Source: Sycon ciliatum (lineage: Eukaryota > Porifera > Calcarea > Leucosolenida > Sycettidae). From it: a stretch of DNA of 64,000 nucleotides. The translations under genes and the position numbers were made by a program. The stretch is taken from assembly GCF_964019385.1 (NCBI RefSeq), contig NC_088655.1, positions 12,005,922 through 12,069,921 of the forward strand. Direction: 5' to 3'. The stretch's first letter is position 1. Every line of letters begins with the position of its first letter. The notes beneath the pieces are model-generated. The model did no database searches and had not been told where the DNA came from. It saw only the letters and a list, made by a program, of their open reading frames with translations. Of this stretch, positions 1 through 64,000 are shown piece after piece.

Positions 1-32
1 CAAAACGCAACGGCACACATTGCACCACTCAC

Positions 33-217
33 CCGCAAATCCGCCACCCTTCGCCGTCTCCTGTGCCGTTTTGCTGAAGTTGACGAGCGAGCCATAAATG
101 TCCTCGTCCATTTGTTCACTGGAGTAGACGAGTTCTTCCTCCGGTACCATATTCTCGGCTTCTCCGTAATCTGTCTCATCACCAGGCTGTCGGGACGAGC
201 CTGTTGCCTTGATTGTT
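33..217 (-). CDS. vav: vav exon 5: acidic region with second and third tyrosines
   Basis: 185 bases between acceptor TTTTTGCAG (ends 218) and donor GCGG|GTGAGT. The single open phase continues exon 4 and gives EEELVYSSEQMDEDIYGSLV, two tyrosines in acidic context ten residues apart, then a basic/glycine stretch. The exon ends in phase 1, so the DH domain should begin in the next exon outside the window. Confidence 0.8.
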
Positions 218-3200
218 CTGCAAAAAGGACAGCGCAACACAAATCAAGACACGATTAACTTGGCGTGTATTCACTGCCAAGACAAACCAGGTGTGACTGG
301 CAGGTAGCTATTCGGGAGTTTTCGCTCTACGTAATTATTACGCATGAAAATCCGTATGTCGTATGCGCCGGGGAGCGAGGGCAACTTTCATACGTAAATC
401 TCTCTACGGATTTCCGCAGGAAAGCTGTTTCCTACGTAGGGCTTTTTGAAATATTTTTCGCATTTTCCGGACTTATCCATGGCAACGTTCAAGCTGCGCG
501 AAACACAAGGTACACACCACGTGGAATACAACATGGAAAACGCAGTTCCGGTTCGTGGTGCATGGGGCGGGTGCATGCAGCCAACCCGTCTCCAAAGCAA
601 CAAGGCATGCTTAGCAGTCGTAGAGCGAAACCCAACAGCGCAGATTTTACGTAAGAAAGTTACATGCAGTTCTTACGTTATTCTCATACGTATTCCGTAG
701 CGCGAAACCTTCCTATTGGTAGCAGGCGGATGAGATACAATGCGCATACATGCAGCTGATTTATGCAGGTGGGGTAGGGTGGGGGGGGGGGGGGGGGTGG
801 AATTAATATTGCCAGTCTGGCCAGTTTTGCCACACAGAACTACGGAGACGCGTTTCAACTGCAACACCTGCTTGTCTCCTCAAGACACACAGCCCTGGTC
901 AAGTGATCGTAACATTCCTCGGTCGCTAGAACAGGGTGAAAACAACAGCTCTCCAAGAAGAGGACTGACAAGTTCCCACCGGTACTTACAAGGCGACGTT
1001 TTCCAGATCGCCGTAAATATCCTCCTCCACACTCTGGTTCAAATCGACGCTACCGGCACCCCTTGGGAATGGCCTGCACCAAACACGAAAGAAACCCACA
1101 GAGAACGAGAAAATTAATACAGCAAAATATTTCGGTAACTAGCGTCCCGTCATAGAGGACAACACAATTATCACAGAGCTCACCGTATACAAATTTTAAA
1201 AGGCGAGTACAATACAATACAAAAACAGTACAATATACGTTCACAAGAATGAATACGCTGTGCTGTATGTGTACAGCACCAGTAGCATTAAGAACAGATG
1301 CTTCTCTGCACCTTACATTCATAAACAATCTACAGTCAGACCTCGCATAACCGCACACATCCGTTTTTCACAAAAAAATATCCGGATAGGCGAGGGAACC
1401 GGATAATCGAGCACACACACTGTATGTATGCATGACATAACTATGCTGAAAATCGGTAACCAACGGTTTTCTTCCGAATTGCTTCCGAATTGCGAGGGAT
1501 CCGGATAAGCGAAGTCAGACTGCACTTGAATGTCTAATATGAGTACAATACAATGCAAAACAGTACATTATGCATTCACACAAATGAATACGCCATGTTG
1601 TATTTTCTAAGGTACCAGGCGTATCCCGAACAGATACTTCCCCGCACCTTACATTCATAAAACATTAGCTATTGTTTCATGCAAGGCAGCACAAACTGAA
1701 CATAGAGATTTCCTGCGGGAAGAGCGCGGATTGTGTTCTGGCATAGTTCACGCTGCACGGCATACAGTCTACACGAACACATCGACTTTGGAATGTGTTG
1801 TACAAAGTGATATCGAAAGCAACGCTTCGCTACTCTCCACAGTACATATGATGCATACAACCATGTCAACACATAACATGCGCTTTACATCGCATAACCT
1901 CAAAATAGCTGAACAGTACATCTGTTTACCGAAATGGCTGGCACTATTCTGATTACGTTTTGACCAGAACGGATAGCATCACTTCGTTCTGTCCATCGGC
2001 AAATCATCGGAAAATACTGAGGCTCTGCCCAGTGTGACTAGAGAGCCAAACTCATGGAACTCAACTGGAGTGGAATGCGTACTGGCGTTTCCATTCCTGT
2101 TGCAACTAGAAAGCCCGTGAAAGTTTGCTGTGAAGTCTGGTGCCTGTGTGTGTGTGTGTGTGTGTGGTGTGTGTGTGCTCCCGGATATTCCGCCAGACCA
2201 GAGATGTTATGTCACACCGGCGTGCATGCTCCTCTCCCTCCTCCTGGGACAACGTCACCTTTACGGCAACGGGTCAACAGGACAGGTGTTTGTGTGTGTG
2301 TGTGTGTGTGTGTAGGTGGGTGTAGGTGGGTGCATATCAGAAAGCAATGTTCCCCAGCACTGTGTGTGCAAGAGTTCCTGTAGCCTAGGTACATGTACAA
2401 GAGGTAGGTACATGACATTGTACAAGAGTTTCTGTTGGTGCATGTACCAGATGTACAAGAGTTGCATCTACAAGAGTCACTGTGGGTACGTGTACAAGAG
2501 TTACTGTGGGTGCATGTACAAGACGAGCGTACGAACGGAGAGAGTAAAACCATGCTCATGTCGCCACTCAGACAGTTTGCGGTTCGCAACTTCACGAAGT
2601 TAGGAACAACATTCTCAAGCAGACATCACCAGCACATGCACGAGCAAAACTTACTCCAATCCCAAGGCCATTGCGGCCTCGGTGCGGGAGAGGGCTGACA
2701 AACATTTCACAACCTGCAGCGGGAGAAGCAGGAATGGAATTATGCAGTACAACAAACACACACACAGCATCCTTTCAAGCAACTTGCAACTGAAAACGAG
2801 CGTAACACCAAACCACGATTATTGAACAGATGATTGAAGGTTCGAAATTTATCAGCTTGCACTTCGGCCAGAAACCGAGAAAAAGAGAAAGACCTCTCCG
2901 TTCACACCTAGCTGTTCAAATGTTACTAAAATTGTTCGGAAGGTGAAGGTTGTGAGAAAAGAAGCATGACACGTTCCTCGAAAGCGGCATGCAGATCATG
3001 CGGGTGTGGTGGATTGTGTGCGGGTGGTGCAGAATGCAATGTCCGTGTGCCTTACCGCAGAGAAGTTTGTCAGTTCGAACAAGTCGTTCGGCTGGAACAG
3101 GTCTTCATCCTGGATCCCGAACGCCACACTGACGCTCAGCAGGAAGGAGTTGATGTTCTGAATGCATTTGAACTGAACGCAGGTACAGCAAAGACACCGT

Positions 3201-3532
3201 CCGTTCGCTTAGACTCAATCGCAAGAGGAAAGGGGTGCTTTGCAAAATATTTGCTCACACTGCATGAGCAGCACACATTTACGGAAAGCAGATCGTGTGG
3301 GGATTCGATGGACGGCAGTCGTTGGACAGGGACACCTTACCTCCAATGTAGCTCTAGGATGAAAATGCTGAACGGCGTCTGGTATAATCTTATTCAGCAG
3401 CTGACACAGGAACACTCCATCTCGCAAGCAATTGGCAAAATCATCCAGACCAGCATCTGGACGAACGCCGGGATGTCCTGGTGGAAAGGTTTTCGCCTGG
3501 ATCATCCACTGCCGCGCCTCCTGCCACTCCAT
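33..3532 (-). CDS. vav: Vav-family Rho guanine-nucleotide exchange factor, N-terminal five exons (gene runs off left edge)
   Basis: Five minus-strand exons (3341-3532, 3056-3172, 2655-2713, 990-1073, 33-217) join in perfect phase through GT-AG introns into about 212 residues. Residues 1 to about 123 form a calponin-homology domain resembling the Vav N-terminus: a WMIQAKTFPP start, the CLRDGVFLCQLLNKIIPDAV core, then CIQNINSFL and CLSALSRTEAA. Next comes PFPRG and an acidic segment with tyrosines in EEDIYGDLE, EEELVYSSE and DEDIYGSL. This is the arrangement of the autoinhibitory acidic region of Vav proteins, whose phosphorylation is known to release Rho/Rac exchange activity downstream of receptor tyrosine signalling. 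The catalytic DH, PH, C1, SH2 and SH3 domains would lie beyond position 1. The start is the ATG at 3532, placed like the Vav initiator just before the CH domain. Family assignment is from residue patterns; no search was run. Confidence 0.88.
990..1073 (-). CDS. vav: vav exon 4: PFP linker and first acidic tyrosine
   Basis: 84 bases between acceptor GGTGCAG and donor TT|GTAAGT, entering and leaving in phase 2. It encodes PFPRGAGSVDLNQSVEEDIY followed by GDLENVA, matching Vav PFP followed by the first regulatory EDIY tyrosine. Confidence 0.82.
1333..1522. mobile_element. Tc1/mariner (pogo-like) miniature element in a vav intron
   Basis: Imperfect inverted ends, CAGTCAGACCTCGCATAACC at the left and, on the other strand, CAGTCTGACTTCGCTTATCC at the right. 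Left flank is TA; right flank is CA, so the expected TA duplication has one change. The body is non-coding. It lies in the long vav intron between exons 3 and 4. Confidence 0.6.
2143..2323. repeat. Interrupted (GT)n microsatellites
   Basis: Short TG tracts at about 2147-2178 and 2289-2313 in a vav intron, followed by two GTAGGTGG units. No coding content is supported. Confidence 0.8.
2388..2526. repeat. Degenerate minisatellite based on TGTACAAGAG
   Basis: Six or so copies of TGTACAAGAG or CTACAAGAG spaced about 15-24 bases apart with TACTGTGGGTGCA between them, inside the vav intron between exons 3 and 4. Confidence 0.65.
2655..2713 (-). CDS. vav: vav exon 3: end of CH domain
   Basis: A 59-base exon after a pyrimidine tract and CTGCAG acceptor, with donor GA|GTAAGT, ending in phase 2. 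It reads VVKCLSALSRTEAAMALGL, the TLSALS helix that closes the Vav CH domain. It is too short for ordinary open-frame detection and was found from the missing residues between exons 2 and 4. Confidence 0.82.
3056..3172 (-). CDS. vav: vav exon 2: second half of CH domain
   Basis: 39 codons between acceptor GTTCAG (3173-3178) and donor GCG|GTAAGG, phase 0 on both sides. It encodes FKCIQNINSFLLSV and DLFQPNDLFELTNF, which align with the Vav stretch where Leu-Lys-Asn-Ile is followed by Phe-Asp-Leu-Phe-Asp-Val. Confidence 0.85.
3341..3532 (-). CDS. vav: vav exon 1: first half of CH domain
   Basis: 64 codons from ATG 3532 to donor GAG|GTAAGG (GT at 3339-3340), ending in phase 0. It encodes the first helices of the calponin-homology domain, with the family signature LRDGVFLCQLLN. 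The initiator sits eight residues before the conserved WMIQ, matching Vav proteins that start almost directly with the CH domain. Confidence 0.85.
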
Positions 3533-4057
3533 GACTGTGGCCGTCCGCGTCCTCCTCCACCTCCACCAAAACTACAGGCCCACTGAGGTCAACGTGGAAA
3601 CTAAACCAACCATTTGTTGGCAGATGACGGGTGGTGAGCACTTCTTGAACAAGTATGAGAAACAAACGACGACATGCATGACTGACTAGACTGACGATAA
3701 AACTTTGACACAGCGGGAAGGAGATGCAAAAATCGCTGCGGTCCGGCACACATACACACGTCGCTGCTGCCAGCTGCAGCGTGCAATGTCTGCGCATATA
3801 CCAAACATGCCCATTACATGCTCAGGCGCGTGCACTCGTACTCGTTATCGACGAGTTCGACATGATCCACAAGTCATGTGACCTCATTCACAGAGCGCAT
3901 GCGTACTCAGGCTTGTGTAGCGGCTCACCAGTCTGCACGATCTTTTTCAGACAGGGAGTGGTAAAAATACCGACTCCCTCAGTCCCCGTTTCAGACATAA
4001 AGACAGTACGAGAACGCTACTTCGAAGTACAGCTGTACATAAAACTTTTTTTTTATT
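3533..4057. other. Upstream flank of vav; no gene seen
   Basis: Region 5' of the vav start codon (minus strand). It should hold the 5' UTR or an upstream non-coding exon and the promoter, but I see no convincing TATA box or initiator. Frames here are short and do not resemble any family. Confidence 0.4.
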
Positions 4058-5340
4058 AGGGCATGTTCGTTTGGTAGGATCGGGATCCCGATCCACCGGA
4101 TCCACTTCGCACCCTTTCGATTAGTCGAATCTGGATCCGGATCCTTCGGATTTGGATCCGATCAACCCACCTCGGGGCCGGGGAGCAGGGTTGCCCGGAT
4201 CCATCGGATCCAAATGTGACCTTTGTACGTATATGGCGGGTAAAAACCATTTTTGTACACATTGTGATACGCACACGTGGATATAGAGCTTGTTGACTTT
4301 TTGTACGACGGATCGATATCGCGGAGGCGATGAGTACGACGTTCATCCTTTGGGGTGATTTGTGAGCGCCTACTTTTAGGTTCTGCTAGCATGCTATACG
4401 TGAAACGTAGAGAAATCACGTAGAGAGCAGGTGTCTGGGTTACGTTAGAGTCTACGGCTTCGCGTGTTTTGGCTCCAGATTTCTACGCGGAGATGGGGTT
4501 CTCTACGTTGTGGCACACGCAGAGAAAATGCGTACGGATTTGCTGGGTATTGATCAACTGCATGCAGAAAACTGCAAAATATGGAAGGGGAAATTCCCAG
4601 TACACATTCCACGTGACTTCTCTAGGTGAAACGTAGAGCAGAACAGCATTTCTTTACGTTACGGGAACGCGAAGAAAGTTCGCGTGATTCTTTGCGTCGC
4701 GTTCCCAAAACGTAGAGCAGAACCTCCCTATTGTCAACATGGCAACAGTCAAGGTCCAATATAAAGTGTTCAGTTGAATCTGAAGGATCCGATGGATGTG
4801 AGATTATTATTATTATTATTATCAAATTTTTGATAGGGCAATCCCCACAGGCCTAAGGCCTTCTTACAGGGTACCCTAGAAATGAAAGTACTGAATTACG
4901 GAATAGGTGCAGTGAAGAGCATAAGCGGACTGCAGCGGGGAGTGCATTCCAACGGTCGGAACCGATGAAAGAAACTGAAAAGAGACCGAAACGAGTTTTA
5001 GCTTTTGGTAGAGTGACAGACGAAGATACCTGGGAGCGAGTGCAGGAATTGGTACGAGTAGAAGTAGAACGAAGGCAAAAGCAATCAGTAAGGAGAGTAG
5101 TAGTTAACTGATTCAGGACACGAAACACTAAGATATAGAGTTTGAACTGATAGCGCACAGACAAAGGGAGAATGTGATGGCGTGCATTAACAAGGGATAC
5201 GTCAGAAAAGCGAGGCATACTGAACACAATGCGTAGAGCTCTATTACTAAGACGGACTAGACGGTCATGAAGAGTTACTGACAAGCAATGAGCAAGATCT
5301 CGATCCTGATCCCGATCCTTACCAATCGAACATGCCCTAA
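4058..5340. mobile_element. Terminal-inverted-repeat DNA element with GGATCC-rich ends
   Basis: The left end TAGGGCATGTTCGTTTGGTA is repeated inverted at 5319-5340 (AACATGCCCTA at the end), and both ends continue into GATCGGGATC-type palindromic blocks. The left 130 bases hold a cluster of GGATCC or near-GGATCC sites. The interior carries a (ATT)n tract at 4804-4822 and a CR1-like tail (4853-5280). No exact target duplication is visible (TTA left, TAA right), so the superfamily (hAT or Harbinger) is undecided. It abuts the 3' part of E1. Confidence 0.5.
4853..5285 (-). pseudogene. CR1-like non-LTR retrotransposon, ORF2 C-terminus and 3' end
   Basis: The minus frame reads the last roughly 140 residues of a reverse-transcriptase ORF: VNARHHILPLSVRYQFKLY, VFRVLNQL, FGLFSVSFIGSDRWNALP, ending SFLGYPVRRP and stop at 4853. 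The sequence after the stop (AGGCCTGTGGGGATTGCC, then an A/T-rich stretch and an ATT run) recurs after the fragments at 15780 and 56150, which defines one 3' end family. 5'-truncated, as is usual for this class. Confidence 0.75.
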
Positions 5341-5389
5341 GGCACCCATTTTGATAATCCAGGGGATGGCCCACGCCGGCGCCTGGTAC

Positions 5390-6510
5390 TGCCACTGCAT
5401 AAATCATACGTAATGACAAACGGCATCGCAAATGATTGACAACAACAGAATACACCAAATCAACATTTTTCTCTAGAATACGGCCAACCAATGCCTTCAA
5501 AAACACGGAACACTCCTTGCCTATCATGCCGTTGGTCGCAAATACCAGAGGGGTGAATGTGCCCCGATCGATCTGATTCACTCGCTCTGCGTAATGCCGC
5601 TTTTTTCCCGCTCATTGCGCTCCAATTGGCTCATGGCTTTTTCACGAGACAGCAAGGTGGCCCTGGGATGCGTTACCCGGATATCGAAGAAGGCCTCCTG
5701 CTGCCGCGTCCAAAAGCCACGAGCCCTGAAGTCAAGCCGCGCTTCCTGGGATCTGTTAGCTGTTGACCATGCCAATGTCTCACCACCAAATGGGACAAGG
5801 TTGGGCTCGATTGCCACATCGGGACTTACACTTCTGAGTAGCTCAGCGATGAGATCACGTATCTCATTATGCCTTGCGGTGGGATAGCCCCCATAAGGGC
5901 ACACCATGGCATGGTCAGTCGACAAGTTAGCTCCGCATACACAGTTCGTTGGAAGACCATCAAGCGGTAGACCGTACCGAAGCGCCACAGCATCAGGCTC
6001 TAAAATCTGATTTGTTAAGTGTTGTGCCATGGGCGCCGCGGACCTTGGTTCAACAGTCAGCCAGGAGGACACGCCCTTCTCACCAGCTATCTCCACCAAG
6101 AATCGCTGGTCTGGTGTCAGGTGATCATGTACTGTTGCCAGGATCTCTATGTCCCTAGCGTCTCTCTTCTTCTTGCCTTCTCTTAAACGCTGGCGAGTCT
6201 CCATCACAGCCTCGCTAACGCTAGCTTCACGTGACGGAATTTCCATTGAAGCTGACGGTGGCCGTTGCGGAAGCCATGATGAGGTGAGAGACTCATCAGC
6301 GGTTTCATTGTTGACTGTGTGACGCGGCGGACGCAGTGGGAGCCAAATCTCTGACGCATCACCTCCATCCAGAGAAAGAACATCACTGCGCTCCCGGTCA
6401 GCAGAGACAATATCCACCGACCCAGAATTCGGCAGCATAGCTTCCACGTTGTTGAAGTTAGTTACTGAGTTCCGCTCCACTGCCTCTCCGGACGACTCCT
6501 CATCCGCCAA
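5390..6510 (-). pseudogene. E1 C-terminal restriction-like endonuclease domain
   Basis: 6510-5578 reads EKGVSSWLTVEP, LRYGLPLDGLPTNCVCG, DHAMVCPYGGYPTARHNEIRD, ARLDFRARGFW and EAFFDIRVTHP. The CxC-x7-H-x3-C knuckle, RHN box and paired aspartates are the layout expected of the zinc knuckle and PD-(D/E)XK nuclease of restriction-like-endonuclease retrotransposons. A frame change near 5580 leads into RGTFTPLVFATNGMIGKECS and LRCRLSL, a conserved tail also seen in E2 and E3. Confidence 0.72.
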
Positions 6511-6598
6511 TTCACCCCGGCCAACTCCTCAGCTGCATCTGGCCGGCCCGCAGCCGTTCGCGTGCTATCGGCAGCAAGCTGTGGCACGGCTGCCTCAA

Positions 6599-8427
6599 TT
6601 ATTGGGCGCACGGCTTCGGTACACTGCGAATACTCACCCTCACATAATGGTGCAACTGGGGGATGCCTAGCCCACCACGGCGGCATGGAACTCCCATAAG
6701 CTGACGAAGGGGATCGTCACTGCTTAGAGACACACCAGCAATTGCAGGCAGCAGGGAATTATTAATTGCATCATTCAATCTAGTAAATAGGTCGGGAGAG
6801 CAATGTACGGCCCGAAGGCAATAACGCCAGCGCGAAATAATGCTGCGCACAAGCACAGTATACGCAGCATGTGGCTAAGTAGTGGCGAGTTCGGAAAGGT
6901 GCTCGACTTGGTGAACCCACTTATCAACCTTACCCGATACAAATGTGTGCAGGAATCTCTCAGACCCAAGGGCGCCACCAAGATAAATGCAACCATCCGT
7001 AACAATTCTCACCCCAGTCCCAGCGAATAATTCCTGCGCTGCGTGCTCGAGAGATGGCTTCACGAGAAGAACTGTCTTCTCCGGATTGGGGTGGTACCCA
7101 TAGTCAGGTCCCAGCTGCAATAACTTAGACCAGTAAAGGGATGTGGCTTGAAGGGTGCCAGCAGCGGAATCGTCATCAGCGTACCACAGCTGGGTGTTGT
7201 TTGGACATTCGTGTGAAAGTTTGTTTATGAGAGGCATAACAGCAACAGCGTAAATGGCCATCGCAAGGGGGTCACCCTGACAGGTCCCCTCACGGGAAGG
7301 AATTTCGCCCCCACCCGCTACGAAGAGGCGGCATGGCGCGCCATACGTGTTCTTGAAAACCTGACCTAAAGAAGGACAGAGAGCGGGAACATTGTGCAGG
7401 GCAGCATTCCTATTTAGAGAATTGAATGCATTAGATGCATCTATTAGCAGCACGGCTTCGGTTTCAGGAAGACTAAAAACCCCTGCCATTGCCTGAACGG
7501 CAGCCTCGCACGCAGCTGGCATGCCAACGCAAAGTTGGCGCGGGGCAGTCGCAGCTCTGACGTCGCTTTCGATCACCTTCATTATCGCTCGCCCTATAAT
7601 CCTCCTAAACACCTCCCCAACAGCTATGGGTCTAACACCTGGGGATTTATCAAGGGGGATCAGGCGGGCGGCAGTGAATGCCTCCATGAAACTCGGCTCG
7701 ATATTCGCAGTACACAATACGCGTGCCGAATCCGCCAAATGCAGTGCAAAGTCGGTTGGAAGCTGGGCCGAAGCACGTTAGCATCCTGGTCCAGGCCTCC
7801 GAGTCTAGTCCGGACGGACCAGCGGCGCCCTTGATGGGCCTGCTAACAAACTTGATGAGGCTTGGCGTGATGCGCTCGAAGAGTATTGGGTTCACCCGTT
7901 GTGAGTCGGTCGGCGCCACCAATGAGCCAGGAACCGCCGGTGACGGAGACGGGTGCTTGTCATGCAGTACCTCACGCACAGTCTTGTCACCACCGGCCGA
8001 GTCCTCCATCCCGAGCACTGAGCCAGGCGAGTCATCACCTACCATCATCCTCGCTGCAGAGTGAATCTTCCCTGCGAATACTCGTCGACTGAAGGTTGTA
8101 TCATCCACTGTAACAGGCAGTTTCTGGCGACGCTTCCCAGCGGGTAGGTGTGCTTGAATACATCTGGCTTCGTCCAGGATGTCCTCAAACCTGCCACATG
8201 ACCACGATTTCAAACGTGGCGTGATGTGGGTTGCATTCTCAGGCAGCCCGGGACTCCGGGTGAGGTCGCTGTAATAGTAGCTGGCACGCAACCGTTACCG
8301 CTGTCCAAGAGATGGGACGAAGTGGCGAGCCAGCGGCAAACGCTGATATTAAGCGGGCCAATTCATTCACAAACGAAGACCCGGCTGAACCATACGGAAT
8401 CATTACCAGATTCCTCTCCCACTGCAC
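6599..8427 (-). pseudogene. E1 reverse-transcriptase region, frameshifted
   Basis: Successive frames at 8427-8239, 8291-7650, 7738-6875 and 6856-6599 give GAAGPSGLDSEAWTRML, RLIPLDKSPGVRPIAVGEVF (finger motifs), VLLIDASNAFNSLNR (motif A), REGTCQGDPLAMAIYA (motif B), LWYADDDSAAG (motif C with both catalytic aspartates), IYLGGALGSERF and GGLGIP (thumb). Motif residues are retained although the frame is broken at least three times, so decay is after insertion. Confidence 0.75.
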
Positions 8428-8464
8428 ACATTCGTTGTATACGTCTTGGAAGCAAGCTTGTATG

Positions 8465-8890
8465 TCATCCGCCGGACTGTTCCAAAATTATGTTTTCGTC
8501 GAAACTATGCTGAGAATCGTCCAGACCGGCCAAGAGCAATGTTGCATCTCCTCCCGGAAATAATGACTGTTCAGGCGATGTCCCACTGATAAGAATGCTT
8601 GATTCAGCACTGGTGTTGGCCACATCAGACGACCGGGGCTCTCTCGTTGTCCCTGTTGCTGCGGCTGACAGTTCAGGGCAACTAGCTGGAGGGTCGGTGT
8701 TGCGTTGCGTGCTGGAGCTAATTGGTGGAGCAATTGGCTGGCTGGCGGAAGTCATGCCACAGGTTGCGGTTGATAGATTCTTGCACCTCAACTTCGCCCT
8801 TGGCGCACAGTTCGTACATTTTCTACTGTTCTTGACACAAACACATGATTTGCATGTCCCAGAAGGACCGCATGTGCAACATTTAGCCAT
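8465..8890 (-). pseudogene. E1 N-terminal Cys-rich region
   Basis: Begins MAKCCTCGPSGTCKSCVCVK at 8890 and continues with NSRKCTNC and LRCKN: ten cysteines in about 40 residues, a likely metal-binding N-terminus. A Ser/Thr/Pro-rich linker follows. The frame ends at a TGA at 8465, and the element continues in another frame (8427-8239, WERNLVMIPYGSAGSSFVNE). Upstream codons before 8890 read hydrophobic 5' UTR sequence, so the inner Met is preferred. Confidence 0.65.
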
Positions 8891-9412
8891 ACTACTGTGG
8901 CATAAGGAAGCTGGAGGTGCAAATGCAGCGGGTATGCAAAGTTGCCAGAATCGGTAACAATTGCCAGTTGATAACTGATGTAGAAAAAAACAGCACCAGA
9001 GCAATGCAAAGGTGCGACGGGGAAACACTAAGCCAACGAGGTGAAGAAAACACGGCACTGGTGCTGTGCCCCAGGTGCATACCAAAATGAACTTACGGGA
9101 GAGGTTGTGAATGCAATAGAATGCTACCCAGAAAGTGAGGATGTGAACACCCGAAAGAAAAAGGTTAGCCGAGCAGCGCATGCACAGTGCCTGGAAAAAG
9201 GTGCTAACACTCCAGCCAGCAGTCCCTCAAACAGGTGGGAAACTTCAAATCAAAAGAGCTAACAGCAAGGAACACAACACAACCCAACAAAGCGAATAAT
9301 AAAAACTTAAAAAAAGCAACGTACCATGAACAGTCCTCCAGAATATTCACCAAGCTTCCTCATCAGCCAGAGCTCCCAAATCGTTAACCGTCCTCCACCA
9401 GCGCAACTCGCA

Positions 9413-11084
<1,672 letters not shown>

Positions 11085-11179
<95 letters not shown>

Positions 11180-11180
11180 A
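11085..11180. repeat. (ACT)32 microsatellite
   Basis: Perfect ACT run on the plus strand adjoining the truncated 5' end of E2; same unit and orientation as the 441-base tract on the other side of E2. Confidence 0.97.
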
Positions 11181-11269
11181 ACAAGGTAGCGAATATGTCA
11201 TTGTGTCACAGGGAAGGAGGAAGGTTGGGGAGAAAATAATGAGAAAAAGAGAGGCTATACATACACGCT

Positions 11270-11710
11270 GGTACCGGCCGTTCAGGTAGGAAGCGAACCA
11301 TTTCAGCCTAATTCAGGGCAGAACTATGAATGCCTAAGCTGTGCGAAGTAAAGAAACGTAATTCCTGGTGCACAACTCGATCAAAGGCCCTGCTTAAGTC
11401 AATAAATGCTACAACGGTTGTATGACCCACATCTCTAGCCAACGTCCAGTCATTTACAGCCAAGGTCATGACCTGCACTGTTGATCGCTGGGGCCGGAAG
11501 CCAAATAATTATTGATGATCGTGTAGACAAGTGTACAGGTCGAAGTCCCGCAGCAGTTGGTCAAGGACAAGACGTTCGAACATTTTGCTGAGAAAGCTCG
11601 TAAGCGACACTGGGCGATACTTGGCCGGAGAGGTGTGATCACCCTGCCGGGATTTAAGAACGGGGGTGATATTAGCGATTTTAAAAAGATGAGGGAAAGT
11701 CGAAGATTGA
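11270..11710 (-). pseudogene. Non-LTR reverse-transcriptase fragment (CR1/L2-like)
   Basis: Minus-strand reading gives STFPHLFKIANITPVLKSRQ, SPAKYRPVSLTSFLSKMFER, FGFRPQRSTVQ and TTVVAFIDLSRAFDRVVHQE, that is motifs 0 to A of a LINE reverse transcriptase, with in-frame stops near 11515 and 11310. Both ends are missing. Unrelated in detail to E1/E2. Confidence 0.75.
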
Positions 11711-12556
11711 AGAGAAGTATTGAAAATGGCTGATATAGAAGGTGCAATAACAGGTCAATGTAGCATTAGTGCTAAAGGTGTTGCATGTCTACAAATCACA
11801 AAGTCATGCGCCGGTACAATACACTGTGGCGTTGCACCTCATGGCTTTAGCCGATTGTTGCCAAAAAACCATATATTTCCCGACATTATCCACTATGAAA
11901 CTCGTTATGCTGCTCAAACCTCACATAATGCTCGTCTTGTTCCTTTCTAATGCTCCATAATGCTCTGATGCTCGGATAGTCTCATAATGCCGAATATAAT
12001 GCCGGCATTATCCGCTGGACCCTAACAACAGTTCTGTAACCCGTCTAATAAGACACCGTCTTAAAACTAAGTACTAACTACTAACGAGAGTACTTGCTAC
12101 TAACATTGGGAGGATTTTTTCTTTTTTTTTAAAAAAGGCCCAAGCCTGCCCTGCTAGTTACGGACTTACGGGGGTCGCCATGGCAAATAATAATGGTAAA
12201 CAGTGAATACCAATCACAGACAGGAAGCTGTCTCAGGGCAAGTTTATTCTAACAAGAAGGATCGGAGGGTACACGGTACGACGGGGGTTATAGTTATTAT
12301 TATTATTATTATTATTATTTGTAAGAAAGGGTTTGCTCCCCACACTGGAGCTCGCGCTATTCCGCCGACTTTACTTGACACTTGACTGACTCACAACTGC
12401 CATCCAGAGCACACGAGAAGTCCATCGAACCTTCGACTCGGCAAACCTGCAAGAAAGCACCACCCCCTGCTCAATACACAGTGTTTCGGGGAATTCACCC
12501 CTCATCAGTTGAGCTTGAGTAGGCTGAGGAAGATTGTGTCTGAAGAGCACCACTTA
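11711..12556. other. Mixed intergenic DNA with a hAT-type element end
   Basis: 11940-12028 carries several TAATGC blocks and ends TAATGCCGGCATTATCCGC then TGGACCCTA, an inverted-repeat end like those of the GCGGATAATGC miniature elements elsewhere in the window; its partner end is not visible. 12294-12320 is a (TTA)n run followed by GGGTTTGCTCCCCACACTGG, a motif shared with 27095 and 63580. No gene seen. Confidence 0.45.
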
Positions 12557-12898
12557 CCGTAATTCCGCGCATATAAGCCCATGGGCCTATATCCGGATAT
12601 AAGGCCACCTCCGTTTATAAGCCCATGGGCTAATAAACAGACACAAATGCAACTCACGTGTCAAGTAGAATTTTTCACAAAATGGACTCTTCCTACCATG
12701 ATACAGCAGGTCAGCGCAGTTTACCAGTAGAGTATGGTAGACTGACCACGAGCATGGACTTGTACTTTTTCGTGAACCTTCAAAATTCGAATATTGGCCC
12801 ATGGGCTAAAAATGATCATGTTTTACTCGATATTTTATCACCAAAAGGCTGCATTGTTCCACCTATAAGCCCATGGGCTTATATGCGCGGAATTATTA
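12557..12898. mobile_element. Tc1/mariner-like miniature element with palindromic CCCATGGG ends
   Basis: Inverted ends share ATTCCGCGCATATAAGCCCA on both strands, each followed by TGGGC, flanked by TA on both sides (12555-12556 and 12899-12900). Extra CCCATGGGC copies lie inside at 12621 and 12799. No coding sequence. Confidence 0.65.
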
Positions 12899-13150
12899 TA
12901 GTGCTCTCCAGGCACAAACATCACCAGGGATACAAACTTACAGAGACGCTCCGTTTCCAGGGCGACAAACACCTCGTGAAGGGAGGATGTGAGAGGAGAG
13001 GACTAGGGGAAGGGTACACTTAGGTAGAATGAGAAGCGAATCGGAGGTGAACAAAGGAGAAACTGGAAAAAGAACCAGCATGCACAGATGCCAAATCACG
13101 AATGAAGAAGAAACAGAGAAAACAAAACAGTGAGGACATGGCAAGCTGAC

Positions 13151-13264
13151 CTGCGAGGAATTCGGTGATTTTGGGGAGCTGGGTGGTGGTGGTCCAGACT
13201 CCTTGGCCTGCTCCACTGGCTCTGACGTAAAGTCATCCTTCAGCAATGATTCCAGGCTCTCCAT
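13151..13264 (-). CDS. Possible small coding exon, Ser/Pro/Glu-rich
   Basis: 38 codons from ATG 13264 (MESLESLLKDDFTSEPVEQA, then a run PPPPSSPKSPNSSQ) end exactly at CAG|GTCAGC, a plausible donor in phase 0. I do not recognise the protein. No partner exon was found; 12899-13150 and 13265-13475 hold no other feature apart from a short duplicated CATCAGTGT/CCACCCGCGT pair near 13275-13335. Confidence 0.25.
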
Positions 13265-13485
13265 GACGAATCCGCATCAGTGTCCACATCCACCCGCGTC
13301 AAATCGCATCAGTGTTGTCCACCCGCGTGAAATCATCCGTGGAAGCCAGTCTGGAATGGAGAATGGAGGCGCTGGAGCCAGCTGCAGTCCATTCCTCAGC
13401 GATGGTCTGCCTGTTTGATAAAAACTGTCTCTCTCCGAAGAGAGAGGAAAAGCCTTCTCCAACCAAACATTTATACTCTTGAATT

Positions 13486-13954
13486 TAGGGGTGAAACGAA
13501 GGTCTCAATGTGCCAAACGAACCTTCTTCATCAAAACCGTAAGGTGTCGAAGGATTCTTTTACAAGTTCACAGTTCCTCTTGAAGCACACTCTGTGCATG
13601 TGCCCTACAAAGTACATGACTGTGCATATATTTGCTATGCAGTCACCACAATTGGCACGCCCATAACTTTTGCACTGCGCAGTTTGAAGCTCCAACTGCG
13701 CAAGACTTCTTCTGCACACAGTGGCCGTGAATGGCCATGCTCAATCGCAGTCCGTGGCCTATTATGCACTTGCAATGGCACCTACGGGAGCCAAGTGGAC
13801 ACAAAACTAGTGCACTGTACAAACTACAGTACAGTACCTCCTGTATACAAGGAAGATCAGTGCATGTGTGTGCAGAAATCGTGTGCTAACCTTCTTTTGA
13901 ATTGAAATGAAAACGAAGGTTCTTCGAACCTTTGACACCTTCGTTTCACCCCTA
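13486..13954. mobile_element. hAT-like miniature element
   Basis: Left end TAGGGGTGAAACGAAGGT is mirrored at the right by ACCTTCGTTTCACCCCTA with a short interruption. CTCTTGA occurs just outside both ends (13476 and 13955), a degenerate target duplication. The body is non-coding. Confidence 0.6.
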
Positions 13955-13962
13955 CTCTTGAT

Positions 13963-14379
13963 AATAGTTGTAGATCTACGATCTTTGTTGTTGGTAGACA
14001 GCATCATCACTTACAAGGTGGAGACCACCGACCGTGACGTGTTCGGAAACAGTCATCATCCTGGCTACCATAACCTTCATGACTATCTCACTGAACCATA
14101 CGGTTCAGATGGTCGCAAAGACGGGGACTCTACCGACCACGGAGGTTGTAGTAAGGACTTAGGTCACTGTGTTCCGAACAAGGTGGTCTCAACCTTGTTA
14201 CATGCGCTCAACCAACAACACGTTTCGACAAAACCTAGAACCTGGTGTGTTGAAAGCAAGGAATCGTCAAAGCCCGCTTCGCGACTCGCCTTTGCTGACT
14301 CAGTAACACTTTCTTGGAGTTGATAGTCTTCACACCCCTTGCGGCTGGCCTTTACACCTTTGCCTCAGTGTGGATTTTG
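13963..14379. other. Unassigned sequence
   Basis: A plus-strand frame of 138 codons (13907-14323) crosses the end of the neighbouring miniature element, has no recognisable motif and is probably fortuitous. Nothing else seen. Confidence 0.3.
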
Positions 14380-14689
14380 GTGTCGTAGACTACAGTCAAA
14401 CCTCGTTAGGAAGAACACTGAAAAGGAGGTTACTTTGAAAAGATCGCTTTAGAAGAACAAGAATTGATTACTCTATTGGATAAATCAGTGTGTTGTCGCT
14501 GGGAGAACTCCCGGTATTGTGAACAAAAAGTTCAAGTCGATCCCTTGGTGTTCGTCCTAAAGAGGTTCAGCGGTAGATCTATCACCACTGGCACTGGTAC
14601 TGGACGCCACGCGTCGGTATGTCAAACTCTCGGCCATAACAGACGTCATGCAGTGCTGGGTCTGCTGGGCCATGGACGTAGATCTACGT

Positions 14690-16051
14690 CAGGCGCGTAC
14701 GCAGGGGGGGGGGGGGGTTTCCCGTTGCCCGGAAACCCCCCAAATGTTCCAAACGAGCAACGTTTTTGGGCATATTTTGGTAGGGCGCACGATCGATCTG
14801 GCAAGAATGCGAAACTTCAACAGATCGTAACTTAGTCAAATATCGCTCAAATCCAACGATCCAGATATCCAGGTCGAATAGAAAACTCTCAGCTGTCGGT
14901 TGAAACGATTTACGACGCGCTGCGAGCAATTTCTCTTGAGATAAATCGTTCGTAAGTTGAGCCGCGATCTCGCAATTTCAAAAGCGCGCAGTGCGACTCG
15001 AGTATCGAGAATTTGAGACTTTTTGTCCCGCTGACTTGGTCATTATTATTTGCAGGAGCTTCACTTGTGATATTTTCAAGAGTACACAGCAAAAAAATCG
15101 AAACTCTGCGATCAAGAAAAGCGAAATCGCGGGAGCAGGACGCGTTTTTCGGCCTTTCGCCCAGTTTGGGCATTTTTTCGCTGCACTCTACCGCTATAGC
15201 ATATAGAGCTGGATATGTACATGGCTGTACTGAGTCCTGGCTATCATGGTCGACCTCATTCTCTCCCTGGTAGGTCTACCTTTCCACTTCCAGGAAGCCT
15301 AAGATAATGAAGATTGAGTGAGTAGAACTGAAGTTTATGATCCAAAGAACACGAAAAAATGCATCATTTTTGAAAATTTCCTGCATGTATGGTATGGCAT
15401 GGTACTGATTTATTTGAATTCGGTATCTCAACAGTACAATGTACAACTTGGGAAGATCCGAATGACATAGATACATACTGCATAAACATAAAAGTGGAGT
15501 AGGTGCTACAGCTGATCATTTTATCGCAGGTTGTGGGACTAAACTAATAGTACCAGCATGCAAGTACATGTACACAGACAGAGTAACCCGCGGCCAAGTC
15601 AATTATTCCCTTTCCTTACCCATTGTGCAAGCTCAAGCTGGATACAGATCTATTTCATTCCTTGGTGCTGACCGCTTTAATGCGCTTTCCAAATCCCTTC
15701 GCACAAATCATATCCCCAATTCATTTCGCCAGGAACTTAACAATTTCATTCATCTTGGGCAACCTGTAAGAAGACCTTAGGGTCTGTTGGGAATGCCCAA
15801 GTAAAATAATAAAATACAATACAAAATACAACACAAGAATTAAAAGCTGAATAAATACGACTGCATGACATTGGGGAAAAGCACCAATTAAAGCAAAACA
15901 AAGCGACACATCACTCATTGAAAACATTTTCGAAAAGGAGCTGTTTTAACCGGGTACATTGTATAATATATTGTAGGGCTCTTTAGACAGGGTTTAAAAA
16001 CGAGTCATTCGGTTGGAAACCCCCCTAGAGGTGACCCTGCGTACGCGCCTG
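14690..16051. mobile_element. hAT-related element with CAGGCGCGTACGC ends and 5-bp duplication
   Basis: CAGGCGCGTACGCAGGG at the left is mirrored at the right, and both ends continue into a G-rich block and GGTTTCC. TACGT flanks both sides (14685-14689 and 16052-16056). The interior contains a CR1-like fragment (15568-15830). Two other elements in the window (27161 and 53338) have CAGG/CAGT-type ends and 5-bp duplications. Confidence 0.65.
15568..15832 (+). pseudogene. CR1-like non-LTR 3' fragment
   Basis: The frame ends SISFLGADRFNALSKSL and HLGQPVRRP then TAG, followed by GGGTCTGTTGGGAATGCCC and an A-rich tail with AATAAAATAC units. Same 3' end family as 4853-5285. Upstream is truncated. 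Confidence 0.75.
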
Positions 16052-16653
16052 TACGTAACGACGTGCCTGGTGTACCAGTACTTAATAGTAGGCCGTAGTA
16101 CTCAGGAGGTCTACTTTGGAGTGTGGGTGTGACTGTGAGTCAACTACAGAATCTTCACGATAATTATCGCACTCCGCGAACCGCCAACCGGCTTCCCTTT
16201 CACACGTGCAAATGACTATGTAAAGGAGTACAAGATTTGATGCGCTGCATAACCGGCTTCGTCGTCGACTAGTTTTCGACTCAAGAACGGACACCGTCAA
16301 ACAGAGAGGTCTGTTCCGCTCCCCAAACCGTCTTGTCCTCCGGCAGCAACAGCTAACAGCAGCAGCCCAAGGCCAAGAGGCAAGAGTCTTTGTTACATAA
16401 CGCGTCCGGAGCAGTCTACCTATCGCTCGCCGCGCACCCAAACACTGGGCGAATGCAGCAGCGCAAACAAGCAAGCTAAAAAGAAGGGCTCCAGTTCTGT
16501 TCGTGGAACAACCGGTGTATTTCCTGCTCGGGCAGAAGTTGCTCACGCACCGTTCACCTTCTCGATCTCCCGTGGCTGAACAAAACCAATAACCGGAGAG
16601 TACGTGTAGATCTAGCAGGTCTTTGGTTTCAGCCGGAGAAAGAGCGCAAGAAG

Positions 16654-16846
16654 ATGAACAATAACATAGTGACACTTCGCCTAGTACCGGTAGCTGGTGG
16701 AGTAGGCCAGCATAACAACAACAATGGCATTCTGGCAGGGCAAGCTGTACCCAACGCGGCCGTCAACGTCAACATGGTTGGTCAAGCAGGTCAGCCTGCG
16801 CTCCCGCCTGCATTACCGGCTCCGTTCGCGCCCCTTGCAATGCAAG
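16654..16846 (+). CDS. Zinc-finger family copy A: Gln/Ala/Pro-rich exon
   Basis: Starts at ATG 16654 and ends at GCAAG|GTAAGT in phase 1. It encodes NNNGILAGQAVPNAAV and PFAPLAMQ, matching the copy B exon at 27735-27971 with the inner Ala/Pro repeat shortened. Upstream, 16235-16398 is open for FDALHNRLRRRLVFDSRTDT and a Gln-rich stretch also found in copy C, perhaps an earlier part of the ancestral gene. No zinc-finger exon follows, so this copy is probably a pseudogene. Confidence 0.5.
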
Positions 16847-16952
16847 GTAAGTGATGGACATTGTACATGTACAGTATGTATGCAGCGGTGACTAGAACTT
16901 AGCGGGTGTTCAGCACACTTGACTGAAGAGGTGGCTTATTCGCTACGAAATC

Positions 16953-17062
16953 ACCCCCCCCCCCCCCACCCGCCGTACAACTGATACAGCAACGCTGTGC
17001 AACTGTGAAACCCATGCGTGCACCGTGGCACACTCGCACCCCCTCCCCCCCCCCCCCCCCAT
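16953..17062. repeat. Poly-C tracts in intron of copy A
   Basis: Runs of 15 and about 17 C at 16957 and 17047 with a short CA run after; length-variable versions occur at the same place in copies B and D (28102, 62104). Confidence 0.7.
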
Positions 17063-17739
17063 TCCCCTCACACACACACACGTATACACATGCGCCGTTG
17101 AACTTCACCTTTGAAGCCATAGCAACTTGTGCTGGAGTTGCACCATTCAACAGCTTGCAAGGCTAAAAAATTCACCGCCACAATTCAGCCTGGTCTATGC
17201 CACAAAGCTATTTGAAATAGCTTTTTCTGGCTAGTGAATCCCTAATTTTCGGTCTTTTCCGATTTTTTATGCACAACTTCAGGCGCGTAGCGCTGTATCG
17301 CAAATTTCGCAAACAAAGCAGCTAGAGTTTGCCGCACCATGTCCGCGAAACGTGTGAAACGGCTGGACTGTGCGTTTTTGGTCCAACTTGCTGATCCCTA
17401 CCATTCGAGGAATATAGAAGCATGTTTGTTTGCAAGACCAGATGTCGGAGCCTCCAGCGAAAGTTTGTAAGAAGAGGCCGATAGTACATGGAAGAACAAA
17501 GGAGAATGATGTATGGACTGCTGAATCAAACTCATTGAATTTTCTCACGTGCAGGTTACCGCAGAAATTCCAAGTAAAATGTGCTGGCTGAGCCAGTATC
17601 CTTGGCTGCAAAAATGAAAATAGCCTTAGGGTGAATTGTGTACGCTATGTCGCATCACATGACCCTCCGGAGCAGGCTGAAAAGGGCTACGCTACGCCCC
17701 TGAACTTCCACAAGCCACCCAGCACAAGCCAACCATCAC

Positions 17740-17905
17740 CAAGTTACTAGGTTGGCTTGTGATCGGTGGCTTGTGATGGGTGGCTTGCAAGGTTGGCTTG
17801 TGATGGGTGGCTTGTGATTGTTGGCTTAATTGTGCTGGGTGGCCTGTAATTGGTGGTTTGTGCTGAGTGACCTGTAATTGGTGGTTTCTGTTGGGTGGCC
17901 AAGTT
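17740..17905. repeat. Minisatellite of GGTTGGCTTGTGAT / GGGTGGCTTGTGAT units
   Basis: About ten degenerate 14-20-base units (TGGCTTGTGATGGG type) inside the copy A intron. The same tract with different unit number lies at 29524-29670 in copy B. Confidence 0.75.
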
Positions 17906-18845
17906 GTGCTGGGTCGCACTGACCAACTGGGCCACAAAATTCTTAATCCCTTGACAAGATATGCAGAATCTGGCCTGGAATTCTCTCAATATCCCTGGAT
18001 TGCACAAAATAAATCGTGAAAAAGAGCTTTTCCCGCCAGAAAAATGTTCTCTCCGGGCAGGATTCTGGCCTCTGCGTACAGGACCGTGAGTTTGGACCCT
18101 GCAGTTGAATAAGTATCTTATACGGGCACTCACAGAACATGGTATCACTGGCCTCACACAACTGAAGAAAAAGCAAAACAAAAACCAACAAAATAAGGTT
18201 TTTAAAGAAAAAGAAAAGAGAACTTGACTAGCAGCGCAGATCGATCAGTCGGCGGGCGCCTACAGTCCATACATCGGAAACTGTCCCGCTGGCTCGATTT
18301 GGGCCGAATTGAGGATCAAAACCCACTTTAAATCTCAAACATCTGGGTTTGGGATTTGCTTCTCCATACATTTTGCCATGGCATACCTGTCCCAATTTTG
18401 TAAAACCTGGCCGAACTTGTATTTCCCTGTTCTTGGACTTTTCTGGCCTCAAATGTGGCAAGGAGTAATTGCACGGGTCACACAATGCAGGATGTACAGT
18501 TGGTTTCACGATATCTACAACTATGTGTGGGAGACACGAAAAAGTTAGGATGCCAGTTTCCAATGAATGGACTGTAGCGTGCCTGTCGGTGCAGATCCTG
18601 CAGGCTGGTAAGGTTTTGAAAGTGCCGTGCGAGACATTGGAGTCACCTGGACCGGACAGAAATAGGACGTTTCCGGGAGTCTGCTTGAAATCCCCGGGAT
18701 CACGGGAGCATTGTTGTTTTTTCCGGGATTTTCCCCAGGAACGGGAGGGTTGGCATGTATGCTGGGTGACTTGGGCAACAGTACGGTATTGACCGTACCA
18801 CTTTTTTTCTCAGGCACCCCATGAATCCATAAAATACACTTTAAT

Positions 18846-19140
18846 TCCCGTAGCTATGCAGAAGACGTTACTTCAGTAACGTTTGGCGCTAGCCAGGGTC
18901 CACACAGCTTTAATTTGGTGTTTGTTTGTTTGTGTGTTTGTGTCACGCCTGGCGCTATCCCGTATCTCTCCCGTGCCGTACCGTACCAGGAAAGACAGCT
19001 GGCCACAATATTTTTATTTGTTTGTGCCATCGACATGCCTGGCGCTATCCCGTACCTGTCCCGTACCATCAAGAGTACGGTATCATCAAGAGAATGAGTA
19101 TATATGCGAAGTGTATCGGGGGAATGCATTCAGTGCAGTA
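18846..19140 (+). repeat. tRNA-like composite repeat, partial copy
   Basis: Begins TCCCGTAGCTATGCAGAAGA and then the hairpin GACGTTACTTCAGTAACG (last base T here). It carries GGCGCTATCCCGTAC blocks and CCGTACC tandem units, then TATGCGAAGTGTATCGGGGG, but diverges before the TTCGAATCC box. Other copies: 20405, 20555, 25990. Confidence 0.65.
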
Positions 19141-20286
19141 ACATTTTGTGTGGATTTGTGTGCGAGGCCGAGATCCCACTAGCAGGCTGGTTGGGCCGCC
19201 TGTCGACCAGCCCGGGAATGGTATGTAGGCCGATAGCATAATAATTATATGGGCCGCGATCAGCTAAAACATGTCTTTGAGGTTTCGTAAAAAAGTTGGG
19301 AAATGACGAAATGAAAAAAATGTTTTTTTGGAGCGCGTTCACTCTGCACTTCATTCAAAATGTTCATGATGTGGGACATCTTCTCAAATTTTGTTCAAAC
19401 ACTTGTTTGGCGTTCTACTTCAAGTAGCTGGCGAGCAACTAGTGGTACTAGAGCAGCTCGCAGGGCCAGACGATCGCTGTGCATGGCCCAGGTTTGTTCA
19501 GGTGTCTGCAAGTCCGTGGCGGTGGGTCTGCAGAGCGACGCTGACAATTTGTTGGGATCTCGTTGATGTTGATGTCGACAGCGAAGCTGAATAGTCCCCG
19601 TTGTCTCCAGTAGCGAAGAGGCACAAGTTGTGGGCTAGTACATAATCATTTAGGCGGCGAACCGGCTGCCTTACGACGTTACTTGCGTTCAGTTCTCATG
19701 AGGCGTCTGACGCAGTCTCGGAAACGCAGGCGACGATCGAAAGTGTCACTGCCAGAATCGAAAGAGTATGCAAGTGCAACGCCGCCCAGCGCATCGTGTT
19801 GCTTTCCAGGAAGAACTTGGGCCATGCCTTTGAACTGATGTCGTTGACATGCTCAAGTCGGTGTCAACAACTTTAGTTCCGTTGTATTGTGCTCCGCCAC
19901 AAAAGCCACTAAGTAATAGTTTGTCTCTTTGTGTCAGACTGTGCGAAAACTGTCATTTTCTATTTCAAAGTACATATTTTGAAAGCGGTGTTTGGGGCAC
20001 TTGTAGACTACTTTTCTGCCCTGTATCATCTTCAAGAGGTCAAGTAAGGTCCCAAGAACTGTTTTCTGGAGGAAAACAAAATTTGAAAATTTTCACCCTA
20101 AGACATGTTTTAGCTGGTTGTGGCCCATATATACAGTCGTGTAGATGTATAGCAGGGAGTCATATTATGTAAACGACTCCCTGCTGTATGGTGAGATTTT
20201 CTGGAAAGAAATACGAAGTAGGGAGACGAGTAAATGCAATCAGAATGGATGTTAGTTGCCGTCAGTATGATAATAAGAAGAAGAAG
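19141..20286. other. Unassigned sequence
   Basis: No frame with recognisable motif on either strand and no inverted-repeat element seen. The stretch at 20100-20200 carries a repeated CTCCCTGCT/AGCAGGGAG inverted pair around CATATTATGTAAACG. Confidence 0.35.
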
Positions 20287-20387
20287 AACGCCCGTGATCG
20301 GCAGAGTCAGCGCCGGGGGCCAGGAAACGTCAGGACCGACATCCCGTCGACTCCAGAACGCCCGTGATCGGCAGAGTCAGCGCCGGT
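20287..20387. repeat. 30-bp direct repeat pair
   Basis: AACGCCCGTGATCGGCAGAG followed by TCAGCGCCGG occurs at 20287-20316 and 20358-20387, identical, 71 bases apart. The second copy runs into the tRNA-like composite repeat head (TAGCTATGCAGAAGACG at 20392). Confidence 0.8.
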
Positions 20388-20554
20388 CCCATAGCTATGC
20401 AGAAGACGTTACTTCAGTAACTCATTGAAACGTTTTTGCAATACAATGATGTAGCTAATAAAAGGAAAAAGCATTTCCATCAGTTCTAACAACATGCACG
20501 ATGAGCTAGGCAACAAAGCATAGCGCAGGGCCCTGAGCTTCCAAGCTCTCTCGT

Positions 20555-20735
20555 TCCCGTAGCTATGCAGAAGACGTTACTTCAGTAACGTCTGGCGCTA
20601 GCCAGGGTCCACACAGCTTTAAATTGGTGTTTGTTTGTTTGTTTGTGTCACGCCTGGCGCTATCCCGTATCTGTCCCGTACCGTACCGTACCAGCAAACA
20701 CAGCTGGCCACATACATATATACAGCTGGCCGCAA
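20555..20735 (+). repeat. tRNA-like composite repeat, 5' half (split by CR1 insertion)
   Basis: Starts CGTAGCTATGCAGAAGACGT, carries the GACGTTAC-TTCA-GTAACGTC hairpin and CCGTACC units, and stops at CTGGCCGCAATATT. The expected continuation CAAATAGGGCTTTC is found at 25470, on the other side of the CR1-like element. Confidence 0.7.

Positions 20736-20770
<35 letters not shown>
20735..20770 (-). repeat. (TAA)n 3' tail of the CR1-like element
   Basis: Eleven or so TAA units on the element strand directly after its 3' UTR; simple repeats of this sort terminate several non-LTR families. Confidence 0.8.
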
Positions 20771-21002
20771 GACACAATCTCATAGCATGTGACAAGCATA
20801 GCTAGTGCAGGGACAGAATCCCCTGAGACAAGGGCGTTGAGCCAGCCACGGCAATAGTAAGCTAGGAAAACAAAGCAAATATGAATTAAAGCAGAAAATG
20901 AATGGAAAATTACAAAGAAAAACGATTAACGGAAGTGAGCACTATCAAAATTCGTGCATCACCCAGGTATTCGAGAATGTTCTTCGATGATAATTATTGC
21001 GT

Positions 21003-24000
21003 CTAGTTCAGTTGTGATAGTAGATCTTTAAACTGACCAATAGAAGAACAAGTTTTCAGACCGTATGGTAATGATAACCAATGAGAGTAGCCGGAAAACA
21101 AAGGGGACTTTAGATACTGGGCTGACTTAACAAGAGGCAGGGTGAGCGCGTTACGGGTTGAGCTTGTCGAAAACCAATTGTACTTCATCATGTGTGAAGG
21201 GGTTTTATGAAGAAATATCAGTGTACAGAGATGGTGCTTATGACGAACGGAGAGAGGAGAAGTGTGTGCAAGTCGATAAAGGGCATCCGAAGGAAAACAT
21301 CGATCCTTGTTGTAAAGAATTTTAAGTATAAATCTATGGTGGACTTCTAATTGGCTCAGAGTTGTGTCAGAAAGGCCACACCAAGCGGTATCGCAATAGT
21401 CGAATATAGGGAGAATATAGCACTGATAAAATAATAGTTTACACTGGATGGGCAAATGAGTGCAATGTGATTGTAGTACCCCTAAGGCTGAACTGGTTCG
21501 CTTGCATACACAGTTGACATGTGCAGCCCAAGAGAGTTTGCAGTCAAACATCACACCTAGATGTTTGTGCTGAGTAACAACACGGATAGGCATAGTCGAG
21601 TCAGGGAAGAATGGTTGATCAGGAGGGGATGAAGAAATAGACATGGCTTCTGTCTTGTCTAAATTGGGCTGGAGTTTCCACGTTTGCATCCACATGACAG
21701 TGCTGTTGATGCGATGCTGCATGGTAAGGAGTAATTGTGCAGGGGAGGAATCAGAACAGATAAGGCCAGTGCCATCCGCATACAAACTAACATCGGGGAC
21801 AACTGAAGGTAGGTCATTAACGTAAAGCAAGAATAACAAAGGACCCAGAATGGAACCTTGGGGCACTCCAGACGTTACAGGGAGGGGATCAGACAAGAAA
21901 TAGAACAAGCGAACAGCCTGAGAACGAGCAGACAGATACGAGGATATCCAACGCAAGGCAGCATCCTCCACCCGGAAGGTGACCTTCAACTTGGCAAGTA
22001 AGCCACGATGCCAAACGGTGTCGAATGCCTTAGCCAAGTCGAAAAACACCATTCCCACGTGCTCCCCACAGTTCCTCTTTGTCGCTATGTCTTGGACAAG
22101 TCGAGTCACCTGGTATTGAGTTGAGTCACCACGGCAGAATCCCGACTGAGCTGGTGAGAGAGCCGGAGCGATGTGCAGGTAGAGGGAATCGAATACAATA
22201 CGCTCACAAAGTTTGGAAACTGTGCGCAGCAGAGAGATGGGGCGGTAGTTTGCCGGGCAAGCACGGGAGCCTTTATTCTTGTAAAGCGGTGTCACGATGG
22301 CGGATTTCCAATCCTGTGGGAATGTACCAGTTCGAAATGACATATTAAAAATAATGGCGAGAGGATAGGCTATTGATGGTGCAAGAGACTGCAGCACTTC
22401 ATTCGGGATCCCATCTGAGCCGGGAGACTTTCCACATTTCAGGCGCTTCAGATATTTCCGAACTTGAAACGTAGTGACAGTGATTGTACGGAACGGAACA
22501 GATATGAAAGGCGATTGGGACAAAGGGGGAATGCGCCACGAAGGATCATCAGGTAGCCCAAATGAGGTGAACTGAGTGTTCAGAACATCAGCTATGCTCT
22601 TGGGGGACGTGGCGACCGTACCGTCGGATGCTATCATCGTTTGGGGCATGACACGGCCGGAAGTGTGCCGCTGTGCTCGCACAAACTGAAAGAGTGTAGG
22701 TCGATTCGGTGACGTTAGTGATGCTTGGATGGAGCGTATATATTGACGATGTGCTTGCCGAGACAGGTGCTTTACAGCATTCCTTTGTCGGTTATAAGCT
22801 GCATGATTTACTGCTGTCGGATATTTTTTGTACACACTATATAGATCACGCTTGCGTTTTACAGCAGACCTGAGCTCAGCAGTAACCCATGGTGGAGATT
22901 GCATGCGGGGTCGTGGAGATGTCACAGTGTGGGTGGCTCCGAATGAAGTGAGGTGCCGACGGAAGGCGGACTGGAGCTCACAATCAAAGTGATGAAGTGC
23001 GTCATTAACATCAGTGTACGAGTTCAGAGAGGACCAGCTGTAGCCAGCTAAATCAGCGTTGATTAATTGCCAAAGGTGCGAAGGTACTTGTTTGAAGCGA
23101 TACAGTGAAGAGGGAGGACCAGTGGCAGAGTTGGGGAAGTAGTTCGAAATAGGGGCGTAACATAAAGTGCAAACAATCTGTATATGGTCAGACATACCCA
23201 AGGGAGGTGCTTGATCAATTGAGCGCACGAGGCGTGGTCGGTTGGTGATCACCAAGTCCAGACACGAAACAGAGCCATTAGGCGAGGAATGAGTGGGGAA
23301 GTCAACCATCTGGTGGAGCCCAAGAGCAGCAAATACTGTGCTAAGGAGATCACCAGCCTTCGAGGTAGAATCGGTGGGACACCAGCTTGAGTTGTGGGCG
23401 TTGAAATCGCCAGTCACAAGCAGATCATAAGAATCTAAACAGACTGACTGTAATGCCTCAACAAACATGTCACAAAAGTACGACAATTGCATTGTGCTCT
23501 GTGAGGGTGGTCGATACATGCAGCATAGTAAGATGGGATTCTGAGATTGAGTAGAGGGGGAGCCAAGTTCAAGCCACACAGACTCGCAGCCAGGGCGTTG
23601 AAGGTCGGCACGAGGGGAGACGTACGGAAAGGAGTCCGAACGGACAAGTACGGCAACACCCCCATACCCACGGCTACAATGTGCTGACCGATTGTCTTCC
23701 GGAGGTCGATCTCTGCGGATGCAGATATAGCCTGACAGTGAGAGCGGGTTCGAGGGACAGAGCCACGTCTCTGTTAGGCAGATTATGTCAGGCTTAGCAC
23801 ATTCGGCAATAACGCAGAGCTCAGACAACTTGTTGACAACAGAGCGACAATTCAGAGATACTAGGGTTAAATCACGCTGGGATTTAGGGAAAAAAGGGAA
23901 CGCTGATGGATTTAGCGCTGGACATGCAATGTGTGCGGGTCGGCCTGAGGAGGGCTGAGCGGGGTAGAGCGGGCGGGCTAGTTTCGATAGTGGGGTGAAT

Positions 24001-24035
24001 ACAGGGGCGTTGGGATTTAGTCGTTGCTGCTGCAT
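21003..24035 (-). CDS. ORF2: AP-endonuclease and reverse transcriptase (CR1-like), YADG active site
   Basis: 1010 residues. Residues about 55-290 form an apurinic-type endonuclease: SLNCRSVVNK, CLTETWL, YRPPS, TGDFNAH, LDLVIT, MSDH, all expected catalytic positions present. Residues about 500-860 form the reverse transcriptase: GKSPGSDGIPNEV, NYRPISLL, GFCRGDSTQ, VFFDLAKAFDTVWH (motif A), SGVPQGSILGPLLFLLYVND (motif B), SLYADGTGLIC (motif C), HKHLGVMFD. Motif C should be YADD; codon 755 (21771-21773, GGC) is Gly, one transition from GAC. The second metal-binding Asp is essential in reverse transcriptases, so this copy is predicted inactive. It normally nicks target DNA and copies its own RNA in place. 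Confidence 0.9.
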   Translation of the reverse strand: MQQQRLNPNAPVFTPLSKLARPLYPAQPSSGRPAHIACPALNPSAFPFFPKSQRDLTLVSLNCRSVVNKLSELCVIAECAKPDIICLTETWLCPSNPLSLSGYICIRRDRPPEDNRSAHCSRGYGGVAVLVRSDSFPYVSPRADLQRPGCESVWLELGSPSTQSQNPILLCCMYRPPSQSTMQLSYFCDMFVEALQSVCLDSYDLLVTGDFNAHNSSWCPTDSTSKAGDLLSTVFAALGLHQMVDFPTHSSPNGSVSCLDLVITNRPRLVRSIDQAPPLGMSDHIQIVCTLCYAPISNYFPNSATGPPSSLYRFKQVPSHLWQLINADLAGYSWSSLNSYTDVNDALHHFDCELQSAFRRHLTSFGATHTVTSPRPRMQSPPWVTAELRSAVKRKRDLYSVYKKYPTAVNHAAYNRQRNAVKHLSRQAHRQYIRSIQASLTSPNRPTLFQFVRAQRHTSGRVMPQTMIASDGTVATSPKSIADVLNTQFTSFGLPDDPSWRIPPLSQSPFISVPFRTITVTTFQVRKYLKRLKCGKSPGSDGIPNEVLQSLAPSIAYPLAIIFNMSFRTGTFPQDWKSAIVTPLYKNKGSRACPANYRPISLLRTVSKLCERIVFDSLYLHIAPALSPAQSGFCRGDSTQYQVTRLVQDIATKRNCGEHVGMVFFDLAKAFDTVWHRGLLAKLKVTFRVEDAALRWISSYLSARSQAVRLFYFLSDPLPVTSGVPQGSILGPLLFLLYVNDLPSVVPDVSLYADGTGLICSDSSPAQLLLTMQHRINSTVMWMQTWKLQPNLDKTEAMSISSSPPDQPFFPDSTMPIRVVTQHKHLGVMFDCKLSWAAHVNCVCKRTSSALGVLQSHCTHLPIQCKLLFYQCYILPIFDYCDTAWCGLSDTTLSQLEVHHRFILKILYNKDRCFPSDALYRLAHTSPLSVRHKHHLCTLIFLHKTPSHMMKYNWFSTSSTRNALTLPLVKSAQYLKSPLFSGYSHWLSLPYGLKTCSSIGQFKDLLSQLN

Positions 24036-24067
24036 CGTTGTGTATGTTGGTTTGTTAGCATGACAGT

Positions 24068-25069
24068 TCAGGATTGATCATCACTGCCTCGCCGCGAAGT
24101 AGAAGACGACTTGTTACCTTGGGCATCAGCAAAGCGCCACTTTCGCACTGTATGCTGGATGGTGGCCGGCCAGAATTTGGAGTCGAGAACTTTGTCCTCG
24201 TCCGATGCTGCCACGGTTACGCGAGCATGGCTAGTACCCAGGTACGTGTTTTCTGAAATCGAACAGTTCAGTACGTCAACTTGGCGGGCCTTGCACCACG
24301 CTGTTATTGACTCTGCCCTGCAACCCGGACTGACATTTCCAACGTACAGAACAAGCTTCTTTGTACGTTCAGGCCCTGTTAGCACACGCGGGTCGGCTGC
24401 CCTGGGCTGTGGTTTCACGTGGCGTGACGTAACCCTACGGCGTGTGACTTCCGACCACTCTGCACCTGCAGCACTCGACCCTGGGTTGGATTGCTCAGGT
24501 GGGTGTGGTCTGGTGCCATGCATTGACAAAACAGGCTGCGACAAATGGCTGGAGGTGGTGTGAGCGGGGGTCATATGGTGAGTACTAGAACCCGTACTAC
24601 CCTGTGTGTACTGCATAGGACCAGAGGAAATATGGGTGCGTGCACGTGGGGGATTCAAGTCTCCTACGGCGGTGCTGTACAACTTCCCGCCGGACATTGC
24701 CAAATTTTGCTGTGCTTCCTGTACGAGAGGGTGTACACAGATTTCCGGTTGTTGGAGCCCCTGAACTTCCCGCCTGAGTTGTTGCACTTCTAATTCCAGA
24801 CTCAGGATTTTGTCGGCTCTATCCTGTCTCAAGGAGACAATTTCCTGTGACATGCAGCTAATTGAGTCAGTAAGGCTTACAATTGCAAGTTGGAGCTCCG
24901 ATGTGGGTAGCGAACTCTGCGCCAACACGCCCACTCCACGCTTCCTCAGCTCGCTCACCAGATCCGGCCGGGAGAGGCTCGAGGCTTTATCCACAGACAT
25001 TTGCTCGCCGATCTTGATGAGCTCCTCATAGCCAACCAAAGCCAGGTCCATGCCTTCGTTTGTCGCCAT
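24068..25069 (-). CDS. ORF1: RNA-binding gag-like protein of the CR1-like element
   Basis: 333 residues from ATG 25069. A Leu-rich region at about 70-115 (SLTDSISCMSQEIVSLRQDR, then LSLELEVQQLRREVQGL) is a predicted coiled coil. A Ser/Thr/Pro/His linker follows, then at about 235-320 an RRM-like domain beginning KKLVLYVGNVSPGCRAESI and ending FWPATIQHTVRKWRF. Coiled coil plus RRM-like fold is the usual LINE ORF1 plan; such proteins coat the element RNA in trimers. The frame is intact, ending 32 bases before ORF2. Confidence 0.82.
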   Translation of the reverse strand: MATNEGMDLALVGYEELIKIGEQMSVDKASSLSRPDLVSELRKRGVGVLAQSSLPTSELQLAIVSLTDSISCMSQEIVSLRQDRADKILSLELEVQQLRREVQGLQQPEICVHPLVQEAQQNLAMSGGKLYSTAVGDLNPPRARTHISSGPMQYTQGSTGSSTHHMTPAHTTSSHLSQPVLSMHGTRPHPPEQSNPGSSAAGAEWSEVTRRRVTSRHVKPQPRAADPRVLTGPERTKKLVLYVGNVSPGCRAESITAWCKARQVDVLNCSISENTYLGTSHARVTVAASDEDKVLDSKFWPATIQHTVRKWRFADAQGNKSSSTSRRGSDDQS

Positions 25070-25466
25070 TGGTACTGTTGGTCTCTTCTATTAGTTCTAA
25101 GCAATAATGGGGAGGGGTAGTTCTGTAGAGAGACGCACCTCGAGGCTAATCCTCGGAGCACAAAATGTCAAACCGCACCCTACTTTCACTTCGCGCGTTA
25201 TCATTATTTGAATCTACCTGGTACATGGTGCGCCTTTCAAGAGACTACTGAGTACTGGGAAGGTGTTGAGGTAAACGTCGCAAATGCGCTGCCAGAAGAT
25301 ATCACCTTTTTCTTCGAAGCGTGCACGCACATGTGGCAAAATGCAACGTCGGTCCCAATGCAGCCAGGAGAACTGGCCAAACCTCTCTGAGAACGACGAA
25401 ACACAACAGTTTTCACCCCATCGCTTTGGTCCAGTTTGGGCAGTGATAATCATGGTGATCTCTTGC

Positions 25467-26705
25467 ATTCAAATAGGGCTTTCAAACGCAAGATCATAAC
25501 GTGAAGCAACTTGGAAGAATAAGTATGAATGCGAAGTGTATGGGGGAATGCATGTAGGGCGATAGTTCGGGTTCGAATCCCAGGTAATGCCTGAAAAAAA
25601 AGAGAATTGAAAAATTTATAACATCCCTATTCTTTTTTTGCCGTCATCAAGGCGGTAGACGGTGTCGTATTACCCTCGACCGTACCTGTCCCGTACCTGT
25701 CCCGTACCTGTCCCATACCTATCCCCAACCGTACCGTACAATCAAAGACGGCTGGCCAAAATGCATATTCAAATAGGGCTTTCAAATATAAGATCATAAC
25801 ATGAAGCAACTTGGAAGAATACCGGTAAGTATGTATGCGAAGTGTATCGGGGATGCATGCAGGGCGATAGTGCGGGTTCGAATCCCAGGTTATGTCTAAA
25901 AACAAAAAGTAGAAATTTATAAGACTTTATAACAGCCCTATGCTTTTTTTTTCTAGGTCATCAAGGCAAAAAAGCATAGCGTAGGGCCCTGAGCTTCCAA
26001 GCTCTCTCGTTCCCGTAGCTATGCAGAAGACGTTACTTCAGTAACGTCTGGCGCTAGCCAGGGTCCACACAGCTTTAATTTGGTATTTGTGTGTTTGTTT
26101 GTTTGTTTGTGTCGCACCTGGCGCTATCCCGTATCTGTCCCGTACCGTACCGTACCATCAAACACAGCTGGCCACACACAGCTGGCCGCAATATTCAAAT
26201 AGGGCTTTCAAACGCAAGATCATAACGTGAAGCAACTTGGAAGAATGGGTATGAATGCGAAGTGTATGGGGAATGCATGTAGGGCGATAGTGCGGGTTTG
26301 AATCCCAGGATATGCCTGAACAAAAAAATAGCAGAATTGAAAAAATTAAAACATCCCTATGCTTTTTTTGCCGTCATCAAGGCGGTAGACGGTGTCGTAT
26401 TACCCTCGATCGTACCTGTCCCGTACCGTACCGTACCATCACAAAGACGGCTGGCCACAATGCATATTCAAATAGGGCTTTCAAATGCAAGATCATAACG
26501 TGAAGCAACTTGGAAGAATTAGTATGTATGCGAAGTGTATCGGGGGATGCATGCAGGGCGCGCGATAGTGCGGGTTCGAATCCCAGGTTATGTCTTAAAA
26601 AAAGGATTTTTTAAAGAATTTATAACATCCCTATGCTTTTTTTTGTCTAGGTTATCAAGGCAAAAAAGCATAGCGTAGGGCCCTGAGCTTCCAAGCTCTC
26701 TCGTA
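25467..26705 (+). repeat. Cluster of tRNA-like composite repeats (four tRNA-like cores)
   Basis: Four modules carry GGTTCGAATCC (one reads GGTTTGAATCC), the RNA polymerase III B-box, at 25570, 25875, 26295 and 26573. Each is preceded by ATTCAAATAGGGCTTTCAAA, AAGATCATAACGTGAAGCAA and TATGCGAAGTGTAT and followed by an A-rich stretch and CATCCCTATGCTTTTTTT. Between cores lie CCGTACCTGTC tandem units and, at 26010, the GACGTTAC hairpin head. The acceptor-like ends GGTAT/ATGCC can pair. Best read as tRNA-derived SINEs arranged in tandem with a second repeat. Confidence 0.6.
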
Positions 26706-27083
26706 CAGGGTTTTACGTCGGGCCCTAGACGACGGCTACTTTGGCCAACCGGACAAGAAAGAAGTTGAGACCAAAGAGAAATTCTATTTCCTGCGCATGC
26801 TTATGTAGAATGACGTAATACTCAGTGAGTGAGGTCGCTACACACTGATGTGTGCTCCAAATTTCCAACCATCAATGCCTCGGCAACCCCAACCCCGCTA
26901 GTAAATTTTACTTACCGTACCATACTACTTTCCGACACTCTTGTATAGTGCCAGTGGGCGTGAGACATATCACCTCAATCCCACCGTTCGGCGCTGCATC
27001 CACCTCTGGATTTACGAAATCTTACCTGCAGTCGTGGGTTCCGTCGGGCGCGATCATTTTCTGTACTTTGCCTTATACTCTGA

Positions 27084-27403
27084 CCAATGGGTATGCTCCC
27101 CAGGTTGGAGCTCGTGCTATTCTGCCATCCGCCGACATGACACCTTTTCACGTCGTCGGACAGGGGCGTGCTCGGCCCCCCAACTAGGGGGGTGCACGGG
27201 AGCCGAGGGGAGCCCCCTCCCGGCAATTTTCTGCAATTTTTTTGCAACCTTTCTTGAATTTTAGAGCATATTTGCATACATTACAATTGCAATTACCCAG
27301 ATTGAAATTTTTTGGGGGGTGCACGTGCCCCCGTGCCCATCGCCGAGCACGCGCCTGTCGGAATAGCGTGAGCTCCATTGTGGGGAGCAAACCCATTCCT
27401 AAG
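27084..27403. repeat. Inverted repeat with GGGTTTGCTCCCC arms, loop carrying a small transposon
   Basis: GGGTATGCTCCCCAGGTTGG then AGCTCGTGCTATTC at 27089 is mirrored by GAATAGCGTGAGCTCCATTG then TGGGGAGCAAACCC at 27361. In the partner copy (63575-63683) the arms are only about 40 bases apart; here the loop holds the element 27161-27357. Confidence 0.65.
27161..27357. mobile_element. 197-bp hAT-related element with 5-bp TCGGA duplication
   Basis: CAGGGGCGTGCTCGGC at the left is mirrored by GCCGAGCACGCGCCTG at the right, flanked by TCGGA on both sides (27156-27160, 27358-27362). The partner copy at 63643 reads GTGGTCGGAAGAGCGTGAG with a single TCGGA, an empty site that confirms the ends. Confidence 0.85.
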
Positions 27404-27734
27404 AAATCATCGTCGAAGTCGCAACCCCTATTTTATACTGACCAGGTGAAAAATATAGATGTGCAGCGTTTGCAGCGATTGTGATGAGCATACAGTTGCG
27501 TTCTATGGAATCCGACCAAAAGTGCGATATTTGTACATGTGTAAGTCCAGCAGCATTCGTACCACTTCCAGGGCATCGGGGGTCGTGCAAGTTGAGTGCG
27601 CCAAGTATGCACTTTGGGTCGGATTTCATCAATCTTGACTGTAGTAAGATCCACAGTGTAAAAGGGACTCATGTTTCACCTACTGTTAATTTAACTTAAT
27701 TACCTTTATACTTTATGACTGTATGTCTTTGCAG

Positions 27735-27971
27735 CAGCGTATCCCCAACAGGTACCAGCAGGCAATGGAATAGTCGCTCCGCCTATGCACCAGCAGCACA
27801 TCAACAATGGCATTCTGGCAGGGCAAGCTGTACCCAACGCGGCCGGCAACGACGTCAACAGGGTTGGTCCAGCAGGTCAGCCTGCGCTCCTGGCACTCCC
27901 GCCTGCGCTGCCGGCTGCGCTTGCGCCCGCACTTGCACCTGCGGCTCCGTTCGCGCCCCTTGCAATGCAAG
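27735..27971 (+). CDS. Zinc-finger family copy B, Ala/Pro/Gln-rich exon
   Basis: Acceptor TCTTTGCAG at 27734, donor GCAAG|GTAAGT at 27971-27972, 237 bases, phase 1 at both ends. It reads AYPQQVPAGNGIVAPPMHQQ, NNGILAGQAVPNAAG, then an Ala/Pro/Leu repeat (LPPALPAALAPALAPAAPF) and PLAMQ. A disordered, possibly regulatory N-terminal region. It splices in phase to 30372. At least one earlier exon is expected because the exon opens mid-codon; alternatively the ATG at 27785 could start the protein. Confidence 0.6.
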
Positions 27972-28226
27972 GTAAGTGATGGACATTGTACATGTACAGT
28001 ATGTATGCAGCGGTGACTAGAACTTAGCGGGTGTTCAGCACATTTGACTTCTAGTTTCGTTTTCTGAAGAGGTGGCTTATTCGCTACGAGTTACGGAATC
28101 ACCCCCCGCCCCCTCCCTCCGTACCACTGATACAGCACTGCTATGCAACTGTGAAACCCGTGCACGCATCGTGGCACAATCGCACCCCCTCACCCCCCTC
28201 CCCCCTCACACACACACAATACAATT

Positions 28227-28506
28227 CAGTTGAACATCGATTATCCGCACATCGACTATCCGACCATTCGATTATCCGTAACAGTTTTTTTGGGCGCACG
28301 TGCCGTAGAGTACGCACTGTGCATGTAGTGAGCCATTCAAAAAATACGAAAATTTTGAAAAATAAAAAGTAAAAAGGTCGTGCGGCCAGTAATAACCACT
28401 GAAAGTGTGTGAGTGACAGTTTTTTCTTATCCAGAACATTTGCCTTATCTGAACACCGCCTGACAGTTGTCTGCCCAGAGGTGGTCGGATAATCGATGTT
28501 CAACTG
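28227..28506. mobile_element. pogo/Tc1-like miniature element in the copy B intron
   Basis: Perfect inverted ends CAGTTGAACATCGATTATCC on both strands; right flank TA, left flank TT. Absent from the same intron in copies A and D. Confidence 0.7.
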
Positions 28507-28759
28507 TACAATACAACACAATAATGCCCATCCGGAGATGATGGCAGGTCCTGAAAGGACCGACAGTGTTTCAGTCACGCGGCACAGAACTTCGAGTGGC
28601 GAGTGAGGTCCTGGCGACGGTGAACATCTCGGCCGCAGTGGCACCTGATATCCCGAGACATAGGTTTAGGCGGCTGGATGGTGTTGCAGGCCAGTCTCCA
28701 CGCACGACGGTCCTCGGCTAGGCTGTACCAGTCATTGATGTGGCGTTCCTCTAGGTCAA

Positions 28760-28830
<71 letters not shown>
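28760..28830. repeat. (CA)n microsatellite
   Basis: About 71 bases of CA/AC repeat in the copy B intron. The short stretch 28575-28720 before it reads, on the minus strand, CHCGRDVHRRQDLTRHSKFC, a zinc-finger-like string seen also in LINE ORFs; too short to assign. Confidence 0.9.
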
Positions 28831-28832
<2 letters not shown>

Positions 28833-29523
28833 CACATGCACCGTTGACCTTCACCTTTTACGCCCTTCGCTGGGGGCGATGATACCGATAGCGGAAGCAG
28901 CAACTTGTGCTGGAGTTGCATCATTCAACAGGTTGCAAGGCTGAAGAATTCACCGCCACAATTCAGCCTGGTGTATGCCACAAAGCTAATTGAAATGGCT
29001 TTTTCTGCCCAATGAATCCCGAATTTTCGGTCTTTTCCGAATTTTTGTGCACAACTTCAGGCGCGTAGCGCTGTATCGCAAATTTTGCAAACAAAGCAGC
29101 TAGAGTTTACCATACCATGTCCGCGAAACGTGTGAAAGGCTAGACTGTGCGGTTTCTGGTCCAACTTGCAGATCCCTACCATTCGAGGAATAGAAGCATG
29201 TTTGTTTGCAAGACCAGATGTCGGAGCCTCCAGCGAAAGTTTGTAAGAAGAGGCCGATAGTACATGGAAGATCAAAGGAGAATGACGTATGGACTGCTGA
29301 ATCAAACTCATTGAATTTTCTCACGTGCAGGTTACCGCAAAAATTCCAAGTAAAATATGCTGGCTGAGCCAGTATCCTTGGCTGCAAAAATGAAAATAGC
29401 CTTAGGGTGAATTGTGTACGCTATGTCGCGTCACATGACCTTCCGAAGCAGGCTAAAAAGGGCTACGCTACGCCCCTGAACTTCCACAAGCCACCCAGCA
29501 CAAGCCAACCATCACCAAGTTAC

Positions 29524-29670
29524 TAGGTTGGCTTGTGATGGGTGGCTTGTGATAGGTGGCTTGTGATGGTTGGCTTACAAGGTTTGCTTGTGATGGGTGG
29601 CTTGCGATTTTTGGCCGGATTGTACTGAGTAGCCTATGATTGGTGGTTTGTGTTGGGTGGCCAAGTTGTG
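29524..29670. repeat. Minisatellite, copy B version
   Basis: Degenerate GGTTGGCTTGTGATGGGTGG units, homologous in position to 17740-17905 but with a different number of units. Confidence 0.7.
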
Positions 29671-30371
29671 CTGGGTCGTACTGACCCCATCACAAAATTC
29701 TTTTAACTTTTTTCAATCACTTGACAAGATATGCAGAATCTGGCCTGGAATTCTCTCAAAATCCCTGGATGGCACAAAAAAACGTGAAAAAGAGCTTTTT
29801 CCGCCAGAAAATGTTCTCTACGGGGCAGGATTCTGGCCTCTGCATACAGGACCGTGAGTTCGGACCCTGCAGTTGAATTTGTCTCTTAAACGGGCAATCA
29901 CAGAACATGGTATCACTGGCCTCACACAACAACTGAAGAAAAAGCAAAACAAAAACCAACAAAATAAGGTTTTTAAAGAAAAATGAAACTTGACTAGCAG
30001 TGTAGTTCGATCAGTCGGCGGGCGCTGTACCGTGCCTGTCGGTGCAGATTCTGCAGGCTGGTAAGGTTTTGAAAGTGCCGTGCGGAGTTCGAAGTGCGAG
30101 TGCGCAACGTACATGTGCATATTTTTTTAGAAAAACCAGGACATTGGAGTCACCTGGACCGGACAGAAATGTGACGTTTCTGGGAGTTTGCTTGAAATCC
30201 CCGGGATCACGGGAGCATTGTTGTTTTTTCCGGGATTTTCCCCAGGAATGGGAGGGTTGGCATGTATGCTGGGTGACTTGGGCAACAGTATGGTATTTAC
30301 CATACCACTTTTTTCTCAGGCACCCCGTGAATCCATAAAATACACTGATCTGTGCTTCAAATTTGCAACAG

Positions 30372-30745
30372 TTTCGCCTCGGCAACCCCTGCCCGCTCAC
30401 CATGCCAGCACACACCACCCTTCGACCAGGTGCGCTGAATGCGACCTATTTATGTACAGTGCTAGGTACATTAACCAGCACGTGACGCACCTGTGCCCAG
30501 CACTTGGACGTGGTCGGCCGATGGTGATCGAGTGCACGGCATGCGGCGGCTGCTTCAACGGGTACGAGGCGCTTCACAATCACCTCAGCGGCGGAGTGGA
30601 CGACGGTACCTACTGCTGTCCAACGGAGCACGCCAAATTTTACGTGTGTCGTCAGCCGCAGTGCGACTTCACGGCCTCTGACAATGAGGATTTCGCCAAC
30701 CATATCCAAGAACAACACCAGCACCGCCAGGTCAACCAGGCGTGA
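30372..30745 (+). CDS. Zinc-finger family copy B, terminal exon with three zinc-finger-like motifs
   Basis: Acceptor GCAACAG at 30371, stop TGA ending at 30745. Joined to the exon ending 27971 it reads AMQ-VSPRQPLPAHHAS with no frame break. Motif 1 is C-x2-C-x12-H (CAECDLF to NQHVTHLC, H-x2-H or H-x4-C). Motif 2 is C-x2-C-x12-H (CTACGGCF to LHNHLSGG) and lacks a clear fourth ligand. Motif 3 is C-x4-C-x12-H-x4-H (CRQPQC to NHIQEQH), a good C2H2 finger. Probably a nucleic-acid-binding or protein-binding nuclear protein; the exact family is not recognised. This is the intact relative of the satellite at 35-48 kb. Confidence 0.65.
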
Positions 30746-30799
30746 TGTGAAGACTTACCTGCTGCCCGAAATGCGGCTGCTAACTAACTTACAGGTCCG

Positions 30800-31085
30800 A
30801 CATGCCAACAGTCCAGTATTGTTCTAGTCACAATGGTATTGTGCTGGCCGACATGCCAGCCGTCTACTATTGTGCTACTGCTAGCGACCGGTACGGTGGT
30901 CTAGTGACCAGTGGTCTAGTTTTGTGCTACTGCTAACGACCGGTGGTCTAGTGACCAGTGGTCTAGTTTTGTGCTACTGCTAACGACCCGTGGTCTAGTT
31001 TTGTGCTACTGCTAACGACCCGTGGTCTAGTGACCATTGGTCTAGTATTGCGCTAGCGACCGTGGTCTAGTCACGGTAGGGCTAC
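30800..31085. repeat. Minisatellite GGTCTAGTTTTGTGCTACTG just after the zinc-finger stop
   Basis: Units of about 36-56 bases built from GTGGTCTAGT, TTTGTGCTACTGCTAACGAC and GACCAGTGG are repeated five to six times within 350 bases after the stop codon, so any 3' UTR of copy B would include them. Confidence 0.7.
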
Positions 31086-31300
31086 TTGCTGCTGCATCAT
31101 CGCATGCCATCAATGTGCTGCATGCGTAGTATTGTCATAAAAATTACGCGGTATTGTATAGTTGTATAGTTTCATAGTCTGGTCTCCAGTATAATAGTCT
31201 TGTGTATCTGTATTAATTTTATAATAGTCATATCAGTCCTGTTGAAGTGGCCAGGATTCTTATGTATTAGCCCTGTTTGAGCTGTAATAGGACAAATATC

Positions 31301-31500
31301 NNNNNNNNNNNNNNNNNNNNNNNNNNNNNNNNNNNNNNNNNNNNNNNNNNNNNNNNNNNNNNNNNNNNNNNNNNNNNNNNNNNNNNNNNNNNNNNNNNNN
31401 NNNNNNNNNNNNNNNNNNNNNNNNNNNNNNNNNNNNNNNNNNNNNNNNNNNNNNNNNNNNNNNNNNNNNNNNNNNNNNNNNNNNNNNNNNNNNNNNNNNN
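31301..31500. other. Assembly gap (200 N)
   Basis: Exactly 200 N, a conventional placeholder. The order and distance between copy B and the membrane-protein exon are therefore not guaranteed. Confidence 0.99.
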
Positions 31501-31543
31501 AAACAGCCGGAGTGACAGGTAAGAACTCCCGCAACCTCCGTAC

Positions 31544-31815
31544 CCTCGTCTCGCCGGTGGCAAAATTATAGAAGAAACGCTTTCTCTGAACGGTGTACGA
31601 GAATGGAATTGTTGCTATGACACCGATGAGAAAGAGCAGCACCAGTACGCCGATGGCGATCAGGAGCGGGATGTAACCGTCGACGACGATCTCGTCCGCT
31701 GCCTGTACTCGCACCCTGCCGTCGTCGTTGCTACTGCTGCTGTCTAATTGGCTGGTCGTGGACAAGCCCGTCGTTGTCGAGACGATGACCCGAGCGGTGC
31801 TGCTGACCAAATTCT
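31544..31815 (-). CDS. Exon of a single-pass membrane protein (intact copy)
   Basis: Acceptor TTCTTGCAG at 31816-31824, donor G|GTACGG after 31544, 272 bases, frame open throughout. It encodes a Ser/Thr-rich extracellular-looking segment (VSSTARVIVSTTTGLSTTSQ), an acidic/polar stretch, a transmembrane helix (YIPLLIAIGVLVLLFLIGVI) and a basic juxtamembrane segment QRKRFFYNFATGETR. It looks like the stalk, membrane and start of the cytoplasmic tail of a type I receptor or mucin-like protein. I do not recognise the family. Homology with 53616-53891 stops exactly at the proposed donor, which supports the exon end. Confidence 0.5.
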
Positions 31816-31984
31816 CTGCAAGAACACACACACAGGACGTCACGTCAGAACACAATGGAGACGCGTGTGTTACTGACAAGTTCGCAAATCAGACCCGCTT
31901 GAAAATCGTACCACTAATACACTATGCTGTGTTCGACAAGTGGTTGGAATTCTGAGGTAAGTACGCTGGGATGAGGAATGCACT

Positions 31985-32165
31985 GTTTTGTTTTTACAAG
32001 ATGGCCACAAACCATCGTGGCGCAAATGCCGCGCCTAAAAAGCACAGGGAGGCACATAGCGGTGGCAGTCGAAGCAGTGGAGGCGGGGCACGAGCAGCTA
32101 AACTGACCAAAGGGCTCGGTATCAACACTCCCTGTGCGCGCCGAACAGAAAAATACTAAGTGAAA
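31985..32165 (+). repeat. Dispersed 170-205-bp repeat, copy 1
   Basis: From TTTTGTTTTTACAAGATGGC to AAAAATACTAAGTGAAAAC. Other copies: 51529-51733 (inserted into E3) and 54057-54160 plus 54701-54780 (split by a hAT element). Short plus-strand frames in it are not conserved. Confidence 0.75.
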
Positions 32166-32469
32166 ACAAAATAAACAGGAGCATTGCAGAGAAAAAAACA
32201 AGAGTTTAACGCCCAAAACACAGGCGTGCCCCCCAAAATTAGTTTGAGTTACCTTTGAAAATTATCATGTTCAACTGCCTTCGTAATTGTCATACTCGTC
32301 TAACCGATGTCACTCTCAACTTGCGAGTAATCAGCTCATCTCTTCCGTAGCTCCACCTCTCCTTCCATCATGACCGAACATCAACTATACTTCAATTTCT
32401 CTAAATATCCATAGCCTGCACACTCATAGCTGCTAAAAAATGATGTATTGGGTTTTGGTGTCGTCTACA
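32166..32469. other. Unassigned sequence
   Basis: A/T-rich, no recognisable frame or repeat structure. Confidence 0.3.
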
Positions 32470-33049
32470 GTGTCGTCTACAGTCAAACCTGGTTAGGAAG
32501 AACACTGAAAAGTGTACTTTGAAAAGATCGCTTTAGAAGAACAAGAATTGATTACTCTATTGGATAAATCAGTGTGTTGTCGCTGGGAGAACTCCCGGTA
32601 TTGTGAACAAAAAGTTCAAGTCGATCCCTTGGTGTTCGTCCTAAAGAGGTTCGGCGGTAGATTTACACCAGTGGCACTGGACGCCACGCGTCGGTATGTC
32701 AAACTCTCGGCCATAACAGACGTCATGCAGTGCTGGGTCTGCTGGGCCTGGTATACCAGTACTCAGGAGGTGTAGACTCTATGGAGTATGGGTGTGAGTG
32801 TGAGTCAACTACAGAATCTTCACGATACTAATTATCGCACTCCGCGAACCGCCAACCGGCTTCCCTTTCACACGTGCAAATGACTATGTAAAGGAGTACA
32901 AGATTTGATGCGCTGTATAACCGGCTTCGTCGTCGACTAGTTTTCAACTCAAGAACGGACACCGTCAAACAGAGAGGTCTGTTCCGCTTCCCAAACCGTC
33001 TTGTCCTCCGGCAGCAACAGCAAACAGCAGCAGCCCAGCGCAAGGCCAA

Positions 33050-33260
33050 GAGGCAAGAGCATTGTCATGGGTACACAACATTTTCGTCCGCACTGCTCTC
33101 CGTCAGACCCTAGCCTTGTGCCCCTCATTCGGCATCGACCAGGCCGGAAAGGACGCGTCCGACGCAGTCTACCTATCGCTCGCCGCGCATCCAAACACTG
33201 GGCGAATGCAGCAACTAATACTTGCACCTGCGGCTCCGTTCGCGCCCCTTGCAATGCAAG
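33050..33260 (+). CDS. Zinc-finger family copy C: exon ending at the shared donor
   Basis: Open frame through SWVHNIFVRTALRQTLALCP, SFGIDQAGKDASDAVYLSLA, AHPNTGRMQQ and LILAPAAPFAPLAMQ to the shared donor GCAAG|GTAAGT. The first part is absent from copies A and B, so C may preserve more of an ancestral exon. A five-base difference from copy A near 33035 shifts the upstream FDALYNRLRRRLVF frame out of phase. There is no natural acceptor left downstream (see satellite), so function is doubtful. Confidence 0.35.
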
Positions 33261-33372
33261 GTAAGTGATGGACATTGTACATGTACAGTATGTATGCAGC
33301 GGTGACTAGAACTTAGCGGGTGTTCAGCACACTTGACTTCTAGAGTTTCGTTTTCTGAAGAGGTGGCTTATT

Positions 33373-33812
33373 TGTATTCGATATTTCTGAAGACTGTATT
33401 ATTGTACCACAAGGAGCGTAACGATTCCACAAAAGGCGATCGTTCAAACCAGGTAACAACAAAGAGCAAACTAAACTCAAAACCAAAACCAAAACAACAA
33501 CTGCACCAGCAAGCTCTTTCCTTGCACTAACTACAAATACATCAAAAACCAAGCAGCAAAATGCAAATCCGCACGCATGTTTGCCGGAACTGAACCTCCG
33601 TAGCGCAGCTGATCATCGCGGCTGCACTGGACGACCTTCCCGCCACAGTAGGGCAAAGAACTATGCATGGAACTAGCAATGAATGCATGCAGCACACCAG
33701 CAAGCTGTCCCTACGCAGACGTCTAGTCTAGCGTGAGCAAGGATGAAATTGAATAGCATGAGAAACATGATAAGACACATTGACTCCTAGGATGCATGCA
33801 ATGTATACAACA
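33373..33812. mobile_element. Probable solo LTR, 440 bp
   Basis: Begins TGTATTCG and ends ATACAACA (TG...CA), flanked by TTATT on both sides (33368-33372, 33813-33817). Copies B and D read GTGGCTTATTCGCTACGAG or GTGGCTTATTCACTACGAG without it, so it is an insertion with a 5-bp duplication. No internal protein sequence; LTR identity is inferred from ends and duplication length only. Confidence 0.5.
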
Positions 33813-33907
33813 TTATTCACTACGAGTTACGGAATCACCTGGTAACAGAGACCACACTTCGAAGGTCCCTTGAGCGGTCGTCTTACACAGGTTTCACTGT
33901 ATGCATA

Positions 33908-34092
33908 CAGTCAGTCAGCTTGGCTAATAACGACTGCGGATATAACGACAATTGGCGAATAACGACAGAATTTCCATGCCCAGAGCAAAGTCACTGTAAT
34001 ACATAAAATGAGACTTCGGGTATAACGACACTTTGCGAATAACGACACCGTGTTGATGCCCCGTAGAGTGTCGTTATAAGCGAAGTTGACTG
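33908..34092. mobile_element. Tc1/mariner (pogo-like) miniature element
   Basis: Inverted ends CAGTCAGCTTGGCTAATAAC (offset by a CAGT duplication) and CAGTCAACTTCGCTTATAAC on the other strand, TA on both sides, several AATAACGACA/TATAACGACA blocks inside. A separate end-type fragment, ACAGGTTTCACTGTA, lies just before it. Confidence 0.7.
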
Positions 34093-34330
34093 TATGCGCC
34101 GATGACCTTCACCTTTGACGCCCATCACTGGGGGCGATGATAGCGATAGCGGAAGCCATAGCAACTTGTGCTGGAGTTGCACCATTCAACAGCTTGCAAG
34201 GCAGAAGAATTCACTGCCACAATTCAGCATGGTCTACGCCACAAAGCTATTGAAGTGACTTGACTTGCAGTGCAGTTCGAAAAGTCGGCGAGCGCCTAGC
34301 GTGCCTGTCGGTGCAGATCAGCCCTTTCCC

Positions 34331-34914
34331 AAAGATGCTCGCCACTTTTTTCGCAACTTCTCGTTGTTTAGGAAGAAATCGCAACCTTCGCAACTTTCTT
34401 CATTTTTTTCTGTTTCTGGCTAGTACCAGTTCTATCGCACTTATCAATCATCCTTATTGGCGTCACGCCATCGTGGAATAAAGGAATAAAGACTATAATT
34501 TTAAAGATAAAGATTTTCCCGAACTATTTCGCAACTTTTCCGCAACCTTAGCGCATGGGGTCAAAAGGTCAAGTTACACACTCACCGACTACATGTCGGA
34601 CAAATACCAACTCGTACTCGCTCATTTCTCGCCTGCCTTCAGACTGATTTCAGAGAAACAATAGATCAACGGTAGTTGTGATAATGTGCACTGAAGTAAT
34701 AGTTCCCTTTTCCTGGCACTGGAATGATGTACATGTACATGTAGGATACAGTCATGTGTAGGATACATGTGTAGGATACATGTGTAGGATACATGCAACA
34801 GGCTACTGAGTACTGGCACTGTGTAAAGTGGTGGTTCACAGCAGGAAGGGGTGTAGACCTACGAGTTTGCTGTCGATGCACTTCTGCTATTTCTGCTCTC
34901 TTTTTCGTAGGTTT
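34331..34914. other. Unassigned sequence with a short minisatellite
   Basis: 34730-34795 has four or five units of ATGTGTAGGATAC after an alternating ACATGTACATG stretch. The rest holds no recognisable frame. Confidence 0.45.
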
Positions 34915-35140
34915 TGCACAAGAACTCTACAATTCTGTGCGCAGCACTTGGACGTAGTCGGCCGATGGTGATCCAGTGCACGGCATGAGGCGGCTCTTTC
35001 AATGGGTACGGCGCACTTCAGAATCACGTCAGCGGCGGAGTGGACGACGGCATATACAATTGTCCGATGGAGCACGCCAAATTCTATGTTTGTCGTCAGC
35101 TGCAGTGCAATTTCACGGCCTCTCACAATGAGGACTTTAT
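34915..35140 (+). pseudogene. Degenerate zinc-finger exon copy at the left of the satellite
   Basis: Follows copy B residues CPALGRGRPMVIECTACGGC through the third finger CRQPQC. It reads RPMVIQCTA-stop-GGSFNGY, DDGIYNCPMEHAKFYVCRQL and QCNFTASHNEDF, then breaks into a (TTA)n run at 35137. Includes the third-finger part that the satellite units lack. An in-frame TGA makes it a pseudogene. Confidence 0.7.
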
Positions 35141-35160
35141 TATTATTATTATTATATAAT

Positions 35161-35371
35161 TATATTAACCAGCACGTGACGCATCTGTGCCCAGCACTTG
35201 GACGTAGTCGGTCGATGGTGATGGAGTGCACGGCATACGACCTCTTTATGTACAGTACCAGGTACATTAACCAGCACGTGAAGCATCTGTGTCCAGCACT
35301 TGGACGTAGTCGGCCGATGGTGATCGAGTGCAAGGCATGCGACCTCTTTTAAGTCTTTATGTACAGTACCA
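35161..35371 (+). repeat. 102-bp single-finger tandem units, left edge of the satellite
   Basis: Two units of about 102-111 bases, each starting AACCAGCACGTG and ending ACCAGGTACATT, joined in frame so that TAYDLFMYSTRYINQHV links one finger to the next. 102 bases is 34 codons. The unit can be explained by recombination between the C-x2-C pairs of fingers 1 and 2. Confidence 0.8.
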
Positions 35372-38300
35372 GGTACATTAACCAGCACGTGATGCATCTG
35401 TGCCCAGCACTTGGACGTAGTCGGCCGATGGTGATCGAGCGCACGGCATGCGGCGACTGCTTCAACGGGTACGACGCGCTTCACAATCATCTCAGCGGCG
35501 GAGTGGACGACGCCACATGTGCATATTTTTGAAAAAACCAGGACATTGGAGTGAACTGGACCGGACAGAAATGTGACGTTTCTGGGAGTTTGCTCATCAC
35601 ACCAGCAAACACCACCCTTCGACCAAGTGCGTGGAATGCGACTTATTTATGTTCGACGACAGGTACATTAACCAGCACGTGACACATCTGTGCCCAGCAC
35701 TTGGACGTAGTCGGCCGATGGTGATCGAGTGCACGGCATGCGGCGGCTGCTTCAACGGGTACGACGCGCTTCACAATCACCTCAGCGGCGGAGTGGACGA
35801 CGGCACATGTGCATATTTGTGCATAATCACACCAGCAAACACCACCCTTGGACCAAGTGCGTGGAATGCGACTTATTTATGTTCGACGTCAGGTACATTA
35901 ACCAGCACGTGACACATCTGTGCCCAGAACTTGGACGTAGTCGGCCGATGGTGATCGGGTGCACGGCATACGGCGGCTGCTTCAACGGGTGCGACGTGCT
36001 TCACAATCACCTCAGCGGCGGAGTGGACGACGGCACATGTGCATATTTTTGAATAAACCAGGACATTGGAGTGAACTGGACCGGACAGAAATGTGACGTT
36101 TCTGGGAGTTTGCTCATCACACCAGCAAACACCACCCTTCGACCAAGTGCGTGGAATGCGACTTATTTATGTTCGACGACAGGTACATTAACCAGCACGT
36201 GACACATCTGTGCCCAGCACTTGGACGTAGTCGGCCGATGGTGATCGAGTGCACGGCATGCGGCGGCTGCTTCAACGGGTACGACGCGCTTCACAATCAC
36301 CTCAGCGGCGGAGTGGACGACGGCACATGTGCATATTTTTGAAAAAACCAGGACATTGGAGTGAACTGGACCGGACAGAAATGTGACGTTTCTGGGAGTT
36401 TGCTCATCACACCAGCAAACACCACCCTTCGACCAAGTGCGTGGAATGCGACTTATTTATGTTCGACGACAGGTACATTAACCAGCACGTGACACATCAG
36501 CGCCCAGCACTTGGACGTAGTCGGCCGATGGTGATCGAGTGCACGGCATGCGGCGGCTGCTTCAACGGGTACGACGTGCTTCACAAGCACCTCAGCGGCG
36601 GAGTGGACGACGGCATATGTGCATATTTTTGAAAAAACCAGGACATTGGAGTGAACTGGATCGGACAGAAATGTGACGTTTCTGGGAGTTTGCTCATCAC
36701 ACCAGCAAACACCACCCTTCGACCAAGTGCGTGGAATGCGACTTATTTATGTTCGACGACGGGTACATTAACCAGCACGTGACACATCTGTGCCCAGCAC
36801 TTGGACGTAGTCGGCCGATGGTGATCGAGTGCACGGCATGCGGCGGCTGCTTCAACGGGTACGACGCGCTTCACAATCACCTCAGCGGCGGAGTGGACGA
36901 CGGCACATGTGGATATTTTTGAAAAAACAAGGACATTGGAGTGAACTGGACCGGACAGACATGTGACGTTTCTGGGAGTTTGCTCATCACACCAGCAAAC
37001 ACCACCCTTCGACCAAGTGCGTGGAATGCGACCTATTTATGTTCGACGACAGGTACATTAACCAGCACGTGACACATCTGTGCACAGCACTTGGACGTAG
37101 TCGGCCGATGGTGCTCGAGTGCACGGCATGCGGCGGCTGCTTCAACGGGTACGACGCGCTTCACAATCACCTCAGCGGCAGAGTGGACGACGGCACATGT
37201 GCATATTTTTGAAAAAACCAGGACATTGGAGTGAACTGGACCGGACAGAAATGTGACGTTTCTGGGAGATTGCTCATCACACCAGCAAACACCACCCTTC
37301 GACCAAGTGCGTGGAATGCGACTTATTTATGTTCGACGACAGGTACATTAACCAGCACGTGACACATCTGTGCCCAGCACTTGGACGTAGTCGGCCGATG
37401 GTGATCGAGTGCACGGCATGCGGCGGCTGCTTCAACGGGTACGGCGCGCTTCACAATTACCTCAGCGGCGGAGTGGACGACGGCACATGTGCATATTTTT
37501 GAAAAAACCAGGACATTGGAGTGAACTGGACCGGACAGAAAAGTGACATTTCTGGGAGTTTGCTCATCACACCAGCAAACACCACCCTTCGACCAAGTGC
37601 GTGGAATGCGACTTATTTATGTTCGACGACAGGTACATTAACCAGCACGTGACACATCTGTGCCCAGCACTTGGACGTAGTCGGCCGATGGTGATCGAGT
37701 GCACGGCATGCGGCGGCTGCTTCAACGGGTACGACGCCCTTCACAATCACCTCAGCGGCGGAGTGGACGACGGCACATGTGCATATTTTTGAAAAAACCA
37801 GGACATTGGAGTGAACTGGACCGGACAGAAATGTGACGTTTCTGGGAGTTTGCTCATCACACCAGCAAATACCACCCTTCGACCAAGTGCGTGGAATGCG
37901 ACTTATTTATGTTCGACGACAGGTACATTAACCAGCACGTGACACATCTGTGCCCAGCACTTGGACGAAGTCGGGCGATGGTGATCGAGTGCACGGCATG
38001 CGGCGGCTGCTTCAACGGGTACGATGCGCTTCACAATCACCTCAGCGGCGGAGTGGACGACGGCACATGTGCATATTTTTGAAAAAAACCAGGACATTGG
38101 AGTGAACTGGACCGGATAGAAATGTGACGTTTCTGGGAGTTTGCTCATCACACCAGCAAACACCACCCTTCGACCAAGTGCGTGGAATGCGACCTATTTA
38201 TGTTCGACGACAGGTACATTAACCAGCACGTGACACATCTGTGCCCAGCACTTGGACGTAGTCGGCCGATGGTGATCGAGTGCACGGCATGCGGCGGCTG

Positions 38301-41300
38301 CTTCAACGGGTACGACGCGCTTCACAATCACCTCAGCGGCGGAGTGGACGATGGCACATGTGCATATTTTTGAAAAAACCAGGACATTGGAGTGAACTGG
38401 ACCGGAAAGAAATGTGACGTTTCTGGGAGATTGCTCATCACACCACCAAACACCACCCTTCGACCAAGTGCGTGGAATGCGACCTATTTATGTTCGACGA
38501 CAGGTACATTAACCAGCACGTGACACATCTGTGCCCAGCACTTGGACGTAGTCGGCCGATGGTGATCGAGTGCACGGCATGCGGCGGCTGCTTCAACGAG
38601 TACGGCGCGCTTCACAATCACCTCAGCGGCGGAGTGGACGACGGCACATGTGCATATTTTTGAAAAAACCAGGACATTGGAGTGAACTGGACCGGACAGA
38701 AATGTGACATTTCTGGGAGTTTGCTCATCACACCAGCAAACACCACCCTTCGACCAAGTGCGTGGAATGCGACTTATTTATGTTCGACGACAGGTACATT
38801 AACCAGCACGTGACACATCTGTGCCCAGCACTTGGACGTAGTCGGCCGATGGTGATCGAGTGCACGGCATGCGGCGGCTGCTTCAACGGGTACGACGCCC
38901 TTCACAATCACCTCAGCGGCGGAGTGGACGACGGCACATGTGCATATTTTTGAAAAAACTAGGACATTGGAGTGAACTGGACCGGATAGAAATGTGACGT
39001 TTCTGGGAGTTTGCTCATCACACCAGCAAACACCACCCTTCGACCAAGTGCGTGGAATGCGACCTATTTATGTTCGACGACAGGTACATTAACCAGCACG
39101 TGACACATCTGTGCCCAGCACTTGGACGTAGTCGGCCGATGGTGATCGAGTGCACGGCATGCGGCGGCTGCTTCAACGGGTACGACGCGCTTCACAATCA
39201 CCTCAGCGGCGGAGTGGACGATGGCACATGTGCATATTTTTGAAAAAACCAGGACATTGGAGTGAACTGGACCGGAAAGAAATGTGACGTTTCTGGGAGA
39301 TTGCTCATCACACCACCAAACACCACCCTTCGACCAAGTGCGTGGAATGCGACCTATTTATGTTCGACGACAGGTACATTAACCAGCACGTGACACATCT
39401 GTGCCCAGCACTTGGACGTAGTCGGCCGATGGTGATCGAGTGCACGGCATGCGGCGGCTGCTTCAACGAGTACGGCGCGCTTCACAATCACCTCAGCGGC
39501 GGAGTGGACGACGGCACATGTGCATATTTTTGAAAAAACCAGGACATTGGAGTGAACTGGACCGGACAGAAATGTGACATTTCTGGGAGTTTGCTCATCA
39601 CTCCAGCAAACACCACCCTTCGACCAAGTGCGTGGAATGCGACTTATTTATGTTCGACGACAGGTACATTAACCAGCACGTGACACATCTGTGCCCAGCA
39701 CTTGGACGTAGTCGGCCGATGGTGATCGAGTGCACGGCATGCGGCGGCTGCTTCAACGGGTACGACGCCCTTCACAATCACCTCAGCGGCGGAGTGGACG
39801 ACGGCACATGTGCATATTTTTGAAAAAACTAGGACATTGGAGTGAACTGGACCGGAAAGAAATGTGACGTTTCTGGGAGTTTGCTCATCACACCAGCAAA
39901 CACCACCCTTCGACCAAGTGCGTGGAATGCGACTTATTTATGTTCGACGACAGGTACATTAACCAGCACGTGACACATCTGTGCCCAGCACTTGGACGTA
40001 GTCGGCCGATGGTGATCGAGTGCACGGCATGCGGCGGCTGCTTCAACGGGTACGACGCCCTTCACAATCACCTCAGCGGCGGAGTGGACGACGGCACATG
40101 TGCATATTTTTGAAAAAACTAGGACATTGGAGTGAACTGGACCGGAAAGAAATGTGACGTTTCTGGGAGTTTGCTCATCACACCAGCAAACACCACCCTT
40201 CGACCAAGTGCGTGGAATGCGACTTATTTATGTTCGACGACAGGTACATTAACCAGCACGTGACACATCTGTGCCCAGCACTTGGACGTAGTCGGCCGAT
40301 GGTGATCGAGTGCACGGCATGCGGCGGCTGCTTCAACGGGTACGACGCCCTTCACAATCACCTCAGCGGCGGAGTGGACGACGGCACATGTGCATATTTT
40401 TGAAAAAACTAGGACATTGGAGTGAACTGGACCGGAAAGAAATGTGACGTTTCTGGGAGTTTGCTCATCACACCAGCAAACACCACCCTTCGACCAAGTG
40501 CGTGGAATGCGACTTATTTATGTTCGACGACAGGTACATTAACCAGCACGTGACACATCTGTGCCCAGCACTTGGACGTAGTCGGCCGATGGTGATCGAG
40601 TGCACGGCATGCGGCGGCTGCTTCAACGGGTACGGCGCGCTTCACAATCACCTCAGCGGCGGAGTGGACGACGGCACATGTGCATATTTTTGAAAAAACC
40701 AGGACATTGGAGTGAACTGGACCGGAAAGAAATGTGACGTTTCTGGGAGATTGCTCATCACACGACCAAACACCACCCTTCGACCAAGTGCGTGGAATGC
40801 GACCTATTTATGTTCGACGACAGGTACGTTAACCAGCACGTGACACATCTGTGCCCAGCACTTGGACGTAGTCGGCCGATGGTGATCGAGTGCACGGCAT
40901 GCGGTGGCTGCTTCAACGGGTACGGCGCGCTTCACAATCACCTCAGCGGCGGAGTGGACGACGGCACATGTGAATATTTTTGAAAAAACCAGGACATTGG
41001 AGTGAACTGGACCGGACAGAAATGTGACGTTTCTGGGAGTTTGCTCATCACACCAGCAAACACCACCCTTCGACCAAGTGCGTGGAATGCGACTTATTTA
41101 TGTTAGACGACAGGTACATTAACCAGCACGTGACACATCTGTGCCCAGCACTTGGACGAAGTCGGCCGATGGTGATCGAGTGCACGGCATGCGGCGGCTG
41201 CTTCAACGGGTACGATGCGCTTCACAATCACCTCAGCGGCGGAGTGGACGACGGCACATGTGCATATTTATGAAAAAAACCAGGACATTGGAGTGAACTG

Positions 41301-44300
41301 GACCGGATAGAAATGTGACGTTTCTGGGAGTTTGCTCATCACACCAGCAAACACCACCCTTCGACCAAGTGCGTGGAATGCGACCTATTTATGTTCGACG
41401 ACAGGTACATTAACCAGCACGTGACACATCTGTGCCCAGCACTTGGACGTAGTCGGCCGATGGTGATCGAGTGCACGGCATGCGGCGGCTGCTTCAACGG
41501 GTACGACGCGCTTCACAATCACCTCAGCGGCGGAGTGGACGATGGCACATGGGCATATTTTTGAAAAAACCAGGACATTGGAGTGAACTGGACCGGAAAG
41601 AAATGTGACGTTTCTGGGAGATTGCTCATCACACCACCAAACACCACCCTTCGACCAAGTGCGTGGAATGCGACCTATTTATGTTCGACGACAGGTACGT
41701 TAACCAGCACGTGACACATCTGTGCCCAGCACTTGGACGTAGTCGGCCGATGGTGATCGAGTGCACGGCATGCGGCGGCTGCTTCAACGGGTACGGCGCG
41801 CTTCACAATCACCTCAGCGGCGGAGTGGACGACGGCACATGTGAATATTTTTGAAAAAACCAGGACATTGGAGTGAACTGGACCGGACAGAAATGTGACG
41901 TTTCTGGGAGTTTGCTCATCACACCAGCAAACACCACCCTTCGACCAAGTGCGTGGAATGCGACTTATTTATGTTCGCTGACAGGTACATTAACCAGCAC
42001 GTGACACATCTGTGCCCAGCACTTGGACGAAGTCGGCCGATGGTGATCGAGTGCACGGCATGCGGCGGCTGCTTCAACGGGTACGATGCGCTTCACAATC
42101 ACCTCAGCGGCGGAGTGGACGACGGCACATGTGCATATTTATGAAAAAAAACAGGACATTGGAGTGAACTGGACCGGATAGAAATGTGACGTTTCTGGGA
42201 GTTTGCTCATCACACCAGCAAACACCACCCTTCGACCAAGTGCGTGGAATGCGACCTATTTATGTTCGACGACAGGTACATTAACCAGCACGTGACACAT
42301 CTGTGCCCAGCACTTGGACGTAGTCGGCCGATGGTGATCGAGTGCACGGCATGCGGCGGCTGCTTCAACGGGTACGACGCGCTTCACAATCACCTCAGCG
42401 GCGGAGTGGACGATGGCACATGTGCATATTTTTGAAAAAACCAGGACATTGGAGTGAACTGGACCGGAAAGAAATGTGACGTTTCTGGGAGATTGCTCAT
42501 CACACCACCAAACACCACCCTTCGACCAAGTGCGTGGAATGCGACCTATTTATGTTCGACGACAGGTACGTTAACCAGCACGTGACACATCTGTGCCCAG
42601 CACTTGGACGTAGTCGGCCGATGGTGATCGAGTGCACGGCATGCGGCGGCTGCTTCAACGGGTACGGCGCGCTTCACAATCACCTCAGCGGCGGAGTGGA
42701 CGACGGCACATGTGCATATTTTTGAAAAAACCAGGACATTGGAGTGAACTGGACCGGACAGAAATGTGACATTTCTGGGAGTTTGCTCATCACACCAGCA
42801 AACACCACCCTTCGACCAAGTGCGTGGAATGCGATTTATTTATGTTCGACGACAGGTACATTAACCAGCACGTGACACATCTGTGCCCAGCACTTGGACG
42901 AAGTCGGCCGATGGTGATCGAGTGCACGGCATGCGGCGGCTGCTTCAACGGGTACGATGCGCTTCACCATCACCTCAGCGGCGGAGTGGACGACGGCACA
43001 TGTGCATATTTTTGAAAAAAACCAGGACATTGGAGTGAACTGGACCGGATAGAAATGTGACGTTTCTGGGAGTTTGCTCATCACACCAGCAAACACCACC
43101 CTTCGACCAAGTGCGTGGAATGCGACCTATTTATGTTCGACGACAGGTACATTAACCAGCACGTGACACATCTGTGCCCAGCACTTGGACGTAGTCGGCC
43201 GATGGTGATCGAGTGCACGGCATGCGGCGGCTGCTTCAACGGGTACGACGCGCTTCACAATCACCTCAGCGGCGGAGTGGACGATGGCACATGTGCATAT
43301 TTTTGAAAAAACCAGGACATTGGAGTGAACTGGACCGGAAAGAAATGTGACGTTTCTGGGAGATTGCTCATCACACCACCAAACACCACCCTTCGACCAA
43401 GTGCGTGGAATGCGACCTATTTATGTTCGACGACAGGTACGTTAACCAGCACGTGACACATCTGTGCCCAGCACTTGGACGTAGTCGGCCGATGGTGATC
43501 GAGTGCACGGCATGCGGCGGCTGCTTCAACGGGTACGGCGCGCTTCACAATCACCTCAGCGGCGGAGTGGACGACGGCACATGTGCATATTTATGAAAAA
43601 AACCAGGACATTGGAGTGAACTGGACCGGATAGAAATGTGACGTTTCTGGGAGTTTGCTCATCACACCAGCAAACACCACCCTTCGACCAAGTGCGTGGA
43701 ATGCGACCTATTTATGTTCGACGACAGGTACATTAACCAGCACGTGACACATCTGTGCCCAGCACTTGGACGTAGTCGGCCGATGGTGATCGAGTGCACG
43801 GCATGCGGCGGCTGCTTCAACGGGTACGGCGCGCTTCACAATCACCTCAGCGGCGGAGTGGACGATGGCACATGTGCATATTTTTGAAAAAACCAGGACA
43901 TTGGAGTGAACTGGACCGGAAAGAAATGTGACGTTTCTGGGAGATTGCTCATCACACCACCAAACACCACCCTTCGACCAAGTGCGTGGAATGCGACCTA
44001 TTTATGTTCGACGACAGGTACGTTAACCAGCACGTGACACATCTGTGCCCAGCACTTGGACGTAGTCGGCCGATAGTGATCGAGTGCACGGCATGCGGCG
44101 GCTGCTTCAACGGGTACGGCGCGCTTCACAATCACCTCAGCGGCGGAGTGGACGACGGCACATGTGCATATTTTTGAAAAAACCAGGACATTGGAGTGAA
44201 CTGGACCGGACAGAAATGTGACGTTTCTGGGAGTTTGCTCATCACACCAGCAAACACCACCCTTCGACCAAGTGCGTGGAATGCGACTTATTTATGTTCG

Positions 44301-47300
44301 ACGACAGGTACATTAACCAGCACGTGACACATCTGTGCCCAGCACTTGGACGTAGTCGGCCGATGGTGATCGAGTGCACGGCATGCGGCGGCTGCTTCAA
44401 CGGGTACGACGCGCTTCACAATCACCTCAGCGGCGGAGTGGACGATGGCACATGTGCATATTTTTGAAAAAACCAGGACATTGGAGTGAACTGGACCGGA
44501 AAGAAATGTGACGTTTCTGGGAGATTGCTCATCACACCACCAAACACCACCCTTCGACCAAGTGCGTGGAATGCGACCTATTTATGTTCGACGACAGGTA
44601 CGTTAACCAGCACGTGACACATCTGTGCCCAGCACTTGGACGTAGTCGGCCGATGGTGATCGAGTGCACGGCATGCGGCGGCTGCTTCAACGGGTACGGC
44701 GCGCTTCACAATCACCTCAGCTGCGGAGTGGACGACGGCACATGTGCATATTTTTGAAAAAACCAGGACATTGGAGTGAACTGGACCGGACAGAAATGTG
44801 ACGTTTCTGGGAGTTTGCTCATCACACCAGCAAACACCACCCTTCGACCAAGTGCGTGGAATGCGACTTATTTATGTTCGACGACAGGTACATTAACCAG
44901 CACGTGACACATCTGTGCCCAGCACTTGGACGAAGTCGGCCGATGGTGATCGAGTGCACGGCATGCGGCGGCTGCTTCAACGGGTACGATGCGCTTCACA
45001 ATCACCTCAGCGGCGGAGTGGACGACGGCACATGTGCATATTTATGAAAAAAACCAGGACATTGGAGTGAACTGGACCGGATAGAAATGTGACGTTTCTG
45101 GGAGTTTGCTCATCACACCAGCAAACACCACCCTTCGACCAAGTGCGTGGAATGCGACCTATTTATGTTCGACGACAGGTACATTAACCAGCACGTGACA
45201 CATCTGTGCCCAGCACTTGGACGTAGTCGGCCGATGGTGATCGAGTGCACGGCATGCGGCGGCTGCTTCAACGGGTGCGACGCGCTTCACAATCACCTCA
45301 GCGGCGGAGTGGACGATGGCACATGTGCATATTTTTGAAAAGACCAGGACATTGGAGTGAACTGGACCGGAAAGAAATGTGACGTTTCTGGGAGATTGCT
45401 CATCACACCACCAAACACCACCTTTCGACCAAGTGCGTGGAATGCGACCTATTTATGTTCGACGACAGGTACGTTAACCAGCACGTGACACATCTGTGCC
45501 CAGCACTTGGACGTAGTCGGCCGATGGTGATCGAGTGCACGGCATGCGGCGGCTGCTTCAACGGGTACGGCGCGCTTCACAATCACCTCAGCGGCGGAGT
45601 GGACGACGGCACATGTGCATATTTTTGAAAAAAACCAGGACATTGGAGTGAACTGGACCGGATAGAAATGTGACGTTTCTGGGAGTTTGCTCATCACACC
45701 AGCAAACACCACCCTTCGACCAAGTGCGTGGAATGCGACCTATTTATGTTCGACGACAGGTACATTAACCAGCACGTGACACATCTGTGCCCAGCACTTG
45801 GACGTAGTCGGCCGATGGTGATCGAGTGCACGGCATGCGGCGGCTGCTTCAACGGGTACGACGCGCTTCACAATCACCTCAGCGGCGGAGTGGACGATGG
45901 CACATGTGCATATTTTTGAAAAAACCAGGACATTGGAGTGAACTGGACTGGAAAGAAATGTGACGTTTCTGGGAGATTGCTCATCACACCACCAAACACC
46001 ACCCTTCGACCAAGTGCGTGGAATGCGACCTATTTATGTTCGACGACAGGTACGTGAACCAGCACGTGACACATCTGTGCCCAGCACTTGGACGTAGTCG
46101 GCCGATGGTGATCGAGTGCACGGCATGCGGCGGCTGCTTCAACGGGTACGGCGCGCTTCACAATCACCTCAGCGGCGGAGTGGACGACGGCACATGTGCA
46201 TATTTTTGAAAAAACCAGGACATTGGAGTGAACTGGACCGGACAGAAATGTGACATTTCTGGGAGTTTGCTCATCACACCAGCAAACACCACCCTTCGAC
46301 CAAGTGCGTGGAATGCGATTTATTTATGTTCGACGACAGGTACATTAACCAGCACGTGACACATCTGTGCCCAGCACTTGGACGAAGTCGGCCGATGGTG
46401 ATCGAGTGCACGGCATGCGGCGGCTGCTTCAACGGGTACGATGCGCTTCACAATCACCTCAGCGGCGGAGTGGACGACGGCACATGTGCATATTTTTGAA
46501 AAAACCAGGACATTGGAGTGAACTGGACCGGATAGAAATGTGACGTTTCTGGGAGTTTGCTCATCACACCAGCAAACACCACCCTTCGACCAAGTGCGTG
46601 GAATGCGACCTATTTATGTTCGACGACAGGTACATTAACCAGCACGTGACACATCTGTTCCCAGCACTTGGACGTAGTCGGCCGATGGTGATCGAGTGCA
46701 CGGCATGCGGCGGCTGCTTCAACGGGTACGACGCGCTTCACAATCACCTCAGCGGCGGAGTGGACGATGGCACATGTGCATATTTTTGAAAAAACCAGGA
46801 CATTGGAGTGAACTGGACCGGAAAGAAATGTGACGTTTCTGGGAGATTGCTCATCACACCACCAAACACCACCCTTCGACCAAGTGCGTGGAATGCGACC
46901 TATTTATGTTCGACGACAGGTACGTTAACCAGCACGTGACACATCTGTGCCCAGCACTTGGACGTAGTCGGCCGATGGTGATCGAGTGCACGGCATGCGG
47001 CGGCTGCTTCAACGGGTACGGCGCGCTTCACAATCACCTCAGCGGCGGAGTGGACGATGGCACATGTGCATATTTTTGAAAAAACCAGGACATTGGAGTG
47101 AACTGGACCGGACAGAAATGTGACGTTTCTGGGAGTTTGCTCATCACACCAGCAAACACCACCCTTCGACCAAGTGCGTGGAATGCGACTTATTTATTTT
47201 CGACGACAGGTACATTAAGCAGCACGTGACACATCTGTGCCCAGCACTTGGACGAAGTCGGCCGATGGTGATCGAGTGCACGGCATGCGGCGGCTGCTTC

Positions 47301-47866
47301 AACGGGTACGATGCGCTTCACAATCACCTCAGCGGCGGAGTGGACGACGGCACATGTGCATATTTTTGAAAAAAACCAGGACATTGGAGTGAACTGGACC
47401 GGATAGAAATGTGACGTTTCTGGGAGTTTGCTCATCACACCAGCAAACACCACCCTTCGACCAAGTGCGTGGAATGCGACCTATTTATGTTCGACGACAG
47501 GTACATTAACCAGCACGTGACACATCTGTGCCCAGCACTTGGACGTAGTCGGCCGATGGTGATCGAGTGCACGGCATGCGGCGGCTGCTTCAACGGGTAC
47601 GACGCGCTTCACAATCACCTCAGCGGCGGAGTGGACGATGGCACATGTGCATATTTTTGAAAAGACCAGGACATTGGAGTGAACTGGACCGGAAAGAAAT
47701 GTGACGTTTCTGGGAGATTGCTCATCACACCACCAAACACCACCCTTCGACCAAGTGCGTGGAATGCGACCTATTTATGTTCGACGACAGGTACGTTAAC
47801 CAGCACGTGACACATCTGTGCCCAGCACTTGGACGTAGTCGGCCGATGGTGATCGAGTGCACGGCA
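35372..47866 (+). repeat. 290-bp satellite array derived from the zinc-finger exon, about 43 units
   Basis: Unit coding starts fall at 35631, 35861, 36151 and then every 290-291 bases to 47759. Each unit has about 190 coding bases (fingers 1 and 2: CVECDLFMFDDRYINQHVTH to HLSGGVDDGTCAYF, then TGA) and about 100 bases of spacer matching copy B intron (CAGGACATTGGAGTGAACTG to TCTGGGAGTTTGCTC). Unit 35631 to 35861 is 230 bases (60-base spacer deletion). From 37.9 kb on, units follow an a-b-c pattern repeating about every 871 bases. All units keep the finger frame open; length changes are confined to the A run after the stop. Units have no ATG before the first Cys (GTG precedes GAATGC). Confidence 0.95.
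35631..35822 (+). CDS. Representative satellite unit ORF (two-finger fragment)
   Basis: Typical of the 42 unit ORFs: in-frame TGA in the spacer, then WEFAHHTSKHHPSTKCVECD, finger 1 (C-x2-C-x12-H-x2-H), finger 2 (C-x2-C-x12-H), a Gly-Val-Asp-Asp-Gly turn, CAY and, in most units, F then TGA; in this first unit, with its shortened spacer, the frame continues to 35912. The first in-frame ATG is the FMFDD methionine, so a free-standing protein would lack the first Cys pair. The native splice acceptor of copy B is deleted from the unit, so splicing into these exons would need the weak ACACCAG before the frame. Expression is unproven; likely relic coding sequence. Confidence 0.4.
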
Positions 47867-48109
47867 TGCGACCTCTTTATGTACAGTACCAGGTATTAAC
47901 CAGCACGTGAAGCATCTGTGGCCAGCACTTGGACGTAGTTGGCCAATGGTGATCGAGTGCACGGCATGCGACCTTTTTTGTACAGTACCAGGTACATTAA
48001 CCAGCACGTGACGCATCTGTGCCCAACACTTGGACGTAGTCGGCCGATGGTGATCGAGTGCACGGCATACGACCTCTTTATGTACAGTACCAGGTACATT
48101 AACCAGCAC
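47790..48109 (+). repeat. 102-bp single-finger tandem units, right edge of the satellite
   Basis: Three units starting AACCAGCACGTG at about 47799, 47899 and 48000, carrying DLFMYSTRYINQHV-type sequence like the left edge, with one small deletion. The array stops inside a fourth unit at 48109 where a hAT-like element sequence begins. Confidence 0.8.
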
Positions 48110-49056
48110 AGCATGGAAAATGCTCGAAAATCATGATCATAATGCTGATTTTATGTTGCTATTGCTCCATTATGCCAGCAAAACAGCAATAGTATGCATG
48201 GAAAATGGCTTAGTTTGGCTGCCCTCCCGCCATAGCCAATGCACTAATGCTACCTGACTGTATAAACATCAGCTGCTCCCACCCCACATTTGACTTGTAG
48301 TGGCCAAAACTTTCATATTTGAGTATAATGCCACTTTTGTGGAATTCTAGTGTTATAATGCTAGCATAATGCTCGTTGCAAATCGCACACTGTACGAGGT
48401 GAATTGCTATTTCTGGACATTGTACATTTCTGGACATTTCGAGTAAAATAATTTTTTGTCGCGTGTAGAGTCAAGTCAATCAGGTTGATGAAGTTTTTTT
48501 CTTGTTGTAGTTGACAGCTGGGCCGTTGTAGTTTCTCCTCGTGTCCGTGCCTTGTTGATAGCCTTTTCTTGGGAGGCATTTCAACCGTGCGGCGAGTTTT
48601 GTGGTATTATGTCGCATAAGAATTTTGAATTTTGAGTAAAATAAGAAGTAATGGACGAATCGTTGGCTTCCCCATGTGCACTCCACTTCAGACGCTGTAT
48701 AGTCTTGGACCTGTTGGCTGGAAGTGTGAAGAGGCCAACTGCAGTCCACCAATAAAAAAAATAACAAAAATGGTGCAGTATGGTGCCTATTGACGCTATT
48801 TTACTTTCATGTCCAGAATTCCATACACTGAAATTTAGGCCAAAAAATTGGCCTGTCGAAAACAACCTGCTATAAAGTCTCTGGGATCACAGCATGAGCA
48901 ATTGTCACATATTTGGAAAGATGAAAGATTAGGCCATACAATAGATACAAACAGATATGAAAAATGTAAAACACACAGCCAGTGGGCCTCTATTTTATTT
49001 TCATGTCCAGAAATTGCTATTCACCTCGTAATGCTAGCATTATCCGCCCAGGCCTA
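48110..49056. mobile_element. hAT-like miniature element, interrupted
   Basis: Right end ATAATGCTAGCATTATCCGC-type sequence terminating CCCAGGCCTA at 49056; body 48110-48394 is an inverted match to 55250-55545. Interrupted by the TA-flanked element 48395-49028. The left end is missing or lies inside the satellite junction. Confidence 0.65.
48395..49028. mobile_element. Tc1/mariner-like element nested in the hAT-like element
   Basis: Inverted ends CGAGGTGAATTGCTATTTCT and, on the other strand, CGAGGTGAATAGCAATTTCT, each followed by GGACAT, with TA on both sides (48393-48394, 49029-49030). The copy at 55217-55300 is uninterrupted at the same place, confirming the insertion. 634 bases, no transposase frame. 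Confidence 0.75.
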
Positions 49057-49240
49057 TCTACACCGATCCTTCCCGTTCGGCCTACTAACAACATGGAATG
49101 CTCTACCCTCTGCCATCCTGAACGCTCCCCCATCCAAGGCAGCGCTGCAACGTTTCAAAGTAGCAGTGTACAAGTATCTCCTCGAGCAAACTTGCGGGAC
49201 CGCTGTCGACGTGTACACCACAGACAAGCATACTAACTGA
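49057..49240 (+). pseudogene. Non-LTR ORF2 C-terminal fragment
   Basis: Reads AYLHRSFPFGLLTTWNALPS then AILNAPPSKAALQRFKVAVY and KYLL before the stop. FxxRxxxxWNxLPxxxxxAxSxxxFKxxL is the usual end of CR1/Jockey-type ORF2. A CT-rich stretch follows the stop. It is cut on the left by the hAT-like element. Confidence 0.65.
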
Positions 49241-49582
49241 TGGCCTAACTCTTTCTTCTTTCTTTCTTTTTCTTTCTTTCGGGTTTGTGTTCTTTGTAAA
49301 AAAAATCCGTCTCAATATGATGGATTGGGGGGGGGGGGGGGAATAGGACAAACCGTACTAGCCGGGGTTATAGGTGTTTAGCACACACTCGCATAAAGGA
49401 AGACTGAAGAGGACTAAGACCGGCTAAAGGAAGACAGGAAAGAAAATGCCATAATTATGGGGAATTAGCTTACGTTGGGCATGGAGCTTCATCGGGAGAG
49501 ACGCTGTCTGTCATCATTTCTGGCTAATAATGGACGTGGCCGACAGCCGTAGGAGGAGCGGCGGCTGGTGCAGCAGGCTGGG
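49241..49582. other. Unassigned sequence with CT-rich and poly-G tracts
   Basis: CTTTCTTTCTTT tract at 49252-49280 and a run of 16 G at 49326. No gene seen. Confidence 0.35.
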
Positions 49583-49972
49583 TCATGCTGGTCGAACGTA
49601 ACTAGAAAATAATTTACAGCCCACTGGGCGTCGATTTGCGGGCCGTGCCAGCGCTTTTATCATTACTACCAGGAAACAGACTGTCGCCCGATGTTGCCAC
49701 GGACACAGCACACGTTGTCTTTCTCGTAAGTCCACCAAAGTAATCCTCGAAACTTTCCTCTCGTCAACAACACGCGAGTCCAGGTCGATCCACAAAGCAT
49801 TCAAGTCTCGCTTCTCCACATCAACATTAAGAAGTCCGAAGGAGAATGCTACCACCAGAAGTAGTCCGCAGAAATCGCGCAGCCGTTGGCGCGGGTAACG
49901 CATCTTGAAGGCAGGCCGGTCAGTAGGTAGAGCCTTCTTACTACCGCAAGGCTGTGCTATGTGCGCCACCAA
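49583..49972 (-). pseudogene. Fragment resembling the N-terminus of a Patched/Dispatched-type (RND) membrane protein, frameshifted
   Basis: The frame gives a hydrophobic helix (FCGLLLVVAFSFGLL) followed by NVDVEKRDLNALWIDLDSRV and VDERK. Changing frame by one base at about 49740 gives FEDYFGGLTRKTTCAVSVAT and SGDSLFPGSN up to a stop at 49616. First membrane helix, then an acidic D-x2-x-LW-x-x-x-SR-x-x-ER-x-F-x-x-xFG pattern is typical of the start of sterol-sensing-domain/RND transporters. Identification by pattern only. Nothing of the remaining protein is present. Confidence 0.35.
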
Positions 49973-50054
49973 TTTTGTAGCGCCATTGCTACCAATGTTA
50001 AACGGGTGGGGTCGAATCTTAAAAATTTAATTGAACCACCGCTGCTAACAATTA

Positions 50055-50434
50055 TGTAGCGGGCGGCAGTCTCTGGTAGGCAAGAATACACAAGGGTCTC
50101 AGTGAACACACTGTTATTTTATTAAACACTGAACTGAACAGAAATATAACAACAGTGTAACTGCCAACAAAAGATTCGTGAGTAGCAGCTTTTATACACA
50201 GGCAGACTCCATTATGCTAATATACGGGGATACGCTAACGTACAGAGATACGCTAACGTACGAGGATAAGCTAAAAATAGAGAGGTTCTGCATAACGAAT
50301 TTCGTCTCTACTACTGTACTGATGACGAAAAAGGTGACGAAATTTGAGACGCGAAAATTCAAACGCCGGTAGGTTCTGCAGGACGAGACTCTGCTGCGCA
50401 ATTTTCGCTGCTTTTTCAATGCTGCCTTTCTACA
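50055..50434 (-). promoter_or_regulatory. Possible LTR with TATA box and poly(A) signal
   Basis: On the minus strand 380 bases start TGTAGAAAGG and end CCCGCTACA (inverted TGTAG/CTACA ends). Inside are GTGTATAAAAGC (TATA at 50189-50196) and, about 70 bases later, TTTAATAAAAT (50118-50123), the spacing of an LTR U3-R region. No matching second LTR or 5-bp duplication is visible and no gag/pol follows, so it is either a 5' LTR remnant or a chance promoter-like arrangement. Confidence 0.35.
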
Positions 50435-50514
50435 GGGGTTTTTCTGACTTGTGTTTCCGGAGCGAAAACACTTGTGTGCGTCGTGAAGTGATGTCCGTGG
50501 CGTGGATGTAGGAG

Positions 50515-50715
50515 ATGTCGGTGGATATAGCAGATGATTTCGAGGAGTTGTTGTGTTCTTTTCTACTACTGGATTACGTTGACGGAGACCTCGAGCAGGA
50601 TGAACTGGCGCTTGCACGACGGGAGTCTGCAGCGGATCCACACCATCATCTTCCATCACCATACGCCACCGTGCCGTCCAAGAGCTTCCATCGTAAGCTG
50701 AAGCTACCACACTGA
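50515..50715 (+). CDS. Short acidic ORF, unidentified
   Basis: 66 codons, ATG 50515: MSVDIADDFEELLCSFLLLD, YVDGDLEQDELALARR, then a His/Pro/Ser tail. Acidic and Leu-rich starts like this occur in Harbinger-type transposases, but nothing diagnostic is present. Could be chance. Confidence 0.2.
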   Translation: MSVDIADDFEELLCSFLLLDYVDGDLEQDELALARRESAADPHHHLPSPYATVPSKSFHRKLKLPH

Positions 50716-50799
50716 ACGACGTGCCACGGAGATAGAAACTAAAATCGACTCAGATCAAAGCAAGACTGTGCGTAGAAAGGGTATCCGGAGTGAAGCAAA

Positions 50800-52396
50800 A
50801 GGGCAACGAAAAATGTGTTCGCTGAACATTCGAGTATCGCGCCCACTTCGACGAATATTCGTCCGCAGCCAAGTCGGTTCTTCTTGTTGAAGCCTGAATG
50901 CGCTGAAGCTGCACGGGCAATCTTCGCCGACACCGATATCGTCATCAAGACGGACGGCAACCTACACCTTGGAGCCGCCCTACACCAACGTTTTCCGGCA
51001 CAAGTGGTCATTCATCGCCCGCATAATGCCAGGCGTTGCCTCGCACCTCGAGCAGCTGGAGTCCACCATCTCCGAGTCGTTTATTCCCGCTCTTCTTGGT
51101 CGTCCCCAGCCCGGAGAGGCGGAACGCCAAGTTCTCGCGCTCCCAAGCCGCTACGGAGGCATGGGGATTGACTCCCCAGCATCCCTTGTGAACCAGTTTC
51201 CTTCCTCCCTTCCCATCACCGAGAGCTTAGTTCAGCGCATTTTGAGCCAGGATACACCGCCACAGGAGGAGGCGGACAACACCAGGGCAGCCAAAGCTAA
51301 AGCCAGGGCAGACGCCAGAAAGACGGGGCAGCGTCATGCCAAGGAGGTGTACGATGGCGTGGATGGAGACCTGCAGAGGTCCATGGATCTTGCCGCCGAA
51401 AAGGGTGCGTCGAACTGGCTCACCTGTCGACCAGTCAAGCATCATGGGTTCTCGCTACACAAGGGCGCGTTTCGAGATGCTGTCTGCCTCCGCTACGGGT
51501 GAACTCTGTCCCACCTCCCCCAGAGTTTTTTATGTTATTTTATTTTTTACAAAATAGCCACAAACCATCATGGTGCAAACGCTGGCAAAAACGCACAGGG
51601 ATACACATAGGGATGGCAGCCGAAGCAGTGGAGGCGGGGCAAGAGCAGCTCAACCGACCAAGCTGCAAGGGTCTCGGTTTCCGGCAGCACTGCTCATGCG
51701 CGCCAAACAGAAAAAAATACGAAGTGAGAAAAAATGAGCTGTGCCTGTGGAGCTGCCTTCACTGTCCCGCAAGCCTTGTCTTGCCCAGTACGTGGCTATC
51801 AGTCTCTGCGGCACAACGAGCTGCGGGACTTGACCGCTACCATGATCACATCAGCAGCTCATGATATCAGCATTGAGCCACGCCTCCAGCCGTTATCTGG
51901 TGAGAATTTTCATCACCGGACTGCTATCCGTGAGGATGGTGCCAGGCTGGATGTTGCTGCCAACGGGGTATGGGGTGGCCGGTTTGAGCGAGCTTTCTTT
52001 GATATTCGGGTGTTCAACCCTCATGCTCGTTCGAACTCGGTCCACTCCATCCCCGCCGCATACGCAAAGCATGAGCGTGAGAGGGGCGGCATTATGAGGA
52101 GCGTGTTCACGAGGTGGAGCATGCCACCTTCGTTCCCCTCGTATTCAGTGCCACCGGAGGCCAAGGCAAGGCGGCAACTGCCCTTTACAAGCTGCTCGGA
52201 CTGATCATCAGCGACAAAAAGAATGAGCCTTACTCCACCACAATGGCATGGATCAGATGCAGGTTGGGGTGGTTGCTGAGTGCAATTTGCGTTTCTGAAC
52301 TGTGGCATGTGCGTAGCACTCAAACAAACATGTGCGCACCGCACTGCACTGACTGTCTTTAATGCTTTGTAATTGTTCTTATCACTTTAGCTCCTC

Positions 52397-52398
<2 letters not shown>
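50800..52398 (+). mobile_element. Retrotransposon E3: endonuclease-type non-LTR relic on the plus strand
   Basis: Frames in order give FFLLKPECAEAARAIFADTD and NLHLGAALHQ (RT palm/thumb), then PSRYGGMGI, LAAEKGASNWLTCRP, FRDAVCLRYG, a TGA in place of the usual Trp codon, TLSHLPQS, [insertion], SCACGAAFTVPQALSCP, LRHNELRDLTATM, ARLDVAANGVWGGRFERAFF, DIRVFNPHA, and in another frame ATFVPLVFSATGGQGKAATA, WIRCRLGWLL. A different subfamily from E1/E2. Its 3' end lies against a (GT)n tract. Dead: at least three frame breaks. Confidence 0.75.
51529..51733 (+). repeat. Dispersed 170-205-bp repeat, copy 2, inserted in E3 coding sequence
   Basis: Splits the E3 reading between LSHLPQS and CACGAAF. Shares ATAGCCACAAACCATCATGG-type sequence and the GCAGTGGAGGCGGGGCAAGA core with copies at 31985 and 54057. 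Its presence inside a coding element shows it is, or was, mobile. Confidence 0.75.

Positions 52399-52474
<76 letters not shown>
52399..52474. repeat. (GT)38 microsatellite
   Basis: 76 bases of uninterrupted GT starting where E3 ends. Confidence 0.97.
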
Positions 52475-52476
<2 letters not shown>

Positions 52477-52555
52477 ACCAGGCGTGGGCCATCCCCTGAT
52501 GTCATAGGTGCCAACTGTACTGCTGCAAGTACAGCACAAAGAAAAAAAATATGTA

Positions 52556-53092
52556 CCGGTATATACTCAATCTGCGGACAGCATGCTGTTTCGTTCTTTG
52601 TGAACTCATCAGCGCAGCACAGAGGAAATGAGGCCAAACCTGATAGCAATGAAAATAAAAAATTCCAATCACGCCCGAACGTACAATGTACCTTGCCAGA
52701 GTGCTCAAACTGACAAGTCAGTGAGCTATGCGTAATGCAAACAGCAAAGGCACTACCCCACATGAAAGTGCTTACTACTACAAGAGCAGGAGCAAAAATA
52801 CTCAATCTGCGGAATATAATAATAATATTATACATGTACCGGTATATATATATATTTTTTCGCTCCTGCTCTTGTAGTAGTTGAGCACTCTCATGTGGGG
52901 TAGTGCCTTTGCTGTTTGCGTTATGAAGAGCTCACTGACTTGTCAGTTTGAGCACTCTGGCAAGGTACGTTCGGGCCTGATTGGAAATTATTATTTTCAT
53001 AGCTATCAGGTTCGGCCTCATTTCCTCTGTGCTGCGCTGATGAGTTCACAAAGAACGAAACAGCATGCTGTCCACAGATTGGGTATATATGC
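52556..53092. repeat. Large inverted repeat (foldback), arms about 240 bp
   Basis: 52556-52800 and 52852-53092 are reverse complements with small differences (GACAGCATGCTGTTTCGTTC in the left arm, GAACGAAACAGCATGCTGTC in the right), around an A/T-rich loop with TATATATATA. A third, single copy of the arm is at 59579-59745. No coding content. Confidence 0.8.
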
Positions 53093-53337
53093 TATACGCT
53101 ATGAAAGTCACCAGCGTGCCAACGCTACACGTGCACATACACACACGCACAAAATTTGACACCATCCCATTCTTTCAGGTCTTATCACCCGTTCGCTTCA
53201 TTTTCTCCGCTATTCTTCACTCTGTGGCTGTTAGCATAATATTCGGCAGCCCTCGGTGCCTGGTTGATAATGATGTAAAGTTAACTGATTACAAACATAT
53301 ACTATACCAGTACAGTCTTCTCATGATAGACACCTGT
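53093..53337. other. Repeat shared with 61765-61900
   Basis: TATGAAAGTCACCAGCGTGC to TCTCCGCTATTCTTCACTCT is nearly identical at 61776-61900; in the latter it leads directly into zinc-finger copy D. No gene identified. Confidence 0.6.
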
Positions 53338-53510
53338 CAGGGCCGGATCCAAGGCTGTACCCGGAGGGGTGCCGAAAATACAATGGCAAAATTTCTTTTA
53401 ACAGGTTGATCAAAGTTACACCTTCACAGACCATTGTGGTAAAACCTGAGGGGCGTGGGGCCATCTATTGCACCCCTCCCCCCCCCCCCCCCCCCCTGGA
53501 TCCGGCACTG
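53338..53510. mobile_element. 173-bp hAT-related element with CAGNGCCGGATCCA ends
   Basis: Left CAGGGCCGGATCCAAGG, right (other strand) CAGTGCCGGATCCAGGGG, with a 20-C run next to the right end. Flanks CCTGT and CCCGT, a 5-base duplication with one difference. Confidence 0.65.
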
Positions 53511-53615
53511 CCCGTTGACCCGCTCACATCGTCGGTATTTCTATAATGCCCTGTGAGTCCGGCGCCCGCTCCGTGCCGGTCCTGTGCCGAACGATACTGA
53601 ACAGGCGACGGGCAC

Positions 53616-53891
53616 CCTCGTCTCGCCGGTGGCAAAATTATAGAAGAAACGCTTTCTCTGAATGGTTGTACGAGAATAGGATTGTTGCTATGACGCCGAT
53701 GGGAAACAGCAGTACCAATACGCCGATGGCGATCAGGAGCGGGATGTAACCGTCGACGACGATCTCGCCCGCCGCCTGTACTCGCATCCTGCCGTCGTCG
53801 TCGTCGCCTCTGCTGCTGTCTAATTGGCTGGCCGTGGACAAGCCCGTCGTTGTCGTGACGATGATCCGAGCGGTGCTGCTGACCAAATTCT
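53616..53891 (-). pseudogene. Second copy of the membrane-protein exon, frameshifted
   Basis: Same acceptor TTCTTGCAG and the same helix YIPLLIAIGVLVLLFPIGVI as 31544-31815. It has a three-base expansion in the Asp run and one extra base after the helix (GGTTGTAC for GGTGTAC), which breaks the frame so that FSYNHSEKAFLL and stop replaces the cytoplasmic segment. Sequence beyond the shared donor differs completely from copy 1. Confidence 0.65.
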
Positions 53892-54056
53892 CTGCAAGAA
53901 CACACGCACAGGACGTCACATCAGAACACAATGGAGACGCGTGTGTTACAATACTGGCAATTTCGCAAATCAGACCCGCTTGAAAATCGTACCACTATGC
54001 TGTGTTCGACAAGTGGTTGGAATGCTGAGCTAAATACGCTGGGATCAGGAATGCAC

Positions 54057-54790
54057 TGTTTTGTTTTTACAATATGGCCACCAACCATCGTGGTGCAAAT
54101 GCCGCGGCTGAAAAGCACATGGAGGCACATAGCGATGGCAGCCGAAACAGTAGAGGCAGGTAGGCCCCAGCGGCAGATGCTAGCTAAATGTTGCCAAGAT
54201 GCTTTTTGGGATGCTAGCTGACAACTCAGAAAGATGCTAGTTTGGATGCTAGACAACACGAATTATGCTACCGATTAATGGTAATGGTGAAACATTTGGG
54301 TGAAACATTTGGGTTGAAAACGGTGCTCCGTGCTATTTATGAATTCTCACAAAGCAGGTATGTAAAAAGAGTTTTAAAGGTGCGATGTTGGCATCATGTT
54401 GCTATGGAAATATTTGCAATACAAAAGAGCAAATACCAAGAAGTACCAATGGCAATGTGGGTCTTGGTCACAACTAGGTAATGCAAACAAATTGAATGTA
54501 GTGCATGCAATTATCAATGTGGTAGTACCGTAATACTAGTTTCATAGTGTAATCTAGACCGAATTCCACATCCAGAATGCCAAAATTGGCAAAAATGTAT
54601 CGGATGCCGGTAAAAACTGCTGTTTATGCTAGCATCGTGTGGAGTCACAAAAAAGCCCTTTTATGCTACTTTGGGTGCTAGCATTGGCCGCTGGGGCCTA
54701 GAGGCAGGGCAAGAGCAGCTAAACCCACCGTATCAACACTCCCCGTGCGCACCGAACCAAAAAATACTAAGTGAAAACTAAATGAACAGG
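54057..54790 (+). repeat. Dispersed 170-205-bp repeat, copy 3 (split by hAT element)
   Basis: 54057-54160 and 54701-54790 together match 31985-32165. The flank 53892-54056 also matches 31816-31984, so membrane exon and repeat were duplicated as one block of about 600 bases. Confidence 0.8.
54161..54700. mobile_element. 540-bp hAT miniature element with 8-bp duplication
   Basis: TAGGCCCCAGCGGC at the left mirrored by GCCGCTGGGGCCTA at the right, GAGGCAGG on both sides (54153-54160, 54701-54708). Copies of the host repeat at 32080 and 51633 show the uninterrupted site (GTGGAGGCGGGGC). GATGCTAGC motifs lie just inside both ends. No transposase. Confidence 0.9.
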
Positions 54791-54816
54791 AGCATTGCAG
54801 AGAAAAACTAGAGTTT

Positions 54817-55200
54817 GATCCAGGGCATCTGTACTTGTATTGCACTTTCGGTCGGATTTCACCGATCACAACTGTACGTGTACAAACTTTGTCATTGCAC
54901 AAAGAGCCCCAAACACAGGCGGGCGCCCCAAACACAGGCGTGCCCCCCCCCCCCCCCCCAGTGTCTGTTAAAGGATGTTGCTGGTACAGCTATGCTCGGT
55001 GAAATCCGACCCCGAGAGTACCTTCAACTTGCACGGCCCTTGATACCCTGGAAGTGGTACGAATGCAGCTGAACGTACACATACCCAAGTATAGTGATGT
55101 AATCGGAGCTGATCCAGGGCATCTGTACTTGTATTGCACTTTCGGTCGGATTTCACCGATCACAACTGTACGTGTACAAACTTTGTCATTGCACAAAGAG
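54817..55200. repeat. 88-bp identical direct repeats, 295 bp apart
   Basis: GATCCAGGGCATCTGTACTT through CATTGCACAAAGAGC is identical at 54818-54905 and 55113-55200. Between them are a 17-C run and a GGTGAAATCCGACC/GGTCGGATTTCACC inverted pair. Related GTCGGATTTCA/GAAATCCGACC pairs occur at 27505-27640 and 63785-63935. Confidence 0.75.
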
Positions 55201-55216
55201 CGTATTGCCTCACCTT

Positions 55217-55545
55217 TAGGCCTGGGCGGATAATGCTAGCATTATAAGTAGCATTAATAGTGTGCGATTTGCAACGAGCATTATGCTAGCATTATAACAC
55301 TACATTTCCACAAAAGTGGCATTATACTCAAATATGAAAGTGTTGGCCACTACAAGTCAAATGTGGGGTGGGAGCAGCTGATGTTTGTACAGTCAGATAG
55401 CATTAGTGCATTGGCTATGGCGGGAGGGCAGCCAAACTAAGCCATTTTCCATGCATACTATTGCGGTTTTGCTGGCATTATGGAGCAATAGCAGCATAAA
55501 ATCAGCATTATGATCATGATTTTCTACCCTTTTCCATGCCATCTA
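55217..55545. mobile_element. hAT-like miniature element, one end
   Basis: Left end TAGGCCTGGGCGGATAATGC followed by TAGCATTATAAG; body matches 48110-48394 inverted. No matching right end: after TTTTCCATGCC the sequence is unrelated. Confidence 0.6.
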
Positions 55546-55904
55546 CGTAGAACTACGAAACGTGCACAATACTGCCCAAACCAAGCAATGTTTTCCATAC
55601 TTACTACTGGTGAATTGCTGGCATTACAGAGGAACAGCAGCTTTCGTTGTGAACCCTCTGAGATTCTCTTAATTGTCAGGAACGAACGACCACACGCCAC
55701 GAGGACAACTATTTTATTCTCAACAGTATATTGACTTCGATCGACTAATCAATGGATAACTAACACTAAAACCACCAGGTAGTTATAGCGTGAAAATGAC
55801 AGGGTGTATGAGAAAAGCATACACATACAACATACAACACCAGCGCACACAGCCCTCTCCTATGTTCACTGCTTGTCTGCTAAACTCTGAGACAAACTTG
55901 AGTC
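55546..55904. other. Unassigned sequence
   Basis: No recognisable frame or repeat ends; ACATACAACATACAACAC short repeat at about 55825. Confidence 0.3.
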
Positions 55905-56165
55905 AACCAGCAATAGGTGCCTAAGGCGAGTATTTGGCCATGATCCGTATACTTCTATCGATTTCATTCTCACCAAATACTACCTGTATACTTTCTCTCG
56001 CCGTGTAAACTTGAAGCTGTTTGTATTTGTTTTTAGGTGTCTATCCCGTTTAACGATATTTACCCCCGCTCTGCATCATGCCGCACAAATGCTGCTACCC
56101 GCGGTCAAGCTTCAGCTTCCCAGTAAAAAGGCAACGCCTGTTGGGAGTTCCCTAGTAAAATAACG
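55905..56165 (+). pseudogene. CR1-like non-LTR 3' fragment
   Basis: Reads NRCLRRVFGHDPYTSIDFIL, YTFSRRVNLKLFVFVFRCLS and RLTIFTP, parallel to NRALRIVFSMPRFSDVSLV and QFKLYILVFRVLNQLTT at 4853-5285. Ends GCCTGTTGGGAGTTCCCTAG then TAAAATAA, the shared 3' end. The final 60 codons before the end are deleted. Confidence 0.7.
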
Positions 56166-57180
56166 AGAGAGCCTTGAAGCTCAGGGCCCTACTATACTAG
56201 TACGGTATGCTTTTTTGCCTTGATGACTTAGACAAAAAAAAGAATAGGGATGTTATAAATTCTTATAAATTTCTACTTTTTGTTTTTAGACATACCGGTA
56301 ACCTGGGATTCGAACCCGCACTATCGCCCTGCATGCATTCCCCAATACACTTCGCATACATACTAATTCTTCCAAGTTGCTTCACGTTATGATCTTGTAT
56401 TTGAAAGCCCTATCTGAATATGCATTGTGGCCAGCCGTCTTTTGATTGTACGGTACGGTACGGGACAGTTACGGGACAGGTACGGGACAGGTACGGTCGA
56501 GGGTAATACGACACCATCTACTGCCTTGATGACGGCAAAAAAAGAATAGGGATGTTATAAATTTTTCAATTCTTCTATTTTTTCACGCATTACCGGGGAT
56601 TCGAACCCGCACTATCGCCCTACATGCATTCCCCCATACACTTCGCATTCATACTCATTCTTCCAAGTTGCTTCACGTTATGATCTTGCGTTTGAAAGCC
56701 CTATTTGAATAGTGCGGCCAGCTGTATGTGGCCAGCTGTGTTTGATGGTACGGTACGATACGGGACAGATACGGGATAGCGCCAGGCGTGACACAAACAG
56801 ACAAACACACAAACACCAAACGAGAGAGCTTGGAAGCTCAGGGCCCTACGCTATGCTTTTTTGCCTTGATGACCTAGACAAAAAAAGCATAGGGATGTTA
56901 TAAATTCTTTAAAAAAATCCTTTTTTTAGACATAACCTGGGATTCGAACCCGCACTATCGCGCGCCCTGCATGCATTCCCGATACACTTCGCATTCATAC
57001 CCATTCTTCCAAGTTGTTTCACATTGTGATCTTGCATTTGAAAGCCCTATTTGAATATGTATTGTGGCCAGCCGTCTTTGATGGCACGGTACGGTAGGGG
57101 ATAGGTACGGGACAGGTACGATCGAGGGTAATACGACACTCCCGTACCGTACCGTACCATCAAACACAGCTGGCCACAAA
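56166..57180 (-). repeat. Cluster of tRNA-like composite repeats, inverted relative to 25467-26705
   Basis: Three cores with GGATTCGAACC (B-box on the minus strand) at 56307, 56597 and 56940, with the same flanks as at 25.5-26.7 kb in reverse order, GGTACGGGACAGGTACGG tandem units, and CAAGCTCTCTCGTT/ACGAGAGAGCTTGGAAGC joints. Confidence 0.6.
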
Positions 57181-57410
57181 CAGTGTTTCTGTAGCCGTGG
57201 CTGTTTCTACGCTGGAAAGAATCACTGGCCATGGCTAATGCAAAACAAAGGCAGTTCCTATGCTGCTTGATTTTTTTGGGAAAACTTTGTTGAAGCGGTA
57301 CGATGTGGCCACGAAGAACAAATTTAATAATAAACACAGCTCGCATCTTCCCTGAACCTGTTAGACAGGAACAGAGTCGACGCATCTGTCAACAGTGTCA
57401 AGCCAAGTTA
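57181..57410. other. Unassigned sequence
   Basis: No feature recognised; ends at the TA site of the next element. Confidence 0.3.
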
Positions 57411-57706
57411 CCGTATATTCTCCATTATAAGCACAGGTCTCCATTACTAGCACAGTCTCTAATACTAGCACACTGTGAGCACCTTTCGAAACATTATAAG
57501 CACAGTCTCTATTATTAGCACGGTCCTGGTGGGAATCAATGCTGTATGCATGATATCTAGCATGTATTTCTTCTTGCTCTGTATAGATGTATTGGTTGAA
57601 AAAATATAAGCACGGTCTCCAATATAAGCGCGGTCTCCAATATAAGCACGGGGTAGAGGGGTGTTGAAAAAATAGAAGCACGGCGCTTATAATAGAGAAT
57701 ATACGG
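57411..57706. mobile_element. Tc1/mariner-like miniature element with TATAAGCAC internal units
   Basis: Inverted ends CCGTATATTCTCCATTATAA and, on the other strand, CCGTATATTCTCTATTATAA, TA on both sides. Inside are about eight ATAAGCACRGTCTCYAWTA units on the plus strand. Confidence 0.75.
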
Positions 57707-57707
57707 T

Positions 57708-58053
57708 AGTCAATCTCCTGCAGCTTGGAGAGCGCTCTCCACGGAGAGATCCGCTGCCTTCAGGTCGTGCCGAATCGTATTTATCCACCGCAATGGCGGA
57801 CGGCCACGGTTTTTTTTATGTCGTTTGTGTTGATTGATAGCTCCAGTGCTTGGAACGAGGCGGATTCCGGACCCTTCCGCACCACATGGCCAAACCACTG
57901 CAGCCTGCGTCGCCGGCATGTGGCACTAACTGGAGATTGTTTTGCTTCTGTGTTTAAGTTGTTATTGGTGATGCGTTGCGGGTAGCCAAACTGCAGCAGT
58001 ACGCGTAGCTTCCTCCGTTGCCATTTTGTCCAGTTTGTCGTGATCAAGGCCAA
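57708..58053 (-). pseudogene. Non-LTR retrotransposon ORF2 C-terminus, frameshifted
   Basis: Minus frames give RRKLRVLLQFGYPQRITNNN, CRRRRLQWFGHVVRKGPE and, after a frame change at the AAAAAAA run near 57815, KKNRGRPPLRWINTIRHDLK. RRLxWxGHVxR followed by GRPxxRWxDxIxxDL is the common tail of LINE ORF2 proteins. Confidence 0.7.
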
Positions 58054-58254
58054 AGCGTAGAAGAAAAAAACTTAAACAGCAGTGAGCATGTTGTCTGAAA
58101 CAATCCACTGAGAAGGTTGATTTGCAACGTCAAGTCTCCGGACGAAGCCGGACGGGTTCAGATGCACGATTTTCGGAACTGGTCCTAGACTCCTAGCCAG
58201 CTTCATGCATGACACTGTTGTCGACCGGCAATTATCCTTGTAATGCCAATTTTG

Positions 58255-58347
58255 CATGCGAAAATGGCGTTATAATGCTAGCATTATGCCACGTGGAAAA
58301 GGGACTATAATGCCAGCCATAATGCTAGCATTACCCGCCCATGCCTA
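58255..58347. mobile_element. hAT-like miniature element end
   Basis: Ends CATAATGCTAGCATTACCCG then CCCATGCCTA, the GCGGATAATGCTAGC family end; only one end is seen. Confidence 0.5.
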
Positions 58348-58660
58348 GATACAGTTCCTTTTCACTGTGCTACCCGAAAGAGCGATACGCAATCGCAGCA
58401 GCCATTCGTTTTCGTCGAACTCGTTCTTGACACAAATATCCTCGAACAGGTCGAGATCACGCTCCAGTGGCTGCCTTCCGTCGTATGTAGGGACTTGCAC
58501 TAAAGGCCTACGCCCACCGCTGTGACTGGGAGCCTCCGCTGTACCTGCCACCAACCTCACACGCGCCGCGTCACCCATCACCCTCATACACCCCGGCGAT
58601 GCGCTCGTTCATCTTCTTGAGCTTTTCGTTAAACTCTGTGCGGCGCGCACCCTCTTGCCG
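58345..58660 (-). pseudogene. LTR-retrotransposon gag-like fragment
   Basis: 58587-58345 reads VQVPTYDGRQPLERDLDLFE then DICVKNEFDENEWLLRLRIA and LSGS, the pattern of a retrotransposon capsid (F-E-x-x-x-x-x-x-x-x-EW-x-x-xL-x-x-xL-xG). Just upstream in another frame is a charged coiled-coil-like EERSARRQEGARRTEFNEKL. Both ends missing. Confidence 0.45.
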
Positions 58661-58731
58661 TCTGGCACTGCGCTCTTCAAACTCAACAACAACAACAACA
58701 CCCATCACCCTCATACACCCCGGCGATGCGC

Positions 58732-59321
<590 letters not shown>

Positions 59322-60412
59322 CTGAGCCAAATAAGGGGTCGTCCAGAATTATCGAACTATTTTTCACGAAACGAAATAATTGCGTTATGGGGTGGGAGGG
59401 GGTTGACCAATTTCGTTTCAGAAAACTTCGATACATGTACATGGCCATAGGAGCAGTGACACACTTGCGACTTTTGTTGTACTAGTATACTATATTAACT
59501 CGTATCCATAAAGTCCTTTTCCTTTCTACATTTTATTTATGGCTCAGCATCCGAGTTTCAAATAATATACATGTACATGCTCAATCTGCGGGCAGCATGC
59601 TGTTTCGTTCTTTGTGAACTCATCAGCGCAGCACAGAGGAAATGAGGCCGAACCTGATAGCAATGAAAATAAAAATTTCCAATCAGGCCCGAACGTACCT
59701 TGCTAAAGTGCTCAAACTGACAAGTCCGAACCTGATAGCATATATAGTATCCAGTTACAGTGATGGAGAGTTACTCTTAACTCGTATCCATAATTATGTC
59801 CTTTTCCTTTCTACATGTATACTATGTCAACAAGGCCACCCAGAATTAATTCGTTGTTTCGGGTCACTTCACTCATCCGTACCAGGGTCGGTCGGTCGGG
59901 TTTATTTTTTATTTTATTTTATTTTTTATTTTGGTTACTGCGGTGTGCATACATGATTATGCATATCCAATGGCTTTTGTCCATCAAGCCAGTCGATCAA
60001 ATCTGACTGTACATTGTTGTAGACGATCCAGCACGCGCAGTCATTGTCCCGTTACTACTGGCATTAGATCCAGGTCCCCTCCAGGACCAGATCTTTGCCT
60101 CGCTGGCAAACGAGTCTGACGAGCAGCTCTCACCAAAACCTTTGTCAATGAGCGATGCAGTAGCGGAGCTGAAGCTGTTTCAGGACCGATTGCGAATCGG
60201 AGATAATAAAAGACAACCTCGTCACCAAGCGCTGCATCGTGTCATTTGGTTGCTTCTGAGCATGAGGTCGATGTCTAGACTGCTATTAATGACTGCAGCC
60301 CGCTACAATAGTATAGGATCGCGTGTGTGTAGTCGACACTAATCGTACATTTGCATGCACCAAATTCACCAAATTCGTTTGGTGAAAAAAAAAGTTCTAT
60401 ATTAACGGACGG
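59322..60412. other. Mostly unassigned; single arm of the 52.5-53.1 kb foldback
   Basis: 59579-59745 matches the left arm of the inverted repeat at 52556 (GCATGCTGTTTCGTTCTTTG). TTTTATTTTATTTTATTTTT tract at 59905. The rest has no recognisable frame. Confidence 0.45.
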
Positions 60413-60593
60413 TAGGCATATGCGGATAATGCCGGCAGAAAAATTGGCAGACTTCGGTAGGTTTTCTGGTAAGTTTCATGCATGTTTGGTATGTGGATAA
60501 AGAAATGGAGCAGAATTCGAGGAATTGCCCGCCATAAGGTTTGTATGGTTCTGCCAATTTCACTGCTTCTCGAGTATTATCCGCACACCCCTA
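60413..60593. mobile_element. 181-bp hAT miniature element with 8-bp duplication
   Basis: Ends TAGGCATATGCGGATAATGC and, other strand, TAGGGGTGTGCGGATAATAC; ACGGACGG on both sides (60405-60412, 60594-60601). Confidence 0.85.
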
Positions 60594-60601
60594 ACGGACG
60601 G

Positions 60602-61685
60602 CCACTAACATCGTGAGTAGGCAGCCTACCCATTAATTTCATAATTATGGCATTCAATTGACCGTAACTTGGTGATTCTCAATGGATTTGAGTGAAATTT
60701 TGACCACACACTCCTGCCACTATGCTGGCCCTCAGGACATGAGTTACAAGTTCTTGCGCCTCACTGACAGGCTTTCCAGGCCGGAAAAACTCAAATTTCC
60801 GGCATAGTGCCACGGTGTGCGAGCCACCCAGGAGCCAAACAAATGCATTTACATTTTTTCACATTTTCATGCCCATTATGTCCGTGCGCGGGATCCAAAC
60901 CTAAAACAAGTCCAGAAGCAGCCATGGGTGGTGGGGTAGGGCCCCTCAACGTGGCCCTGGAATCTGTCACAACGGCAGGAGTGGGCATTCTGTCACAGAA
61001 CTCTCACAGACCCAAGTCAATTTTTGATTTTTTTAGGTTTAGCACGTGCTACGAGGTCGTACCTTTGATACAACATCCAGTGCTGGGACGTCCACAGCAA
61101 GCCATTTCCACAGCGCTGCACACCAAATCCAGGAGACCCTCACAAATCGGCAAAGACTGCCACTCACGTTCCATTACTGCCTAGTACTGAATCCTACCTG
61201 GCTTCTTGACACGACTCAAACTTGCCAAAGTTACTAAATCAACGTCAACTACAATAATCAAGCAACATATCTGCAACGTCACGAGGGTGCTGGCAAAAGT
61301 CCTGCAGCCCAATACGTGGCTCAAAAACGTGATTTTTTGGACTTGGAGCAAAATTCTGCACACTTTCGCGTGTTTCCATGATACGACAAGTTGCGCACGG
61401 TCTGCTCACATTCAAGTACAGTGCTGCCAACAAAATGACAGCGTGCAACAAAAAAATCTTTCCTTGCAAGGGCACATTTTAGGCCATAACTCTTGAACGG
61501 CTGGTCAGATCGGGACACAATTTTGAGAGAATTTGCAGCTATTCATGCTCTTTCAACTGACGTTGCACACAATATGAATTTACAAATTCGATTTTTCAGC
61601 GAATTTTTGGGTAGTCTGCCACCTTAAAATCCACTCAGCCGGTATTCGTTGTGAAGCGGCTTCTTGCCGAGTTGTAACTACATAC
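60602..61685. other. Unassigned sequence
   Basis: About 1.1 kb with no recognisable frame on either strand and no inverted-repeat ends. Short frames (up to 125 codons) have no motif. Confidence 0.35.
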
Positions 61686-61755
61686 TCCGTACGCTAATAT
61701 ACGGGGTTACGCTAACGTAAAGGGATACGCTAACGTACGGGGATAAGCTAAAAAT
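61686..61755. repeat. Minisatellite of ACGCTAACGTACGGGGAT units
   Basis: About four 17-18-base units; a three-unit version lies at 50217-50275, inside the proposed LTR. Confidence 0.75.
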
Positions 61756-61899
61756 ATACGCTATAGGCTATACGCTATGAAAGTCACCAGCGTGCCAACG
61801 CTACACGTGCATATAAACACACGCACAAAAATTGACGCCATCTCATTCTTTCAGGTCTTATCACCCGTTCGCTTCGTTTTCTCCCCTATTCTTCACTCT

Positions 61900-63400
61900 G
61901 GGCGAATGCAGCAACTAATACTTGCACCTGCGGCTCCGTTCGCGCACCTTGCAATGCAAGGTACTTCGAAGTAAGTGATGGACATTGTACATGTACAGTA
62001 TGTATGCAGCGGTGACTAGAACTTAGCGGGTGTTCATCACACTTGACTTTTAGAGTTTCGTTTTCTGAAGAGGTGGCTTATTCACTACGAGTTACGGAAT
62101 CACCCCCCCCCCCCCTCCCTCCGGTACAACTGATACAGCAACGCTGTGCAACTGTTAAACCCGTGCACGCACCGTGGCACACTCGCACCCCCCCCCCCCT
62201 CACACACATACACATTCGCAGATGACCTTCACCTATGACGCCCATCACTAGGGGCGATGATAGCGATGGCGGAAGACATAGGAACTTGTGCTGGAGTTGC
62301 ACCATTCAACAGCTTGCAAGGCTGAGGAATTCACTGCCACAATTCAGCGTGGTCTGCGCCACAAAGCTATTGAAGTAACTCAGGTTGACTTGTGGTGCAG
62401 TTCGAAAAGTCGGCGGGCGCCTAGCGTGCGTGTCGGTGCAGATACTGCAGTAGGCCTTGACGGATTATGCTAATATTTTCGTGAAATTATGCTTTTCGCA
62501 TTGCTGAAAAATGGCAGAATTATGCTATTTTTATGCTAAAAGTTTTCATAATATGCCGCATAATGCTCACATATGCTGCTAATGTATATGATGGTTCTGT
62601 GCAAAATAACAGGGGATTTTTGTAGAGGGCGTTGTACTGTAGTAGCAAAAGTTCAACAGGGTCAACGCACCGTCCGACCTACAAGTAGCTACGACCCTCA
62701 CTGATTGTAGTGGACTGGTCATGTTATCAAGGGAGTCGTAAACCTACGACTTCCTGGTGCATCTACTTGTACTTGCACTTGTAAAACATGTACAACTGTA
62801 TAGAATTTGATGCGAACAGGCGGATTATTCTACTTTATGCGATTCGTACATGTACATGTATGTTGTATGCAATTTGCCTCGAATTATGCGATTACTCGAT
62901 TTTGGTGGGGAATTATGCGAAAAATTATGCTAGGATAATCCGTCAAGGCCTATACTGCAGGCTAGGCTGGTAAGCCATGGTTGGCTATAAAAACCCTGCA
63001 ATCGCCACGCAAAGTGGTCATTGGCTACCCCAGCCATGTATTGCTTGGGTGCCGGTGCGGAGTTCGAAGTGCGAGTGCGCACCGTACATGTGCATATTTT
63101 TTGGAAAAACCAGGACATTGGAGTCACCTGGACCGGACAGAAATGTGACGTTTCTGGGAGTTTGCTTGAAATCCCCGGGATCACGGGAGCATTGTTGTTT
63201 TTCCGGGATTTTCCCTACGAACGGGAGGGTTGGCATGTATGCTGGGTGACTTGGACAACAGTACGGTATTGACCATACCACTTTTTTCTCAGGCACCCCG
63301 TGAATCAAAAAAATACACTAATCTGTGCTCCAAATTTCCCACAGTTTCGCCTCGGCAACCCGAACCCCGCTAGTAAATTTTACTTACTTATCGTAACATA
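61900..63400 (+). repeat. Segmental duplicate D of the zinc-finger gene region
   Basis: Starts within the Ala/Pro-rich exon (GGGCGAATGCAGCAACTAAT as in copy C), then APAAPFAHLAMQ and the intron shared with B and C. It ends with the terminal-exon acceptor TTCCCACAG and VSPRQPEPR followed by TAG, so the zinc fingers are missing. The donor is disrupted: ten bases (GTACTTCGAA) sit between exon and GTAAGTG at 61961-61970. Pseudogene. Confidence 0.75.
62451..62952. mobile_element. 502-bp hAT miniature element with 8-bp duplication
   Basis: Ends TAGGCCTTGACGGATTATGC and, other strand, TAGGCCTTGACGGATTATCC; TACTGCAG on both sides (62443-62450, 62953-62960). Copies A and B read GCAGATCCTGCAGGCTGGTA and GCAGATTCTGCAGGCTGGTA at the uninterrupted site. 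Confidence 0.92.
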
Positions 63401-64000
63401 TGAAACTACTTTCCGACGCCATTGTATAGTGCCAGTGGGTCTGAGACATATCTCCTCAATCCCACCGTTCGGCGCTGCATCAACCTCTGGATTTACGAAA
63501 TCTTACCTGCAGTCGTGGGTTCCGTCGGGAACGGACTCGATCATTTTCTGTACTTTGGCTTATACTCTGACCATTAGGGTTGCTCCCCAGGCTGGAACTT
63601 GTGCTCTTCCGCCATCCGCCGACTTGACACCTTTTCACGTGGTCGGAAGAGCGTGAGCTCCAGTGGGGAGCAAACCCATTCCTAAGAAATCATCGCCGAA
63701 GTCACAACCCCTATTTTATACTGACCAGGTGAAAAATATGTATGTGCACAGTTTGCAGCGATAATGAGCATACAGTTGCGTTCACTGAAATCCGACCCAC
63801 AGTGCAAAGCTGGCGCACTGGACCAGTTCCGATTACATCAATGTATTTGTAAACGTGTACGTCCAGCCACTTCCAGGGCATCGGGGGTCGTGCAAGTTGA
63901 GTGCGCCAAGTGTCCACTTTGGGTCGTATTTCATCAAGCTCAACTGTAGTAAGATGCACAGTGTAAAAGGGACACATGTTTCACCTACTGTTAATTTAAC
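63401..64000 (+). repeat. Duplicated segment preceding a further zinc-finger gene copy
   Basis: Matches 26900-27695 up to the last base. In copy B this sequence leads within 40 bases to the Ala/Pro-rich exon, so another family member should start just outside the right edge. It lacks the 197-bp element present at 27161. Confidence 0.75.

Follow-up and report, generated by a model that had tools for sequence, protein, structure and literature searches.

The window analysed here is a stretch of 64,000 nucleotides from Sycon ciliatum (C14:12005922-12069921, in a genome sequence of 538 Mb and 313 contigs). Positions are window coordinates, those above 64000 lying on the same contig to the right of the window, and features are on the forward strand unless otherwise stated. 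A self-comparison of 144 kb, parts of which read N, was restricted to match rows of at least 200 bp, with the array and simple repeats masked, and we read these rows as six partial copies of one gene region. Their boundaries, which are BLAST edges, place them at about 14.4-18.8 kb, 27.8-31.3 kb (copy B), 32.5-48 kb (the copy with the array described below) and 61.9-67.5 kb, with copies 5 and 6 starting near 69.5 and 79.3 kb. Copy B carries the parental type of zinc-finger exon (30374-30745), the frame of which is open to its own stop; the start of this exon is putative, and its presumed splice acceptor is recognised by the letters CAACAG ahead of the open stretch. Four zinc-finger-type Pfam matches were obtained in copy B, all below the cut-off. 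A phmmer search of the PDB returned no significant solved relative of the exon (best E-value 0.036 among the 50 sequences listed); the list is made up mostly of viral haemagglutinins and includes two zinc-finger proteins, ZAP1 (E = 0.15) and REF6 (E = 0.59). When the genome was searched at the protein level with the 116 amino acids of the exon, at least 63 matches were obtained; all lie on C14, within 12036316-12089842, and among them the copy B match alone covers the whole query.

The array is carried by a segmental duplication (32477-35452); its pieces, which precede the array, have matches of 91-98% in copies 5 and 6, beyond the right end of the window. The array itself lies between two pieces of a different repeat, a minisatellite of about 102 bp in which finger 2 of the zinc-finger exon is fused to finger 1. 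The left piece occupies 35161-35449 and the right one, from the same exon, 47868-48109; a remainder of exon (35356-35515) runs into the first satellite junction. Among ten pieces of this minisatellite four carry indels (+9, -2, -1 and +1), and it looks like an abandoned expansion of finger number. The same repeat, of 34 codons, is also present at 82078-82457.

Several other elements share the window. The copy B exon is closely followed on its right by a run of 200 Ns (31301-31500), likely a scaffold gap. A probable non-LTR retrotransposon lies on the reverse strand at 21003-25087, with an open frame of 1024 amino acids that matches endonuclease and reverse transcriptase and a further open frame of 339 amino acids upstream. 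Two triplet arrays consist of 100% matches, ACT repeated 147 times at 9413-9853 and CAA repeated about 197 times at 58732-59321. Two 281-bp copies, 96% identical and inverted with respect to one another, are found at 48111-48391, adjoining the right edge of the minisatellite, and at 55259-55539, and a repeat-rich element, with piecewise identities of 74-93%, is present in inverted orientation at 25467-26704 and 56162-57139.

An array of exon-intron units

Tandem Repeats Finder reports 41.5 copies of a 290-bp repeat with 97% matches at 35826-47870. When unit starts were anchored individually, 43 were found head to tail, from 35596 to 47724, of which 41 belong to full-length units (290 or 291 bp, most of them 290 bp). 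The unit at 35596 is 60 bp short and the unit at 47724 is cut at 47866, and with a piece of junction plus intron that precedes the first start (35516-35595) the satellite extends over 35516-47866. A sequence-only reading of this DNA had counted about 43 tandem units of 290-291 bp, in agreement with the anchored starts, and had placed the beginning of the array at 35372. The satellite is there as described, but its first exon-intron junction lies near 35516, and the part of 35161-35515 that had been counted in is the different repeat of about 102 bp followed by exon, not satellite proper.

Each unit consists of about 211 bp of exon and about 80 bp of intron. The exon part corresponds to 30405-30609 of copy B (190 of 205 positions identical) and is 92-98% identical to the seven exon copies compared, over 143-214 columns. 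The intron part corresponds to 30111-30192 of copy B, upstream of the zinc-finger exon (76 of 82 columns identical). The unit had been read as a zinc-finger exon with a spacer; the exon was correctly recognised, but the spacer is a stretch of the gene's own intron. The order of the two parts is swapped in the array: one junction leads from exon to intron, the other from intron to exon. This second junction, at which the letters GCT are shared, omits positions 30193-30397 of copy B, that is, the end of the intron with the acceptor presumed from the sequence and the start of the exon.

A 21-base pattern of the exon-intron junction, allowing up to 2 mismatches, matches 45 times in the genome sequence, stretches reading N aside, and all 45 matches are on C14; 43 are in this array and one each in copies 5 and 6, and the junction was not found elsewhere in the genome sequence. 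The reversed control pattern matches twice. A query of two units gave 15 matches, all on the contig of the array. As regards a possible derivation of the unit from a dispersed mobile element, the queries used genome-wide were the two units, the exon and the junction, and all of their matches lie on this contig; common words are passed over when DNA is searched. By its anatomy and its evolution the array is satellite DNA, and it is local in the genome sequence.

The zinc-finger frame and its variation

The zinc-finger frame (unit positions 3-224, taking in about 13 intron-derived bases) contains neither a stop nor an indel in any of the 41 full units, as had been noted for the coding part in the sequence-only reading. 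Immediately past the junction there is an in-phase TGA in all 41 full units, and among the 42 units that reach this site only the shortened unit at 35596 is without it. The consensus unit has no in-frame ATG ahead of finger 1, and a stop is present a few codons upstream. Since the presumed acceptor and the start of the exon are also missing, neither splicing nor a start in the manner of the parental exon would be expected of a unit. A read-through protein with many fingers is ruled out by the TGA in each full unit.

It may nevertheless be asked whether the frame is kept by selection, each single unit of a transcribed array being translated into a small zinc-finger peptide, and the distribution of substitutions bears on this. 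The 41 full units differ by 59 distinct variants, 46 in the 222 positions of the frame and 13 in the other 68, which correspond to densities of 0.207 and 0.191 per base (p = 0.88). If the exon-derived bases alone are considered, there are 42 variants in 209 (33 non-synonymous and 9 silent) and 17 in the remaining 81. Of the 46 frame variants, 37 are non-synonymous, 9 are silent (10.7 expected) and none is a stop (1.2 expected; the probability of no stop is 0.30). These expectations use the observed ratio of transitions to transversions with no CpG effect; a CpG weight of 3 leads to 27% silent expected as against 23%. Codon positions 1, 2 and 3 are represented in the proportion 13:17:16, with no excess at the third. 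A dN/dS-like ratio calculated from the distinct variants, not from a tree, is 1.25, and for the 32 singletons in the frame it is 2.9, with 3 silent changes where 7.5 were expected (p = 0.06). The sequence-only reading had pointed to many silent differences; the four that it named (positions 48, 113, 173 and 206) are confirmed, but only 9 of the 46 frame variants are silent, and the selection on the frame that it had offered as one possibility is not supported by the substitutions, given their equal density, the 37 non-synonymous changes among 46 and the ratio of 1.25.

Between the gene copies the same exon behaves differently. In 13 of 15 pairs dN/dS is between 0.15 and 0.47, and in the other two it is 0.61 and 0.83; codons with a stop in either copy were skipped in these comparisons, three of the five other copies carrying a stop in the compared stretch. 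When the gene copies are compared with the unit consensus, the values range from 0.07 to 0.50. Fisher tests of the array counts against five copy pairs gave p values of 0.021, 0.006, 0.005, 0.11 and 0.19, with 18:11 used in one row in place of 18.5:10.5. The exon thus bears the mark of past purifying selection, and the variation within the array does not show such a mark. With low dN/dS among the gene copies and no constraint within the array, the clean frame of the units looks as if it had been inherited from a gene under purifying selection.

The indels are less easily read. Two indel events were found in the array, an A insertion in an A-run and the 60-bp deletion, and both are outside the finger frame, as had been reported. 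The absence of indels beside 46 frame variants is significantly low with respect to four of eight local controls. Against the array's own spacer, with 2 indels to 13 substitutions, the Fisher p value is 0.057; against the exon pairs it is 0.17 (copies B and 4) and 0.34 (copies B and 5a); and against copies 5 and 6, with 1:28, it is 0.39. Against the 102-bp minisatellite (4:23) it is 0.016, and against three flank alignments it is 0.013 (3:12), 0.00002 (9:15) and 0.0001 (6:10), the minisatellite and flank counts being dependent on the gap costs used. As the flanks are non-exonic and the exon has few indels outside the array, the make-up of the sequence may explain part of this shortage. With these mixed controls the indels do not decide the matter in favour of neutrality. 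Equal rates at coding and spacer positions, which the sequence-only reading would have taken as evidence for purely neutral homogenisation, were therefore found for substitutions but not clearly for indels, and the contrast in indels that it described between coding part and spacer holds in placement but is significant only against half of the controls.

Of nine Cys and His codons tested, six show no change in any of the 41 full units, which tells against neutrality, though on small numbers, and the others are altered in single units: codon 32 in the units at 36406 and 46563, codon 48 in that at 35826 and codon 61 in that at 37276. Translation into single-unit peptides would account for the open frames, for the positions of the two indels and for the shortage of indels against four of the eight controls, but it is at odds with the unconstrained substitutions in both variant classes, the even spread over codon positions, the TGA and missing ATG, and these altered ligand codons. 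We consider it very unlikely that selection for such peptides keeps the frame. A protein function of the array is unlikely in general, and its absence is something that we infer.

A further possibility is that an RNA from the array, and not a protein, acts on the parental genes, for example as small RNAs directed against the zinc-finger family. Su(Ste) and Stellate of Drosophila provide a model for array-derived small RNAs that act against a gene family. The close identity of the exon part to the seven exon copies would allow such targeting, but no Rfam family reached the gathering score in the window, in a search that is blind to small RNAs. A candidate role of this kind strikes us as highly improbable. 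The same search disposes of a ribozyme-bearing satellite, hammerhead or other, because no Rfam ribozyme was present at the gathering score in the window.

Origin and homogenisation of the satellite

Copies 5 and 6 contain an arrangement from which the unit could have arisen. In both, the intron reads ...GAGTGCGCAC, followed by about 110 bp of exon, followed by ACATGTGC... of the same intron. At the equivalent point copies B and 4 have the uninterrupted GCGCAACGTACATGTGC and GCGCACCGTACATGTGC, and copy 1 is without this stretch. Since the intron is uninterrupted in copies B and 4, the exon piece is an insertion at one intron point. It is flanked by short shared letters, GCAC on the left and AC on the right. 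On the right it ends in the junction found in the satellite units, and at its own left edge it has three mismatches to the unit. Copy 6 continues across the intron part and enters the second junction of the unit, and copy 5 becomes unreadable just ahead of that junction. Over shared stretches, the closest matches to the exon part of the unit are in copy 5 (140 of 143 and 152 of 156) and copy 6b (151 of 156), and copies 4 (201 of 214), B (190 of 205) and 6a (158 of 171) are less near. In copy 6 a deletion has removed 8 bp of the inserted piece, as judged against copy 5 and the satellite unit, and the frame of this piece is not kept.

Judging from these sequences, copies 5 and 6 likely show the founding event, in which part of the exon was inserted into the intron of the same gene. 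The order of events and the recombination mechanism, which we infer from the junctions, may be outlined as follows. In one member of the tandem cluster, about 110 bp of the zinc-finger exon would have been copied, without change of orientation, into the intron that precedes it, as a templated insertion during break repair or template switching, at the shared GCAC and AC. A deletion would have joined intron to exon at GCT, taking away the presumed acceptor. The insert and the exon would then be direct repeats about 290 bp, or one unit, apart, so that unequal exchange between them would yield a tandem duplication of just this unit, and further exchange or replication slippage could have extended it into an array. 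Exchange with the 102-bp exon minisatellite may have set the present edges, in which case the position of the array between two pieces of that repeat is expected. The opposite order, with the array first and the insertion derived from it, might also apply, copies 5 and 6 reading N beyond the insertion. The position of the insertion at an otherwise continuous point of the intron favours insertion before array.

The present structure of the array is consistent with continued exchange, which would have homogenised the units and generated a higher-order organisation. The mean difference is 7.4 positions (2.6%) between any two of the 41 full units and 1.4 positions (0.5%) between any two of the 11 units of type X, which supports the recent homogenisation proposed in the sequence-only reading. 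From 38147 to 47723 the types X, Y and Z, with an earlier type W, recur mostly in a three-unit and sometimes in a two-unit order. For all 41 full units the mean difference at a lag of three is 5.61, compared with 7.43 after shuffling, and for the 33 units from 38147, a cut that was picked after the types had been seen, it is 4.97 compared with 6.86; in neither case was a value as low obtained in 5000 shuffles. Because of this higher-order structure, variants shared between units are not independent events. At the left edge (35826-38146) the 8 full units are richer in private variants, with a mean of 2.75 as against 0.52 in the other 33 (p = 0.003).

These patterns also bear on whether the array might be a product of the assembler or have the wrong length. 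The 200-base N run 4 kb upstream of the array and the use of one assembly would be compatible with such an error, and the exact copy number is unproven; but the 41 full units comprise 36 different sequences, and this variety, their ordered three-unit pattern and their private variants argue against it, and we regard an artefact as extremely unlikely. On the basis of this assembly it is quite probable that the array is a young, local satellite that arose by templated insertion of an exon, was amplified by unequal exchange, has evolved largely neutrally since then and is probably non-coding. It is also conceivable, though decidedly improbable, that we see a satellite near its birth in which the templated insertion of exon into intron armed a zinc-finger copy for amplification, and that the array now influences in trans the neighbouring exons, to which it is about 92-98% identical, by way of RNA or by donating sequence in gene conversion.

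Relation to known tandem repeats

Primate alpha satellite is organised in higher-order repeats (for such repeats see PMC5615363). The array resembles it in its head-to-tail units, its types in repeating order, its homogenised middle and its more divergent edge. Satellites of this kind commonly, though not necessarily, form many arrays and lie in heterochromatin or at centromeres; the present array differs in that it is a single locus of 12 kb in a gene cluster with a gene-derived unit. According to a review, satellites could in theory arise from any sequence, and rDNA spacers and transposable elements are listed among their seeds (PMC5615363). Like the satellites so described, this array has turned a pre-existing sequence into a unit. 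Unlike them, its seed is an exon-intron junction of one gene, and this junction is kept in related copies.

Two coding repeats offer a further comparison. The units of the D4Z4 macrosatellite carry the whole frame of the gene DUX4, and in the present array, likewise, the reading frame of a DNA-binding domain is found in every unit; but here the consensus has no start ahead of finger 1, the junction interrupts the frame, and no constraint is seen in the substitutions. PRDM9 contains a coding zinc-finger minisatellite, in which the finger exon is multiplied in tandem. Sequence from a finger exon is tandemly repeated here also, and the 102-bp repeat on either side has a consensus length divisible by three, but the 290-bp unit breaks the frame and stops in every full copy. 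At the level of titles and abstract openings, we found no case of a satellite made from a zinc-finger exon in the literature. The source of the array is unusual, as is the extent to which its origin can still be read.

As a whole, the sequence-only observation stands in its account of the units, the open frame and the placement of the indels, but not in the start of the array, the nature of the spacer or the weight given to silent changes. This outcome carries a caution, namely that a frame unbroken over dozens of units can be inherited and is alone no proof of selection. The origin of a satellite from unique sequence can seldom be read, because homogenisation erases the start. In the present case a span of about 70 kb contains the parental exon and intron, the two junctions with the short letters that they share, the copies that bear the insertion and the higher-order structure, so that the proposed steps can be tested in related species.
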